This document shows, one piece after another, positions 1-64,000 of a stretch of DNA of 64,000 bases. The DNA comes from an uncultured Prochlorococcus sp. Its GTDB lineage: Bacteria > Cyanobacteriota > Cyanobacteriia > PCC-6307 > Cyanobiaceae. Under the pieces are notes generated by a model. It ran no database searches, was not told the origin of the DNA, and saw only the letters and a program-made list of their open reading frames with translations. The stretch is from assembly GCA_902621675.1 (NCBI GenBank), contig CACNMX010000001.1:1-64000 (forward strand). Reading direction: 5' to 3'. The position numbers and the translations under genes were made by a program. Every line of letters begins with the position of its first letter. Position 1 is the first letter of the stretch.

Positions 1-550
1 GGTCAAATTCCTCAATTACTTCAAATCTGACATCGAATAAATGATCTAATCTTGACAAATGTTTTTTGCTTAACATTACTGTCTCAAGAGATATGTAATA
101 TGCTTCAATCAATTTTTTAAAAACAAAACCTTGGGGGGGAGGGTAATTTTCTTTATATAAAATCTTATCTTTGATATTTTTCCCAAAGAAGATTGTATTA
201 CTAATAACTATTCCAACTTCCTTATCTTTAAAAAAAGGTAATTGTGATTCAATCTTTTTTGGAAACCATAAGTCATCACAATCTAAAAATGCTATGTATT
301 CACCCTTTGACTTTGAAATAGCTAAATTTCTTGCAGCTCCTAGGGATGAGAATTGTTTAGCTAGATAATATTTTATCCTTTTATCTTTAAATGAATTTAC
401 AATTTGACTGCTTTTGTCTGAAGAGCAATTATCCCAGAAAATTAGTTCCCAATTTTGATATGTTTGGTTGATTACACTATTTATTGCATCTTCTAGGTAT
501 TTTTCAGAATTATGACAGTTCATTATCACGCTTACTAATGAATTAGTCAT
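1..550 (-). CDS. Glycosyltransferase family 2 (partial, runs off window start)
   Basis: Minus-strand reading from ATG at 550: MTNSLVSVIMNCHNSEKYLEDAINSVINQTYQNWELIFWDNCSSDKS...GEYIAFLDCDD; classic GT2 N-terminus and DxD-type motif; open to window edge. Confidence 0.88.
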   Translation of the reverse strand, partial: MTNSLVSVIMNCHNSEKYLEDAINSVINQTYQNWELIFWDNCSSDKSSQIVNSFKDKRIKYYLAKQFSSLGAARNLAISKSKGEYIAFLDCDDLWFPKKIESQLPFFKDKEVGIVISNTIFFGKNIKDKILYKENYPPPQGFVFKKLIEAYYISLETVMLSKKHLSRLDHLFDVRFEVIEEFD

Positions 551-1707
551 TATTTATCTTTTTTAAATAGATCAAAAAAATTGTTTATTGAATTAGAGAT
601 ATATTTAATATCTCTAAGACTTAAATCATAATGTAATGGTAATGTTAATATTCTCTCATGTATAGCTTCTGTATTTGGTAATTTATTTTTACTTTTATAG
701 TATGTGAGATGATGATTTGGCTTATAGTGGATACCTGTTTGTATACCCTTATGAATTAAAAATTCTTGAAGCTCTTGCCTTTTTATATCTTTGTTTAGCA
801 AGATGGGATAAATATGAGGAACAACTTTGTCATAGTCTTTTTTAAATAAGCTTATGTAGGGATTTTTAGAAAGTATTTCATCGTATCTCTTTGCTAATTT
901 CTGTCTTTTTTGAGAAAATTTTTTTATTTTACTTAATTGAATTATTCCAATAGCAGCCATTAAGTCGCTCATATGGTATCTCCATCCTTGTTCTTTAACA
1001 TCAAATTCCCAACTCCTTTTTCCTGAATATCTAGCCTCACTATCGTTAATAACTCCTAATAACCGCAAATCTTTTATTCTCTCTAATATTTTCTTGTCAG
1101 AACTTACAATACACCCTCCTTCTCCACTTGTAATGTTCTTAATTCCATCAAAGCTAAAGCAAACAATATCTCCTATAGAACCTACAAATTGATTTTTGTT
1201 TATTGTTCCAAATGCATGAGCTGCATCTTCTATTACTCTTAAATTAAATTTTTTAGCTAGCTCATAGATCTCATCATATTCGCCTACAGAACCTCCGTAA
1301 TGTACTGGCATGATTGCTTTTGTTCTGGATGTTATTTTTTGTCGTGCATCTTTAACATCTAAAGTTAAAGAATTTAAATTAACATCACAGGCTATCGGGA
1401 TTGCACCTAATGCAGAAATTGCCTGAAAACTAGCTAAATATGTGATCGATTGGACTAATACCTCATCACCTTTTTTTAAGCCGCATGCTTGTAATGCTAA
1501 ATGTAATGCTGCAGTTCCATTAACCACGCAAACTGCATCTCTTTTAAAGAAATTAGTTAAAGAATCTTCAAATTGTTTGACATAATTACCCATCCCAAGG
1601 AACTCATTTTTGATTACTTTCTCTATCGCTTTTTGCTCTCGAAACGAAAGTGAAGATTTTGAAAGCCTTATAGTTCTTTTATTTTTTAATGCGAATTTTC
1701 TAAACAT
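550..1707 (-). CDS. DegT/DnrJ/EryC1/StrS family PLP-dependent sugar aminotransferase
   Basis: VNGTAALHLALQACGLKKGDEVLVQSITYLAS, VIEDAAHAFG, SFDGIKNITSGEGG motifs. Confidence 0.9.
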   Translation of the reverse strand: MFRKFALKNKRTIRLSKSSLSFREQKAIEKVIKNEFLGMGNYVKQFEDSLTNFFKRDAVCVVNGTAALHLALQACGLKKGDEVLVQSITYLASFQAISALGAIPIACDVNLNSLTLDVKDARQKITSRTKAIMPVHYGGSVGEYDEIYELAKKFNLRVIEDAAHAFGTINKNQFVGSIGDIVCFSFDGIKNITSGEGGCIVSSDKKILERIKDLRLLGVINDSEARYSGKRSWEFDVKEQGWRYHMSDLMAAIGIIQLSKIKKFSQKRQKLAKRYDEILSKNPYISLFKKDYDKVVPHIYPILLNKDIKRQELQEFLIHKGIQTGIHYKPNHHLTYYKSKNKLPNTEAIHERILTLPLHYDLSLRDIKYISNSINNFFDLFKKDK

Positions 1708-2040
1708 AAATTTTTTTGCCTTAAATTAAAAAAATTTTTCTAGATTTGTCGATCAAATATTAATTTTCTATATTATAGAAAAAAATTAAAATTTAAAGTT
1801 ATGAAATATTTTCTTTGTAAAATTTAAATTTTGATTCTCGGCCGACTTTCGAAATATATATATATTCTTCAAAGGTGTTTCTTTTAGACTAATCGAGAAA
1901 CCATGCTACAGCTTGTAAATCTCTTGGTGCATTTTAAGGCGTAAATTTCAATAATCAAACGCTATAAAGTACTATAGGAATTACGGACGTTACAAAAGAA
2001 ATCTTAGAATAGATTGATATAACTGACGTTTCGAGATTAG

Positions 2041-2113
2041 GGGGCCATAGCTCAGCTGGTAGAGCACCTGCATGGCATGCAGGGGGTCAGCGGTTCGAGT
2101 CCGCTTGGCTCCA
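2041..2113 (+). tRNA. tRNA-Ala (anticodon GGC)
   Basis: GGGGCCA...TGGCTCCA acceptor stem, GGTTCGAGTCC T-arm, anticodon stem CCTGC-ATGGCAT-GCAGG giving GGC. Confidence 0.95.
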
Positions 2114-2245
2114 TAAGAATTTTATTGTAAAAATTTGTTTTGCTGATGATTACAAGAGATCCTATATAAATAATTTTTCGCAAATTTGGTTGATTATTCT
2201 TCGTGAATTTCAAAGATTAAAAATATTACAATGAAAATATTATGA

Positions 2246-2416
2246 AGATTTTAATAATTAGATTGCCCTCATCTATTGTGAGAATTTGTCCTCTAGTTTA
2301 GTTAGATAATGGGGATGACAAAAAAGCTAAAGCTTCGGCAAAATCAGAGGGATTTATAAATTTTGAGATTCCTCCTGCAAAATAACTAGGAACTTTATAT
2401 GGGCAAAGCAATCTCA
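2246..2416 (-). pseudogene. Degenerate 3' fragment of a short-chain dehydrogenase (second, decayed copy of the 3' end of the gene at 4741..5499)
   Basis: Minus-strand translation ...PYKVPSYFAGGISKFINPSDFAEALAFLSSPLSN*TRGQILTIDEG vs intact ...NKVPLNKFITPANVAEAVAFLSSPLSNSTTGQILTVDGG; internal stop codon. Confidence 0.88.
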
Positions 2417-2419
2417 TTT

Positions 2420-3445
2420 TTACCAATGCCATGAAATAGAGCCTTGATTTGTAAATTGAAATTTTAAAATATTCCCTTTTAGTTTAGAAAGATAGTCTGT
2501 TAATTTAATCCTTGAACATGGATCAACATAAAACATAAAAAATCCTCCTCCGCCTGCGCCAGTTATTTTGCCCGATTTAGCTCCATTCCTTAGTGCGTTT
2601 TCATAAATCTGATCTAGAGAATCATTAGAAACTGATTTAGCTAAATTTTTTTTTCTATGCCATGATGAATTTAGAATATTTGAAAATTCCTCCAATTTCC
2701 CTAACAATAAACTTTCCTTCATTTTAATAGCATCTTCTTTAATCAAATTTAGTGTAGAGATCGAATCTTGAGAATCCATTTCTACATTTTTTATTTGATC
2801 TTCTATGATAATTTTCGATTTTCTTGATTGTCCAGTATAAAAAAGCACTAGTGATATTTCTAATAATCTCTGAACATCTTGTTTCAAACTTAAAGGATTT
2901 ACTATAACTTTATTATCTTTTTCAAACTCCATAAAATTAAATCCCCCAAAAGATGCAGAATATTGATCTTGTTTGCCGCCAGCCCAACCTAGTTCTAATC
3001 TCTCAATCTTAAAAGCAATTGATGCTACTTCGTATTCACCTAAGGCTAGACCTAACCATTCAGAAAATGCTTTAATTATCGCAACAGTAATAGTGGAGGA
3101 AGTACCAAGGCCGGAACCAGATGGAGCATCTGCAAATGTTATTAAGTGGAAATTTAATGGGTTTGATTTATTGAAATTTTTAATAATATGATTATAAACT
3201 GCCTTCTCCAATTGAAATGATTCTTTTATCTCTAAAGAGGGGGAGGTTTCATAAATCTCCTTTTTCCCTTCTTGACTAGATTCAATAATTATTTTTTCCT
3301 CTTTAAGAGGTGTAATTATGGCATAACAGTATTGATTGATTGTAGTGTTTAAAACATTACCAATATATATAGAAGCATAAGGATCTACATCAGTACCACC
3401 TCCAGCTAGTCCTAATCTTAAAGGTGCTCTTGCAAAATATCTCAT
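2420..3445 (-). CDS. hddA: GHMP kinase, D-glycero-D-manno-heptose 7-phosphate kinase-like
   Basis: MRYFARAPLRLGLAGGGTDVDPYA, PSGSGLGTSSTITVAIIKAF, GAKSGKITGAGGGGFF. Confidence 0.85.
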   Translation of the reverse strand: MRYFARAPLRLGLAGGGTDVDPYASIYIGNVLNTTINQYCYAIITPLKEEKIIIESSQEGKKEIYETSPSLEIKESFQLEKAVYNHIIKNFNKSNPLNFHLITFADAPSGSGLGTSSTITVAIIKAFSEWLGLALGEYEVASIAFKIERLELGWAGGKQDQYSASFGGFNFMEFEKDNKVIVNPLSLKQDVQRLLEISLVLFYTGQSRKSKIIIEDQIKNVEMDSQDSISTLNLIKEDAIKMKESLLLGKLEEFSNILNSSWHRKKNLAKSVSNDSLDQIYENALRNGAKSGKITGAGGGGFFMFYVDPCSRIKLTDYLSKLKGNILKFQFTNQGSISWHW

Positions 3446-4023
3446 TTTAAATAATCACTATCTATTTTTTCAATTAATTTAGAGGAAGATAATAAATCAT
3501 TAGTAATATACTTTAAATCTTTCAAATACTTTGAGTTTAATTTATGACCACTTTTAACTAAAATTGACATACTTAATCCTGCATTTATACCAGCATAATA
3601 ATCAGATATTTTATCACCTATCATTATTGATCTCTTAAGATCTATAGAATGTTCTGCTGCTGCTTTAAAAATCAATCCAGGATTTGGTTTTCTACAGTTA
3701 CAATTTGTTTTGTATATTTTAATTTTAGCTTCTGGATGATGAGGGCAAAAGTATACTGCATCTACTCTAATTTGTTTTAGGATAAATATGGATAACATGT
3801 ATTCATGCAATTTTTCTAAATCTTTTTCTTTATAAAATCCTCTAGCTATTCCAGCTTGATTTGTAATAATTATCAATTTGTAACCTAATTTATTAAACTT
3901 TCTTAATGCTTCAAATACTCCAGGTATTAATTCGAAATCTCTTATTTTACATACATACTTTTTCTCTTTATTAATAACCCCATCTCTATCAAGAAAGATG
4001 GCTTTAAAAAGTTTTTTAGACAT
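3442..4023 (-). CDS. gmhB: HAD-family D,D-heptose 1,7-bisphosphate phosphatase-like
   Basis: IFLDRDGVINKEKKYV, ITNQAGIARGFY, CPHHPEAKIKIYKTNCNCRKPNPG, MIGDKISDYYAGINAG. Confidence 0.88.
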   Translation of the reverse strand: MSKKLFKAIFLDRDGVINKEKKYVCKIRDFELIPGVFEALRKFNKLGYKLIIITNQAGIARGFYKEKDLEKLHEYMLSIFILKQIRVDAVYFCPHHPEAKIKIYKTNCNCRKPNPGLIFKAAAEHSIDLKRSIMIGDKISDYYAGINAGLSMSILVKSGHKLNSKYLKDLKYITNDLLSSSKLIEKIDSDYLK

Positions 4024-4732
4024 AAACTAGCTCATGTTCACATAAAAAATTAAAATCCTCTGGAATTCCAATATCTATAAAAGATCCATTTAAAATTACA
4101 CCTTTTACGGACTTATTTTTTTTTATTTCAATAGAAAGAAATTCTTCAAAGGAAAATATCTCAGATTTTATACCTTTAAAAACATTTTTATTTATCTTAT
4201 ATAAGCCAGTATTGATTAGCCCTTTTCCTGTAGAGCCTTTTTCTGAAAAGTTATTTATAAATGAGTTCTTATCAATTTTTACTCCACCATATCTTGAACG
4301 ATTGGAGACTTCTATTAAGCCTATTCTAATTAATTCGGAATTATTAATGTCTAATTTTTTTTTCATTAAATTTATATTGCCTGTTATTAAAGTATCACCA
4401 TTCATAACTAAGCACTCATTTTCAGAGATTTCATTAAGTGCATTTTTTATAGCCCCTCCGGTACCCAGTTGTTTTTTCTCAATTACATATTTAATTTTAA
4501 AATTTTTTGCCCATGGTTTTTTAATCTCCTCTAGAACTTGTTCATGGCCATTACCTAAAGCTAAAACAAAATTATTAATTCCTTTAGAAGATAATGATTT
4601 AAGGAGTATTTTTAGGAAGCATTTATTGTTGATTTGAGCCAAGCATTTTGGCTTGCCATTTAATAGTGGGGCTAATCTGGTACCTAAACCACCTGCAAGG
4701 ATAATGCAACTATTGTAATTAATGTCTCGCAT
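4016..4732 (-). CDS. hddC: Sugar nucleotidyltransferase, heptose-1-phosphate guanylyltransferase-like
   Basis: CIILAGGLGTRLAPLLNGKPKCLAQI; adjacent to hddA/gmhB-like genes. Confidence 0.8.
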   Translation of the reverse strand: MRDINYNSCIILAGGLGTRLAPLLNGKPKCLAQINNKCFLKILLKSLSSKGINNFVLALGNGHEQVLEEIKKPWAKNFKIKYVIEKKQLGTGGAIKNALNEISENECLVMNGDTLITGNINLMKKKLDINNSELIRIGLIEVSNRSRYGGVKIDKNSFINNFSEKGSTGKGLINTGLYKINKNVFKGIKSEIFSFEEFLSIEIKKNKSVKGVILNGSFIDIGIPEDFNFLCEHELVYV

Positions 4733-4740
4733 AAAAGATT

Positions 4741-5499
4741 TTAATAAATAGATTGGCCCCCATCTACTGTAAGAATTTGGCCTGTAGTTGAGTTAGATAA
4801 AGGGGATGACAAAAAAGCTACAGCTTCGGCAACATTAGCGGGCGTTATAAATTTATTTAGAGGAACTTTGTTGTTTATCATTTTTAAAACTTCTTCTTTA
4901 TTTTCCTTTAATTTTTTTTCCCAAATAGAACCATTAAACAAAACATTCCCGGGAGATACGGCATTAATACGAATATTTCTTTTCGCTAAATAAAAAGAGG
5001 AATTAAGCACATATTTATTTAAAGCTGATTTAGCTGATGAATATGTAAGAGGCGCATTTTCAATCATCTTATCTCCGCAAATTGATGAAATGCATGTAAT
5101 TACCCCCTCAGATTTGGTTAAGTGATTTATTGAACAAGATATAGGATTAATAGCAGAGTAAAGATTTAGAGAAATTGATTTTTCCCAGTCAGTAATATTT
5201 TCATTTAATGGAATTACAGATTTACCACTACCAACGTTGCAAATTAAAATATCAAGTGAACCAAACTTATCAACAAATTTATTTATCGCATCTTGAGCTG
5301 ACTTTGCCGATGTCATATCTCCTTGGATTCCTTCAATTGGTTTACTAAAATGTCTTTTCGCATTATCTAATGATTCTTTAGATCTAGAATTTAAAGCAAT
5401 CGTAGATCCATAACTATGAAATTTTTTTGCAATTTCTAAACCAATCCCCTTTGAAGATCCTGTAATAAAAACTTTTTTTCCGGTTAATCTTAAATTCAT
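4741..5499 (-). CDS. Short-chain dehydrogenase/reductase (SDR)
   Basis: KKVFITGSSKGIGLEIAKKF; YSSAKSALNKY; GQILTVDGGQSIY. Confidence 0.9.
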   Translation of the reverse strand: MNLRLTGKKVFITGSSKGIGLEIAKKFHSYGSTIALNSRSKESLDNAKRHFSKPIEGIQGDMTSAKSAQDAINKFVDKFGSLDILICNVGSGKSVIPLNENITDWEKSISLNLYSAINPISCSINHLTKSEGVITCISSICGDKMIENAPLTYSSAKSALNKYVLNSSFYLAKRNIRINAVSPGNVLFNGSIWEKKLKENKEEVLKMINNKVPLNKFITPANVAEAVAFLSSPLSNSTTGQILTVDGGQSIY

Positions 5500-5516
5500 T
5501 TTTAAATTATTTTATC

Positions 5517-6351
5517 TTAAATTTTAGATATATTATCTTTAACAAAAGCTAGATTAATCTCAAGTTCTTCTGTATGTTTATTTGTTTTAGATCTTGCTGT
5601 TTGTAATATGAAATTTCCCTCATAATTTATTTTCTTTATGTTTCCAAACACTTTTGGAAAGTTAGTATCTCCTTCACCTAACCTTATTGTACTCCCAAAT
5701 AATTTTCTATCTTTGATATGAACATTAATTATTCTTTCTCCATATTCTTGAAACTCTTCATCAGGATCAAATCCTAGGGATGCGCTGTTTCCAGAATCAT
5801 AATTTATTCCGAAAAGATCCTTCTCAAAATGAGATATAAAGTTTTTTAGTATAGATGGTGAATAGTCAGACTCAAATGCTATTTTGATTTGCCTTTGGTT
5901 AAGGATTTCTGAAAAAGATAAAAGTGTACTCTTAAGAATTTTAAATTCTTTTTCACTATTTATTGATCCATTGTCTACTAAAGGTATAACTAATATATTT
6001 ATACCAATACTGCTGGCAGCATTAATAATTAATTTGAAATCATTAATTAATTCATTAAAAAAAAGCTCGCTCTTAGCTTTCCAAAAAGGTCTTTGCATGC
6101 AGCAATCTAAAGTTATTGAAGGAATTTTTATATGATGAGTTTCGGATGCCTTCAATATATGTTTTTTTGGATTTTTCCAATAAAAATGGATTTTGATGAA
6201 ATTTAGGATAATCTAAGGTCCATTCAATACATGAAAGTCCTAGTTTTCTTGCTAAGGGAAATTCTTCTAACCAATTGTTGAAAGGGAATGATTGAATTTG
6301 GTTGTTTACTAAAGGAGAAAGTCTTCCCTGCATAAATCCAATTTTATTCAT
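5517..6351 (-). pseudogene. Sugar phosphate isomerase/epimerase (TIM-barrel type) interrupted by a frameshift
   Basis: ORFs 6073..6351 and 5517..6155 join into one protein if the A7 run (plus-strand T7 at 6162-6168) is read as A6: ...FLLEKSKKHILKASETHHIKIPSITLDCCMQRPFW... Confidence 0.8.
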
Positions 6352-6707
6352 AGGCCTTTAAAAATATCCTCTTAAAAAAAGATCTTTCTCAGTGATTGAA
6401 AAATTTTCTTTTGAGGATAAAAAAACATAAAATATTAAATAATAAATAACGTTTGATATTCCAAAAATCGATTTGATATTGTTAGTTAAATTTAAATAAA
6501 TTGAAAACATATTTTGCTTAAAGTCATAACTTTATAATAGCAGTAAAACTCTTTGTTCTTTTTTATCAAATTTGAATTGCTAATACTAATTTTAGTTAAC
6601 AAATCACTTTAATTTAAGATAGCAATATTCTATAAAATTTTTGTCCTCGTCAAACTGTACAATTGAAAGAGGTTATATTTTATATATAGATACTTTTTCT
6701 TCAGTAA

Positions 6708-7541
6708 ATGTTGAACGAAAAATTTAATTTAAAAAATAAAACTGCTCTTATTACTGGTGCTGCGGGATTACTTGGTGAAGAACATGCTTTGGCATTATTA
6801 AGTTCGAACTGTAATCTCATACTTACAGATATTCAATTTAGAAAACTCAAAGAGTTAAAGAAATTTTTGCTTTCCCAATACTCAGATTCCAATATAAGGA
6901 TTTTTGAATTAGATGTAACATCAAAAAGTTCAATACTTCGCTTACATGAGCAACTACAACAGTTGGGTATAAATATCAATATTTTAATTAATAATGCAGC
7001 TTTAAATCCAAAAGTTGAAAAAAATCATGGCAATAAATCTTTCACAAGATTTGAATCATTTGATCTAGAAGATTGGAATTTAGAATTGGCAGTTGGTTTG
7101 ACTGGCGCTTTCTTATGTAGCCAAGTATTTGGATCGGATATGGCAAAAAAAAGAAAAGGAGGTTGTATTTTAAATATTGCTTCAGATCTCTCAGTTATTG
7201 CACCTGATCAAAGGATTTATATGAAAGATAAGATAGAGCCAGAAAACCAAGCTGTAAAACCAGTCACTTACTCAGTTATTAAAACAGGACTAGTTGGTTT
7301 GACTAAATATTTGGCAACCTATTGGATTGGTAGCAATATTAGATGCAATTCATTATCCCCAGGAGGTATTTATACTTCTCAGCCTGATGATTTTGTAATT
7401 AAATTATCAAATTTAATTCCTTTAGGAAGAATGGCTAAAAAAGATGAGTATAGAGCCGCGATTCAATTTTTGTGTTCTGATGCCTCTTCTTATATGAATG
7501 GTCATAATTTAGTAATTGATGGTGGGAGATCAATTTGGTAA
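6708..7541 (+). CDS. Short-chain dehydrogenase/reductase
   Basis: LNEKFNLKNKTALITGAAGLLGEEHALAL; YSVIKTGLVGLTKYLATYW; GHNLVIDGGRSIW. Confidence 0.9.
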   Translation: MLNEKFNLKNKTALITGAAGLLGEEHALALLSSNCNLILTDIQFRKLKELKKFLLSQYSDSNIRIFELDVTSKSSILRLHEQLQQLGININILINNAALNPKVEKNHGNKSFTRFESFDLEDWNLELAVGLTGAFLCSQVFGSDMAKKRKGGCILNIASDLSVIAPDQRIYMKDKIEPENQAVKPVTYSVIKTGLVGLTKYLATYWIGSNIRCNSLSPGGIYTSQPDDFVIKLSNLIPLGRMAKKDEYRAAIQFLCSDASSYMNGHNLVIDGGRSIW

Positions 7542-7814
7542 TAATAATTTAGAGAAAAACTAGGTAATTCTAATTAATAATTTGAAAAGAGGTATTGGAG
7601 TATATGCAAGAGATAAATCTTAAAACAAAAAGTGTACATTTATTATGTATTCTTAATGTTATGACTTCTACAGCAAATCCTGTTTTCAAATTAGTAAAAA
7701 AGGTTCTAAAAATTTTTATTGTTTAATTATGAATCTCTATATTATGAAAGGTGAAATAGGTTAAACCCCTTCCTCCTTTAAATAAGTCTTTTAGAAAAAT
7801 TATCTTTACGATTA

Positions 7815-8822
7815 ATGAAATTAGATCCCGATTATCCTTTAAAACTTTTAAAAAGAGAAGTTCATTGTGATATTGAAAAATTTAAAATCCTTATTTCAAG
7901 AAAAAAAAATATAAATATTATATTTGATTTTAAAATTTCTCCTCCAACTTATGGAGATTGCATTGATACTCTTTTTTTAATAAGAATGCTATCTTCTTTA
8001 GGTAAAAAAGTTAGTATTGAATTTGTCAAAGGTGAATATAGAAAAGACTGGGAGTACCTTAATAAAGATAAATTTGCCAAAGAATTAATAAATATTGCAA
8101 ATTCACTTTTACCTAAGGAATGTATTATTAATGTCTTTGATAATAATAAATTTAGAATAAAAAAAGATAAAGATTTGCATAATCTTTTTTTTAACCAATT
8201 ACCTTTTTTTAAAAGAAATCAAATACCAGAAATATATATAAAAGCATTGGATTTAGCCTTTAAACTAAATAAAAATACTGCTAATAATGACTTTTTATTC
8301 ACCAGAAAAACTTTAGATAATATTAAGTATGAATTTATAAATAAAGAAAAATATATTTGTTTACCCCTAAGATATAATCCCTTTACTTCTCAATCAAGAA
8401 ATATTGGTGTTAAGGCATTAGAAATTATTGACTTAATTCGGAATTCAACTAATGCCAAAATTATGATAGTTTCAAATTTGGAGGGATGTAATTTTTATAG
8501 GAAAATGATATCAAAGGCATTCAATTCTAATATTTATTACTGTAAGGATTTCTCAAAATCTTTTATTGGGGATGTTGAAATAATATTAAAAAGTGTATTT
8601 TATCTTCAATACTATGGAGGAGGAATGCTTACTATTGCAAGAAACTCAGATATACCTTATTTAATATGTAATAGATATGCTAACCATGAATATCTTCTTA
8701 AAAAACAAAAAAAATTCCCTTGGTCTAATAATCTTCAAAAATATATTTTAAGTGATGAATACGACGTATTCATGAAAGCGCTGAAAAGTAATATTTCATT
8801 AATAAAGAAATTGACAGATTAA
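7815..8822 (+). CDS. Hypothetical protein, possibly glycosyltransferase-like
   Basis: 335 aa ORF; C-terminal LQYYGGGMLTIARNSDIPYLICN loosely resembles GT-B-type end motifs; no confident family. Confidence 0.5.
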   Translation: MKLDPDYPLKLLKREVHCDIEKFKILISRKKNINIIFDFKISPPTYGDCIDTLFLIRMLSSLGKKVSIEFVKGEYRKDWEYLNKDKFAKELINIANSLLPKECIINVFDNNKFRIKKDKDLHNLFFNQLPFFKRNQIPEIYIKALDLAFKLNKNTANNDFLFTRKTLDNIKYEFINKEKYICLPLRYNPFTSQSRNIGVKALEIIDLIRNSTNAKIMIVSNLEGCNFYRKMISKAFNSNIYYCKDFSKSFIGDVEIILKSVFYLQYYGGGMLTIARNSDIPYLICNRYANHEYLLKKQKKFPWSNNLQKYILSDEYDVFMKALKSNISLIKKLTD

Positions 8823-9928
8823 ATGATTTTGGAAATATCCATTGATTGTCTAATGCTATCGTCAATATCAACCTCATATCTATAACTTCCAGCTCTACCA
8901 ATACTAAAAACATTTTCTGGTTGTAAATTGTGGTATTTATCAGCAACAGCCTGCCATTTTTTCATCGGCATTGGATAATGTTTACCATTCATTGATGGTA
9001 TTTCCATACCAATTAATGAATGCGGAGATTTATGACGAGTAAATTTTTTATATTCAACTAATCTTGTAAATGGTTCATCCCCAGCAAAATAAATAAAATA
9101 TACATTATCAGGAAAAACATTCTCAGAAGGTAAGACAAATTTGATTAGATCTCTGCCAACAAAGGGTAATTCTCCATAAACATTTTCGAAAATATCACTT
9201 GGTGAAATAGTATTAATAATAATGTCGTATTTAAACCATTCTCCATTAAAAAAAACTCTTTTTTGCGGGATATCAAAAACCTCAATTTTAGTTGATAAAA
9301 GAACTTTGCAATTCTGAGTTGAAAATTCAAAATAAGGATCATATCCATTTTCATTTATTGGGTACCCAGATATTGATTGATCCCAAGCTGCCCTAGGTCC
9401 TTTTTTAAGTGCGATTCCTTTTGGCGACCACTTAAATGTATCAAAAAGTTTATTATCATCTATCTGCCACATTTTTTTGTTGTAATCTTTTACAAATTTT
9501 TTGTACAAAGTTTCTCCGATTGAACTAATCCAGTATTCTTCGAAATCACATGCTTTTTCAGGAGATTTAAGACAGGAAAGCTCAGTATTTATTTTTTCTT
9601 CATCAGGCATTTTAGGAATATCGTCTGCATTTATTGGAAAGTTATAGAAATTACTATCTTGAGATATATAAGTTATGAATTCATGTTCTTTACATCTTCT
9701 AATTGGCACAATCTCATCAAGATATTTATAAACCTCTTCATCTTGCGTTAAAAAATGCCTAGGCCCAAAGGTGTAAGGGTGTCCTCCGTACCATCTAGTT
9801 TTGTTTCCAGCCCCCAGAAAACTACTTTTTTCAATAAGCGTGACGTCATATAAAGGTTTCGCTAAAGATATTTGATGAGCAGCAGCACATCCAGCAAAAC
9901 CTCCTCCAATTATTAGAACTTTAATCAA
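8819..9928 (-). CDS. FAD-dependent UDP-galactopyranose mutase-like flavoprotein
   Basis: VLIIGGGFAGCAAAHQISL...DVTLIEKSSFLGAGNKT; NFPINADDIPKMP; MGRAGSYRYEVDIDD-like C-terminus (FSIGRAGSYRYEVDIDDSIRQSMDI). Confidence 0.72.
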   Translation of the reverse strand: MIKVLIIGGGFAGCAAAHQISLAKPLYDVTLIEKSSFLGAGNKTRWYGGHPYTFGPRHFLTQDEEVYKYLDEIVPIRRCKEHEFITYISQDSNFYNFPINADDIPKMPDEEKINTELSCLKSPEKACDFEEYWISSIGETLYKKFVKDYNKKMWQIDDNKLFDTFKWSPKGIALKKGPRAAWDQSISGYPINENGYDPYFEFSTQNCKVLLSTKIEVFDIPQKRVFFNGEWFKYDIIINTISPSDIFENVYGELPFVGRDLIKFVLPSENVFPDNVYFIYFAGDEPFTRLVEYKKFTRHKSPHSLIGMEIPSMNGKHYPMPMKKWQAVADKYHNLQPENVFSIGRAGSYRYEVDIDDSIRQSMDISKII

Positions 9929-10005
9929 TTTAAAATTATAAGTATCGATATATTATTGCATAAAATATATTATCAAGAATATGGGACTATTTTTTATTTA
10001 AATTC

Positions 10006-10959
10006 GTGTATTATGAAAACTGTTTAAAGTTAAAAAACTTTTGGGAAAAAAGTTTGGAAAATCATAATTCTAATTATATCTTTGTTATAGATGGAGCTTC
10101 AGGATTTTTGGCATATGAACTGTCTAATTTCTTATTAGACCTTAACTATAAAGTCATTTTAATAGGACGTTCTGACGTATCAAAATTTAAAAGAAAAAAT
10201 ATTCTTAAGAGATCAAATGTAGAGTATTTCAAGAATTATCAAAAGATACCAAATTTGGATAAAAATAAATCAATTTTTATTCATACCGCAGCTTCAACCC
10301 CAAATAATAATTTAAAAGGTGATCAAAATATTTTCTTGAAAAATTCAATAATAAGAAATGATATTGCTAAACATATGTTAAACAATCAATATCAACTTAT
10401 TATAAATATTTCATCAACCTCAGTTTATGAAAATGTAAAAGAAGGTATAGTCTATGAAAATCACAAAACTGTTCCTTCAAGTTTATATGGTTTATCAAAG
10501 TTACTTTCAGAAAATCAATTCTCATTAATTTCAAGATTCTCCTCATTTACTAATTTACTTCATTTAAGATTACCGGCAATTCTATCTAGAGAATCTAAAG
10601 GAATATTTATTTTAAGATTATTAGATAGTATAAAAAATAATGAATTAATTAAAATAAATTCTAGGCATGCACGTTTTAATAATTTAACAACATCTCGAGA
10701 TATAGGCAAAACCATTCTTAATTTTGTAGAAAATCACGAAAGTCTTCCAAAAGAATTATTTTTAAATATGTTTTCAAAAGACACAGTAAATTTATATGAT
10801 ATTATTTCATTTTTATCTAAAGAATTAGATAAAAAAATCCCAAAAATAGTATACGATAGCCATATAGCTTCTTTTTTAATAGGTAATAAGCAAAATTATG
10901 GGTTGACAAATAATAGTTTATTATTGGATATGATTAAAAATAATTTAGTAGGTAATTAA
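10006..10959 (+). CDS. NAD-dependent epimerase/dehydratase (extended SDR)
   Basis: YIFVIDGASGFLAYELSNFLLDLNYKVILIGRS; INISSTSVYENV; SLYGLSKLLSE; GTG start. Confidence 0.8.
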   Translation: MYYENCLKLKNFWEKSLENHNSNYIFVIDGASGFLAYELSNFLLDLNYKVILIGRSDVSKFKRKNILKRSNVEYFKNYQKIPNLDKNKSIFIHTAASTPNNNLKGDQNIFLKNSIIRNDIAKHMLNNQYQLIINISSTSVYENVKEGIVYENHKTVPSSLYGLSKLLSENQFSLISRFSSFTNLLHLRLPAILSRESKGIFILRLLDSIKNNELIKINSRHARFNNLTTSRDIGKTILNFVENHESLPKELFLNMFSKDTVNLYDIISFLSKELDKKIPKIVYDSHIASFLIGNKQNYGLTNNSLLLDMIKNNLVGN

Positions 10960-11724
10960 TTGGAAGAATTAATAGAAGAATTTAAAAAAAATGGTTTTTG
11001 CATTTTTAATAATGAAGATCTTGATTCTCATAAAATCCTAGCTAATTCACTGTCTACTTCTCTTGAGATTAAGGATAATACCTTTTCTGATTTACATCAT
11101 AAAATTGATAAATCAAAATTAAATGAATTTCGTCTAAAGTCATTTTCTGCATTAAACAGGTTACCCAATAAAAATAAAATATATTTTAATCAAGCAAGAA
11201 ACTTTCTGATGATGCTACTGGGACCAGATATATCTATTCAAAATAAACTAAATTTATCAATTCAAATTCCTTTAGACGATTCTTCCCTATTACCTCTTCA
11301 CACAGATACTATTGTTGGCGAATCAGCTTTTGAAGTTGTTGTTTGGATACCATTCACAAATGCATTTGAAAGTAATTCTATTTATCTCATACCTATCGAT
11401 AAAAGTAAAAAAATGATGTCAGAAATTCAGGATTACTCAAATTTAGGAATGCAAAAAATGGAGGATGATTACGAAATTTATAAGAAGTTTATTGAAATAA
11501 ATTCAAATCAAGTTTTAGTTTTTTCGCCAACTCTTTTTCATGGGAATGTCTTAAATCGAACTTCTGCAACAAGAATAAGCATTAATTGCAGATTTAAGAA
11601 TATTTTTGCTCCTGAAAGCCCAAATCCAGAAAGAAGGCTTGGAACTTTTTATGAGGTTTTTAATACATCTCCATTAACAGATATTGCTTTATCTTATGAA
11701 GATCCATATATTTCATCTCTATGA
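10960..11724 (+). CDS. Putative 2OG-Fe(II) oxygenase / phytanoyl-CoA dioxygenase-like protein of a carbohydrate cluster
   Basis: LPLHTDTIVGESAFEVVVWIPFTNAFESNSIYLIP with HxD and distal FSPTLFHGNVLNRTSATRISINCRF; TTG start. Confidence 0.68.
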   Translation: MEELIEEFKKNGFCIFNNEDLDSHKILANSLSTSLEIKDNTFSDLHHKIDKSKLNEFRLKSFSALNRLPNKNKIYFNQARNFLMMLLGPDISIQNKLNLSIQIPLDDSSLLPLHTDTIVGESAFEVVVWIPFTNAFESNSIYLIPIDKSKKMMSEIQDYSNLGMQKMEDDYEIYKKFIEINSNQVLVFSPTLFHGNVLNRTSATRISINCRFKNIFAPESPNPERRLGTFYEVFNTSPLTDIALSYEDPYISSL

Positions 11725-12149
11725 AACTATATTCCTATGTAACGACAAGAAAAATGGGTGATATTTTCTTACCTGTTCCTGCCCAAAATTCTGTTTTAAG
11801 AGAAGCAGCTAATAGGCTTGAAGTTAAATATATTTTGCCAAGGGTTGAACATTTTTATAAAGATTCATTTATCGAATTAAATACTCTTTTAAGAAAGGCT
11901 GATGAGAAATCAATTATAGGCATGTATTCATTTTTAATGTTACCCCTAGATATAAAAAAATTAAGAATGATCAATGATCTTCTATATAAAAAAAACTTAA
12001 GAATTTATTTTGCCCTTGAAAATAGGTTTTTTGAAGATATGAATGATATTAAAAACTTGTATAAAAGTCATTTATTAAGAAAAATTCAGTTAAAAAATTC
12101 CCCTTTATATAGTGAAATTAGAGATAATAAATATCGAGAAAAAATTTAA
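11721..12149 (+). CDS. Small 'sporadic carbohydrate cluster'-like protein of unknown function
   Basis: SYVTTRKMGDIFLPVPAQNSVLREAAN...YSFLMLPLDIKKLRMINDLLYKKNLRIYFALEN; resembles from memory the sporadic carbohydrate cluster protein family; follows the 2OG-oxygenase-like ORF with ATGA-type overlap. Confidence 0.55.
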   Translation: MKLYSYVTTRKMGDIFLPVPAQNSVLREAANRLEVKYILPRVEHFYKDSFIELNTLLRKADEKSIIGMYSFLMLPLDIKKLRMINDLLYKKNLRIYFALENRFFEDMNDIKNLYKSHLLRKIQLKNSPLYSEIRDNKYREKI

Positions 12150-12161
12150 GTTTTTTTAAAA

Positions 12162-12683
12162 TTATAAAATCACCTGGGAAATAACTGGAAAGTCGAGATT
12201 CTTTTTTGCATTAAGTTCTCCAAGCTCAATAACTACAGATAATCCAAGAACTTCTTTTTTTGCTTCTTTTATGATTTTTGAAACGCATTTAGCTGTTCCT
12301 CCGGTTGCTAGTAAGTCATCAATAATTATAAATTTTTGAAAATTTTTAATTGAATCTTTTTGGATCGAGAGTGAATTATTTCCATACTCTAAGCTATAAG
12401 ATTTAGTAAAGAGTTCTCCAGGTAATTTACCTGGTTTTCTTGCAACTATCATTGGTTTAGAAAGTTGTAATGAAATTGCTGTTGCGAATATGAAACCTCT
12501 TGCATCAATAGCAATTATCGCATCTGCATTCTTAAGCATTTCTGAACAACACATATCCAAAACTAATTTTTTGAATATTTCTGGTTCTCTTAAAACAGGT
12601 AAAATATCTTTAAACAAGATACCTTTTTTCGGGAAGTCAATATGATCCTCAATAAATTTTTTTAAGTAGTGTTCTGGTTCCAT
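12162..12683 (-). CDS. apt: Adenine phosphoribosyltransferase
   Basis: IDFPKKGILFKDILPVL; DARGFIFATAISLQLSKPMIVARKPGKLPG; IIDDLLATGGTAK PRPP motif. Confidence 0.93.
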   Translation of the reverse strand: MEPEHYLKKFIEDHIDFPKKGILFKDILPVLREPEIFKKLVLDMCCSEMLKNADAIIAIDARGFIFATAISLQLSKPMIVARKPGKLPGELFTKSYSLEYGNNSLSIQKDSIKNFQKFIIIDDLLATGGTAKCVSKIIKEAKKEVLGLSVVIELGELNAKKNLDFPVISQVIL

Positions 12684-12718
12684 TTTCTTTATAATTAAAT
12701 TAATAACAATTTAATGCA

Positions 12719-13510
12719 TTGATTGATTCTGGTAATAATTTACTTCATATTGCGATTTTATGTGCAATGCCTGAAGAAATAGGTACTGCATTAAGTAATC
12801 TTAAAAATATTTCAGAAAAAAGAAAGGGAGATCTAAAAATCTTTTCAGGGGAATGGATTAGTCCTGTAGATAACACTGTTATTTTTGTTTCAATAGCTTG
12901 GAGTGGTTGGGGAAAAGTAAGTGCATCAAGAGCTGCTACAAGGATATTAGACTCTACTATTAAAGGTAAGGCAGTTGATTTTTTAATTTTCACTGGAGTA
13001 GCTGGTTCAGCAAAATTTTCTTTAAATCAATGGGATATAGTCCTTCCAAATGAATTAGTTCAACATGATATGGATGCTAGCCCAATATATAAGAAATACG
13101 TAATTCCGGCTCTAAATAAATCTAGAATAAAGGTATCAGCTAAATTACTTGATTGGGCAAATAAATCAATATCAATGGATTTAAAAAAAAATAATTTAAA
13201 AAAATTTGGAAAGATTGAGGTTGGTTTAATAGCGACTGGAGATAAATTCATATCAGATAAAAATTTACTTGAAAATTTTTTAAAAGAATTACCTGGTTTA
13301 TGTGCCGTAGAAATGGAGGGTGCGGCGGTGGCTCAAGTTGCAACTCAAGAAAATATTCCATGGTTAATTTTGAGAGTAATATCTGATAACGCAGATGGTA
13401 ATGCAAAACAAAACTTTAATGATTTTTTAAATGAATATAAGAACTTTTCTTGGAATTTAATTGAAACTCTTTTATTGAATAGTAAAGAAATTTCTATACA
13501 AATTCTATAA
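12719..13510 (+). CDS. 5'-methylthioadenosine/S-adenosylhomocysteine nucleosidase-like
   Basis: HIAILCAMPEEIGTALSNL; FLIFTGVAGSAKFSLNQWDIVLPNELVQHDMDASP; AVEMEGAAVAQVATQENIPWLILRVISDNAD. Confidence 0.85.
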   Translation: MIDSGNNLLHIAILCAMPEEIGTALSNLKNISEKRKGDLKIFSGEWISPVDNTVIFVSIAWSGWGKVSASRAATRILDSTIKGKAVDFLIFTGVAGSAKFSLNQWDIVLPNELVQHDMDASPIYKKYVIPALNKSRIKVSAKLLDWANKSISMDLKKNNLKKFGKIEVGLIATGDKFISDKNLLENFLKELPGLCAVEMEGAAVAQVATQENIPWLILRVISDNADGNAKQNFNDFLNEYKNFSWNLIETLLLNSKEISIQIL

Positions 13511-13531
13511 ACTATAAATAATTATTCTAAT

Positions 13532-14392
13532 TTAACTTAGTTTGACACTTTTAAAAGAACTATTAAATTTAGATAAAATCTCTTTTTTAGAATTTTCATT
13601 TAAGGCATCAATTAACCCGCCCCTTAATAAAAATGAATATTTAATTCCCAATTGAGAATTCAATTTAAGATATGTAAAGATATCTGATTTTAATGAAGAA
13701 ATCCAAATATTTGTTAATTCATTATCTAAAAACTTTTCACTTAAAAATTTATTAAATATTTCTTTACTTACTCTTATTATTCCATGTTCTGTGGAGTAAG
13801 GTTTGCATCTATGCATTGAAGCGAATCCTCCTACAGAATAAATTGAACAAAATTTCTCACAATGAAATTCAGAATTTAATGAAATTAAATCATATAATTT
13901 TCGGTTATTTCCTAAAGACTGAATTTTTTCATGGGCAAACTCATATGATTTAATAAGAGAAAAATCATATGAATTAAAAAACTTCTTATCAACAATACAA
14001 ATACCTATTGAGGTGCCTATATTTATAATTACTAATTTTTTAAATTTTTCATTTGGGATCTTTTTTACTAAATAGGCCTGAATTATCATGTCATTTACAA
14101 TCACAATTTTATTTTTAATTGGAATTTCAATATTGATTTTTTTTTCTAAAGGAGCACAATAAATTTCATCTTTATCAGAGTTTACGTCGCCAGGAATCCC
14201 AACAATTATTTTTTGATAGTTTGAAAAATCTTTATGAACGTTTTTTAAGAATTCATTAATAGCTATATTTTTACTTAATAATCGCTTAATTAAAAAATGA
14301 GTCTTTGAACTTAATGAAAATTCAAACAAATCAATATGAGTGCCTCCTATATCTATTAAAAGATATTTATCATGATCTTCTGCCTTGTTCAT
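13532..14392 (-). CDS. ROK-family / glucokinase-like sugar kinase
   Basis: YLLIDIGGTHIDLFEF; IIVGIPGDVNSDKDEIYCAP; VIINIGTSIGICIVD. Confidence 0.6.
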   Translation of the reverse strand: MNKAEDHDKYLLIDIGGTHIDLFEFSLSSKTHFLIKRLLSKNIAINEFLKNVHKDFSNYQKIIVGIPGDVNSDKDEIYCAPLEKKINIEIPIKNKIVIVNDMIIQAYLVKKIPNEKFKKLVIINIGTSIGICIVDKKFFNSYDFSLIKSYEFAHEKIQSLGNNRKLYDLISLNSEFHCEKFCSIYSVGGFASMHRCKPYSTEHGIIRVSKEIFNKFLSEKFLDNELTNIWISSLKSDIFTYLKLNSQLGIKYSFLLRGGLIDALNENSKKEILSKFNSSFKSVKLS

Positions 14393-14541
14393 CTATTTAA
14401 TATTATTTTTATAGAATTTTAAACGGGAAATAGATTTTTCTTAACCAAGGAAATAATATTTCTTGATTTATAAATTCTTTGTAATTAATTAAAAATTAAA
14501 CTATAGTAGCAAATAAAAGAAATTTTACTTTTGAAAACTTA

Positions 14542-15798
14542 ATGCAACTTATTTATGACTACGAACCAGAAAAAGTTTTCAAAGATGTAGATGTATATTT
14601 TTATGGAGCTGGAACAGGATTCAGTAGTTATTCAAAAATTGGCATTGCTGCATTCAAATCTATAAATAAAAAGCCTGTTGCTTTTATAGATGACAATTTT
14701 ATAGGAAATTCAGATAAACTTTTTGATATTAAAGTTCTGAAACCTGAAGATGCAAAAAATCAAATAGAAAAATTAGGTCGAGACTACGTAATTGTTATTA
14801 CAAGTAATTATTTTGATTCTATAGCTGAAAGTATTTCTAAATTTAAATTAGCTAATAAGGCATATGGTTTAACTCCATTAAAGAAAAACATAACTGAAAA
14901 AAGCTGTTCAACTTTAATTTCATATGCTGATGCTTTGCGTAAATTAGAAGGACATCATTCTAAAAGTCAGCAATATGATAGAAAAATTCAAACACTAAAA
15001 TCTGAAAAAATTAATATTGCTTTTTTAGATATTCAATTAACTGAAAGATGCACAATGAAATGTAAAGATTGTTCAAATTTAATGCAATATTATGAAAAAC
15101 CTATTAACGCAGATCATGATGAACTCGTAACTTCTTTAAATAATTTACTAGAAGTTATTGATGATCTAAGTGAGGCTAGGTTACTTGGAGGCGAACCATT
15201 TCTATACAAACAAATAGATGAAATTCTAGAAATTCTTGTAAAATCTGAAAAAGTACATAATATATATATTTATACTAATGGAACAATAAAAGTTAAAAGA
15301 AATATAATAGAGGCTTTAAAAAATAAAAAAATAACTGTTGAAATTACCGATTATGGAGAAAAACTTTCTAGAAATAAAGAAAATTTGATTAATTCTTTTG
15401 AAGAAGCTTCTATAAATTTTGTTTCTCACAAACCTCAAAATTGGACTGATTCTGCAAGGATAGTCCAAAATAATTTAGATGAAAAAAACTTAACTCAAAT
15501 GTTTAAAGCATGTTGTGTAAATGATGTTTTCACATTACTTCATGGCAATCTTTATCATTGTCCTTTTTCCGCAAATGTTGTGAATTTAAAGGCTCTTTTT
15601 CCCAGTGATAAAGAATTTGTTAATTTAAAAAACTTATCATTTGAGGATTTAAAGATTAATCTAAAGAGATTTATTTTTGGCAGGCCATATTTGGAGTCAT
15701 GTAAACTTTGTTTGGGGAGGGATTTCACACAACCATTGGTAGAGCCTGCATTACAAATCAAGAAGAATATTCCTTTGCCTGATTTTATTAGAAAATAG
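14542..15798 (+). CDS. Radical SAM protein with N-terminal Rossmann-like (PglD-N-like) domain
   Basis: LTERCTMKCKDCSNL (CxxxCxxC) ; LGGEPFLY; Cys-rich C-terminus (ACCVNDV, YHCPF, CKLCLG); N-terminal DVYFYGAGTGFSSYSKIGIAAFKSINKKPVAFIDDN. Confidence 0.85.
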   Translation: MQLIYDYEPEKVFKDVDVYFYGAGTGFSSYSKIGIAAFKSINKKPVAFIDDNFIGNSDKLFDIKVLKPEDAKNQIEKLGRDYVIVITSNYFDSIAESISKFKLANKAYGLTPLKKNITEKSCSTLISYADALRKLEGHHSKSQQYDRKIQTLKSEKINIAFLDIQLTERCTMKCKDCSNLMQYYEKPINADHDELVTSLNNLLEVIDDLSEARLLGGEPFLYKQIDEILEILVKSEKVHNIYIYTNGTIKVKRNIIEALKNKKITVEITDYGEKLSRNKENLINSFEEASINFVSHKPQNWTDSARIVQNNLDEKNLTQMFKACCVNDVFTLLHGNLYHCPFSANVVNLKALFPSDKEFVNLKNLSFEDLKINLKRFIFGRPYLESCKLCLGRDFTQPLVEPALQIKKNIPLPDFIRK

Positions 15799-15833
15799 GT
15801 AAAGATAACCAAAAAAATAAATAATTATTTTTT

Positions 15834-17204
15834 ATGAAATCAATATCTATAGTAATGCCAACTTTAGGAAAAAGTTCTAGTCTTTTAGATTGTATAAATA
15901 ATTTTTTAACGAATGAATTACTTGATATTAAACTTCAATTAGTTGTAGTAGTTGATAATGATTTAAATAAAATAAGTAAGGATTTCTTAGAATTGATCAA
16001 TAAACTCAAACTTTTAAGTCGAATAGAAAATAATTTTTTCTTCGATGAAATCTTTGTTAATAGATCTATGAGTGGACCTGGTAATGCTCGCAATATTGGA
16101 CTCGAGATTTGTAAATTCGAATATATTCATTTTTGTGATGATGATGATATTTTATATCCTCAAAATTATCAATTTATTGATAAATATAAAACCGATGAGG
16201 ATATCATTTTAATGAGATTCATAGATAGTTCTAAAGTTATGAATAATGAAATTCTGTTTAAAGATATAATTTCTTTTAGAAAATTTAAATGTAAAGAATT
16301 TTTATCTCTTCTTGATAAGAAGAAGTTCGCTCCTGTCCAATTACAACAATTTTTATTTAAAAGAATTTTTTTGCAAGAAAATAAAATAAATTTCCCTGAG
16401 ACTCATCTAATAGAAGATATTGTTTTTAATCTTATTTCTATATATTTAGCTAAAGATTTTATCTTAATTAATAGTTCGATTTATTATTATGTAAATCAAC
16501 TAGATTCAACAAAATCACTCAATACTAAGACTCAGGCATATGATTATTTAGTAGGATTAAATTTATTAGTAAAAAGACTTATATTTGGAATTAGAGATGA
16601 AATTCCAACAAAGATATTAAATGAATGTATCACCAGAATAATTTTAATGTTAGATATTAGATTAGAAGATTGTGATACAAATTTAAAAGAAGCAAAAGAA
16701 TATATTTCCCATCAAAAAAAAGTAAATATTTTTAATTTTAAGAAAACAAAAAATTGTTATGAATGGATTACCAAAAAAAATAAATTTTTACTAAAACAAA
16801 TACTTAGGGATGATTCTAATTCTATTGATTTTTATAAATATTTATTGGAAATTTTGGGAAATGATATCACAAATAAAAATATAGAAATATTTGTTATTTG
16901 TTTCGGACCTCTTGGGAAATCTATATATAAGAATCTTAGAAAGATTAAACAAGAAGTATTTATATTGGATGATAGATGGCAGGAAATTATCCAACAAAAA
17001 AGCATTTGCCATTCCAACATTTATCCTTTGAGTTACATAAAAAAATTGTCCCCTGAAAAAGAATATCTCTTTATTATTGCTAATCCAAATTTAATAACAG
17101 AGAATAATATTATGATAAAACTCAAAAATATAGAAGAAATTAGGAAAAATATTTTATCTTTTAAAATAATAAAAGCATATTCTAGATTGATTGGTGAAGA
17201 TTGA
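15834..17204 (+). CDS. Glycosyltransferase family 2 with C-terminal Rossmann-like extension
   Basis: ISIVMPTLGKSSSLLDCINNFL...GPGNARNIGLEICKFEYIHFCDDDD; C-term IFVICFGPLGKSIYKNLRKIKQEVFILDDRW. Confidence 0.85.
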   Translation: MKSISIVMPTLGKSSSLLDCINNFLTNELLDIKLQLVVVVDNDLNKISKDFLELINKLKLLSRIENNFFFDEIFVNRSMSGPGNARNIGLEICKFEYIHFCDDDDILYPQNYQFIDKYKTDEDIILMRFIDSSKVMNNEILFKDIISFRKFKCKEFLSLLDKKKFAPVQLQQFLFKRIFLQENKINFPETHLIEDIVFNLISIYLAKDFILINSSIYYYVNQLDSTKSLNTKTQAYDYLVGLNLLVKRLIFGIRDEIPTKILNECITRIILMLDIRLEDCDTNLKEAKEYISHQKKVNIFNFKKTKNCYEWITKKNKFLLKQILRDDSNSIDFYKYLLEILGNDITNKNIEIFVICFGPLGKSIYKNLRKIKQEVFILDDRWQEIIQQKSICHSNIYPLSYIKKLSPEKEYLFIIANPNLITENNIMIKLKNIEEIRKNILSFKIIKAYSRLIGED

Positions 17205-17209
17205 TTGAA

Positions 17210-17848
17210 TTAAAAATCCTTTATTAGTTTTGCTGGGACTCCTGCATATATTCCAGGTTTGAGTATGTTTTTAGTAACAACTGCACCGCAGCCAATTAAA
17301 ACATTACTACATATTTCAACATGATCTTTAATAGTAGATCCAGCTCCTATATATACATGAGATTGAATAATAACATTACCGCAAATTGTACAATTTGGTC
17401 CTACTATACAATAATCTTCGATTTTTGCTTCGTGCCCTACATATGTCCCAGTATTTATAAGAGATAAAAATCCAATTCGCACTTTATAACCAAGGAAAAC
17501 ATAATCAAAAATTAAACTACCTGCTTTTATTGATTTAAGATTAGTTTCAATAATCGACCTACTTGAAATAAGTTTAATAAAGTCATTTTTTTGCAAATTA
17601 TATGAGAGTAGTTTCACCTTCTTATCTAAGAAAGTCTTTTCTGAGCCTATTCCAGTAACAAATTTATACCCTAACTCTTTATAAGAAGAGGAATCTGAAA
17701 ATTCACCTAAACATTTATACCCTTCAATAGTTTCTCCTTTTTGAATTCTATTATCTAAGAATCCAACGAGGTTAAGTTTTTTTGATCGTTTTAAAATATG
17801 AAAAATAGATCTTGAGGCACCTGATCCTCCTAAAGAAATTAGATTCAT
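17210..17848 (-). CDS. Sugar O/N-acyltransferase, PglD/NeuD family (left-handed beta-helix)
   Basis: LISLGGSGASRSIFHILK...; hexapeptide repeats IGFLSLINTGTYVGHEAKIEDYCIVGPNCTICGNVIIQSHVYIGAGSTIKDHV; C-term GVPAKLIKDF. Confidence 0.9.
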   Translation of the reverse strand: MNLISLGGSGASRSIFHILKRSKKLNLVGFLDNRIQKGETIEGYKCLGEFSDSSSYKELGYKFVTGIGSEKTFLDKKVKLLSYNLQKNDFIKLISSRSIIETNLKSIKAGSLIFDYVFLGYKVRIGFLSLINTGTYVGHEAKIEDYCIVGPNCTICGNVIIQSHVYIGAGSTIKDHVEICSNVLIGCGAVVTKNILKPGIYAGVPAKLIKDF

Positions 17849-18528
17849 AACTTGATCGAGTTATCGGGATGCCACCAGTCGTAATAACCAGTATAACCAG
17901 CTTCTTGGAATAACTCTAGCCATTCATCTACATGCAAATAACATCTTCCACCTGTTGCCCATTTGTCTATTATTTCTTTCTGTGCATTATTCTTATATGC
18001 CGCAATACGAATATAGGAATTTTTTTTTGTGATCCTCTCAATTTCTGAGATTGCAATCATGGTTTCTTTTTTACTTAAAAAGTTATGAAGTGAATTAATA
18101 CTTATAGTATGTTCTATCGAATTAGTTTTAAGAGGAATAGATGTTGCATTGCAATTAATGTAAAGTATCTTTTTGTCTTTTATAGATTCACGTAAAGCAT
18201 ATAAAGATGCGTCTATACCAAAACACTTAACCTCATCAATTTCGCTTACTAAGTCATAAAGTAAAAAGCCTTTAGCGCATCCTATTTCGCAAATACTTTC
18301 GCCTTTTAAAACTTTAAACTGTTTAATAATTCTTTTTGCAACTGGTTTCCACCTACCATCATAGTAATAACCTCCATAGCCTTGTTCTCTATTCCCATCG
18401 TAGTAATGCCTACCATATATTCTTGCATAACTTTTATTTAAATCTGAAACTTTTATCCTCGTATCTAATTTTCTTTTGGATTTAGGTAAATCATTTAATA
18501 GATTTTCCATTCTTATTGCTTTATTCAT
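17845..18528 (-). CDS. Class I SAM-dependent methyltransferase
   Basis: LKGESICEIGCAKGFLLYDL; HTISINSLHNFLSKKE. Confidence 0.85.
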   Translation of the reverse strand: MNKAIRMENLLNDLPKSKRKLDTRIKVSDLNKSYARIYGRHYYDGNREQGYGGYYYDGRWKPVAKRIIKQFKVLKGESICEIGCAKGFLLYDLVSEIDEVKCFGIDASLYALRESIKDKKILYINCNATSIPLKTNSIEHTISINSLHNFLSKKETMIAISEIERITKKNSYIRIAAYKNNAQKEIIDKWATGGRCYLHVDEWLELFQEAGYTGYYDWWHPDNSIKL

Positions 18529-18736
18529 TTATGTCCTTCCATTTGATTTTATTTTTTGTTGGATAAATATTCTCTGGGGTAAAAAATTTTGGGATGTTTT
18601 CTTTATGAATCTTATATTTTTTATCACAACTGGAACATTTTAAAAGGTTTTTTCCCAAAAGTATAATTTCGCCTTTGCAAATAGGACATTGCAAAAAATC
18701 AATAAACGTATTTATAAATCCATTACTCATTTTCAA
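18521..18736 (-). CDS. Trm112-like small zinc-ribbon protein
   Basis: LQCPICKGEIILLGKNLLKCSSCDKKYKIHKENIPKF; CxxC...CxxC. Confidence 0.75.
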   Translation of the reverse strand: MKMSNGFINTFIDFLQCPICKGEIILLGKNLLKCSSCDKKYKIHKENIPKFFTPENIYPTKNKIKWKDINE

Positions 18737-19652
18737 GAATCCATTTATCTAAAAGAGTTAAGTTAATTCCATTGTTTTCCAATAATTTCTCTCTATCAAA
18801 AATTTCAAATATGTATTTTTTGTCTAAGCATAAATTTTCTAACTCAATTCTAAATTTTGTTTTAACAAGTATACCTGCTATAAATTCAAATAAACCTCCT
18901 GATTCAAAGTGTTCTTCAATTATGAGGACTTTTTTTATTGAAGATTCAATTAATATATTGATTAGTTCTAAAAGAGTTTCAGCTGAAATTTCTGAAATGA
19001 TTATGTGGCAAATTGTTTTGGAAGTTTTCTTTTTCTTTATATGGGTGTCAATCATTGATGATATGGCGCCGGTACTGACTATACATTTTGATGAGTTTAG
19101 AATCCCATTTAAAAAAATATTTGTTTTTATTTCTTTTGTTTCAGGGATATCTGGCTCACCCCCTTTACATAATCTTATATAAGAAGGATTTTGATTCTTT
19201 CCATTAAGTTTATCCCATGCTTTTGTGAGACAATCTTCTGCATTGATAGGAGAAAAAGGTGAATAAATATTCATATTTGGGATGCTCCTCATTAAGGCGA
19301 TATCCTCATATGCATGATGAGTAGATCCAAGCTTGTCGTAAGCAAGTCCACCACCAACACCAATTAAAATTAAAGATTGGTTATTAATACCGATATCAAC
19401 TCTTATCTGCTCATAAGCCCTCATAATTAAAAATGGTATTATTGTATAAACTACTGGCTTCATACCTTCTGATGCTAATCCTGCTGCAACCCCTATCATA
19501 TTTTGCTCAGCAATCCCACAATTAATAAACCTATCTGGAAATTTTTCAATAAATTCATCAAATATTCGAAATCCAATATCTCCAGCTAAAAGTATTAGTT
19601 TTTCGTCTTGACTAGCAATCTCTAGGAGTTTTCTAGCAATACTATTTCTCAT
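18723..19652 (-). CDS. Transketolase, C-terminal subunit
   Basis: LILLAGDIGFRIFDEFIEKFPDRFINCGIAEQNMIGVAAGLASEGMKPVVYTI. Confidence 0.9.
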   Translation of the reverse strand: MRNSIARKLLEIASQDEKLILLAGDIGFRIFDEFIEKFPDRFINCGIAEQNMIGVAAGLASEGMKPVVYTIIPFLIMRAYEQIRVDIGINNQSLILIGVGGGLAYDKLGSTHHAYEDIALMRSIPNMNIYSPFSPINAEDCLTKAWDKLNGKNQNPSYIRLCKGGEPDIPETKEIKTNIFLNGILNSSKCIVSTGAISSMIDTHIKKKKTSKTICHIIISEISAETLLELINILIESSIKKVLIIEEHFESGGLFEFIAGILVKTKFRIELENLCLDKKYIFEIFDREKLLENNGINLTLLDKWILENE

Positions 19653-19654
19653 TA

Positions 19655-20446
19655 TTATCCTCCTAACTCCTTAAGTGCTTTTGCAAGTTCATCATCTTTA
19701 ATTTTTCTATGATGCCACTTAGGTACTTTTTCCATAAAACTTATACCTTTCCCTTTAATAGTTTCTGCGATAATAACAACTGGTTCCTTATATTTATTTT
19801 GGAGGAATTTGTAAATTATTGGTATTAGACTTTCTATACAATGTCCATCTACTTCTTTTGCTTTTAAACCTATAGCTGCCAGTCTTTTTTGTACGTTACT
19901 AATTGATAAAATGTTATCTGTAAAATCTAGAGATTCTTGTTTATTGTTATCAATAATTACCAATAAATTTGATAATTTATGCTGAGACATAAACATAAAT
20001 CCTTCCCAAATTGAACCTTCATTTGATTCTCCATCTCCTATTACACAGATAATTTTTTTATTTCTATTTCCTAGGGCTTTTCCGCATGCTACCGATAAAC
20101 CATGACCAAGTGATCCTGTGGACCATGTAATAGATCTTAGGGAACCTTTCTTAGGATGGCCGCCGAATAAAGATCCATTTTTGTAAAAGTCATCAAGATC
20201 ATTTATTTTAATTTCACCAATTCTTACTAAAGTTACTAACCATGCTAATAAGCAATGTCCTTTACTTAAAATAAATTCAAAATTATAAATTTCTTTTAGA
20301 GCATAAGCACTCGACATTATATCTATTACGCTTAGAGAACCTCCTATATGTCCTCCTTTAGCTTTATGGACAATATTTGTTAAGTCAATACGACTTTGAT
20401 ATGAGAATAATTTCGCTTTTTGAAAATAATTCTTCAAATCTTTCAT
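19655..20446 (-). CDS. Transketolase, N-terminal (TPP-binding) subunit
   Basis: IVHKAKGGHIGGSLSVIDIMSSAY; FILSKGHCLLAWL; CVIGDGESNEGSIWEG. Confidence 0.9.
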   Translation of the reverse strand: MKDLKNYFQKAKLFSYQSRIDLTNIVHKAKGGHIGGSLSVIDIMSSAYALKEIYNFEFILSKGHCLLAWLVTLVRIGEIKINDLDDFYKNGSLFGGHPKKGSLRSITWSTGSLGHGLSVACGKALGNRNKKIICVIGDGESNEGSIWEGFMFMSQHKLSNLLVIIDNNKQESLDFTDNILSISNVQKRLAAIGLKAKEVDGHCIESLIPIIYKFLQNKYKEPVVIIAETIKGKGISFMEKVPKWHHRKIKDDELAKALKELGG

Positions 20447-21341
20447 TATCTAATAACTTTATTGAGGCAATTAAGTAGAGTTTTGCTTTTTTAAGCTGTG
20501 TATATAAAATTTTAGCACGATTAGTATTTCTACTTGGATCGGCATATATTCTTACTTTCCATCGTTCTGATAAAAACTCATTCATAATAATTAATGACCA
20601 TTTTATTGAGAATAGTGAATTATAAATATTCAAATTAGATTTATCATCTTTAGATATTTTTTCATTTACAAAGTAATTTGACCAATCTTTAAAAATTTCA
20701 CTTCCTTTTAAGTTTCTTGGATGTATTAAGAAATCAATATGTTGCTTAATAGGCGAGTCAAAGCCTGCATATTCAAGATCTACTAATCTAAGTTCATTAT
20801 TTAAATCTAATACGCAATTATGAATTCCTGAATCGGCGTGACTAAAAACATGGCTTGATTTTGGATTTATTTTTTCAAGGTGAGGCACTAATTTATTAAG
20901 AAAAAAAGTTTCTAATTTTTCTATAAAAAGTTTATATTCTTTTTCAATGTCAAAGCTTAATTTGTTTTGTTTGTGGTTTTTAAATTTTTCCTTTATCTGA
21001 TTGATGCAAATATTATTATTGATTAATGCTTCTTTAGCAAATAGGTTATTTCTATTTTTATTACAAGTAGAACGATGAATATTTTTTATTAAATTCAGAT
21101 ATTTTATAAAGTGAACCTTACTTAAGTATTTTGTATTTGGCATATATTGATATAAAAGCTTTAAATTTTTAGAATCTTTATTTACAAGAGGAACTGTAAA
21201 CATTTTTGAAAAATTTGTTAGATAATTATGAATAAAATACTCATTATAAAATTGAATTTGATTATTTTGGGGAAATGATTTTTCAAAAAAAAGTTGATTG
21301 TTTATCTGTATTATCTTTGATTTACTATTTCCAGATTTCAT
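20385..21341 (-). CDS. APH/choline-kinase-like phosphotransferase
   Basis: HVFSHADSGIHNCVLDLNNELRLVDLEYAGFDSP (Brenner-like HxDxxxxN motif). Confidence 0.75.
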   Translation of the reverse strand: MKSGNSKSKIIQINNQLFFEKSFPQNNQIQFYNEYFIHNYLTNFSKMFTVPLVNKDSKNLKLLYQYMPNTKYLSKVHFIKYLNLIKNIHRSTCNKNRNNLFAKEALINNNICINQIKEKFKNHKQNKLSFDIEKEYKLFIEKLETFFLNKLVPHLEKINPKSSHVFSHADSGIHNCVLDLNNELRLVDLEYAGFDSPIKQHIDFLIHPRNLKGSEIFKDWSNYFVNEKISKDDKSNLNIYNSLFSIKWSLIIMNEFLSERWKVRIYADPSRNTNRAKILYTQLKKAKLYLIASIKLLDNERFEELFSKSEIILISKSY

Positions 21342-21342
21342 T

Positions 21343-21987
21343 TTATCTTAAAAGGTTTGATATTGTTTTCCAATTTTCAACTTCAACTAAATTCCCCTTT
21401 TTTTTATATTGATCGCAATTATTAATGTTTTTATTATTGCCACTAAAAAGTATGTGTTTGGTATAGGAAAATTCTTTTCCTGAAGCAAAATATCTATTAT
21501 GTATTTTCTCTAAATCATCAATTATTATTTTTGGATTAATTACTTTCAAGAAATCAATTTTTTCATCGAAAGTATCACAAAAAATGATTGATTTAATTCC
21601 TTTATGGAGATGATTTTTATCTATCAATTTAAAAATTCTTGATTGTGCAATCTCCAAAATATTAGTTTCCTTGGAATCTTTAATTCCAAACTTTGTTTTA
21701 TGGCTAACAAGATATATTTCATGATCTTTGCTTATTAGTTGTTTTATTACTTCTATACAATTTTTGTAAAAGATAATTTTGTTACTTATATCTGAATAAA
21801 TGTCACCTTGAATAAATTGCCAATTGTTGTCACCCAACTCATTCTTTATTTTGAATTTTATGTAATTAACATTTAAATTTAAAATATTGTCTTCTAAATT
21901 AAGACTATACTTCCTTGTCTTTAATGAATTTTCAATCGATTTTCTATAGTCCACCAAAGTGTTATCAATATCGATTGCAATTTTCAT
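21343..21987 (-). CDS. HAD-superfamily hydrolase
   Basis: MKIAIDIDNTLVDYRKSIE; IYLVSHKTKFG; INPKIIIDD. Confidence 0.7.
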   Translation of the reverse strand: MKIAIDIDNTLVDYRKSIENSLKTRKYSLNLEDNILNLNVNYIKFKIKNELGDNNWQFIQGDIYSDISNKIIFYKNCIEVIKQLISKDHEIYLVSHKTKFGIKDSKETNILEIAQSRIFKLIDKNHLHKGIKSIIFCDTFDEKIDFLKVINPKIIIDDLEKIHNRYFASGKEFSYTKHILFSGNNKNINNCDQYKKKGNLVEVENWKTISNLLR

Positions 21988-22931
21988 GAGATATTTTGAG
22001 ATTTTAGATGTTTAACTGAAAAACATGTATTATTTTTATTCAAATTTCCTGCTCTGTAAGTTTCTATTATCTCTGAAATTGCCGAATCTACATTTTTTTC
22101 AGGCTTAAATCCATACTTTAAAAGTTTCTCTGAACATTGCCTATATGATCTAGGATCATTACTTTCAAGGATATTGATTTTACAATGTGGTAATTTTGAA
22201 ACTACTTTTTTGGCTATATCTAAGATAGAAATATTTTCAAAACCTGCATTGAAAAATCCTGATTTTATTTGATTTTCTTTACCGAGGAAAAATTCATAAA
22301 CTCTACAAATATCATCAATATGAATGTTAGGCCTTATTTGGTCCCCACCAAAAACAGTAATGGTTCCTTTTTCTAAAGCAGAATAGGTAAGTATATTTAC
22401 TGCAACATCTAAACGCATTCGAGGGGAAACACCACAAACAGTTGCTGGCCTTATACAAGCTATATGCATTTTGTCTTGGTAACTTAAAAAAACTCTTTCT
22501 GCAACCATTTTTGTTTTGTTATAAGCACTTATAGGAATTAAAGGCGTCTCCTCATTAACCTTTGGTCTATCGCTTACTCCATAAACACTGCCTGAGCTTG
22601 CAAATAAAAATTGTTTGACTTCAGCTTCAACACTTAATTGAGCTAATAATTGGCTTCCTAGAACATTAACTTCCCAACTTAATTGAGGATTAAGATCTAC
22701 GAGTGGATCATTTGCAATATTTGCTAAGTGAATAACACAATCTATATTCTCTAAATGTGATTTATTTAAGTTCCTTATGTCACAAACAATTTTGTCTAAG
22801 TTTTTGTGCGATTTTAGATAATCTCCAAACCAATTAGTATCTATTGACCTTACATAATGCCCTTTATCTAGTAATTTAGGGACCAAAACAGAACCCTTAT
22901 AGCCGTTGCCACCTGTAACAAGAATTTTCAT
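21984..22931 (-). CDS. NAD-dependent sugar epimerase/dehydratase
   Basis: MKILVTGGNGYKGSVLVPKLLDKGHYV; ASSGSVYGVS; SAYNKTKMVAERV. Confidence 0.9.
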   Translation of the reverse strand: MKILVTGGNGYKGSVLVPKLLDKGHYVRSIDTNWFGDYLKSHKNLDKIVCDIRNLNKSHLENIDCVIHLANIANDPLVDLNPQLSWEVNVLGSQLLAQLSVEAEVKQFLFASSGSVYGVSDRPKVNEETPLIPISAYNKTKMVAERVFLSYQDKMHIACIRPATVCGVSPRMRLDVAVNILTYSALEKGTITVFGGDQIRPNIHIDDICRVYEFFLGKENQIKSGFFNAGFENISILDIAKKVVSKLPHCKINILESNDPRSYRQCSEKLLKYGFKPEKNVDSAISEIIETYRAGNLNKNNTCFSVKHLKSQNIS

Positions 22932-22980
22932 TAGATAATAATTTTTCTTATTTTTGCATAGTCTTTTTATCTTTGTCTAT

Positions 22981-24501
22981 TTATGAAAATGAAAGGATTA
23001 ATTTTTCTTTTATTGAATATAGATCGATAGGTTTGTTACCCATATTTTCTACTGCTAGGCTTGATACACAACATCCTAAAGCTGCAGTCTCCATAATTGT
23101 ATTACCTGAAGATATACCAACTGACATTATTGCGAGTAAAGAATCCCCAGCTCCAGTCACATCAACAGGATTTACTGTAAGAGCGGGAAAAGCCTGACTT
23201 ACATATTGATCATCTTTATTATTTTCATAAACTATGAATCCATCTCCACCTAACTTCATAAGGAGATTTTTTGACTTTGTTTTTTTCATTAAATTCTGGC
23301 TTAATATTTCTAGTCCTGTCGCCTTGTCTTGTAAAGATATCCTTGCTTCTCTTTCATTGGGAAATATGAGAGTACATTCCTCTAGCTTTGTAATTAAACC
23401 AACTTGGCTGCTACATTGAACATCTCCAAAAACAAAAATATTCTCTTTTTTCGCTACTTCTCTTATTGTTTTAAGTATCTTTTGGGTAACTATTCCATAT
23501 ACAAAATCAGAAATTATAATCCCATTACATTTCTTTGAAAAATCAATTATCTTTTTTATTATTTCCTTTTCGATTTGTTTTGAAATTTGATGATCTTCTA
23601 ATTTACTTACTCTAAATAATTTTTGATTATCTACTACGTATCTTTTCTTGAAAGTTGTGGGTCTAGTTGAATCATAAATTATTCCGCTGCCAATATTTTT
23701 ATCTTTAATTGTACTTTCAACCCAATTTGCGTTCTCATCTTCGCCAACTACTGATATTAAGTTGCAAGATGCACCTAATGCTTTTACATGGGAGGCTACG
23801 ACTCCTGCACCTCCCAAAAATTTCCTAGATTCTAGTTCTTTAACTACAATCACAGGAGCTTCGGCACTCATGCCAATAGCTTCGCAAGCTATGTATTGAT
23901 CTATTATTAAATCTCCAATTACTAAAATATTTGCTTTTTTAAAATTATCAGTTGAAGAAATTAGATCATCAAATGAAATCTTCTGTCTTTTGCAGGCTTC
24001 TCTAAATTGATCTCTTCTTTTTCGTGATAAATTAGTTTCAGATTCATTTAATAAATCAGTATTATTGTAATGAATTTCTCCTGCATAGAATCTAACTTGT
24101 TTATTCATATTTTTCATAAAAGATATAGCTTTTCTAATGTTTATTTCTTTATTCGTTTCGTATTCTGTACCAAGAATTAGTTTTTCAGGATAGATAGACT
24201 TTGTAGCCTCATAAAGATCATCTTTTTCTAAAAGAACTAAATAATCTGCTAAACCCAAAAGCTCTAATGAAGCGGCCCTCTCAGTTTGAGTATATTGAAA
24301 TCTTCTTTTTCCATTCTCATAAGAATCAGGAATAACAGCAATGTAGAGTTTTTTCCCTTGTTTCTTTGCATATTTAAGGTACCTTATGTGACCATGGTGA
24401 ACAGTATTAAAATGTCCATATCCCAAAACAGAATCCTTAGATGGCTTTATATCTCTTAATCTGATTATCTCTGTTTTATTTGGAATATTGTTGTTTGGCA
24501 T
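22981..24501 (-). CDS. Bifunctional cytidylyltransferase-PfkB sugar kinase (HldE/RfaE-like, nucleotidyltransferase domain N-terminal)
   Basis: N-term GYGHFNTVHHGHIRYLKYAKKQGKKLYIAVIPD; C-term ILVIGDLIIDQYIACEAIGMSAEAPVIVV...VTGAGDSLLAIMSV. Confidence 0.85.
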   Translation of the reverse strand: MPNNNIPNKTEIIRLRDIKPSKDSVLGYGHFNTVHHGHIRYLKYAKKQGKKLYIAVIPDSYENGKRRFQYTQTERAASLELLGLADYLVLLEKDDLYEATKSIYPEKLILGTEYETNKEINIRKAISFMKNMNKQVRFYAGEIHYNNTDLLNESETNLSRKRRDQFREACKRQKISFDDLISSTDNFKKANILVIGDLIIDQYIACEAIGMSAEAPVIVVKELESRKFLGGAGVVASHVKALGASCNLISVVGEDENANWVESTIKDKNIGSGIIYDSTRPTTFKKRYVVDNQKLFRVSKLEDHQISKQIEKEIIKKIIDFSKKCNGIIISDFVYGIVTQKILKTIREVAKKENIFVFGDVQCSSQVGLITKLEECTLIFPNEREARISLQDKATGLEILSQNLMKKTKSKNLLMKLGGDGFIVYENNKDDQYVSQAFPALTVNPVDVTGAGDSLLAIMSVGISSGNTIMETAALGCCVSSLAVENMGNKPIDLYSIKEKLILSFS

Positions 24502-24509
24502 CTTACAAA

Positions 24510-25148
24510 TTATTTTTTAAAGTAATGATTTCTATTAATTACTTTCCCTTCTTCAGGCTTATTATTACAAAGCCATTGCATACAAATATGTCCTACTAAT
24601 AATTGAACATCTTCCGATATTTGCATGTCATTTATATCAAAGTGTATAGGGTGAGAAGCAATTTTTTTTGCTTTCCCCCCATCAAAACCAAGGATAGCAA
24701 AAGTTTTAAGTCCTAATTTATTACCAGTATTTATTGCATTTAATATATTTGGGGAGTTGCCGCTTCCAGATAAAGCTATCAATAAATCACTTTTATTACC
24801 TTTTACAAGGATTTGATTAGAGTAAATATTTTCATAACCAATATCATTCGCAAGACATGTCGCAATAGCCACATTTGAACCAAGTGCTTCAACTTTTAGC
24901 CCAGGCATTCGCCCATCTTCTCTTGTACATCCAATACCATAATTAAAATCATTTGCGATATGATTTGCATTTGCAGCACTTCCTCCATTGCCACATAGAA
25001 AAACGTTTTTCTCATTCATCCATGCATCTCGTAAGTTTTCTGCTAACTCTTGAATAAGAAATATATTTTCCTCTGTAAAGCAATTTTTTAAATTATCTAA
25101 ATAATTAAAAGCGTCTTTTAAAAATTTTTCTTTAGATTGACTAATCAT
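24510..25148 (-). CDS. SIS-domain phosphoheptose isomerase-like
   Basis: NVFLCGNGGSAANANHIANDFNYG; LIALSGSGNSPNILNAI. Confidence 0.85.
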   Translation of the reverse strand: MISQSKEKFLKDAFNYLDNLKNCFTEENIFLIQELAENLRDAWMNEKNVFLCGNGGSAANANHIANDFNYGIGCTREDGRMPGLKVEALGSNVAIATCLANDIGYENIYSNQILVKGNKSDLLIALSGSGNSPNILNAINTGNKLGLKTFAILGFDGGKAKKIASHPIHFDINDMQISEDVQLLVGHICMQWLCNNKPEEGKVINRNHYFKK

Positions 25149-25875
25149 TCTGCTTAAACTTTTCTTTTGATAAATAGATTTCTAGATCTTTTAATGCTTT
25201 TGGTGTGCCTATATCAACAAATATTTTATCAGTATGCCAAGTATTTATCATTCCTTTAAAAAAAGGAATTACATCTTTACTAAAATCAAAGGCATTTTTA
25301 TTCAAAGATTGAATTTTTTTTATAAGAGAATTATCAAATAAATATATTGCACCATTGGCACAATTGCCTGGCGGATCAGATTTTTTTTCATGAAAGTCAA
25401 TTAATATCCCATCTTTATCAGTGACTACAATCCCACACTTAGAGGGAGTTTCAGTTGTAAATGTTAACATAGTTAGTAAACAATTTTTAGGTTTTAAATA
25501 ATAACTATTTAGAAAAAATTTTAAATCTGTGCTGGTGTAATTATCAGCATGAAGCATTAAAACCGTAGAATTTTCAAAAAAATCAATATTTGATAATAAA
25601 GTTCCTGCAGTCCCAAGTAAGTGTTCTTCATGAACAATTTTGACTTTCATTTTTTTTTCAGATCTATTAATAATGAACGATTTTACTTGGGATTCCAAAT
25701 AATGAGTATTAACAAGAACTGATTCACATCCTAATTTCTCTAGCTTCTCCAACCAATGTCCTAATAATGGTTTTGAATTGATCTCTACAAGACATTTTGG
25801 GATATTCAAAGTTAATGGCCTTAATCTGGTTCCCAACCCCGCAGCCAGGATTAATGCCTTAAGAGGTTTATCCAT
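25141..25875 (-). CDS. Sugar-1-phosphate nucleotidyltransferase
   Basis: KALILAAGLGTRLRPLTLNIPKCLVEINSKPLLGHWLEKL. Confidence 0.88.
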   Translation of the reverse strand: MDKPLKALILAAGLGTRLRPLTLNIPKCLVEINSKPLLGHWLEKLEKLGCESVLVNTHYLESQVKSFIINRSEKKMKVKIVHEEHLLGTAGTLLSNIDFFENSTVLMLHADNYTSTDLKFFLNSYYLKPKNCLLTMLTFTTETPSKCGIVVTDKDGILIDFHEKKSDPPGNCANGAIYLFDNSLIKKIQSLNKNAFDFSKDVIPFFKGMINTWHTDKIFVDIGTPKALKDLEIYLSKEKFKQND

Positions 25876-25878
25876 TTT

Positions 25879-27099
25879 TTAAAAATTTAAATTTGACTTG
25901 TTGATGATAAGATCAGCTAATGAAAAACTAGCAGTGAAAGCAGGAGAAACTGCATTTAATACATGAGTAGTATTATTCTGTGAAATACACAAAAAGTCAT
26001 CTTCAAGTTTTAACTGATTTTTATGAAATAATTGAGCTCTAATTCCTACTTTAGTACTTCTTTTGAGATCTATCGGTTTTATATCAGGGATGAGTTCACT
26101 TGCCGCTTTGTAAAGTAAAAAAGGTATATTTGTAAATGCCTGTTCATGAACATATCGCCTAAAATTATTCCTATTTGCCATATACTCTTTAAGAAGAATT
26201 CCTAAGTTTCTTGAATATTGAAGAGGTTCAATATATTGAAAATTTTTGTAATTTTCTCTTCCAAGAGATAAAGTAGCTGTTGGTCCGATAATAATTGAAT
26301 CATTGTCAACGTTGGGAGTAAAGTGCACTCCAAGAAAAGGTACAGAAAGATCGGGTACTGGATAAACATTTGTATTGATTTCAACTTTGGATGATTTTTT
26401 AATTTCCCAGTAATTTCCTTTAAAAGGTAATGATAAATATTCAGTTCCAACACCAAACTTTTTTGAAATTTCAAGTGCTTTTATACCAGCAGTATTGAAT
26501 AAATAGCCATAATGAATTTCCGCATCATTATGCATTTTGAGTATTGAATTTTTAGAGTTAAAAGATTTTATTTCACACCCTAGTAAGATTTCTACATTAT
26601 TTTCAACTAATTCTTGTTTGATTTTATTTAAGATTATTAAAGGATCTACTACAGAGGTTTCTGGGCTCCAGATTGCTCTTTTGACAAATTTTCTTGGATT
26701 GGATATTCTTTTTTTAATTTCTTTAATGTCAATCATTTCTATATTTACTTCGTTATCTTTTCCTCTTTTATATAAAAAGTCTAATTGAGAATCTAAGATT
26801 TCTTTCTGAGGCAGAATAATTTTTCCGCAATTATTAATTGGCAAATTTCTTTTTTTTATCCATTTTTTTAATCTTTTTGCCCCTGACATGCAGACTTTTG
26901 CTTTTAATGAATTAGGTTTGTAATAAATTCCTGCATGTAAAACTCCACTATTTCTTCCTGAATTATGTTGGCCAATTTTATTCTCTTTGTCTATAACTGT
27001 TATTTTTTTAAAAAGATTTTTTTTTGATAGTTGATAGGCTAAAGATAACCCTACAATTCCTCCACCTATTATTAAAATGTCAGTATTTTTTTTGAACAA
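25879..27099 (-). CDS. FAD-dependent oxidoreductase, L-2-hydroxyglutarate oxidase (LhgO)-like
   Basis: DILIIGGGIVGLSLAYQLSKK; IGQHNSGRNSGVLHAGIYYKPNSLKAKVC. Confidence 0.85.
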   Translation of the reverse strand: MFKKNTDILIIGGGIVGLSLAYQLSKKNLFKKITVIDKENKIGQHNSGRNSGVLHAGIYYKPNSLKAKVCMSGAKRLKKWIKKRNLPINNCGKIILPQKEILDSQLDFLYKRGKDNEVNIEMIDIKEIKKRISNPRKFVKRAIWSPETSVVDPLIILNKIKQELVENNVEILLGCEIKSFNSKNSILKMHNDAEIHYGYLFNTAGIKALEISKKFGVGTEYLSLPFKGNYWEIKKSSKVEINTNVYPVPDLSVPFLGVHFTPNVDNDSIIIGPTATLSLGRENYKNFQYIEPLQYSRNLGILLKEYMANRNNFRRYVHEQAFTNIPFLLYKAASELIPDIKPIDLKRSTKVGIRAQLFHKNQLKLEDDFLCISQNNTTHVLNAVSPAFTASFSLADLIINKSNLNF

Positions 27100-27112
27100 T
27101 TAATTTAAATAT

Positions 27113-27736
27113 TTAAAGGGATTTGGAAGCTAATAATTCATCCAAGTTATCAAACAGTTTAATATTAGATTTTTTATCTTTAAAATAAAAGAAATCATTT
27201 TTCATATATTTCAAAACACTTTCTCTCTCAGTCATCCCATGTCCTGTAAGTAGATGTACTAAATTAGAAATGCCAGCATTTACGCCAGATTGTAAGTCAG
27301 TTATTCTATCTCCAACGAGTATTGATTTTTGGAGATTAATATTAAAGTATTTCAAAGACTCCATGATCATACCAGTACCAGGTTTTCGCCATGAATTTTC
27401 TGAATCTGAACTTACAAATGAATTAGCAAAAATTGCAGCAATTAAATCACTTTCGGAAATTTCACTAAGCATCTTCTTTGTTACATCATCATAGTCAGCC
27501 CAATTAAAATATCCTCTGCCAATTCCAGATTGATTAGTAATAACAATAGTTATCCAACCATTTTTTTTTGCAAACCTTAGTAAATCCATAACTCCAAGTT
27601 CAAGTTTTACTCTTTTTGGATCTGAAATATAATGATTATCTTTGATTAAAACTCCATCTCTATCAAGGAAAAGAGCTGGAGTTTGCTTATCTAAATTTAT
27701 GTTCTTTTGGAAAATCTTTAAATCTTTAAATCTCAT
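27113..27736 (-). CDS. HAD-family heptose-bisphosphate phosphatase-like (second GmhB-type copy)
   Basis: ALFLDRDGVLIKDNHYISDPKRV; ITNQSGIGRGYFNWADYD; LVGDRITDLQSGVNAG. Confidence 0.85.
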   Translation of the reverse strand: MRFKDLKIFQKNINLDKQTPALFLDRDGVLIKDNHYISDPKRVKLELGVMDLLRFAKKNGWITIVITNQSGIGRGYFNWADYDDVTKKMLSEISESDLIAAIFANSFVSSDSENSWRKPGTGMIMESLKYFNINLQKSILVGDRITDLQSGVNAGISNLVHLLTGHGMTERESVLKYMKNDFFYFKDKKSNIKLFDNLDELLASKSL

Positions 27737-27748
27737 AATAGTCTTTCT

Positions 27749-29542
27749 TCAAACTCTAGAATTAACTTCAGAAATTTTTCCATCTTTAATTCTTAAAATA
27801 CGATCGCAAGATTTTAATGTGCTTAATCTATGGGCAATTATTAGGATGGTAAGATCTTTTTCTAAGGCTTCAATTGTTCTCATAATGTCATCTTCAGTTT
27901 TGTTATCAAGAGAACTAGTAGCCTCATCAAAAACTATTATTTTATTTTGTCTATAAAGTGCCCTTGCAATTCCAATTCTTTGCCTCTGACCTCCACTAAG
28001 TTGAATACCTCTTTCTCCGACGATTGTATTGTATCGATATTTTTTAGACATTATAAAATCTTCAAGCCTTGCTTTCTTAGCTGACTCTTGGACTAATTGA
28101 AAATTTATTTTCTCTTTTGGAATACCAAATGCGATATTTTCTGAAATTGTTGCGTCTGATAAATAGATACTTTGTGGTACATAAGAAATAGATTGTCTCC
28201 ATTGGCGTATTAATTTTTTATTTCTATTATTGTTTATTTGAACATCATCTACATATAAATTGCCAGACGTTGGATTAAGTAAACCCATAATTATTTCAAG
28301 TAAAGTGCTTTTACCACACCCTGATTTTCCTATAAATCCAATCCTCTCCCCTTTCTTAATCTCTAAAGAAATATTATCTATTACCAAAGAACTTTTCTTA
28401 GAGTATTTGAATTTTATATTTTTAAGTTGTATGAGATCATTAAAGTCAATTTTTTTTGGATAAGTTTCAAGGATTTTATTTCCTTTGAATTCGTTTATAA
28501 TTTTTAATACTTTTACTACAGCGTAAAGATTTCCCTTAATTGTTGTAAGAGCGCTGAAACTTAATTGCATAGAGGGTAATAGCTTTTGAGCTCCTAGTGC
28601 AAAAGTTGCCATGATTGGTATTACTTCATTGGGATTTGAACTCTTATAAAAAAGTATTATTGAAATCAATGCTATGAGTACCATTCCTATTGCTTCTATT
28701 AGAAATTTAGGAGAAATAGCGATAAATTGGCTTTTTGCTTCGTAAAGTCTTAATGGGAAATCGGAGTCCCTATACATTGCGGCATAAGAACTTTGAGAGT
28801 CACTCATTATTACTTCTCTTATGCCACCAAGTCCTTCTTGAAGAGATCTGATTTGTTTTGATTTATAATGAGTTTTTTTTCTACTATATTTTTTAAGCTT
28901 AGTTTTAATAGTAAAAGAAATTATGAAATATAAAGTGCCAAATATTACTCCTGTAGAAATTGCGGCATAAAAACTGGTGAAAAGTAGAGTAACAAAAATA
29001 AATAATGTAATAACTAATCCAGTTAAAAATTGTAAAGATTGGTTTATTACATCAACAGTATCTGAAACATGTTGAGAAATTATCGCAATTATTGAACTAC
29101 TATTATCTTGAGTATGCTTTAAGTAAGACTTATTTAAAGTAAAGAAATAAGCTTTGCAGCTTAAATCGCATCCTATAGCAACAGCAACTCTCTGATTTAG
29201 CCAAAAAGTAATTGTTTTAATAAGAAAGGCTAAAATTGCCGTAACTATAAAAATGAAGGTTAAAGGAAGTATTAAATTTTGAGTTTGGTTTATTCCTTGA
29301 GAATTAAGAAAAGACTTTACCCAAGATAATCTAAAAATTAAATCCGGATTGATTAGTACACCTAAAAAAGGAAATACAGCAGCAAGAGTTAAAACTTCAG
29401 CAATACCACTTAAAATCATAAATCCAAAAAGAGAAAATATTTGTAATTTTCTCTTCTTGCTTAAATGCACCCATAAATTTTTAAAAATTTTTTGAATAGA
29501 CGGATGTTGATTTTTGCTTAAATAGAATTTTTCTGAATTCAT
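27749..29542 (-). CDS. ABC exporter, fused permease-ATPase (MsbA/PglK-like)
   Basis: N-terminal TM segments; GFIGKSGCGKSTLLEIIMGLL Walker A; LSGGQRQRIGIARALYRQNKIIVFDEATSSLD. Confidence 0.92.
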   Translation of the reverse strand: MNSEKFYLSKNQHPSIQKIFKNLWVHLSKKRKLQIFSLFGFMILSGIAEVLTLAAVFPFLGVLINPDLIFRLSWVKSFLNSQGINQTQNLILPLTFIFIVTAILAFLIKTITFWLNQRVAVAIGCDLSCKAYFFTLNKSYLKHTQDNSSSIIAIISQHVSDTVDVINQSLQFLTGLVITLFIFVTLLFTSFYAAISTGVIFGTLYFIISFTIKTKLKKYSRKKTHYKSKQIRSLQEGLGGIREVIMSDSQSSYAAMYRDSDFPLRLYEAKSQFIAISPKFLIEAIGMVLIALISIILFYKSSNPNEVIPIMATFALGAQKLLPSMQLSFSALTTIKGNLYAVVKVLKIINEFKGNKILETYPKKIDFNDLIQLKNIKFKYSKKSSLVIDNISLEIKKGERIGFIGKSGCGKSTLLEIIMGLLNPTSGNLYVDDVQINNNRNKKLIRQWRQSISYVPQSIYLSDATISENIAFGIPKEKINFQLVQESAKKARLEDFIMSKKYRYNTIVGERGIQLSGGQRQRIGIARALYRQNKIIVFDEATSSLDNKTEDDIMRTIEALEKDLTILIIAHRLSTLKSCDRILRIKDGKISEVNSRV

Positions 29543-29543
29543 A

Positions 29544-29975
29544 TTATAATTCTTGAACTATTTCTAACAAAAGGCCTTCAATACATTCTAAATAAACAAC
29601 TTTAACTTTATTGTCAGCGGAGGTGATAGGTTTATTTTCCAAAAATATTCCTTTTTCTGAACATTTATTAAGGATTTCATCAAGACTACTTACTGTTAGA
29701 GCAAGGTGTGTGATTCCAATGGAGTATGCAGTGCCTTCCCATCTTTTTTTACTTGGATGAGAATGAAACTTAAGCAACTCAATCATATTGCCATTTTTAT
29801 CAGAAAGTTTGGCGGTTGTTACTTTTACATCTTTTAGACCCATCATGGCGTCAATTTTAGGCCCATGTTCTATCATTTTTTTTACTAACTTAAACTCTAA
29901 AACCTCTGTCCAAAAATCAAGAGAATTCTCTAAATCTTTTACGACTATTCCCGTGTGACGTATGCAAGCAATCAT
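29544..29975 (-). CDS. VOC-family (glyoxalase/dioxygenase-fold) protein
   Basis: IRHTGIVVKDLENSLDFWTEVLEFKLVKK; GITHLALTVSSLDEI; VVYLECIEGLLLEIVQ. Confidence 0.8.
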   Translation of the reverse strand: MIACIRHTGIVVKDLENSLDFWTEVLEFKLVKKMIEHGPKIDAMMGLKDVKVTTAKLSDKNGNMIELLKFHSHPSKKRWEGTAYSIGITHLALTVSSLDEILNKCSEKGIFLENKPITSADNKVKVVYLECIEGLLLEIVQEL

Positions 29976-31348
29976 TCGTTAAGAATATCTTCAATAGATT
30001 CTTTCAAAACTTCAATACCCTCAATCAAGGCTTCAGAAGAAATAGTTAAAGGAGGACCTATTTTTATTGATTCTCTACCTGTATGAACAACTAATAACCC
30101 CTTTTGATAGCATTTTTCTACAATCATGCTAGTGAAAATTGAATCTGATATATTTTTTTTGGTAGATCTAAACATTATGGCTGCAATAAGTCCCTTACCG
30201 CAGATATATGTAATGTTTTCCCTGAAAATTTCTTTTAAATGTTCCAGACCCTCAAATAATATTTTGCCTTTGGAAATTGCTTCTTGATTAAGATTCAATT
30301 TCTGTATTTCATCAAGAACGGCTATGCCAGCAGAACATACTAATGGATTCGCAGAGTGGGTACTACTCATATTACCTGTTTCTGGTAAATCCATTATTTC
30401 TGATTTCCCTATTAAACCTGATACAGGAACTCCACCTCCCATACCTTTACCAGTACAAATTAAATCTGGCTTTACTCCATAATGTTCGTACCCGAAGTTT
30501 TTTCCAGTTCTTGCAAAACCAGATTGCATTTCATCAAAAGTAAGAATAATATTATATTTCTTACAAATATTTTCTATCTCCTTAACAAAATTTTTTGGAT
30601 AAAAAATTGCTCCCCAACCTTGAAATGTTTCTAGCATAAATCCGCAAACATCTTTTTTTAAATCAAGTCCTTGTTTTATAAGATTTTCTAAACTTTCATT
30701 TAAGAATTCTTTAGCTCTTTCATTACTTACTTCCCAAGGATATGGGAATGGTATGTGATGTATATCCTGATCATGAAAACCCATCCATTTTTTTTGGGAA
30801 ATATTACCACTCATCATTTGTGCTCCAAAAGTTCTCCCATGCCAATTATTTTCAAGACAAATTATTCCTAGACGCCTTTTACCTATTCTTTGTCCATTCA
30901 TTCTCATAAGTTTTAAAGCGGCTTCAGTTGCTTCTGTTCCTGCAGATAATAGAAATGCTTTTTCGAAATTTTCTCCAGCAAAAGATACTAGTTTTTCTAA
31001 ATAATCAGCTCTTATTGTGTTGCAGTATGCGTAGCAGCTCAATAAAGGTTCATCACAAGTTTTTTTAATTGATTCAATTACTTTTTGATTTGAGTGTCCA
31101 ACATTCGCTACAAAAATGGTAGAAGTAAAGTCAATCCAACGATTATCAGCCATGTCAAAAACGCTAAAATCTGAGGCCTTATTCCATATGATTGGCAATT
31201 GTCCATGCATGGACCTTGATTCAACTCTTTCTAATCGATCAAAAACTTCTTTAGTTCCAGGTGCAGGAATTAGTGTATTTATATTTCTGTACTTTGAGTT
31301 GATTTTTTTAACTTTTTTGGGTTCAAAATTAAATGAAAAGTTACTCAT
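29972..31348 (-). CDS. Class III PLP-dependent aminotransferase
   Basis: FLLSAGTEATEAALKLMR; ILTFDEMQSGFARTGKNFGYEHYGVKPDLICTGKGMGGGVPVSG. Confidence 0.92.
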   Translation of the reverse strand: MSNFSFNFEPKKVKKINSKYRNINTLIPAPGTKEVFDRLERVESRSMHGQLPIIWNKASDFSVFDMADNRWIDFTSTIFVANVGHSNQKVIESIKKTCDEPLLSCYAYCNTIRADYLEKLVSFAGENFEKAFLLSAGTEATEAALKLMRMNGQRIGKRRLGIICLENNWHGRTFGAQMMSGNISQKKWMGFHDQDIHHIPFPYPWEVSNERAKEFLNESLENLIKQGLDLKKDVCGFMLETFQGWGAIFYPKNFVKEIENICKKYNIILTFDEMQSGFARTGKNFGYEHYGVKPDLICTGKGMGGGVPVSGLIGKSEIMDLPETGNMSSTHSANPLVCSAGIAVLDEIQKLNLNQEAISKGKILFEGLEHLKEIFRENITYICGKGLIAAIMFRSTKKNISDSIFTSMIVEKCYQKGLLVVHTGRESIKIGPPLTISSEALIEGIEVLKESIEDILNE

Positions 31349-31355
31349 GCAATTG

Positions 31356-32078
31356 TTAAGTGAATAGTTTGTTAATTAAATTTGGATTTGTACTTACTTG
31401 ATATTTTAAAAGTTCATAGTCTTGTTTATGATCAATTTCGTATGATTTTGGTGTAATAAAAGGCAGAACTTTGTTTCCATAAATTAATTTATTTTCTTTT
31501 ATGTATTCTGCTCTTATTAGGTCAATATAACCATTTCCTACATATGTTTTAGGGAAAGTTTGTCTAGCATTATTTGAAAAATCAATTTTTGAACTTCCTG
31601 TAAAGATACATTTAAGTCTATTATTCTCAGAAATTTCAAAAGTTTTATATGCAGATTCAGACATCTCATGAATCGATCTCAGTGATGTAACCTCATTGTT
31701 ATTTGCAAAGGTATCAATGGCTTGATCAATTACTAAAGGATCTCTAATGGGAGTTGTTGGTCTAATTAATGCAATAATATCTGGCTCTTTGTAGTTTTCA
31801 TTGAACCAATTTAAAGCATGAATAATGAACTCGTAATCTGTTGAATAATCTTGGGAAATTTCTTTTGGCCTAAGATAAGGAACTTTAGCACCTTTTTCTA
31901 AAGCATGTTTCCTATAGGTATCTGAATCTGTTGAAACATATATTTCATCAATTAGGTTACTTTTTTGGCAAGCAGCAATTGACCATTCTATAAGAGAGAA
32001 TCCACAAAGTTTTTTAATATTTTTGTCTTTCACTCCTTTTGAACCAGATCGAGCTGGAATTATTGCAAAAGTCACCAT
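31356..32078 (-). CDS. neuA: Acylneuraminate/nonulosonate cytidylyltransferase-like
   Basis: FAIIPARSGSKGVKDKNIKKLCGFSLIEWSI; LIRPTTPIRDP. Confidence 0.85.
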   Translation of the reverse strand: MVTFAIIPARSGSKGVKDKNIKKLCGFSLIEWSIAACQKSNLIDEIYVSTDSDTYRKHALEKGAKVPYLRPKEISQDYSTDYEFIIHALNWFNENYKEPDIIALIRPTTPIRDPLVIDQAIDTFANNNEVTSLRSIHEMSESAYKTFEISENNRLKCIFTGSSKIDFSNNARQTFPKTYVGNGYIDLIRAEYIKENKLIYGNKVLPFITPKSYEIDHKQDYELLKYQVSTNPNLINKLFT

Positions 32079-32081
32079 AGA

Positions 32082-32927
32082 TTAATTTAAGTCAAAAGAA
32101 ATATGTTCTCTCAATTTTCTAGCAATGGGCACCTCATCATCAATAATTTTTTTCTGGCCATCTCCCATAGCACTTTCTATTTTTCTTACCCCACCTACAA
32201 GTTGCATTAATCCAGATGGTTCTAAAGAAGCTGATTGGTCAGAACCATACATTGCTCTATCAATAGTAATATGTCTTTCCAAGGAATTTATACCTAGAGT
32301 TGCTGCAGCAAATGAAATCGCTAAACCAGTTTCATGGCCACTATATCCAACATCACATTTAAATTTTTCTTTGAGTGTTTTTATTAAGTTTAAGTTTGCA
32401 TCCTCATCTTTCATGGGATAAGTAGAAACTGTATGCATTAATTCAAAAGGACAACCGTGGCGTTCAAAAATATCAATTGCTCTCTGGATATCATCGTAAG
32501 TCGACATCCCTGTAGATATAAACGTATGTTTACGTTCTTCCGCAATTTTCTCAAGCAACTCTAGATGAATAATCATTGCAGAAGCTACTTTATTAAATTT
32601 GCAGTCAAATTGTCTAAGAAATAGTTGACTATTAATATCCCAAGCAGAAGCAAACCAAATAATTTCTTTTTCCTTACAGTATCGGTCAATTTCTTTATAG
32701 TTTTCAAACGATAGTTCAAGACCTAATTTCTGATCTCTTTGTGTATTTCCCCATGGACTTTCTCTAAAAGAATCTAAAAACTTTTTTGAATAAACTTTTT
32801 CAATATCTCTTTTCTGGAATTTAACTGCATCACAACCAGCTGATTTGGCGTTATCAATTAATTCTTTGCAAATAGATAAATCACCATTGTGGTTTATACC
32901 TATTTCCGCAATTATAAATATAGCCAT
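32082..32927 (-). CDS. neuB: NeuB-type synthase catalytic barrel, lacking a C-terminal SAF domain
   Basis: FIIAEIGINHNGDLSICKELIDNAKSAGCDAVKFQKRD; YSGHETGLAISFAAATLGINSLERHITID; ends at VPIARKLREHISFDLN. Confidence 0.88.
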   Translation of the reverse strand: MAIFIIAEIGINHNGDLSICKELIDNAKSAGCDAVKFQKRDIEKVYSKKFLDSFRESPWGNTQRDQKLGLELSFENYKEIDRYCKEKEIIWFASAWDINSQLFLRQFDCKFNKVASAMIIHLELLEKIAEERKHTFISTGMSTYDDIQRAIDIFERHGCPFELMHTVSTYPMKDEDANLNLIKTLKEKFKCDVGYSGHETGLAISFAAATLGINSLERHITIDRAMYGSDQSASLEPSGLMQLVGGVRKIESAMGDGQKKIIDDEVPIARKLREHISFDLN

Positions 32928-33179
32928 GAATTGAATTATTATTAGTTTATTCTATCAAAAACAACATATACTCAGATATAATTAAATTTTTTCTAATATT
33001 AATTAATAAAGAAAATCTAATATATTAAATAGCTTTATTTTTTAGAGTATTTTTTAGAATTGAGTTTAATAATTAGAATTATTTATGTGATTTTGAGTTA
33101 ATTAAATCATTAGAAATAATTTATTTAAACGTAAATATAGGATCAATCAAATAAAAATTTTGTTAAAAAATTTGAAATA

Positions 33180-34328
33180 CTATTTAAATAATTTTGAGTA
33201 AAGTTTTCTAGTTTTCTCTATGTTTAATTCCTTTGATCTATCGATACCTTTTTTTGATAAATTAAAGTACAAAGAATTGTTTTCATAAAGTTCTACAATC
33301 GCTTCATAAATCAAATCAGGCCTTAATTTTTTCACAGTAATTCCGCAAATATTATGAGGAACTAAGTAATTTACTCCATTATTTAAATTTGTATTAATAA
33401 TTGGAACCCCCATTGATAAAGCCTCTAATTGGGATAAACCATATGCTTCGGATTGATTAATACTAGGAAAAAGATAAATATCACTATTTTTTAGATATTC
33501 ATTTTTCTTTGCCTCATCATCAATCTCGCCTTTGAAAATTATGTATTTATCTAGACCAAGCTTATTAACTAAATTTTTTAAAGACATTTCCTCAGGTCCA
33601 GATCCTATTATTAAATACTTAAAATTAATATCAGGTCTTGTTTTTAATAATATTTTCATTGATTTGATTGAGATTTCTAAGCCCTTATATTTAACTAATC
33701 TACAAACACTTATTAAAGTAATAAATTTCTTATTTTTTAAAGGTTCTTTTTTTTCTGATATATTTTTTGGGAGTTTAATTCCAACAGGTATAAAATGTGT
33801 TTTTTTTAAAAATATTGGTAAGTTCCCAAACAATGAGGACTTCAGATGAAGAGGTGTAAGGTAAATTATCTTTTTAGAAAGGAGGTATAAAATAAAGTCA
33901 ATTAATAATAAAATTGGCGAAAATAAAACATAATTCTTATAAATTTCGGCATGCCAAGTTATTATTATATTTGTCTTTGGGCTATATAATTTGGAAATTA
34001 TAACTCCTAATGCAGTAATAGGATCAGGGTGCTGATAATGAATGTAATTGTACTTTCTAGAGTTAAGTAAAATAAAGATAAAAAACTTTATTGAGAAAGA
34101 TATTGTTTTAAATTTGAGTATTGGAGGAAAAATAATTTCATTGAGCCCATTATTATATTCTTTGAGAAGCACTTTTTTTTTGTATTCATTATTTATAGAT
34201 ATAATTGAGATCTGTTTTTTCTTAAATGTATTGAGATTATTAGAATATAAATTCATAATAAATCTTGGAATGCCACCAACATAAAAACTCGGCACTTTAT
34301 AAGCACAAAGTATTTTAATATTTTTCAT
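33180..34328 (-). CDS. Glycosyltransferase family 4 (GT-B)
   Basis: AYKVPSFYVGGIPRFIMNLYSN; LISVCRLVKYKGLEISIKSM; FPSINQSEAYGLSQLEALSMGVPIINTN. Confidence 0.9.
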   Translation of the reverse strand: MKNIKILCAYKVPSFYVGGIPRFIMNLYSNNLNTFKKKQISIISINNEYKKKVLLKEYNNGLNEIIFPPILKFKTISFSIKFFIFILLNSRKYNYIHYQHPDPITALGVIISKLYSPKTNIIITWHAEIYKNYVLFSPILLLIDFILYLLSKKIIYLTPLHLKSSLFGNLPIFLKKTHFIPVGIKLPKNISEKKEPLKNKKFITLISVCRLVKYKGLEISIKSMKILLKTRPDINFKYLIIGSGPEEMSLKNLVNKLGLDKYIIFKGEIDDEAKKNEYLKNSDIYLFPSINQSEAYGLSQLEALSMGVPIINTNLNNGVNYLVPHNICGITVKKLRPDLIYEAIVELYENNSLYFNLSKKGIDRSKELNIEKTRKLYSKLFK

Positions 34329-34531
34329 TTTTTGGCGTGTATTTGGATTGATTATCTTGCATAATAAAATTTTTAAATTCGACTTTCTTATAGTGGGTAA
34401 ATTTATAATTATTTTATCGTAGAAAAGGTGATTTAAAACTAAACCAAAATTTATTTTAAATTGTATTCAACAGGAAATTGATATTTAGAGTTTTTAATGA
34501 ATTTCTATTAGTATTTGATCAAAAAATAAAA

Positions 34532-35071
34532 TTAAACTAAATCCAATAGACTTTCGCCATTATCAATAAGAAATTTTTCAATAAATTCTCTGATAAATCC
34601 TTCTCCACCTTTCTTTTTAATAATAAAATCAGCTATATCTAAAATTAATGGATGGGAATCAATAGGAGCTACACCAAATCCTGAAAATTGCATTGCATGA
34701 TAATCATTAATATCATTACCAAAATAAATAATCCCATTTGAGGATGAACAATTACCAAATTTATTATTTAAGTAATTAACAATAAAATCCTTTTTGTTAT
34801 CTACCCCTTGATAAGAATCAACACTTAGTTTCTGCGCTCTTGTTTTTACAACTTTATTTTTTTCTTTTGAAAGGATAAAAATATTTAAATCCCAATTATT
34901 TTTTTTCATAAATTTTTTTAATAAATTAAAAGCTAATCCATCGCCCCTATCACAGACTATATATTCTTCCCCGCTAACTGAGAGAGTTACTTTATTATTG
35001 GTAAATACCCCATCAAAATCAAAGATGAATGTATGGATATCTCTAAAATAAGGTAATTTTTTATTAATCAA
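34532..35071 (-). CDS. HAD-family KdsC/YrbI-like phosphatase
   Basis: FIFDFDGVFTNNKVTLSVSGEEYIVCDRGDGLAFNLLKK; YFGNDINDYHAMQFSGFGVAPIDSHP. Confidence 0.85.
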   Translation of the reverse strand: MINKKLPYFRDIHTFIFDFDGVFTNNKVTLSVSGEEYIVCDRGDGLAFNLLKKFMKKNNWDLNIFILSKEKNKVVKTRAQKLSVDSYQGVDNKKDFIVNYLNNKFGNCSSSNGIIYFGNDINDYHAMQFSGFGVAPIDSHPLILDIADFIIKKKGGEGFIREFIEKFLIDNGESLLDLV

Positions 35072-35636
35072 TATTTAACTCCTTTTCTATTAATTCGCAT
35101 AGTAAATGGCCTATGAATATGTGTAATTCTTGTATACGTCCAGTATTCATTGAATTAATTATTATCGAATAATTTACAATATCTTTTAAAACTCCACCAT
35201 TTTTGCCTAATAATCCAATTGTAGTTATTCCTAGTTCATTGCTTTTTTTTATTCCATTTATAACATTTTTACTATTTCCAGAAGTTGAAATACCTATAAC
35301 AACATCTTCTTTAATACCTAATGCTTCTATTTGTCTTGAAAAAATTTGATCATATCCAAAGTCGTTTGCGATACAAGTAATAACAGAAGTATCAGAATTA
35401 AGGGACAATGATTTTAGTGGTATCCTATTTTTATTAAATCTACCAATAAGTTCAGCAGCTAAATGCTGACTATCAGATGCACTCCCTCCATTACCGAACC
35501 AATATATAGTACCTCCGGTAATAATCGAATTTGATATTATTTTTGCAATTTCTGATATCTTTTTAGTTTGGTTTTCAAGAAGATTATTTGTAAGAACATT
35601 ATGTTCTTTGCAAGCAGATCTTATAATGTCTTCCAC
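35064..35636 (-). CDS. gmhA: Phosphoheptose isomerase
   Basis: IYWFGNGGSASDSQHLAAELIGRF; VVIGISTSGNSKNVINGI; IQELHIFIGHLLCELIE. Confidence 0.9.
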   Translation of the reverse strand: MEDIIRSACKEHNVLTNNLLENQTKKISEIAKIISNSIITGGTIYWFGNGGSASDSQHLAAELIGRFNKNRIPLKSLSLNSDTSVITCIANDFGYDQIFSRQIEALGIKEDVVIGISTSGNSKNVINGIKKSNELGITTIGLLGKNGGVLKDIVNYSIIINSMNTGRIQELHIFIGHLLCELIEKELNID

Positions 35637-35876
35637 AAAAAATTAAATCTTTATTTATAAGTTAGCATAATCACTGCAAGGTATTATTTTTAAGTAAATA
35701 CTTATTAGATTTTCACTAATTATTTTTATTTAAAATTTAAATACTATAAATTTAATCGATAATGTGTTTTATATCTTTAAAACTAGAATGGGGAATTTTA
35801 TGATTAATTTAAAAATTAATTAGAAAAAAAATTTATATTATTTTGATTTTTATAATCAGAAAACTTAGCTTTTATC

Positions 35877-37742
35877 CTAGTCCTTTAGATAATCTGAAAT
35901 ATTCCAGTCCTTGACCAAATTTTGTATTATTTTGAATACGCCGTCCTTATTAAATTCAAATAAGTTCTTCTCAAGTAATTCAATATTCTTTATTAAGTAA
36001 TCAAATTCATAGGAATCCTCTATCGCTTTGAAAATAAGTGGATGTTCAGTACTTTCTTTCTCAGCATCTATTAACAATTCTTCGTAAAGTTTTTCTCCTG
36101 GCCTTAATCCTGTGTATTGAATTTCTATGTCTCCAAAAGGGTTTTCTTTGCTTTTCAATTTTAAACCAGATAATTTGATCATCTCAGTGGCTAAATCTTT
36201 AACCTTAATTGGTTCTCCCATATCAAGTATAAAAACTTCACCACCCTTAGCTAAAGAAATTGACTGAAGTACTAAAAGAGCAGCCTCAGGAATTGTCATA
36301 AAGAATCTTGTTATTTCAGGGTGTGTAATTGTAATAGGACCTTTTCTTTTTATTTGTTTCTTGAATAAAGGAACAACTGATCCAGAAGACTCTAAAACAT
36401 TGCCAAATCTCACCATACAATATGTAGTTAAAAAAGAGTTCTTACTAAAAGCTTGAACTATCAATTCAGATAGTCTTTTTGTGGCTCCCATAAGATTAGT
36501 TGGCCTAACAGCTTTATCTGATGAAATTAATAAAAAGTTTTTAACTTTATGATCTTTGGCCAGATTGCAGAGATTTAGTGTAGAAAAAACATTATTATAG
36601 ATTCCTGAAAATGGATTATTTTCAACAATAGGAACATGCTTATAAGCAGCTGCATGAAAAACTGTATCAATTTTATTTTCAGAAAATATTTTTTCTAAAT
36701 TTTTTTTCCTAGTTGCATCACACAAAAATGATTTGATGTTTAAATTTTTTGAATTTAACTTTAGTTCATTATTAATTTCATATAAATTTAATTCATTAAT
36801 ATCTAGAATTAAAAGCTCTTTGGGATCGAGTTTAATGATTTGTCTGCATAATTCTTTACCTATTGATCCTCCCGCTCCACTTATAAAAACTGAGCAATTT
36901 CTTATTCCTTTCTCTAATAGTGTTTTTTTTATTGGAACTGGATCTCTTCCAAGAAGATCTTCGGTCTCTATAGGTTTTAGATTATCTGATTTGAGAACTC
37001 CTAATGCTAGTTCTTCTAAATTAGGAACTTTATAAATTGGATTTTGAAAATAGCTTAAAGAATTAATAATAAGTTTTAATTTACTTGGATTTAAAGAGCT
37101 TATTGAAATAAGAACCCTATCAATTTTTTTGAATTTAGTTTTAAATTCTTTTGGAGATATAACTTTTACCCCATTTATAAGTCTACCTTGAAGTTCTTTT
37201 GAATCATCTATAAAAAATTTTACTTTATATCGATTTGTTGAATTCAAAGCAGCTAGAAGTTGAATACCAGTCTTGCCTGCTCCATATAAAGCTACTTTGT
37301 AAGCATTTACTGATTGATATTTATTTTTTAATTCTATTAATTCCCTCAATATGATTTTTGATAGATAAGTTAAGAAAGTTATCGTAATGAAAAGTATAAA
37401 AAACGATTTTTTTTCGGGTAAATAAAAATCAAAAATATTACCTAATAAAATTACAACAAATATAGATATTGCATTTCTATACATAATTCCAAATAGGATT
37501 TTGTTGTTTAAATATTTCGTTATTCCCTTATAGGCACCAGTGAATAAATAAGTTGTTGATAAGCAAGCAAATAAAATTGTGAGGAAAGTTTTGTCATTAA
37601 AATTATATGGATAAAATACTATTAAGTTTGATAAATAAAAAAGGATTATGTCGAATATTAGTAGTATGAGTCTTCTTATATAAATTTTTCTGAGTTCAAT
37701 TATATTAAGTAGTCTTATAAAATATTTGATATTAGTTTTCAT
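35877..37742 (-). CDS. Membrane-anchored nucleoside-diphosphate-sugar dehydratase/epimerase (WbpM/CapD/FlaA1-like)
   Basis: N-terminal TM helices; VFISGAGGSIGKELCRQIIKLDPKELLILDINE; ISSDKAVRPTNLMGATKRLSE; LRPGEKLYEELL. Confidence 0.92.
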   Translation of the reverse strand: MKTNIKYFIRLLNIIELRKIYIRRLILLIFDIILFYLSNLIVFYPYNFNDKTFLTILFACLSTTYLFTGAYKGITKYLNNKILFGIMYRNAISIFVVILLGNIFDFYLPEKKSFFILFITITFLTYLSKIILRELIELKNKYQSVNAYKVALYGAGKTGIQLLAALNSTNRYKVKFFIDDSKELQGRLINGVKVISPKEFKTKFKKIDRVLISISSLNPSKLKLIINSLSYFQNPIYKVPNLEELALGVLKSDNLKPIETEDLLGRDPVPIKKTLLEKGIRNCSVFISGAGGSIGKELCRQIIKLDPKELLILDINELNLYEINNELKLNSKNLNIKSFLCDATRKKNLEKIFSENKIDTVFHAAAYKHVPIVENNPFSGIYNNVFSTLNLCNLAKDHKVKNFLLISSDKAVRPTNLMGATKRLSELIVQAFSKNSFLTTYCMVRFGNVLESSGSVVPLFKKQIKRKGPITITHPEITRFFMTIPEAALLVLQSISLAKGGEVFILDMGEPIKVKDLATEMIKLSGLKLKSKENPFGDIEIQYTGLRPGEKLYEELLIDAEKESTEHPLIFKAIEDSYEFDYLIKNIELLEKNLFEFNKDGVFKIIQNLVKDWNISDYLKD

Positions 37743-37743
37743 T

Positions 37744-38652
37744 TTAAAATTGTATTGAGGCAGCTTTTGTTTTATCCAAATAGATTCCTAACAATAATAC
37801 AAATAAAGTTATAAAAAACTCAATTCTTAAAGACGAGAAATACGCAGCTAATGCTATAAGAATAGAACATATTGAATAGAGGTATGTTACATTTTTATGA
37901 CTCATTCCATTCTTAACAAGTCTTTGATAAAGATGAATACTATGAGGTTTGAAAATGTTTTCTTTTTTATATAATCTCATAACAATACAACTTACACAGT
38001 CAAACAATATAGGTGAAATTATTAAAATCAATTTAGTAAATTCAGTATAAGAGTTTGAATTAATTAATGCATTAAAAATCAATGCACCAATAATTGTAGA
38101 TCCAACATCGCCCATGAAAACTTTTGCTGGATCTTTATTAAATAAATAAAAGCTTAAAAGGGAACCAACTATTGGCATATATACATTTGTCTCTAGTAGT
38201 AAAGTTGCAGAAATAAAAAATACTATAGCTATAGAACTTAGTAGCCCATCAATCCCATCTATGAAATTCGAAAAATTGATTACCGATGTGCCTACAAAAA
38301 ATAAAAAGGCAAATATATAAAAATTATCTATTAATAATATTTGATTATTAGTCAAAATTAAAATTAAAACTACAGTTAGAGCTTGAATAATAAACCTATA
38401 AATTGATTTTAAAGAAAAAAAGTCATCACATAAGCCTACAATACCTAAAGGTATAATTAAAATATATATCGAATAATCGAAATTAAATATAGGTATCAAT
38501 AATAAAGGAATAATAAGAAAAACAATGCCCCCACCTCTGGGAGTTGGATTTATATGGTTACTCCTGTCGTTGGGTTTATCAAGAATTAAATTTGGTATTA
38601 GAATTTTTAATATAAAATAAGATAAAACAATGGATGCAAATATTAACATCAA
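37744..38652 (-). CDS. WecA/WbpL-type undecaprenyl-phosphate sugar-phosphate transferase (GT4 MraY family)
   Basis: LDKPNDRSNHINPTPRGGGIVFL; INFSNFIDGIDGLLSS; VFMGDVGSTIIGAL; KPHSIHLYQRLV. Confidence 0.9.
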   Translation of the reverse strand: MMLIFASIVLSYFILKILIPNLILDKPNDRSNHINPTPRGGGIVFLIIPLLLIPIFNFDYSIYILIIPLGIVGLCDDFFSLKSIYRFIIQALTVVLILILTNNQILLIDNFYIFAFLFFVGTSVINFSNFIDGIDGLLSSIAIVFFISATLLLETNVYMPIVGSLLSFYLFNKDPAKVFMGDVGSTIIGALIFNALINSNSYTEFTKLILIISPILFDCVSCIVMRLYKKENIFKPHSIHLYQRLVKNGMSHKNVTYLYSICSILIALAAYFSSLRIEFFITLFVLLLGIYLDKTKAASIQF

Positions 38653-38713
38653 TTAAGATCAAATATTTATACTAAAAAGAATAGTAGTAATTTTAAAAAG
38701 TAATATCAATTTA

Positions 38714-40021
38714 TTATTTAGATTCTGAAATAAGAATAATCATTGGGATTGATAAAAATGTATGAGGGTATGTTAGTGGTACTGCACCAAATCCACTTAA
38801 AAAAGAACCTAAGAAAAGTAAGGTTGACAATATTAATATCGATTTGTTTTTGAAAATGTTAGCGTAAAGTATTCCTATTCTTATTGGTTTAATGAGCTGG
38901 AATTTGATAAGTACGACAATGATAAGAGTTGAGAAAAATAATCCGTATTCCAGAAATTGACAAGTAAAGAGTGAGTTTAGTGGGAATCTATTTAAGTTTT
39001 CTAAAAAGTATATATCTGAAGTCATATTTGTTGGTAATTTATCTATTTTACTGATAACTAGTCGAGTATATTGAGATATACCTGATCCAAGGAAAAACTC
39101 TTTAAAGTCTATTTTACTTAATACCATGAAAGGTAAAGACTTGAAATATATTGACTTGTCTATAGAAAGTCCATATTGATTATAAAATGAAAAAAGAGTT
39201 GAAAATCTCTTGTATAGAAATTCTTGAGTATTCATAAACCAGTAAAAACCAGTTAAAGATAAAAGAAGTGAAAATGGGATTATTTTTGTCAATAAATTTT
39301 TAATAATTTTCTTTTTTTGGATTAATTTAATTATTAAAAATAAAATTACCGTAATCAATATCATAAGAATTGAAAAGATATAAAGACCTGATTGATGAAA
39401 TAAAAGCATTGATATCCATGAAATCGCTATTATTTGTGCTGGATCAGTTTTTTTATTTTTCTTATAAAAAAGATATATACAACTCAATCCTGATAATAAA
39501 AATAAATAGGGAACAAAAAGACCATGTTCTGGGAAAAAACCAGAAATTGTTCCGATTGTATGATCATCTCTACCTCTCACTAAGATTTCTTTGATTTTAA
39601 ATAGGAAGTTATATAAGAATGTATTTTTAGTGAATTTGTAGATCACCTCTAAATACAAAAAGGTAATGGTAGGAAGATTAAGATATAAAAACTTTTTTGT
39701 ATAAAAAAGAAAGAAATCTTTTTTAATTTTGAATTTATTAAATATTTCTAAAGGGTAAATCAATCCTCCAAGAGCAATTTGAACTGCAGCTAATCTTAGA
39801 AGAAGTTCAAATATATCGAAATTAGCTTGATAATTTATAAGTCCCCAAATAAAAGAAAGAAGCAATATTAGGTATATGTAAGTACTTACTTTTATTAATT
39901 TTTTATTAAAAAAAAGAAGTGGTAATAAAAAAATTTGCATCCCAAAATTTGAAGAGCCTAACTTAAATAAGGCTGGGAATTGAGCCAAAAAGATATAAAT
40001 GTTAAATATGAATATATTCAT
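38714..40021 (-). CDS. Polytopic membrane protein, putative O-antigen polymerase (Wzy-like)
   Basis: 435 aa with many hydrophobic segments, between GT/WecA-like genes; no sequence motif beyond topology. Confidence 0.55.
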   Translation of the reverse strand: MNIFIFNIYIFLAQFPALFKLGSSNFGMQIFLLPLLFFNKKLIKVSTYIYLILLLSFIWGLINYQANFDIFELLLRLAAVQIALGGLIYPLEIFNKFKIKKDFFLFYTKKFLYLNLPTITFLYLEVIYKFTKNTFLYNFLFKIKEILVRGRDDHTIGTISGFFPEHGLFVPYLFLLSGLSCIYLFYKKNKKTDPAQIIAISWISMLLFHQSGLYIFSILMILITVILFLIIKLIQKKKIIKNLLTKIIPFSLLLSLTGFYWFMNTQEFLYKRFSTLFSFYNQYGLSIDKSIYFKSLPFMVLSKIDFKEFFLGSGISQYTRLVISKIDKLPTNMTSDIYFLENLNRFPLNSLFTCQFLEYGLFFSTLIIVVLIKFQLIKPIRIGILYANIFKNKSILILSTLLFLGSFLSGFGAVPLTYPHTFLSIPMIILISESK

Positions 40022-40024
40022 TTT

Positions 40025-40816
40025 TCAGTTTCTAAATAATATAAAAAATTTTTTAATATGGTTTACTAAAACTGCTAACAAAAAAAATAGCTTTTCTTTA
40101 TTTTTTGTTGTCTTTAGACTTTTTTTAAGAATAATTATGATGTTTTTTCTCATTTGTTTTTGATTCGAGGAGAGATTTTTTTTGCTATATCCTTTTGAGT
40201 AAAGACTACATATTTTAACTAACTTTAAATTTATAAAATGAAACGGAGTTTCTCCCCTGAGTCTTATATATAAATCTAAGTCCTCAGCATATCTATATGA
40301 TTCATTATATCCATTAATTTTTTTTAATAATTCTCTTTCGCATGTAAATGCAGGAGTTACATAAATTGATTTAAACAAATAGATAAAATGCTGATGGATT
40401 TGAATAGATTCCTCTTTATAATTTTTGAAGATAGTGTGTAATTTTTTTTCTTTTATTTCGTAATTATGAAATAAAACTTTTGGTTTGTGGCTATTTAAAA
40501 AATGAGTAACTATTTCTGCTTTCTGAGGATGAAAATAATCATCAGGGTCTAAAAATGAGATATATTTAGATTTACTTAGATTTATCCCTCTATTTCTTGC
40601 AAAACTAACTCCAAAGTTATTGGAATTTCTTAATAAACTTACTTTCTTAAAAGTTTTAATTTCTTTCTTTAATTTAAGAAAAAATGATTTTCTTGAGTGG
40701 TCATCAATTATAAAAAAATGTGTGAAGATATAATAATTTTTTTCAATTACTTTAATTATATTTTTTATATAATCATCAGAATTAAAAGTTGTAATAATTA
40801 AATCGTGACTATACAT
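40025..40816 (-). CDS. Glycosyltransferase family 2
   Basis: DLIITTFNSDDYIKNIIKVIEKN; RNRGINLSKSKYISFLDPDDYF; YAEDLDLYIRLRGETPFHF. Confidence 0.88.
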   Translation of the reverse strand: MYSHDLIITTFNSDDYIKNIIKVIEKNYYIFTHFFIIDDHSRKSFFLKLKKEIKTFKKVSLLRNSNNFGVSFARNRGINLSKSKYISFLDPDDYFHPQKAEIVTHFLNSHKPKVLFHNYEIKEKKLHTIFKNYKEESIQIHQHFIYLFKSIYVTPAFTCERELLKKINGYNESYRYAEDLDLYIRLRGETPFHFINLKLVKICSLYSKGYSKKNLSSNQKQMRKNIIIILKKSLKTTKNKEKLFFLLAVLVNHIKKFFILFRN

Positions 40817-41654
40817 TGTTAATTAAAATATTTTTAAAACCTTTAATTAAATATCTAGAATAAAGCCATAATCTATCATTACTAATATTTGGTGAAGAAG
40901 TTAATCTATTAATTATTATTTGTTTTTCCTTTTTTATGAAATTAATTTTTGGTTCTGTAGTAAATATATTTTTATAACCAATTTCTAATGCTTTATCAAT
41001 AATTTTATTATCAAAAGAGTTATTTCCTCCATATGGAAAAGCTAAGTAAGAACATTCTTTTTTAATATTTTTTTCAATTACTTCTTTCGATTTCTTTAAT
41101 TCAAAAGAGACTTTTTTCTTATCTTCATTCTTAAGGTTAGGATGCGAATAAGTATGCGATCCTATTGAAATATTTGGGCATTGCGAAAGTTCATATATCA
41201 TTTCCCAAGTTAGAAAATTTTTCCTGTAGTCAATCTTTTTTCGTTTTTTTATTATTATATTTAATAATTCTTGTTGGCTTCTCTGGTTAATTTTTTTAAA
41301 AATAATACTAAGCTTTTTATAGCAAAATTCTCTTTCTTTACTTGTCTTCAAACTAAAGTAAAAATTTTTTCCTCTAAAAGAAAATTCCAAATCGCTATTT
41401 GTTTTATTGACAAAATCAAGAAGCTCAAACCACCAAATATTTGTATCTCCTTCAATAAAACCTGGACATATAAAAAGAATTATTTTGTTTTTCATATTGC
41501 AAAGTATTTCTTTGTATTTATAAATAGAAAGATATCCATCATCAAAAGTTAAGTGAAAATTTTTATTTATTTTTTTTATTTCATTTATAGAAATATCATC
41601 ATAATATGAGTTTTGGTCACTTTTTTCATATATGGAATGCGAACATAAATACAT
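40809..41654 (-). CDS. Polysaccharide deacetylase family protein
   Basis: FHLTFDDGYLSIYKYK; IGSHTYSHPNL; YLAFPYGGNN. Confidence 0.85.
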   Translation of the reverse strand: MYLCSHSIYEKSDQNSYYDDISINEIKKINKNFHLTFDDGYLSIYKYKEILCNMKNKIILFICPGFIEGDTNIWWFELLDFVNKTNSDLEFSFRGKNFYFSLKTSKEREFCYKKLSIIFKKINQRSQQELLNIIIKKRKKIDYRKNFLTWEMIYELSQCPNISIGSHTYSHPNLKNEDKKKVSFELKKSKEVIEKNIKKECSYLAFPYGGNNSFDNKIIDKALEIGYKNIFTTEPKINFIKKEKQIIINRLTSSPNISNDRLWLYSRYLIKGFKNILINNV

Positions 41655-41658
41655 AATT

Positions 41659-42747
41659 TTATTTTGTAAGTTTTACTTTTATTAAATAAAAGTAATATCT
41701 AAGTCGCGACGAGTTATAAAGTCTTTTAAATACTATTTCTATTGCTACTAAGGGCAAAATTAATAAATTATTAAATGCAAAAACATAAAAAATATTTAAT
41801 TTGTGACACTTTAAACGCTTTTTATAAGACTCATTCCCGAAAGTTAGATCAAGAGTTTTCAAATTATTGCTAATAGAATTTTGAATTAAAAAATCTAAGT
41901 GGATCCAACCAGGAGATAAAGAACTAAATTTTTTTTCATAAGTTGGTAATAAGTAAATAAGAGTATCCCTATCCTTAATACCTAAGTGAAATGATGAGAA
42001 ATTATTATTGATTTTTGTACATGATAATTGTGAAAATTCTTTTAAAGCAATATCTCTATAGAAAATGATTCTTTCTTTAGGCATTTCTTTAACTCTATTA
42101 GATAGATAATGGATATTTTTTGTCTTGATAAGCTTATCTAAAACTTCATCAAAATCTTTATCATTTTTTTTAATAGTGTAAGAAGTAATTTCGTGTTTCT
42201 TTTTAGTTCTAATTATATTCTTATGGACTTTTTTTGGTAAGTTCAAACCTGATTTATTAAGTTTTAAATATGATGATTCATCATATTTGAATATATATGA
42301 ATAATTAAATAGATCCTTAAAAAAGTTAATTGTGAGTTCATCATTAATTGACTTATTCCTTAGATAATAAATCTTTTTTTTTCTAAAAATATCTCTTAAT
42401 TTTTTTAATATAATTCTTTTGTTTTTTGAATATAAAATTTTATTTATTAATATATTCTGATAGTCTGTTTCTTTGCCACCAATTAATTCAGCAAAATTAA
42501 AATTTAAAACTCTTCTCAATAACATAGGTATTAACAATATTGGGGTATCATTAATTTTAACTAAAATGCAAATAAATAATTTTTTATTATCCTTAATATT
42601 TATAACCCATGATTTGTTCCAGTCATAGTTGTTAAATATAAATGGGTGGCTTATTACATCTTGATCTAGATTTATCTGATAAAGTTGGTCCCAATAATTC
42701 TTTAATTCGGAATTCTCAATATAATCATAAATTTTAATATCTATCAT
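41659..42747 (-). CDS. GNAT-like acetyltransferase (FemAB/CelD-type)
   Basis: Context plus layout: LYLLPTYEKKFSSLSPGWIHLDFLIQNSISNNLKTLDLTFGNESYKKRL resembles the C-terminal part of Acetyltransf_6-type proteins. Confidence 0.6.
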   Translation of the reverse strand: MIDIKIYDYIENSELKNYWDQLYQINLDQDVISHPFIFNNYDWNKSWVINIKDNKKLFICILVKINDTPILLIPMLLRRVLNFNFAELIGGKETDYQNILINKILYSKNKRIILKKLRDIFRKKKIYYLRNKSINDELTINFFKDLFNYSYIFKYDESSYLKLNKSGLNLPKKVHKNIIRTKKKHEITSYTIKKNDKDFDEVLDKLIKTKNIHYLSNRVKEMPKERIIFYRDIALKEFSQLSCTKINNNFSSFHLGIKDRDTLIYLLPTYEKKFSSLSPGWIHLDFLIQNSISNNLKTLDLTFGNESYKKRLKCHKLNIFYVFAFNNLLILPLVAIEIVFKRLYNSSRLRYYFYLIKVKLTK

Positions 42748-43736
42748 TATTTAATTATAGAAAATATTTTCTTATACATTTTATTATTACATGTGTTTTT
42801 ATCAATTCTAAAATATATATTTTTTTCGTAAAAAAGTTTGTCTTTGTGAGAGAGCTTGTCATGATAATCTGGCCAATTCATAAACGGATTATTTATTCTA
42901 AATTTAAAGTAATTAATAAGTTTAATTATTTCTTTTTTATCTTTATCAAGAGGAATTATCCAGAAAACGAGTTCATTATCTAAATTATTATCTCTTTGAT
43001 TTATATATTTTTTAAATAAATTTAAATACTTTTTGAAGAACAATTTATGTCTATCATTATTTAATAAATCATTTATCTTATAAAAAATTTGATGACCTAT
43101 TGAAGCGCTTCTTATTTCTTGATTATTATAATATTTAATTTCTGATACTTTAGTATTTTTTTTTGTAAACAATCCATAATAAGATATGAGGTTTCTAATA
43201 TTATTTGAATTTTTTATAAAATCTATTAATAGCGTGAGTGAATTAAAGTTTTTATTTTCTATTTTTAAATAATGATTATTTACCTTGCAAAATCCGCCTT
43301 GAGATAATCTGAAATATTTTCTAGGTGAAGCAATTAATATTGTTTTCTTAAAGTTATAGCGTTGCATTATATTTGGATGGTTTTTAATTTTTAGATTCAC
43401 GAGATGTGCAATGTCTAGAATTATGTTGACTTTTGAGTTTTCTACGTGTGAGATTATTTCACTTAAATTTTTGAAATTTGAGTAGTAAAAATAAAAGTAA
43501 AGGAAAATTTCGTTAGATTTTTTTAACTCTATTTCTGATATTAAAGAAAGTATTTGCTCATTTGATGAATCTCTTTCATAAAATTTAAGATTAATATTTC
43601 TATTCTCAAAATTATTAATTACTTCACTACAAATATATGAAGGAATTATTATTTCTGCATTATTTGAAATAATTCCCTCTTTGAATAATTTGTTTATTAT
43701 GTCTGATTGTCTTTTAAAAAAAATTGTCTTTGGCAC
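42747..43736 (-). CDS. Divergent DegT-like PLP-dependent aminotransferase
   Basis: IIIPSYICSEVINNFENRNINLKFYERD; IILDIAHLVN; ILIASPRKYFRLSQGGFCKV. Confidence 0.65.
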   Translation of the reverse strand: MPKTIFFKRQSDIINKLFKEGIISNNAEIIIPSYICSEVINNFENRNINLKFYERDSSNEQILSLISEIELKKSNEIFLYFYFYYSNFKNLSEIISHVENSKVNIILDIAHLVNLKIKNHPNIMQRYNFKKTILIASPRKYFRLSQGGFCKVNNHYLKIENKNFNSLTLLIDFIKNSNNIRNLISYYGLFTKKNTKVSEIKYYNNQEIRSASIGHQIFYKINDLLNNDRHKLFFKKYLNLFKKYINQRDNNLDNELVFWIIPLDKDKKEIIKLINYFKFRINNPFMNWPDYHDKLSHKDKLFYEKNIYFRIDKNTCNNKMYKKIFSIIK

Positions 43737-43737
43737 T

Positions 43738-44511
43738 TTATGTTCTAAGATTTACCCATGGAATATTATCTTGTCTTACCATTTCTTCTAAATAATCTTT
43801 ATCTCTTTTAGTATCCATACACTGCCAAAAATCATAATGCTTATAAGCGCATAGTTCTTCTTGGGCAGCTAAATTTTCAAGAGGTTCTTTTTCTAAGACA
43901 GTATATTTATCTTTTAAATATTTAATAACCTCTTTTTCGAAAACAAAAAATCCACCATTAATCCAGCTATCTTTTGCTTTTGGTTTTTCTGAAAAGCTTT
44001 TTACTTTGTGATCATCTAATTCAACTAATCCAAACCTTGGAATGGCTTGTACCGCAGTAACAGTAGCAAGTTTTCCGTGTTTTTTATGAAACTCTAAGAG
44101 TTTATAAAGATTTACATTACTTAGCCCATCGCCATAAGTCATCATAAAAGGAGAATCATCAAGGTATTCTGAAATATTTAACAATCTTCCGCCTGTTTGA
44201 GTATCAACACCTGTATCTACTAATGTCACATTCCAATCATCTTGATTATTGTTATGGAACTTTAAATTCCCGTCTTTTAGGTTAACAGTGAAATCAGAAT
44301 TTATAGATTTATAGTTTAAAAAATAATTTTTTATTACTTCTCCTTTATAGCCAAGTGCTATAAAAAAGTCTTTAAATCCATATTGGGAATAAATATTCAT
44401 TATGTGTTTTATTATTGGTTCTCCACCGATCTTTATCATCGGTTTTGGGATAACATCTGTATATTCTGATAATCTGCTACCGTATCCTCCAGCTAAGATT
44501 ACTACCTTCAT
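43738..44511 (-). CDS. rfbF: Glucose-1-phosphate cytidylyltransferase
   Basis: MKVVILAGGYGSRLSEYTDVIPKPMIKIGGEPIIKHIMNIYSQYGFKDFFIALGYKGEVIKNYF; WQCMDTKRDKDYLEEMV. Confidence 0.95.
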   Translation of the reverse strand: MKVVILAGGYGSRLSEYTDVIPKPMIKIGGEPIIKHIMNIYSQYGFKDFFIALGYKGEVIKNYFLNYKSINSDFTVNLKDGNLKFHNNNQDDWNVTLVDTGVDTQTGGRLLNISEYLDDSPFMMTYGDGLSNVNLYKLLEFHKKHGKLATVTAVQAIPRFGLVELDDHKVKSFSEKPKAKDSWINGGFFVFEKEVIKYLKDKYTVLEKEPLENLAAQEELCAYKHYDFWQCMDTKRDKDYLEEMVRQDNIPWVNLRT

Positions 44512-44939
44512 TTAAACTCCCAGTTGTAATTAATATCTATCATATTAACTTTCTCTGATTCTTCAGGAGAATGGATAATGTTAGATAAATTTAATATTAA
44601 ACTTTTATTTTTTGAAACTCCTTGAAAACCAAACCATACATTGGGACTTACAGTAATTCTTCCATAATTATTTTCTCCGATAATATATTCAGTAAATAAG
44701 TTTGCCTCATTTTTGAAGACGAATTTAACTTGTCCAACTGGCACAATAAGATTCATCGTCATCCTCTTATGTTTTTTCCATGCTTTTACTTCTTTATAAT
44801 AGATACTTGAGAAATAAGCTTCACCAAACCCATTAAATTCTAAATCAGATTTTTTAAGTCCATGATATACATCCCCACCAGGAACTTTTATGATATTTAG
44901 TTTATTAAATATAACCCCTTCTATTTTGTTTTCTTTCAT
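44508..44939 (-). CDS. dTDP-4-dehydrorhamnose 3,5-epimerase-like cupin protein
   Basis: IEGVIFNKLNIIKVPGGDVYHGLKKSDLEFNGFGEAYFSSIYYKEVKAWKKHKRMTMNLIVPVGQVKFV. Confidence 0.78.
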   Translation of the reverse strand: MKENKIEGVIFNKLNIIKVPGGDVYHGLKKSDLEFNGFGEAYFSSIYYKEVKAWKKHKRMTMNLIVPVGQVKFVFKNEANLFTEYIIGENNYGRITVSPNVWFGFQGVSKNKSLILNLSNIIHSPEESEKVNMIDINYNWEFK

Positions 44940-46009
44940 ATTATCCTATCCATGTAATCATTTATCTGAGATTTTGAAAGATTCAGAATTTTTTCTGGGC
45001 TATCTAAGAAAGTCTTATACCAAATTGCTGTATTAGAGATAGTCTCATTAAAAGAGTATTGCGCTTTCCAGTTCATAAGTGTTAAAGCTTTATCGCAATT
45101 TAATTTCAGTAATTTTGATTCTTTATTTACTCCAGATGTTTGTTCTTTTATTTCATATTTAGCAAACTGAAAGTGCTTTGATAAAGTACTGACAACCTCT
45201 AAAACTGTTTTATTATCATCCAATGATGGTCCAAAATTAAAAGCTTGGCCATTTATTTTTTTGTTATAATTTAAACTAGTCGCCATTGATAAATACCCAG
45301 ATAATGGTTCTAGTACATGCTGCCATGGTCTAGTTGAATAAGGATTCCTAATCTCTACAGAATTTTTAATTTGCCATGATCTTATACAGTCTGGGACTAT
45401 TCTGCTAGGTGCCCAGTCTCCTCCTCCAATTACATTCCCTGCTCTTCCAATAGCAATCTTAATATTACTGGAATCTTTGAAATATGATCTAAAATATGAT
45501 GATATTGCTAGCTCCGCACCACCTTTTGAGGCACTGTAAGGATCGCCACCTCCAATTCTATCTGTTTCTTTGTATCCCCATATCCATTCTTGATTATCAT
45601 AAGCTTTGTCACTGGTAATTAAAATTCCAATGCAGGGATTTTTTAAATTTAAAAGTGATTGAAGAATATTTACAGTCCCTATAGTATTAACATTCCAAGT
45701 ATCTATAGGGTTTTTAATTGATTCATTTACAATTGGCTGAGCAGCAAGATGAAATAAATAATCAGGTTTGATTCTTGAAATTGTTTCTGAGAGAGTTCCT
45801 AAATCTCTAATGTCAATTCTAATATCTTTCACAAAACTATGCATTCCTGCTAATTCGAAATGTGATGGTTTTGTCGGAATAATATTGGATATACCTATTA
45901 CTTCTGCACCCATTTGATTTAACCATAAACTTAACCAGGATCCCTTAAATCCAGTATGGCCAGTAATTATAACTTTTGAATTTTTGAAAGCATCTTTTCT
46001 TATTTCCAA
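44936..46009 (-). CDS. rfbG: CDP-glucose 4,6-dehydratase
   Basis: KNSKVIITGHTGFKGSWLSLWLNQMGAEVIGIS; FHLAAQPIVNESIKNPIDTWNVNTIGTVN; GRAGNVIGGGDWAPSRIVPDCIRSW. Confidence 0.95.
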   Translation of the reverse strand: MEIRKDAFKNSKVIITGHTGFKGSWLSLWLNQMGAEVIGISNIIPTKPSHFELAGMHSFVKDIRIDIRDLGTLSETISRIKPDYLFHLAAQPIVNESIKNPIDTWNVNTIGTVNILQSLLNLKNPCIGILITSDKAYDNQEWIWGYKETDRIGGGDPYSASKGGAELAISSYFRSYFKDSSNIKIAIGRAGNVIGGGDWAPSRIVPDCIRSWQIKNSVEIRNPYSTRPWQHVLEPLSGYLSMATSLNYNKKINGQAFNFGPSLDDNKTVLEVVSTLSKHFQFAKYEIKEQTSGVNKESKLLKLNCDKALTLMNWKAQYSFNETISNTAIWYKTFLDSPEKILNLSKSQINDYMDRII

Positions 46010-46096
46010 TTTTTAGATTTATCATTAATAATTAAAAATTACATAAAAGAAGATATAGATGTCAAACTTTATTATATTTATTCATATATAAATTTA

Positions 46097-47377
46097 TTAA
46101 TCTATTTTATTATTTTTGAAATCTAAAATATTTATATTTTTATTATTTTTTAGGAAATTTAGGGGCCCTTGATTAAATAGATTATTACTATACAAATTAT
46201 CTTCGTCAATAATAATTGGTTGAACATCAAATTGATCAAAAGGACTGGGAGAACAATATTTCTTACTCCTATATATTATTAATGGGATCGAAGAAAAAGA
46301 TAATAATTCTAATGATGAAGTACTACTTAAAGGTGTAATTATTTTGTCAGGTAGAATATTATTTAATTGGTCAAGATTATTTATAATTTTCAAAATACCT
46401 TTTGAATTATTAGAATTTGTTTTATTGATATTTAAAGGATGTGGTTTATAAAATATATCAAAGGATTTAAAGAGATTTTTATGATATTTGATTAGGTTAA
46501 TTACCAAATTATCTTCATGTTGAAAGTAGCTTCCTAAAAAAAGAATTATATTACTTTTTTTAGAATTTTTATTTATAAAAAGGCTATCAAGGGGAGATTT
46601 CCTATTTAAATTGAAAAATTTAATTCTTTCTCTGGGCCAATTCTTCCTCGTTATAAGGTATTCACTTTGTTGAGAGTTTATGGTTAAAAGTATATCAGGA
46701 GAAATATCTTTGTTAAATATTATCCTATTATTTATTGCAGTTGTGATATTAAGAGCGTGTATAAAACCAAGTGTCTTAATTTTATAAAAAAATGATGTTT
46801 GAACTATTGCGTACTCCCAAGATTGCCCTTCAAATGGGTATATGATTTTATTAGGTTTTAACAATTTAATTATTTTGTCAAAGATAACTAAATTAATTTT
46901 ATGAGTTAAGTAATCGCATAATTTTGGATAAAAAGGAAATATTGGTAGAAAAAATAATAAAAAAATATAATTCTTTTTAGATTCTAAAAAGATTTGTTTT
47001 GACTTACTAAATCCTTTATTAGGATCGAAATAAAATATTTTTATTTTATTAAATTCTTTTATAAATAAGTGAGCAGATAATCCTTTTTTACTTTCGCCAT
47101 AATATCTTTTGTACCAATATTCTGGGTTTTTAGGATCTGAAATATTGTAAACAAATAATGTATCGAAATTTTTTAATTTTTTTTGTTTTGAAAATGAATT
47201 TGCATTTGCAATTTCAAGTATAAGTTTTAGGAATGATTTTGATTTAGATATTCGGATTCTAAGATGCTGAAGGGTTTTCGCAATCTTATTTTTAGGCATC
47301 CCCCAGTCGTAGGAACTAGTATATCTACTAAATTTTATTAGTTGTTCAATATCTGATTTATTAAAAAAGTTTTTCAA
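46097..47377 (-). CDS. Putative surface-carbohydrate transferase of unknown family
   Basis: 426 aa; IIYPFEGQSWEYAIVQTSF...GFIHALN, FYKPHPLNINKT, ITPLSSTSSLELLSFSSIPLIIYR: GT-B-like layout. Confidence 0.5.
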   Translation of the reverse strand: MKNFFNKSDIEQLIKFSRYTSSYDWGMPKNKIAKTLQHLRIRISKSKSFLKLILEIANANSFSKQKKLKNFDTLFVYNISDPKNPEYWYKRYYGESKKGLSAHLFIKEFNKIKIFYFDPNKGFSKSKQIFLESKKNYIFLLFFLPIFPFYPKLCDYLTHKINLVIFDKIIKLLKPNKIIYPFEGQSWEYAIVQTSFFYKIKTLGFIHALNITTAINNRIIFNKDISPDILLTINSQQSEYLITRKNWPRERIKFFNLNRKSPLDSLFINKNSKKSNIILFLGSYFQHEDNLVINLIKYHKNLFKSFDIFYKPHPLNINKTNSNNSKGILKIINNLDQLNNILPDKIITPLSSTSSLELLSFSSIPLIIYRSKKYCSPSPFDQFDVQPIIIDEDNLYSNNLFNQGPLNFLKNNKNINILDFKNNKID

Positions 47378-48497
47378 AGGCTTGTTCTATTATTTTTTGA
47401 TCATCAGTAATATAAATTACTGGAGAGTATATATCTTTTAAAAGTACTAAATTTAATCTATTTTTTTTTCCTTTTTTATCTTTCATTGCAATTTCAGTTA
47501 GCTTTTTTAAAAGTTCTTCTTTTGATAATTTAAGCTTCTTTAAATAATCATTTTGAATTTTGGTTGGCAATCCAAAAGTCTTTAAAAGGTTTCTTACACT
47601 ACTTATATTTTTTGTATGGTAAAGTTTATCACTCAAATAGAGACATGAAATTAAACCTAAACTTACAGCTTCTCCATGCCTGTAGTATTCTTCTGTTTTT
47701 AAATCTTGAAGACTTTCGATTGCATGGCCGAATGTATGGCCTAAATTTAGAAATAAACGTTTGTTCTTTTCCGAAATGTCGTTTTCAGTAAAGTGTAGTT
47801 TATAGGATATGGATAGACTCAATATTTCTTCCATTAAGGTTGTTTTTTTTGCAATAATTTTTTCTTTATCCAAACTTCTGATTTTTTCAAGTAAATCTCC
47901 TTTTTTTAAAAGACTAACTTTTAAAATCTCGGCAAATCCCGCCAAAATATCTCTTTCAGGAAGACTTTCTAAGAACCTTGTAAATATTATTGTAAAAATA
48001 GGATGTTTATAGGTGCCGAGGGTATTTACATGACAAGAAGTATTTACTGCAGTTTTTCCACCTATCGCAGAATCTGTCATTGATAATAAATTTGAAGGGA
48101 TATGAGCCAGAGAAACTCCTCTGAAATATATAGAAGACAAAAAACCTATTAAGTCTCCGATAACTCCACCACCTAATGAAATAAAAAGAGAGTCTCTTTG
48201 AACATTTTTTTTTAATAGCCATTGCGCTAATTTCTCAATTGTTTGAAGGCTTTTTGACTGTTTGCCGGGTTTTAATCGACGTATAATAACTTCAGTATCT
48301 TGCAAGTTATAACTTTTGAACATAGAAAGTATTTCATCAGTGCTTTTAAATTCTTCTATATAACTATCTACAAAGAGGACAACTTTACTGAATTTTGTTA
48401 AATGTTTTTGTACTTCACACTTTAAATACTCAAGTTCAGAGCATATGTAAATAGGATACGAATAAGAATTATTTGGATAAGCTTGAATTATGTTCAT
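47361..48497 (-). CDS. 3-dehydroquinate synthase (AroB) family sugar-phosphate cyclase, divergent
   Basis: LFISLGGGVIGDLIGFLSSIYFRGVSLAHIPSNLLSMTDSAIGGKTAVN; FAEILKVSLL; NLGHTFGHAIE; YRHGEAVSLGL. Confidence 0.88.
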   Translation of the reverse strand: MNIIQAYPNNSYSYPIYICSELEYLKCEVQKHLTKFSKVVLFVDSYIEEFKSTDEILSMFKSYNLQDTEVIIRRLKPGKQSKSLQTIEKLAQWLLKKNVQRDSLFISLGGGVIGDLIGFLSSIYFRGVSLAHIPSNLLSMTDSAIGGKTAVNTSCHVNTLGTYKHPIFTIIFTRFLESLPERDILAGFAEILKVSLLKKGDLLEKIRSLDKEKIIAKKTTLMEEILSLSISYKLHFTENDISEKNKRLFLNLGHTFGHAIESLQDLKTEEYYRHGEAVSLGLISCLYLSDKLYHTKNISSVRNLLKTFGLPTKIQNDYLKKLKLSKEELLKKLTEIAMKDKKGKKNRLNLVLLKDIYSPVIYITDDQKIIEQAFEKLF

Positions 48498-49298
48498 TTA
48501 ATTATTTTGTTCTTGTACTAATTTGATCGCTTTTAAATAATCAGATTCAGTATCAATTGAAAATGTTTCTGAATAAGATTTTGGACTAAATATAGGAATA
48601 TCATTTTCTAATGCTCTTAAAAGTTCAATATCTTCAAGTGATTCAAGATATGTTTGACCTAAATTTGAATATTTCTCAAGTGCTTTATTTGTAAAACCAA
48701 TAACAGATAAATGTTTCATAAATACTAACCTACCAATAGTTGATTTCTCTTCTTTATGATTAAAAGGTATTAATGATCTGCTAAGGTATCTTACCTTAGA
48801 TTCTGAATCTATGGCCATTTTTACAACACTAATGTTGTTAGCATCCTCTTTAGAAATTATTTGATGAGGGAGAATAATTCCAGAGTTATCGAAAGGTTTA
48901 TCAAAATTATTGCTCAAATTTAAATAAACTAAATTTAGAATCTCAGAATTAACGAATGGCTCATCTCCTTGCACATCAATAATATAGTCTGATTTAATCT
49001 TGTTCTGAGTTAAAGCTTCAGCAATTCTCTCTGTGCCATTTTTGGGATTGCTACTTGTTTTTAAATAAGGAATATTTTCTGATTTAAGGTAATTAATTAT
49101 TTCATCGGAATCTGTACAAACAAATATTGAAGAAGTTACTGGAAGAGATTCAGTGCTTTTAAGAGTATTTTTGTAAACTAAGCCAATAAGTCTATTATTC
49201 CCAATCTTGAGTAGAGCTTTTCCTGGCAATCTTCTTGAATTAAGTCTGCATGGTATTAAGATTGTTAGTTTTTTATGAATTAGCAAGCCAACCTCCAT
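48498..49298 (-). CDS. CMP-KDO synthetase-like cytidylyltransferase
   Basis: LTILIPCRLNSRRLPGKALLKIG; GTERIAEAL; DYIIDVQGDEPFVN. Confidence 0.88.
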   Translation of the reverse strand: MEVGLLIHKKLTILIPCRLNSRRLPGKALLKIGNNRLIGLVYKNTLKSTESLPVTSSIFVCTDSDEIINYLKSENIPYLKTSSNPKNGTERIAEALTQNKIKSDYIIDVQGDEPFVNSEILNLVYLNLSNNFDKPFDNSGIILPHQIISKEDANNISVVKMAIDSESKVRYLSRSLIPFNHKEEKSTIGRLVFMKHLSVIGFTNKALEKYSNLGQTYLESLEDIELLRALENDIPIFSPKSYSETFSIDTESDYLKAIKLVQEQNN

Positions 49299-50013
49299 CT
49301 ACGGTTAACTTTTGGCCAGTGATGTAACTACTTTGAGAGCTTAAAAGAAAATTTATACAATTACAAATTTCTTCTGATTCTCCCCACCTTGACATAGGTA
49401 TTCTTTTAATGGTCCATTCATACAATAGGGGCAAGTTATTTATAAAATTCTCAGAATAAGATGTTTTTGTAAAACCAGGAGCAATTGAATTAAATCTAGA
49501 TTTATTGTTTTTCATAGCTGTTGACCTTATTAATGATTCAGATGCGGCTTTTGTCGCTCCATAATCATCAAGATTAATAAATCCTACAGATGACACGATA
49601 GAGGATACATAAACTAATGAAATATTTTTATTTATGATCTTTAAATTTATCAAACAGAGGATGAGTTCCCTTAAGCTGAAATAGTTTACTTTCCATAGAT
49701 TTTCTAGATCATTATTATTTACCTTCTCTAAATCATTTCGGCATCTAAGACCGGCATTAACTAAATATTTATTAGGATATTTCTTGAAAAAATTTATACT
49801 CTCAGAAAAACACTTTTCAAGATCATTTTTGTTAGAGGCATCTCCTTGAATTAATAGAACTCTATCATTATATTTTTCAAGATCTTTCATATTGTTTATT
49901 GTGGATCTATATAAGCCAACGACTTTATTTTCTAAAGGATTAGATTCGAGCCAATTTGATATCATCTCTCTCCCAATTCCTTTTCCGCAGCCAGTAATAA
50001 AAAGAATACTCAT
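49273..50013 (-). CDS. Short-chain dehydrogenase/reductase
   Basis: SILFITGCGKGIGREMISNWL; YGATKAASESLIRSTAM; GQKLTVDGGWLANS. Confidence 0.9.
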   Translation of the reverse strand: MSILFITGCGKGIGREMISNWLESNPLENKVVGLYRSTINNMKDLEKYNDRVLLIQGDASNKNDLEKCFSESINFFKKYPNKYLVNAGLRCRNDLEKVNNNDLENLWKVNYFSLRELILCLINLKIINKNISLVYVSSIVSSVGFINLDDYGATKAASESLIRSTAMKNNKSRFNSIAPGFTKTSYSENFINNLPLLYEWTIKRIPMSRWGESEEICNCINFLLSSQSSYITGQKLTVDGGWLANS

Positions 50014-50014
50014 T

Positions 50015-50947
50015 TTAAGAAAAATAATTTTCGTTTTTTAAGCTTTCAATCATAGACTTTATCCCCTCTTCGAGATTGATCTCAGTTTTGATTCCAGTTA
50101 ATTCTTCTAGAAGTTTTGTACAGCCTAACATTCTTTTAATATCGCCAGATGTACCTTCTTTCTCAATTATTATTAATTTCTTATTTAACAAATTACTTAT
50201 TAATTCTATTATCTCGCTAACTTTAACCTCCTTCCCTGAACAGATATTTATTTCTTTATTAAAAAGTTTTTGGTTATTTTCAATTTTTTTTAAGAATCGC
50301 AGAACATCAAAGATATGAACAAAATCTCTTGATCTATCAAGACTTCCTTTTACTATAATGTTCTTTCCTTCAATTGCTTGGGCTAGATAGATAGATAACA
50401 TACCTTGACTAAGATTTTTTAAATTTTGTCCAGGTCCATAAATATTAAATAATCTCAGAGATGTTACATTTAAATTACTACTTGAATATGATTTAAGATA
50501 AGCCTCACTTGCTCTTTTCCCTATGGCATAAAAATTTTTACCTGAAAGGGGCGAGGTTTCATTTTTTGGCATGGACCCATCTCCTCCATATACGGACATT
50601 GAACTTGCAAAAATAATATGACATTTATAGTTTGACTCAGAGACATGTTTTAGTATCTTTAAAGTTGATCTTGTATTTGTATCTAAATCATAAATTGGAT
50701 CGCTATAAGAAATTTCTACAGAACTTTGACCCGCAAAATGATAAATAACATCATAATTATTCTTAAATACTTGACTTAAATCATCTTTGCCAACATCAAG
50801 ATTAAAAAAGTTTTTAATACCTTTAAGATTTCTTATGTCACCTGTTCTTAAATTATCTACAACAAAAACTTCATATCCTCTTTTTAATAAGTCCCTAGCA
50901 ATATGTCCACCTATAAAACCAGCTCCTCCTGTAACTAAAGCTCTCAT
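50015..50947 (-). CDS. NAD-dependent sugar epimerase/dehydratase (GalE-like)
   Basis: MRALVTGGAGFIGGHIARDLLKRGYEVFVVDNLRTG; ASSMSVYGG; YAIGKRASEAYL. Confidence 0.92.
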   Translation of the reverse strand: MRALVTGGAGFIGGHIARDLLKRGYEVFVVDNLRTGDIRNLKGIKNFFNLDVGKDDLSQVFKNNYDVIYHFAGQSSVEISYSDPIYDLDTNTRSTLKILKHVSESNYKCHIIFASSMSVYGGDGSMPKNETSPLSGKNFYAIGKRASEAYLKSYSSSNLNVTSLRLFNIYGPGQNLKNLSQGMLSIYLAQAIEGKNIIVKGSLDRSRDFVHIFDVLRFLKKIENNQKLFNKEINICSGKEVKVSEIIELISNLLNKKLIIIEKEGTSGDIKRMLGCTKLLEELTGIKTEINLEEGIKSMIESLKNENYFS

Positions 50948-51019
50948 GAAAAATGTTTTTTGATATTATATTCTTTTTGTAGTTAATAATTTTTGATTAA
51001 ATATATTGAGTAACAATTT

Positions 51020-52429
51020 TTATTTACCTCTACCTATTTCCCAAATATTTATTCCATTTTTTCTCGCAACTTCAACATTGGATATTGATCTTGTATCAAA
51101 TAGCCAAGATGGTCGTCTCATCTTTTTAGAAAGAGAATCCCAATCTAAATTCTTAAATTCATCCCATTCTGTAAGAATTACAACTGCATCAATATTATCA
51201 AAAGAATCATTAATTGATTTTGATTTAATCCAGGATCCTTTATTATCAGAAATTTTTTTTGAGTCTCTTGGAGAGCTATTAAGTTCTTTTGCAATTTGCT
51301 CTTTTGTAACTCTTGGGTCATAAATTTGAAGGATTGCACCTTCATCAATCAAGCTAGTACAGATATTGATTGCTCTTGACTCTCTAGTATCATTAGTATT
51401 TGCTTTAAATGCAAATCCTAGAATCGCAATCTTTTTATCTTTAAGAGTTCCAAAAAGAGAATTTACAATAATTTCGGTTATTCGATTTGATTGCCAAGAG
51501 TTAATATCAATAACTTTTTGCCAATAACTAGATACTTCCTCAAGACCAAAATGATTACATATATATATTAAATTTAAAATATCTTTTTTAAAACAACTTC
51601 CCCCAAAACCAGGGCCTGCATTTAGGAAAAGTGGTCCTATCCTACTATCAGCTCCAATAGCTAGTGAGACTTCTTTTATATTTGCACCTGTTTTTTCACA
51701 TAAAGCAGATATTGAATTAATAGAACTTATTCTTTGGGCTAAAAAAGCATTTGCAATTAATTTAGCAAGTTCAGAACTCCAAAGATCAGTGGTTAGTATC
51801 TTATCTTTAACTATCCATCTAGAGTAAATATTTGTGATGATTTTTAAGGCTTCTTCATCTTCTCCTCCAATTAAAACCCTATCAGGATTTCTAAGATTTT
51901 CTATAGCAGTTCCTTCAGATAAAAATTCTGGATTAGAAATAATAGAAAAATTTTTATTTTCCTGATTATCAATTTTAGAGGATAATAAAATTTCTTTTAT
52001 AGTTTTTGCAGTATTTACTGGAAGAGTACTTTTTTCTACTACAACTGTATAACCTTTTGCAAACTTTGCTATTTGGCGGGCAGATGATTCAACCCATTTT
52101 AGATCTATGGCTTGACCAGCACCAATTCCAGATTCTTTGGTGGGTGTGTTTACTGAAATAAATATGATGTCAGCTATTGAAATATTTTTTTCAATATCAG
52201 TAGAGAAAAATAAGTTTTTACCTCTCTGTTCATTTACTATCTCTTTTAAACCCGGTTCATATATTGGTAAATCATCTAAATTTTTTGAATTCCATTTTTC
52301 AATTTTATTTTTGTTGATATCAACTATGGTTACTTTTATATTTGGACATTTTTCTGCAATTACTGCCATGGTAGGACCTCCAACATATCCTGCTCCTATA
52401 CAGCAAATATTTTTTATTTCTTTAGGCAT
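51020..52429 (-). CDS. ugd: UDP-glucose 6-dehydrogenase
   Basis: ICCIGAGYVGGPTMAVIAEKCPNIKVTIVDINKNKIEKWNS; VVEKSTLPVNTAKTI; GPGFGGSCFKKDILNL. Confidence 0.94.
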   Translation of the reverse strand: MPKEIKNICCIGAGYVGGPTMAVIAEKCPNIKVTIVDINKNKIEKWNSKNLDDLPIYEPGLKEIVNEQRGKNLFFSTDIEKNISIADIIFISVNTPTKESGIGAGQAIDLKWVESSARQIAKFAKGYTVVVEKSTLPVNTAKTIKEILLSSKIDNQENKNFSIISNPEFLSEGTAIENLRNPDRVLIGGEDEEALKIITNIYSRWIVKDKILTTDLWSSELAKLIANAFLAQRISSINSISALCEKTGANIKEVSLAIGADSRIGPLFLNAGPGFGGSCFKKDILNLIYICNHFGLEEVSSYWQKVIDINSWQSNRITEIIVNSLFGTLKDKKIAILGFAFKANTNDTRESRAINICTSLIDEGAILQIYDPRVTKEQIAKELNSSPRDSKKISDNKGSWIKSKSINDSFDNIDAVVILTEWDEFKNLDWDSLSKKMRRPSWLFDTRSISNVEVARKNGINIWEIGRGK

Positions 52430-52436
52430 AAAGTTT

Positions 52437-53369
52437 TTATGTATTTTTAAAATTTCGGATTGTCAAATCTAAACCTGTATCCAAATCAATTTTTGGATAC
52501 CAATCTAAAATTTCTTTTGCCAATGAAATATCAGGTTTTCTTCTTTTTGGCTCATCTTGGGGTAAAGGCATATTTTTAATTGACTCATTTAAACATAATT
52601 TATCATGAATTTTTCTAGATAAGCTTCTTATACTGATTTCTTCATTGCTGCCAATATTAATTGGCTTGGAGTAGTTTGTATTCATAAGTTTTATTAATCC
52701 ACTTACTAAATCATCAATAAAGCAGAAAGATCGTGTTTGAGAACCATCCCCATAAATTGTTAGCGGTTTTTTTTCTAAACCTTGATAAATGAAATTACTA
52801 ATTACCCTACCATCTGATCTCAACATTCTAGGTCCATATGCGTTAAAAATCCTAGCAATTTTTGTAGGTATTTTATATAAACTATTGAAATCTGTGCAAA
52901 TTGATTCAGATATTCTTTTGCCTTCTTCGTAACAACTTCTTTTGCCAGTTGGGTTTACATTCCCAAAATAATTTTCTTTCTGAGGATGAATGTTTGGGTC
53001 GCCATATATTTCGCTTGAACTTGCCAACAAAAATTCACTTTCATTTTGATAGGCATAATCGAGCAAATTTAATAGACCCAAAAGAATTGTTTTTGTGGTT
53101 TTTAAGGGATCTTTTTGATATTTTTTTGGAGAACCTGGACAAGCAAGATGCCAAATTCTATCTACTTTAAAATTGAAACCTTCTTTTGAAATAGATGTAA
53201 CATCAGAATTTAAAAATTTAAAATTTTTTTTATTTGTCCATTTTTCAATATTCTTAAATGAGCCAGTAGATAAATTATCTAAACATATAACTTCTTCATC
53301 TTTTGATAGCAATTTTTCAGTTAAGTTAGAGCCTATAAATCCTGCACCACCTGTAATAAGATTTTTCAA
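52437..53369 (-). CDS. UDP-glucuronate decarboxylase (UDP-xylose synthase)-like
   Basis: NLITGGAGFIGSNLTEKLLSKDEEVICLDNLSTGSFKNI; HLACPGSPKKYQKDPLKTTKTILLGLLNLLDYA; NPTGKRSCYEEGKRISE. Confidence 0.92.
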   Translation of the reverse strand: MKNLITGGAGFIGSNLTEKLLSKDEEVICLDNLSTGSFKNIEKWTNKKNFKFLNSDVTSISKEGFNFKVDRIWHLACPGSPKKYQKDPLKTTKTILLGLLNLLDYAYQNESEFLLASSSEIYGDPNIHPQKENYFGNVNPTGKRSCYEEGKRISESICTDFNSLYKIPTKIARIFNAYGPRMLRSDGRVISNFIYQGLEKKPLTIYGDGSQTRSFCFIDDLVSGLIKLMNTNYSKPINIGSNEEISIRSLSRKIHDKLCLNESIKNMPLPQDEPKRRKPDISLAKEILDWYPKIDLDTGLDLTIRNFKNT

Positions 53370-53544
53370 ATAATTCTTGAATTTTTTAAATTATAAATTA
53401 AATAGTGAAATTTGATGCATAAAACTTTATAAATTTATTATCAAATTTTTTTATTCTTTTTTAAATAATATCCAAAAATAAAAAGTTAACTTTTGATTTA
53501 AAGTGTTGAATATAATAAAAATAACGCATAATAAAAAATTATTT

Positions 53545-54585
53545 ATGAAGAATATTCTTTTAACAGGCGGATTAGGATTTATAGGAAGTCATACTATTAT
53601 CTCACTCATACAAAAGGGCTGCAAAGTTTATGTTGTTGATTCATGTGTAAATAGTAGAAGAGAAGTTATAAATGACATAAATAAGATTCTTGGGGGAAAT
53701 ATAAATTTATATTTAAGATTTTTTGAGGGAGATATTAGAAATTCTCTTTTGCTTGATCAAATTTTTAAAGAAGCTTTAATTGAGAAAACTAAAATCGATG
53801 CAGTTGTACATTTCGCTGCTTTGAAGTCGTCAGAACAATCAATAAAAAATCCTCTTTTGTATTGGGATAATAATTTAAATGGTACGATTTCATTATTAAA
53901 TAAAATGGATAAATATGAATGTAATAATTTAGTTTTTAGCAGTTCGGCTTATATTTATGGGCTATCTGACCAAGAATTTATTAGTGAAAAGGAAGAAATT
54001 AATCCAACTACTCCCTATGGTAAAACTAAAGCAGCTATAGAATTGCTTTTGAATGATTTATATAAAAGTAACTCAAAAAAGTGGAAAATTATTAATCTTA
54101 GGTATTTTAACCCAATAGGCTGCCATACTTCAGGGTTGCTTGGAGAATTTCCTCAAGGAAAGCCAAATAATATATTTCCAATTATTTTGAGAATAGCATC
54201 AGGTGATTGCAATAAATTAAAAATATATGGAAACAATTGGCCTACTAAAGATGGAACCTGCATAAGAGATTACATACATGTTATGGATCTTGCTGATGCA
54301 CATATTGCAGCTCTTGATTATTTAGAAAAATCTAAATCTATTTTTAAAACTTTTAATATTGGTACTGGGAAAGGAACAAGTGTACTAGAGTTAGTGAATG
54401 CTTTTAGCGAAGTTAATAATATAAAGCTTCCTTACGAATTTGTAGATAGAAGAAATGGTGATGTTTCAAATTTAGTTGCTGATAATTCACTTGCAATTTC
54501 TAATCTAGATTGGAGGCCTAAAAATGAATTAAGTGATATGTGTATCGATGGTTGGAGGTGGAGAAAAAAATTTTTAAAACCGTAA
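53545..54585 (+). CDS. galE: UDP-glucose 4-epimerase
   Basis: ORF opens at 53503; ATG at 53545 precedes MKNILLTGGLGFIGSHTIISLI; VVHFAALKSSEQS; SSSAYIYG; LRYFNPIGCHTSGLLGEFPQGKPNNIFP. Confidence 0.93.
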   Translation: MKNILLTGGLGFIGSHTIISLIQKGCKVYVVDSCVNSRREVINDINKILGGNINLYLRFFEGDIRNSLLLDQIFKEALIEKTKIDAVVHFAALKSSEQSIKNPLLYWDNNLNGTISLLNKMDKYECNNLVFSSSAYIYGLSDQEFISEKEEINPTTPYGKTKAAIELLLNDLYKSNSKKWKIINLRYFNPIGCHTSGLLGEFPQGKPNNIFPIILRIASGDCNKLKIYGNNWPTKDGTCIRDYIHVMDLADAHIAALDYLEKSKSIFKTFNIGTGKGTSVLELVNAFSEVNNIKLPYEFVDRRNGDVSNLVADNSLAISNLDWRPKNELSDMCIDGWRWRKKFLKP

Positions 54586-54634
54586 ATTGAAAATAGGTAA
54601 TTTCTTAAAAAAAAATTTTTTGATTTAAGTAAGA

Positions 54635-55660
54635 TTAATTGATTTGATAGTAATTTTTATACCAATCTATGAAATTTTTAATGCCAATTAAAACTGAGGT
54701 TTTTGGTTTGAACTGAATATATTTTTCTAAAAGATCACCATCTGCAAAAGTTTTTGGAACGTCACCTGGCTGTAAAGGTAAAAATTCTTTTTTGGCTTTA
54801 ATATTTAAACAATCTTCGATTGCTTTAATATAGTTCATTAAAAGTACTGGTTCTGAATTACCAATATTGAAAATTCGGTATGGTGCCCAGCTAGTCATTG
54901 GTTTTGGATTCTTTGGGTCGAAATTATTATCAGGCAATGCTTTTTTAAATATTAATCTGTAAATACTTTCAACAACATCATCTATGTAGGTAAAATCTCT
55001 AACCATATTTCCATTATTGAACACCTGAATTGGTTCTCCCTCTAAAATAGATTTTGTAAAAAGAGAAAGTGCCATGTCAGGTCGTCCCCATGGCCCGTAA
55101 ACAGTAAAAAATCTTAATCCAGTAGTCGGCAAATTATATATGTGGCTGTAAGAATGAGCCATTAATTCATTTGATCTTTTAGAAGCTGCATATAAACTTA
55201 CAGGATGATCAATACTATCAATCTCAGAAAATGGAATTTTTTCGTTTCCTCCATAAACAGAACTGCTACTAGCATATAAGAGGTGTTCTACATTAAAAAT
55301 TCTGCAACATTCAAGTATATTTGAAAAACCCACTAAGTTTGATTGAACATAAGACATTGGATTAATGGTTGAATATCTTACTCCAGCCTGACCAGCAAGA
55401 TTAATAACAAATTTTATTTTGCATCCTTGAAATAGATCCTTAAGATCTTTGAAATTAGAAATATCTAATGTATAAAATTTTGACGAACAATTATTTCGTT
55501 TGGATAAAATTTCTAATTCTCTTAATCTATCTTTTTTTAAATTAACATCATAATAAGAATTGAAGTTATCTATACCAATTACGTTGATTTTTTTGTTTAG
55601 AAGTTTTTTTGTAATGTGGAAACCAATAAATCCTGCAAATCCAGTAACTAATATATCCAT
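54635..55660 (-). CDS. NAD-dependent epimerase, UDP-glucuronate 4-epimerase-like
   Basis: MDILVTGFAGFIGFHITKKLLNKKINVIGIDNFNSYYDVNLKKDRL; AGQAGVRYSTINPMSYVQSNLVGFSNILE; FTVYGPWGRPDMALSLFTK. Confidence 0.93.
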   Translation of the reverse strand: MDILVTGFAGFIGFHITKKLLNKKINVIGIDNFNSYYDVNLKKDRLRELEILSKRNNCSSKFYTLDISNFKDLKDLFQGCKIKFVINLAGQAGVRYSTINPMSYVQSNLVGFSNILECCRIFNVEHLLYASSSSVYGGNEKIPFSEIDSIDHPVSLYAASKRSNELMAHSYSHIYNLPTTGLRFFTVYGPWGRPDMALSLFTKSILEGEPIQVFNNGNMVRDFTYIDDVVESIYRLIFKKALPDNNFDPKNPKPMTSWAPYRIFNIGNSEPVLLMNYIKAIEDCLNIKAKKEFLPLQPGDVPKTFADGDLLEKYIQFKPKTSVLIGIKNFIDWYKNYYQIN

Positions 55661-55663
55661 ATT

Positions 55664-55885
55664 TCAATTCCTAAAAATTAAATCTTCTTCTTTTGAAGAA
55701 TATATAAATTCAGTTAAAAACTCTTGTAAATATGATTTAGCTTCCCAAACAAAAATGGAAATTTTACTAATAAATAAAATTTTTATTTTTATTCCATGAA
55801 TTTTATATCTCTTATTTAATAAAACATCAGATAAATAACTTCTATCTTGCTCTTTATTTTCACTACGGAGAGCTTTTTTCTTCAT
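55664..55885 (-). CDS. Small hypothetical ORF
   Basis: 73 aa, ORF only; no recognised motif. Confidence 0.3.
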   Translation of the reverse strand: MKKKALRSENKEQDRSYLSDVLLNKRYKIHGIKIKILFISKISIFVWEAKSYLQEFLTEFIYSSKEEDLIFRN

Positions 55886-56025
55886 ATCTATTTAGAGGGA
55901 AAAAATAATTTTCTTCTTTATAGATTACCAAATCATAAGATCTGTTAAATATTGTCATCTTTGTTATGAATTGTTTTTTATTAAAAATAATATTCTTAAA
56001 TTTTATTTGAAAAACTAAAAAGGAC

Positions 56026-57357
56026 TCAAATATCAATTAAGTTTTTATTTGAATATATACATTTTGATCCGGCTAAAATAATCCAAAAACTGATAGCTAT
56101 TTTATAGTCATAATAAGTTACATCAAATAAGTAAGAAAAACTTACAACTAATGCTGAAATAGACCAACCTAAATCAGTTATAAAGCTTTGATGGACCTTA
56201 GGAACAATTATTCTCTGAATATAACTTAATGATTTTAAGCTTATAATTGAAAAATTTATATATATCAATAAAGCAGAGGTTAGCCCGTAGTTTGTAGCAA
56301 TATCAAGAATTAGATTATGAGAGTGATGTTGAAAGGAATTACTATCCAAATTATAAAAATATTGAAAAGAATTTGCTCCCCATCCAAAAATTGGTCTTTC
56401 TCCTATGAAATCAACAGTCTTTGTCCAAATTTTTATTCTTGGACTCTCAAGTATATTACTAAAATTCAGTTGTAAAAATTTATCTTTCAATTGATCAGGT
56501 ATGGTACCAGAAACGTCCTGTACTATTAAAAAATAAATTAAAAATAAAATTAATATAAAAAATATTGTTGAAGCTAATTTCTTAAAGCTGGATAACTTTA
56601 AGACATTATCGATGAATAATTTGATAGTTAAAAATGAACCAATTAGACCATTGCGAGAATAAGTCAAAAATAATGAAAACAAAATAACTAAAGTTAATGA
56701 AAGCGGGAGAAAATTGATTATGTTCATTTTTTTTAAAGTGTATATTAATATTGATAAAGCCAAAGGTAATATCATTAAAAGGTAAATACTATAGTAATTC
56801 GGGTTATTAAAAAAGCTTGTTAATCCACTAACGCATTCACCATTTATGCTAATTATTTCTGATTCAGTCATTGACGAGCATAGAGGTCTTTGGAAAATAA
56901 CAATAAGACCGAAAAACAACTTAAAAGGTCCGTTTAAATTTAAAAAATACTGTCCTAAACCACTTAATAAAATTGGTGTTGAACCAATTAAAAAACAATA
57001 TAATGATTCTTTTCTGGCTTTTTCAGTTTGTAAGAAATATTGTAATCCCCAAAAAACATAAAAATATGGAATCCAATTAAAAAGACCTAACCAAGTATTG
57101 AGATTATTATTAATTAGAAAATCTTTATTTTGAATATTATTTACAATGCTGCTTAAGATCATTAAAAATCCAGAAATTAAAAAAGGATAATTATATTTAT
57201 CTTTAAGAAACTTGTCTCTTGTTTTTAAAAAACCAATACTTGAGGAGATTAGTGCTAATAGAGCAGAAATTATTGGCAGAATCTGAATTAATAGAATACA
57301 TAATTTAAGATAAATATACCCTTTTTCTGTTGAAAATAACTTTTTGAAAGAATTCAC
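56026..57357 (-). CDS. O-antigen ligase-like (WaaL family) membrane protein
   Basis: Multi-TM; SGLTSFFNNPNYYSIYLLMILPLAL; LTYSRNGLIGSF; GWGANSFQYFYN...HHSHNLILDIATNYG. Confidence 0.82.
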   Translation of the reverse strand: MNSFKKLFSTEKGYIYLKLCILLIQILPIISALLALISSSIGFLKTRDKFLKDKYNYPFLISGFLMILSSIVNNIQNKDFLINNNLNTWLGLFNWIPYFYVFWGLQYFLQTEKARKESLYCFLIGSTPILLSGLGQYFLNLNGPFKLFFGLIVIFQRPLCSSMTESEIISINGECVSGLTSFFNNPNYYSIYLLMILPLALSILIYTLKKMNIINFLPLSLTLVILFSLFLTYSRNGLIGSFLTIKLFIDNVLKLSSFKKLASTIFFILILFLIYFLIVQDVSGTIPDQLKDKFLQLNFSNILESPRIKIWTKTVDFIGERPIFGWGANSFQYFYNLDSNSFQHHSHNLILDIATNYGLTSALLIYINFSIISLKSLSYIQRIIVPKVHQSFITDLGWSISALVVSFSYLFDVTYYDYKIAISFWIILAGSKCIYSNKNLIDI

Positions 57358-57386
57358 TTTTGTATTATTACTTGTTCAATTTGAAA

Positions 57387-57460
<74 letters not shown>

Positions 57461-57694
57461 ATGCAATTGTTAAAGCGCATTTTGGGGTCACTAACTTCTC
57501 ATTGGAAATTATTCACAGTATTAAAAATGTATAACTCTTCAACAGTTTAATTTTACTAAGCGATAGAAAACCAAACAAGCTTTTGAATGTTTTATTACAT
57601 ATTAAATTTTCTTTAAATAACTCTTCCTTAGAGATCATCAAATCTTTCTATATCATCTTTTTAGTAATAATATGTTTATAGAGTAGAAATATTT

Positions 57695-58342
57695 GTGCCT
57701 AAAAGAATTTCAGAAAAACAAAAAAAAGAGATGCTTGATCGTTTTTTAAAGGGCGAAAAAATTGATCAACTTTCTGAAAGGTATACTTGTACTAAAAACA
57801 CAGTTACAAAACATTTAAAAAACATTTTAAGCGAAAGTGATTTCAAAAAAATTGCAAAAAACTGCAATCTAAAGAAACAGAGTGAAAAAAATAACAGCAA
57901 TTATCAATCTTCTAAACTTGATATTCAAGAAGAAAAGAATTTAAAAGAAGAAAAAAATCAGTTTTCATTTAATAATCAATCATTTATTGAAATTGCTCCT
58001 TTAGATTATGAGATGGATAATTCATCTCGAAAAGAATTATCTTCAGTTCCTATTTCTGAGGTAGATTTCCCTAAAGTTGTTTATATGATTGTTGATAAGA
58101 AAATTGAGTTAGAGATAAAACTTTTAAAAGATTTTCCAGAGTGGGAATTCTTGCCTCATGATGATTTGAATAGAAAAACTATAGAAATATTTTTTGATTT
58201 AAATCTTGCAAAAAGATCTTGTAAAAAAGAGCAAAAGGTATTAAAAGTACCAAATAGTAACGTATTTAGAATAGCAGCACCTATTCTTATTTCTAAAGGA
58301 ATTTCAAGAATAGTTTGTGCTGAAAATCTAATAGCTCTATGA
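57695..58342 (+). CDS. HTH-domain protein, conserved hypothetical
   Basis: GTG start; EKQKKEMLDRFLKGEKIDQLSERYTCTKNTVTKHLKNIL helix-turn-helix-like N-terminus. Confidence 0.7.
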   Translation: MPKRISEKQKKEMLDRFLKGEKIDQLSERYTCTKNTVTKHLKNILSESDFKKIAKNCNLKKQSEKNNSNYQSSKLDIQEEKNLKEEKNQFSFNNQSFIEIAPLDYEMDNSSRKELSSVPISEVDFPKVVYMIVDKKIELEIKLLKDFPEWEFLPHDDLNRKTIEIFFDLNLAKRSCKKEQKVLKVPNSNVFRIAAPILISKGISRIVCAENLIAL

Positions 58343-58350
58343 GCAATTTT

Positions 58351-58569
58351 TTATTCATTATTAAAATCGAAAACAATAAAATTTCCTAAAATAGAACCCA
58401 ATATAAAACTGGAACCCACTATGAAGCTTATTGGGAGTTCTATAGTTTCGTTAATTAAAAAGTTTACTTTTTGTTTGTTTGAACTATTTTGAATACCAAT
58501 AAATAAAAGAACAAATAAACAAGAATTGAAAATCGATGAGAAGAATAATTTCTTAATAAAAAAGCTCAT
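58351..58569 (-). CDS. Small membrane protein, hypothetical
   Basis: Two hydrophobic stretches in 72 aa; directly before rsmI on the minus strand. Confidence 0.55.
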   Translation of the reverse strand: MSFFIKKLFFSSIFNSCLFVLLFIGIQNSSNKQKVNFLINETIELPISFIVGSSFILGSILGNFIVFDFNNE

Positions 58570-58594
58570 ATTAATTAATACCTTATCTTGAATT

Positions 58595-59455
58595 TTAAAT
58601 CATATTGTAAATTTCGCTTTTTTTTAATCCATTTTTCTTCGCTAGGTATTTAGATGCTGCCGATAAGCTTAATCCTGCATTTATTAAATCATTGAGATCC
58701 TTTTTGATAATTGATTTATCAGGGTTTAAATCTCTTTTTTTTATACCTTTTATAACAACTGTTATTTCACCGATGATGTCTTTATCTCTGAAAAAATCTA
58801 TAACGTTATTGAGATTATTACCAACATGTTCTTCAAATTTTTTTGTTAATTCTCTAGCTACCATGATTTCTCTATCTCCTCCACAGAATTCGAGTAATTC
58901 ATTAAGTAATTTCCTTAGTCGTTTGGGCGACTCATAAATTATAGTTGTTTTTTCATTTTTACTAATCTCCAAAAGAATTTTTTCTCTATCAATTTTCTTT
59001 TTAGGAAGAAAGCCTTCAAATACAAAACTAGAGGAGGGAAGACCACTTGTGACAAGAGCTGTTATTGCAGCGCATGCTCCAGGAACGCAAATCATATCAA
59101 TCCCTTCAAGTTTTGCGCTCCTAGCTATATCTTCCCCGGGATCGCAGATGCCTGGCATGCCTGCATCACTTACAATGGCAATTGATTTCCCTTCTTTGAG
59201 ATCTTTTACTATTTTTGGAATTTTTATTAAAGAATTATGTTTATTAAAACTTATAAGTTTATTTGTAATATTGAACTTGTTCATTATTTTTTTTGTTTGT
59301 CTTGTATCTTCACAAGCAACTAAAGAAACATTTTTAAGAATATTTAATGCTCTTTGGGAAATGTCATTTAAATTTCCAATTGGGGTACCAACTATATATA
59401 AAACTCCATTTTCAGGTTCTTCTTTTCTATGGGATAATGAGAAATTATTATTCAT
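58595..59455 (-). CDS. rsmI: 16S rRNA (cytidine(1402)-2'-O)-methyltransferase
   Basis: GVLYIVGTPIGNLNDISQRALNILKNVSLVACEDTRQTKK; SDAGMPGICDPGEDIARSA. Confidence 0.95.
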   Translation of the reverse strand: MNNNFSLSHRKEEPENGVLYIVGTPIGNLNDISQRALNILKNVSLVACEDTRQTKKIMNKFNITNKLISFNKHNSLIKIPKIVKDLKEGKSIAIVSDAGMPGICDPGEDIARSAKLEGIDMICVPGACAAITALVTSGLPSSSFVFEGFLPKKKIDREKILLEISKNEKTTIIYESPKRLRKLLNELLEFCGGDREIMVARELTKKFEEHVGNNLNNVIDFFRDKDIIGEITVVIKGIKKRDLNPDKSIIKKDLNDLINAGLSLSAASKYLAKKNGLKKSEIYNMI

Positions 59456-59458
59456 TTA

Positions 59459-60358
59459 ATGATTAAATTACCTTCTGGTGTAGATATTAATTATCTTATC
59501 GATGATATAAGAATTTTCAGCTGGCAAGCAGCAGATATTCTGCTTTATTACTCAAAATTGTTAGAAAATTCAGATGATAAAAGAAATATACTTAAAAATA
59601 ATAATGTAGACGATCCGGTTACTTTGGCTGATTTAAAAGTTAATGAATTAATTATTAAAAAAATAAATGAAAAATATAAAAATATTAACTGGGATATTTT
59701 GAGCGAAGAAAATGCTAAGACTTCAAAAACCTTTATAACTAAGAATGATTGGGTATGGATTCTTGATCCTCTTGATGGAACAAAAGATTTTATCCAGGGT
59801 ACAGGTAACTATGCAATGCATTTGGCATTAAACTTTAAACAAAAACCTTATATTGGGTTTGTTTTGATTCCAGATAAAAATCAATTATGGATTACGGATG
59901 GAAAAAAAACATGGTGCGAAAAAAGAGATGGATCAAAATATGAACCAATTCTCTTGAATAATAAAAATCTTCATGAAATGACTTTAGTAACAAGCAAAAA
60001 TCATGGTAATGAGACTTTGAGAAAGTTAATTCAGAAAATCAATTTTTGCAAAGTACATATAATGGGCAGTATTGGATGCAAAATAGCATCTATAGTGCAA
60101 GGAGAAAGTGATATTTATATCTGTCTTAGTATGCCAGGTAAGAGTTCACCAAAAGATTGGGATTTTGCTGCGCCAGAATCTATTCTGAAAGCAGCTGGTG
60201 GGGCAATTACAAATTTAGATAATCAAGAACTATCCTACGGTAAAGATAGTTTTGAGCAAGGTGGGATCATAGTTGCTACAAATGATAAAAAAACACATGG
60301 AAGTATTTGCAGCGAAATAAAGAAAATTATTGAGAAGTATGGGATCTATCCTTTTTAA
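59459..60358 (+). CDS. cysQ: 3'(2'),5'-bisphosphate nucleotidase / inositol monophosphatase family
   Basis: DDPVTLADLKVNELI; ILSEENAKT; WVWILDPLDGTKDFIQGTGNYAMHLAL; DWDFAAPESILKAAGG. Confidence 0.9.
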   Translation: MIKLPSGVDINYLIDDIRIFSWQAADILLYYSKLLENSDDKRNILKNNNVDDPVTLADLKVNELIIKKINEKYKNINWDILSEENAKTSKTFITKNDWVWILDPLDGTKDFIQGTGNYAMHLALNFKQKPYIGFVLIPDKNQLWITDGKKTWCEKRDGSKYEPILLNNKNLHEMTLVTSKNHGNETLRKLIQKINFCKVHIMGSIGCKIASIVQGESDIYICLSMPGKSSPKDWDFAAPESILKAAGGAITNLDNQELSYGKDSFEQGGIIVATNDKKTHGSICSEIKKIIEKYGIYPF

Positions 60359-60361
60359 GTT

Positions 60362-62527
60362 TTAATTAAGAGGTGCAACTGGAGTAGGCGTTGGTTCTGG
60401 ATAAGACATTCCATTATTTTGACCTACTCCTCTCAAAGTAAGATTAATTCTCCCTCTACTATCAATCTCTCTAACCCTTACGGTTACTTCATCCCCCTGC
60501 CTTACTACATCTTCGACTCTTTCAACTCTTGCTTCAGATAATTGAGAAATGTGAACCATCCCCTCTTTGCCAGGCAATATTTCTACGAAAGCACCTATGG
60601 GTATTATTCTGGTTACAACACCAGAGAAGATTTCACCTTCATGAACCTTGCGTGTTAATCCCTCGATTATCTTTTGAGCTTCTTCAGCTGCAGCTCCGTC
60701 ATGAGATGCAATAGTAACAATGCCTCCATCCTCTATATCTATTTTTGTATTGGTCCTCTCAGTAATTCCTTTGATAGTTCTTCCACCAGGGCCAATAACG
60801 GTTCCTATAAGCTCAGGATCAATTCTAAAGCTTAAAAGTCTTGGAGCGTGCGGAGAGAGGGATTCTTGAGGTTTATCAATTGCCGCTTGCATTTTTTCTA
60901 AGATATGTAATCTTGCAGGCCGAGCTTTTTTAATTGCATCAGAAATAATAGAGACTGGTAAACCTGTAATTTTCATATCCATCTGTAAGGCAGTAATTCC
61001 TTTATCAGTACCAGCAACTTTGAAATCCATGTCTCCAAGAAAGTCTTCAATTCCTTGAATATCTGTAAGAATTCGAACTTCTTTGCCTTCTTTGATTAAT
61101 CCCATAGCAGTACCACTTACAGGTGCTTTTAGGGGGACTCCTGCATCTAATAATGAAAGCGTGCTTCCACATACTGAACCCATTGAAGTTGATCCGTTAG
61201 AACTTAAAACTTCACTTACTACTCTTAATACATAGGGAAATGTTTCTTTCCCAGGCAGCACGGGTATTATTGCTCTTTCAGCTAATGCTCCATGGCCAAT
61301 TTCTCTTCTGCCTGGAGTTCTCATTGGTCTTGTTTCTCCCACTGAATAAGGAGGGAAATTATAGTGATGCAAATATGTTTTTTCAGTACTTGGATTTAAA
61401 TCATCCATCTCTTGAGCATCGCTTGGTGTACCAAGAGTAGTAGTGGATAAGACTTGAGTAAGACCTCTTTGAAAAAGTGCAGACCCATGGACTCTTTTTG
61501 GAAGAATTCCTGCAGAGGCTGATATTTTTCTAACTTCATCGAGATCCCTTCCATCAACTCTTTTCCCATCATTTATGATTTGCGACCTCATTAATTTTTT
61601 TGTTAATTTTTTAAAGTCGGAATCAATTAATTTTTCATTTTCTGAGGTTAGAACTTTTACTTGATTATCATCTTTAAGTGAATCAATTTTGCTTTGAGTT
61701 TCAGTTTTAATTTTTTCGAGTTCAAGATCTCTCTCTTCCTTTGAGAGGTCAAATTTCTTTAAAACTAACTCAATAGGTTTTGTGCAATTTTTCTCTAAAT
61801 AAGAGGGCAATGTTTTATCTTCTTCTAGGTCAGATGGCTTAATCTGTTTTATTCCTAAATCTTTTAGTAAATCTTCTTGCGATTTAATAAGTTCAGTAAC
61901 AGCCTCATATCCGAAATCTATAGCTTCTATTGTATCTTGCTCTGATAATTGATTTGCACCTGCTTCAATCATGACGATACCGTCTGGTGATCCTGCGACA
62001 ACAATATCTAAATCTCCTTTCTCAATCTCTCTATAGCTAGGATTTAAGATGAAATCATCACCTATGAGCCCAACTCTTACAGCAGCCATTGGGCCATAAA
62101 ATGGAATCTCTCCAACTAAAGTTGCTATTGATGCCCCTGTAACAGCCAAAACGTCTGCTGGAACCCTTTCATCTAAAGAAAGGCATGATGCGACTATTTG
62201 AATCTCATCCCTCATCCATGTAGGGAAAAGCGGCCTCATTGGCCTATCAATTAATCTTGCAATTAAAGTTGCTCTTTCTGGTGGGCGACCTTCTCTCCTC
62301 ATAAAACCACCAGGAATTCTCCCTGCAGCATAAAGTTTTTCTTCATAGTCGCATATCAGAGGTAGAAAGTCTGATGGTTCTTTTTTGGCAGTTTTTGTTG
62401 CTGTAACTAATAGTGAGGTATCACCACACTCAATCATTACTGATCCACTTGCTTGAGGAGCATATAGTCCTGTAGTTAGTCGTATCTCTCGTCCGTCAAA
62501 CGTGATCGACTTATTTTGTCCTTCCAC
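60362..62527 (-). CDS. pnp: Polyribonucleotide nucleotidyltransferase
   Basis: [35 protein letters not shown] domain [16 protein letters not shown]-terminal S1 domain. Confidence 0.98.
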
Positions 62528-62697
62528 TTTTTAAATTATAAATCTATACATAATTTATTCTTACATTTAATAGGGACATATTGAGTAAATTATTTAGATA
62601 AGCTATAAAAATTTTTAAAAATGTCCTAAAAATGAGTTTAATTTCTAATATTTATATTTTTTCTTGAGAAATATAGTACTTAAGTTAAAAACTTATA

Positions 62698-63000
62698 CTA
62701 CCAACTTGATTTAACTACTCCAGGAAGTTCACCGTTATGAGCTCTTTGTCTTAACTGATTCCTGCAAAGACCAAAATCTCTATATACTCCTCTAGGTTTA
62801 CCAGTTGCCCAACACCTATTTCTTACTCTATTTGGTGCAGAGTTCCTTGGTAGACCTTGAATCTTTCTATGAATTTCTAACCTTTCCATTGGATCTTTCG
62901 CGGCATTGAATTCATCTAATAATGATTTCCTTTTTGCAGCATATTTCTTCACAAGTTTTTTGCGTTTAACTTCTCTCGCAATCATTGACTTTTTCGCCAT
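62698..63000 (-). CDS. rpsN: 30S ribosomal protein S14
   Basis: [24 protein letters not shown]...[40 protein letters not shown]. Confidence 0.98.
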
Positions 63001-63064
63001 TTAGTCAGAATATTTAAAACTATTAATCATATTAACAGCTTGGAGAACAGTTTTTAAAATTTAT

Positions 63065-64000
63065 TTATTGGTTTAATAATCTTTGTACGATTAATAGTTG
63101 ACTAGTATCTCTGATAATAAGCAAAACGCTTAGCCCAACTAAAAGAAAAAAACTGGACTGAGTAACAACCATTTGTACCTTGACTGGAACAGGTTTCCCC
63201 CTAAAGCCTTCAATTAAAGTGAAAACAAGTTGTCCTCCATCTAACAATGGTAAAGGTAATGAATTAAGAACTGCTAAGTTAATAGAAATTAAAGCCGCAA
63301 ATAATAATATTCCTGTCCCACCTTGTTGAGATAGTTGTGCACCGATTTCAACGATTTTTACCGGCCCACTTAATTGTTGAGCAGTTGAGGAGAAATTTGT
63401 TATTAAACCTTTATAACCTTGAATTGTTTTTACTAAAAGTGATGAAAATTCATTATTAGTGTATTTAAAAAGTTCGAAAACGTTTTTTGTCTTTTTGGTT
63501 TCTTTCCTTATATTCGGTTGCAATTGAGCACCTATTGTTCCTTTCCCCTCAATATTTTTTGGTACCAAAGTTAATTCTTTAAAACTCCCATCCCTTTCAA
63601 TTTTTATTGAAATTGGTTCGTCTGATGAATTTTGAATTTCTTTTACTAAAGTTGAAACGGCTTGATCCCCAACTCCTAAAGTACTATTTTCGATTTCTAA
63701 TATTTTATCCCCTGGTTCTAAACCAGCAAGAGAGGCTGCCTTCTCAGGTTGAGTAGCTAAAACTAAAATGCCTGGTTCTGGATCAAAAGGAATACCAACA
63801 GTAGTTACATTTATAATCAAGATTAAGTAAGCAAGTATCAAGTTGGCAAATACTCCAGCGGAAATTACAATAACCCTTTGAATTATTGGCCTATTTTTTA
63901 AAAGATTTGGATCTTTAGGGTCAATATTATTTAGCTCTTCATCAGGGAAGGATACAAAGCCTCCGAGAGGAAAAGCTCTGAATGAATAAGTAATATCTCT
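63065..64000 (-). CDS. rseP: RIP metalloprotease (site-2 protease), partial at window end
   Basis: PDZ region GILVLATQPEKAASLAGLEPGDKILEI; LNSLPLPLLDGGQLVF; frame stays open to 64000 (SFRAFPLGGFVSFPDEE). Confidence 0.92.
   Translation of the reverse strand, partial: RDITYSFRAFPLGGFVSFPDEELNNIDPKDPNLLKNRPIIQRVIVISAGVFANLILAYLILIINVTTVGIPFDPEPGILVLATQPEKAASLAGLEPGDKILEIENSTLGVGDQAVSTLVKEIQNSSDEPISIKIERDGSFKELTLVPKNIEGKGTIGAQLQPNIRKETKKTKNVFELFKYTNNEFSSLLVKTIQGYKGLITNFSSTAQQLSGPVKIVEIGAQLSQQGGTGILLFAALISINLAVLNSLPLPLLDGGQLVFTLIEGFRGKPVPVKVQMVVTQSSFFLLVGLSVLLIIRDTSQLLIVQRLLNQ

Follow-up and report, generated by a model that had tools for sequence, protein, structure and literature searches.

A predicted serine-recombinase fold beside a 2OG-Fe(II) oxygenase in a mobile sugar cassette of Prochlorococcus: possible recruitment to surface-sugar biosynthesis

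What step do two neighbouring proteins, an oxygenase and a small companion of no evident enzyme class, carry out in a bacterial sugar locus? The question arises from a stretch of 64,000 nucleotides of an uncultured Prochlorococcus sp. (contig CACNMX010000001.1), hereafter the window, where an initial annotation had read positions 7815 to 12149 as a block of five genes resembling a carbohydrate cluster. All five open reading frames were confirmed:

7815..8822, plus strand: orphan reading frame, a weakly conserved neighbour; a 28% identical protein stands beside O-P in locus L027
8819..9928, minus strand: G, a UDP-galactopyranose-mutase-like flavoprotein, occasional neighbour (PF03275, 121.9 bits)
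10006..10959, plus strand: s, a divergent extended SDR directly upstream of O (PF01370, 42.4 bits)
10960..11724, plus strand: O, the SpoChoClust_2 oxygenase, PhyH-type 2OG-Fe(II) (TIGR04324, metal ligands, AlphaFold, Foldseek)
11721..12149, plus strand: P, the SpoChoClust_1 protein, predicted serine-recombinase catalytic-domain fold with the catalytic residues missing (TIGR04323, AlphaFold, Foldseek)

An oxygenase and its immediate neighbour

The initial annotation assigned the last two genes to the sporadic carbohydrate cluster families and proposed an HMM search of both frames, which bears the assignment out. O matches TIGR04324 (sporadic carbohydrate cluster 2OG-Fe(II) oxygenase, SpoChoClust_2) at 267.1 bits (1.5e-79; residues 6-249 on profile positions 2-248 of 248), and P, of 142 aa, matches TIGR04323 (SpoChoClust_1) at 95.6 bits (2e-27; profile positions 1-121 of 122). 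The curated NCBIfam cut-offs are 150 bits and 55 bits respectively. The junctions are as tight as had been remarked: s ends at 10959 and abuts O at 10960 with zero gap, while O and P overlap by 4 bases (11721-11724).

This adjacency extends well beyond the window. P overlaps O or lies no more than 23 bp from it for 83 of the 87 O genes (83 loci), in a collection spanning Pseudomonadota, Actinomycetota, Cyanobacteriota, Myxococcota, Chloroflexota and Planctomycetota. P comes immediately after O in practically every locus, and the coupling is not due to chance. The sporadic co-occurrence suggested for the two families is also seen close to home, where O is found in 4 of 197 relatives and the same four carry P, two of them with P under the cut-off.

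Among the loci that deviate from adjacency, L034 stops at a contig end and in L072 P lies inside an over-extended reading frame. A weak TIGR04323 match in a 609 aa frame of genome G180, suspected of being a recombinase fusion, was rejected as a chance match to a chemotaxis-type protein. Neither 'sporadic carbohydrate cluster' nor LIC12192 occurs in the papers searched.

O keeps the residues expected of a PhyH-type 2OG-Fe(II) oxygenase. The metal ligands H114, D116 and H194 (HxD...H) are invariant in 56 of 56 homologues and R205, the candidate 2OG-binding residue, is kept in 55 of 56. The AlphaFold model of O (pLDDT 96.2) has PtlH, GriE, ThoJ and SyrB2 among its Foldseek matches. The PhyH-type relatives are known to act on amino acids, terpenoids or acyl chains and are not known to act on sugars. 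The O of the window, together with its P, belongs to a divergent subclade, so that O may act on another substrate than the canonical members do.

A conserved cassette around the pair

The setting in carbohydrate metabolism proposed for the five genes stands, while the block itself does not: co-occurrence of all five across loci, the check that had been proposed, is not conserved as such. The frame at 7815 has no match in Pfam or NCBIfam and a homologue near O-P was seen in L027 only. Homologues of G are present in 8 of 82 other O-P loci, mostly in Pelagibacteraceae, and G, which passes PF03275, scores 89 bits against an equivalog cut-off of 303.75 bits for TIGR00031. The order s-O-P recurs in the closest relative, L029, where an SDR like that at 10006 directly precedes O-P. 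Downstream, the adenine phosphoribosyltransferase, MTA/SAH nucleosidase, ROK-like and radical SAM proteins (12162-15798) were weighed as possible parts of the pathway and discarded, with 0 occurrences in the 82 other loci.

Occurrence of the conserved partners was counted in the 41 loci with flanks of 8 kb or more to either side of O-P (full-flank loci). Among these partners the two halves of a split transketolase (N and C) are accompanied by an HldE-like protein, by SDRs and by a methyltransferase, and often by GmhA and a HAD/APH-kinase pair. In the window their genes occupy positions 17845-25148 of the minus strand, outside the five-gene block:

17845..18528, minus strand: M, class I SAM methyltransferase, detached cassette partner (PF13847/PF08241)
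18723..19652, minus strand: C, split transketolase, pyrimidine-binding half (PF02779, 96 bits)
19655..20446, minus strand: N, split transketolase, thiamine-diphosphate-binding half (PF00456, 75 bits)
20385..21341, minus strand: K, APH-type phosphotransferase-like protein (PF01636 matches within the family; 27 of 41 full-flank loci)
21343..21987, minus strand: H, HAD-like hydrolase (weak PF12710 in one family member; 29 of 41)
21984..22931, minus strand: S, extended SDR of the NDP-sugar epimerase/dehydratase type (PF01370, 118.6 bits; 37 of 41)
22981..24501, minus strand: E, HldE-like, nucleotidyltransferase then PfkB kinase, a swapped order (34 of 41)
24510..25148, minus strand: A, GmhA-like SIS-domain isomerase (TIGR00441, 105.8 bits, below cut-off; 25 of 41)

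Both transketolase halves retain their catalytic residues, with the catalytic His and the DG of the GDG motif invariant among N homologues and the AEQ-motif glutamate present in 68 of 68 C homologues. A split N is rare among relatives generally (about 7 of 119), and split transketolases are found without O-P in G012, G013, G046 and G070. Homologues of M occur in 37 of the 41 full-flank loci, usually after P, and in L100 the two are fused; H is fused to K in many loci. E resembles HldE in its domains (TIGR02199 at residues 22-118 and TIGR02198 at 185-500, both under cut-offs), but it scores below equivalog level and reverses the kinase-then-nucleotidyltransferase order. A literature search for transketolase in connection with glycan biosynthesis found nothing specific.

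The same set is present on a tailed-phage contig, in the order S-E-A-S-N-C-O-P-M beside terminase and portal genes, from which we conclude that the cassette moves as a unit. The phage copy carries both E domains and A, and their retention suggests that they act in the same pathway as N, C, O, P and M. Surface glycans of Prochlorococcus and Pelagibacter have been discussed as phage receptors (PMC11898729). The cassette is located in surface-glycan loci of both, which rank with the ocean's most abundant cells, and a phage with the whole pathway suggests that the pathway is important in phage-host contact.

The predicted fold of P

The AlphaFold model of P (pLDDT 91.2) reveals a predicted fold that is invisible to profile-profile comparison and is new here. 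In a Foldseek search of the PDB, ranks 1 to 33 were all serine recombinases with probability 0.99-1.00, followed by a clear drop at the next unrelated fold, and with TM-scores of 0.5-0.6 by query length. Serine recombinases were again at the top when a viral library was searched. P thus has, in its predicted structure, the serine-recombinase catalytic-domain fold, and it is on this structure that the link to recombinases rests.

The chemistry of the recombinases is absent from this fold. With the register taken from secondary structure, position 10 (R10 in the P of the window) corresponds to the nucleophilic serine and is Arg in 44 of 54 members and Lys in 6, and the 54 members have no conserved Arg around positions 71-76, where the catalytic arginine would be placed by the same reading. 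A Pfam search of the window P and the 54 members gave no PF00239 match. P shares with serine recombinases the catalytic-domain fold of the predicted structure, and neither the catalytic Ser and Arg residues nor a detectable sequence-profile link.

One explanation for the likeness, which we consider unlikely, is that P converged on a small alpha/beta fold without sharing ancestry with the recombinases. Sequence comparison speaks for it: aligned with hhalign to 15 resolvase domains, the P profile reached a probability of 0.26, which some column-shuffled controls matched or surpassed, and no recombinase chain came up when PDB sequences were searched with a profile of P. The modest TM-scores are in the same direction. 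Against convergence stand a list of 33 best matches drawn from one class and the return of that class from the viral library. The order of strands and helices also agrees, and a Tyr, a Gln and an acid stand, by the secondary-structure reading, at places corresponding to those of the recombinases. Moreover, 3 of the 54 members match Pox_F16, though weakly, and no other Pfam family is matched by that many; Pox_F16 is named for a poxvirus protein described in PMC4304020 as an inactivated serine recombinase.

It is conceivable that P is an enzyme with an active site of its own built on the recombinase-like fold, for instance a sugar isomerase, lyase or hydrolase, with O feeding P or vice versa. 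Such an enzyme would use the conserved S/T9-R10, P18, Q22, E43 and E100 near the C-terminal strand ends. Q22 is invariant and Y6, P18, E43, S70 and E100 are nearly so, and by secondary-structure order these residues surround what was the active site in the recombinases; the fusion of P to the methyltransferase in L100 also fits, since pathway enzymes are often fused. We find this proposal doubtful as P has no motif of any known enzyme class and no recognised cofactor site, and a purely binding or oligomerising role would conserve such residues too.

A proposed pathway and its relation to known systems

We propose, with a confidence that we would place midway between belief and doubt, that O-P is the tailoring step of a mobile pathway whose product, an unusual and probably heptose-like sugar in nucleotide-activated form, is destined for a surface glycan. 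The split transketolase N-C, given its catalytic residues, would transfer a two-carbon ketol unit to yield a dedicated ketose phosphate. The GmhA-like isomerase and the HldE-like kinase/nucleotidyltransferase, judged by their families, would convert it to an activated sugar, which one or two SDRs may oxidise or epimerise. O would then hydroxylate a C-H bond of this sugar, as its active-site residues allow, and P would work with it as an obligate partner: it could be a subunit that holds or presents the substrate, or a non-recombinase enzyme with the product of O as its direct substrate. M may finally cap a hydroxyl by methylation. In the window, O-P appears to have been split off from the rest, which lies about 6 kb away on the other strand of the same island.

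The heptose reading is not forced, because GmhA is absent from 16 and E from 7 of the 41 full-flank loci. Alternatively, the product of the cassette may be a sugar with a branched chain or a higher carbon number: the split transketolase would extend a keto sugar by two carbons and the branch would be decorated by O and M, with the GmhA-like and HldE-like genes serving a separate heptose. The association of O-P is indeed much tighter with N and C, both within 10 kb in 40 of the 41 full-flank loci, than with the HldE-like (34) or GmhA-like (25) proteins. C often runs up to O (median distance 32 bp), and it is C, rather than E or A, that usually directly precedes O. In the phage copy, likewise, N, C, O, P and M follow one another without interruption except for a short gap before M. 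This copy, however, also retains both E domains and A, and we regard the branched-chain alternative as improbable overall.

Returning to the heptose-like pathway, a broader hypothesis, which we advance tentatively and hold somewhat less likely than the pathway itself, is that SpoChoClust_1 is a serine recombinase domain stripped of its DNA chemistry and recruited to sugar biosynthesis. It would perform or enable a new step with a 2OG oxygenase, within a split-transketolase pathway common to bacteria and a tailed phage, for an undescribed class of surface sugar. A recombinase fold at work in metabolism would be a rarity, a domain for rearranging DNA put to use on sugars. Two families known solely by their co-occurrence also acquire a concrete context: a defined cassette, with members available for joint expression and assay.

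Compared with known systems, the window O and P pass the TIGR04324 and TIGR04323 cut-offs and adjoin in the expected order; those families are defined by sequence and co-occurrence, and the model names give no function, fold for P or partner pathway. O has the fold and the His-x-Asp...His plus Arg pattern of the PhyH-type 2OG oxygenases (PtlH, GriE, ThoJ, SyrB2, phytanoyl-CoA hydroxylase), at an identity of about 13-17%. The cassette resembles the GmhA-HldE-GmhB heptose activation pathway in often having a GmhA-like isomerase, an HldE-like kinase and nucleotidyltransferase, and SDRs. It differs in that the matches are below equivalog cut-offs and the HldE domains are swapped, and it adds the split transketolase, the oxygenase, P and the methyltransferase.

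The nearest precedent that we found for reuse of the recombinase fold is poxvirus F16 (OPG061), which PMC4304020, citing Senkevich et al. 2011, presents as a serine recombinase predicted to be inactivated and without an assigned role, and which localises to nucleoli (PMC4304020). F16 appears in the viral Foldseek list of P and has, like P, a recombinase fold without recombinase chemistry, but it is a eukaryotic virus protein with no metabolic partner. With the serine recombinase catalytic domain itself (gamma-delta/Tn3 resolvase, Sin, TP901-1, Bxb1; PF00239) P shares the predicted fold and the order of strands and helices, whereas it has no nucleophilic serine or catalytic arginines at the matching places and no DNA-binding domain, and is encoded in sugar operons.

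The oxygenase pair and its distribution

The initial annotation had proposed a five-gene sporadic carbohydrate cluster at 7815-12149, with a proposed family for two of its proteins. We found all five ORFs and their junctions in place:

7815-8822, plus strand: orphan ORF
8819-9928, minus strand: Glf-like gene
10006-10959, plus strand: SDR
10960-11724, plus strand: oxygenase (O)
11721-12149, plus strand: 142 aa protein (P)

The proposed families hold for O (TIGR04324) and P (TIGR04323), both with scores well over the curated cut-off; this core guess was correct and the finding is sound. All 54 aligned P sequences match TIGR04323 at E up to 0.01.

The window represents a surface-glycan island from a Prochlorococcus-type genome (47 contigs, 1,177,735 bases, 73% completeness). 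Among 197 relatives, a set that includes this source genome itself, O is above cut-off in four and P occurs in the same four, with two of the P matches under P's own cut-off. One of the same genus, G064, carries O on a contig of 8,452 bases. Scanning 84,980 species genomes with the O alignment yielded 80 loci from Pelagibacteraceae, other Pseudomonadota, Actinomycetota, Cyanobacteriota, Myxococcota, Chloroflexota, Planctomycetota and a MAG labelled Euryarchaeota. Adding the window and three Prochlorococcus loci, and removing one duplicate, gives 83 loci with 87 O genes. P overlaps O or begins at most 23 bp away in 83 of the 87; the exceptions are two P at 496 and 667 bp, a contig end (L034) and a P lying inside an over-extended ORF (L072).

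In the O tree, the window gene falls in a divergent, well-supported set of six (100/97) with L029, L086, one of the two O in L090, and the Prochlorococcus loci L026 and L028. Since the four Prochlorococcus copies do not form one clade, the simple reading of these sequences is that lateral transfer would account for their scatter. L044 (13468-14674), L085 (16007-17186) and L090 (9372-10519) each hold two O-P pairs, a canonical and a divergent one, which suggests paralogues with different substrates.

The conserved partner genes

The initial annotation had grouped the SDR, the Glf-like gene and the 7815 ORF with O-P; no constant partner of the pair is among them. An SDR resembling 10006 lies directly upstream of O-P in L029, whose O is the nearest relative of the window O (42% identity), and SDR-O-P is thus a shared arrangement. 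Relatives of the Glf-like gene occur in 8 of 82 loci, mainly Pelagibacteraceae and often next to a 10006-like SDR; a single distant 7815 relative (28% identity) adjoins O-P, in L027.

Gene maps instead show the order S-(H)-K-N-C-O-P-M again and again, and E and A lie nearby. The window copy is as follows.

Cassette genes in the window
17845-18528, minus strand: methyltransferase (M)
18723-19652, minus strand: transketolase half (C)
19655-20446, minus strand: transketolase half (N)
20385-21341, minus strand: APH-type kinase (K)
21343-21987, minus strand: HAD (H)
21984-22931, minus strand: SDR (S)
22981-24501, minus strand: HldE-like protein (E)
24510-25148, minus strand: GmhA-like isomerase (A)

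Flanks of 8 kb or more on either side of O are available for 41 loci, eight of which (L101-L108) are non-independent Bradyrhizobium loci. Of these 41, N and C occur in 40, M and S in 37 each, E in 34, H in 29, K in 27 and A in 25. The sole locus without N-C is L093 (Pelagibacteraceae). S alone carries little weight because glycan clusters of every kind commonly contain SDRs. Background genomes seldom have split N (about 7 of 119 relatives, of which at least 4 lack O-P); O-P therefore nearly always implies N-C, whereas N-C does not imply O-P. Split halves without O-P, adjoining SDR, aminotransferase or other sugar genes, are seen on the Prochlorococcus contigs L145, L146 and L147 (G013, G012, G070).

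The window O-P is split off from this set, about 6 kb away on the opposite strand; N-C-H-K-O-P is still contiguous in Prochlorococcus L028. The window E has its domain order swapped, nucleotidyltransferase first and PfkB kinase second, and the family measures about 505 aa in related loci.

Two IMG/VR contigs, L149 (IMGVR_UViG_3300047552_000915, 3254-24003) and L150, also carry the cassette. The phage order is S-E-A-S, an extra methyltransferase-like ORF, an HNH endonuclease, N-C-O-P-M, terminase large subunit (phrog_38, 6.6e-45) and SU10-type portal (PF23899, 1.1e-34). E is split here into two genes, one for each domain, which lie before N and past the terminase gene. With H and K missing, this copy marks out a nearly minimal set. 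On the tailed-phage contig, the HNH ORF is inserted ahead of the transketolase halves.

The island holds further genes of note. Read by eye, a further heptose-type set (GHMP-kinase-like, GmhB-like HAD, nucleotidyltransferase) lies at 2420-4732 and a further GmhA-like gene at 35064-35636. The overlapping minus-strand ORFs 5517-6155 and 6073-6351 resemble a single sugar-isomerase-type gene with a frameshift or sequencing error. A tRNA-Ala(GGC) lies within the island (2041-2113) and a tRNA-Arg(TCT) close to its far end (57386-57461). The group at 12162-15798 (adenine phosphoribosyltransferase, MTA/SAH nucleosidase, ROK-like protein, radical SAM protein) could recycle 5'-deoxyadenosine made by the radical SAM enzyme; as cassette members these genes were rejected, being present in 0 of 82 loci.

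The oxygenase and a proposed pathway

The predicted structure of O (AlphaFold pLDDT 96.2) falls among PhyH-type oxygenases in Foldseek. All 56 sequences share residues H114, D116 and H194, and 55 keep R205. In this family, Asp at the second ligand position goes with hydroxylation, and Ala or Gly with halogenation; by this analogy the Asp of O argues for hydroxylation and against halogenation.

Most likely, N-C would make a dedicated ketose phosphate, A and E would activate it, the SDRs would reshape the activated sugar, O together with P, either an O subunit or an independent enzyme, would hydroxylate it, and M would methylate the product. The analysis demonstrates the gene set, the predicted fold of P and the residues for catalysis in O, N and C; every substrate, the step order and what P does are inferred. 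The real partner set, this recombinase-like fold and the phage copy are new relative to the initial annotation.

The predicted fold of P

The AlphaFold model of P (54 homologues) has a pLDDT of 91.2 and a pTM of 0.81. Its best 33 Foldseek matches in the PDB are all serine recombinases (probability 0.99-1.00, E from 4e-5), with unrelated folds at 0.87 or less beyond that rank, and a viral library again returned serine recombinases. By secondary structure, position 10 (Arg in 44 of 54, Lys in 6) matches the recombinase nucleophile Ser10, and Y-S-x-F-Q-L-P stands in place of the D-R-x-x-R stretch. Tyr6, Gln22 and Glu43 of P presumably occupy the places of gamma-delta resolvase Tyr6, Gln19 and Asp36, with the register taken from secondary structure. 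An hhalign comparison of P with serine recombinases showed no sequence relation (probability 0.26, inside the shuffled-control range). A serine-recombinase fold is well supported by the model, yet common descent is not proven, because structure search matches the recombinases and sequence methods do not. No Pfam family other than Pox_F16 was matched by as many as three P members, and this match was weak (0.025); the literature describes F16 as an inactivated serine recombinase (PMC4304020).
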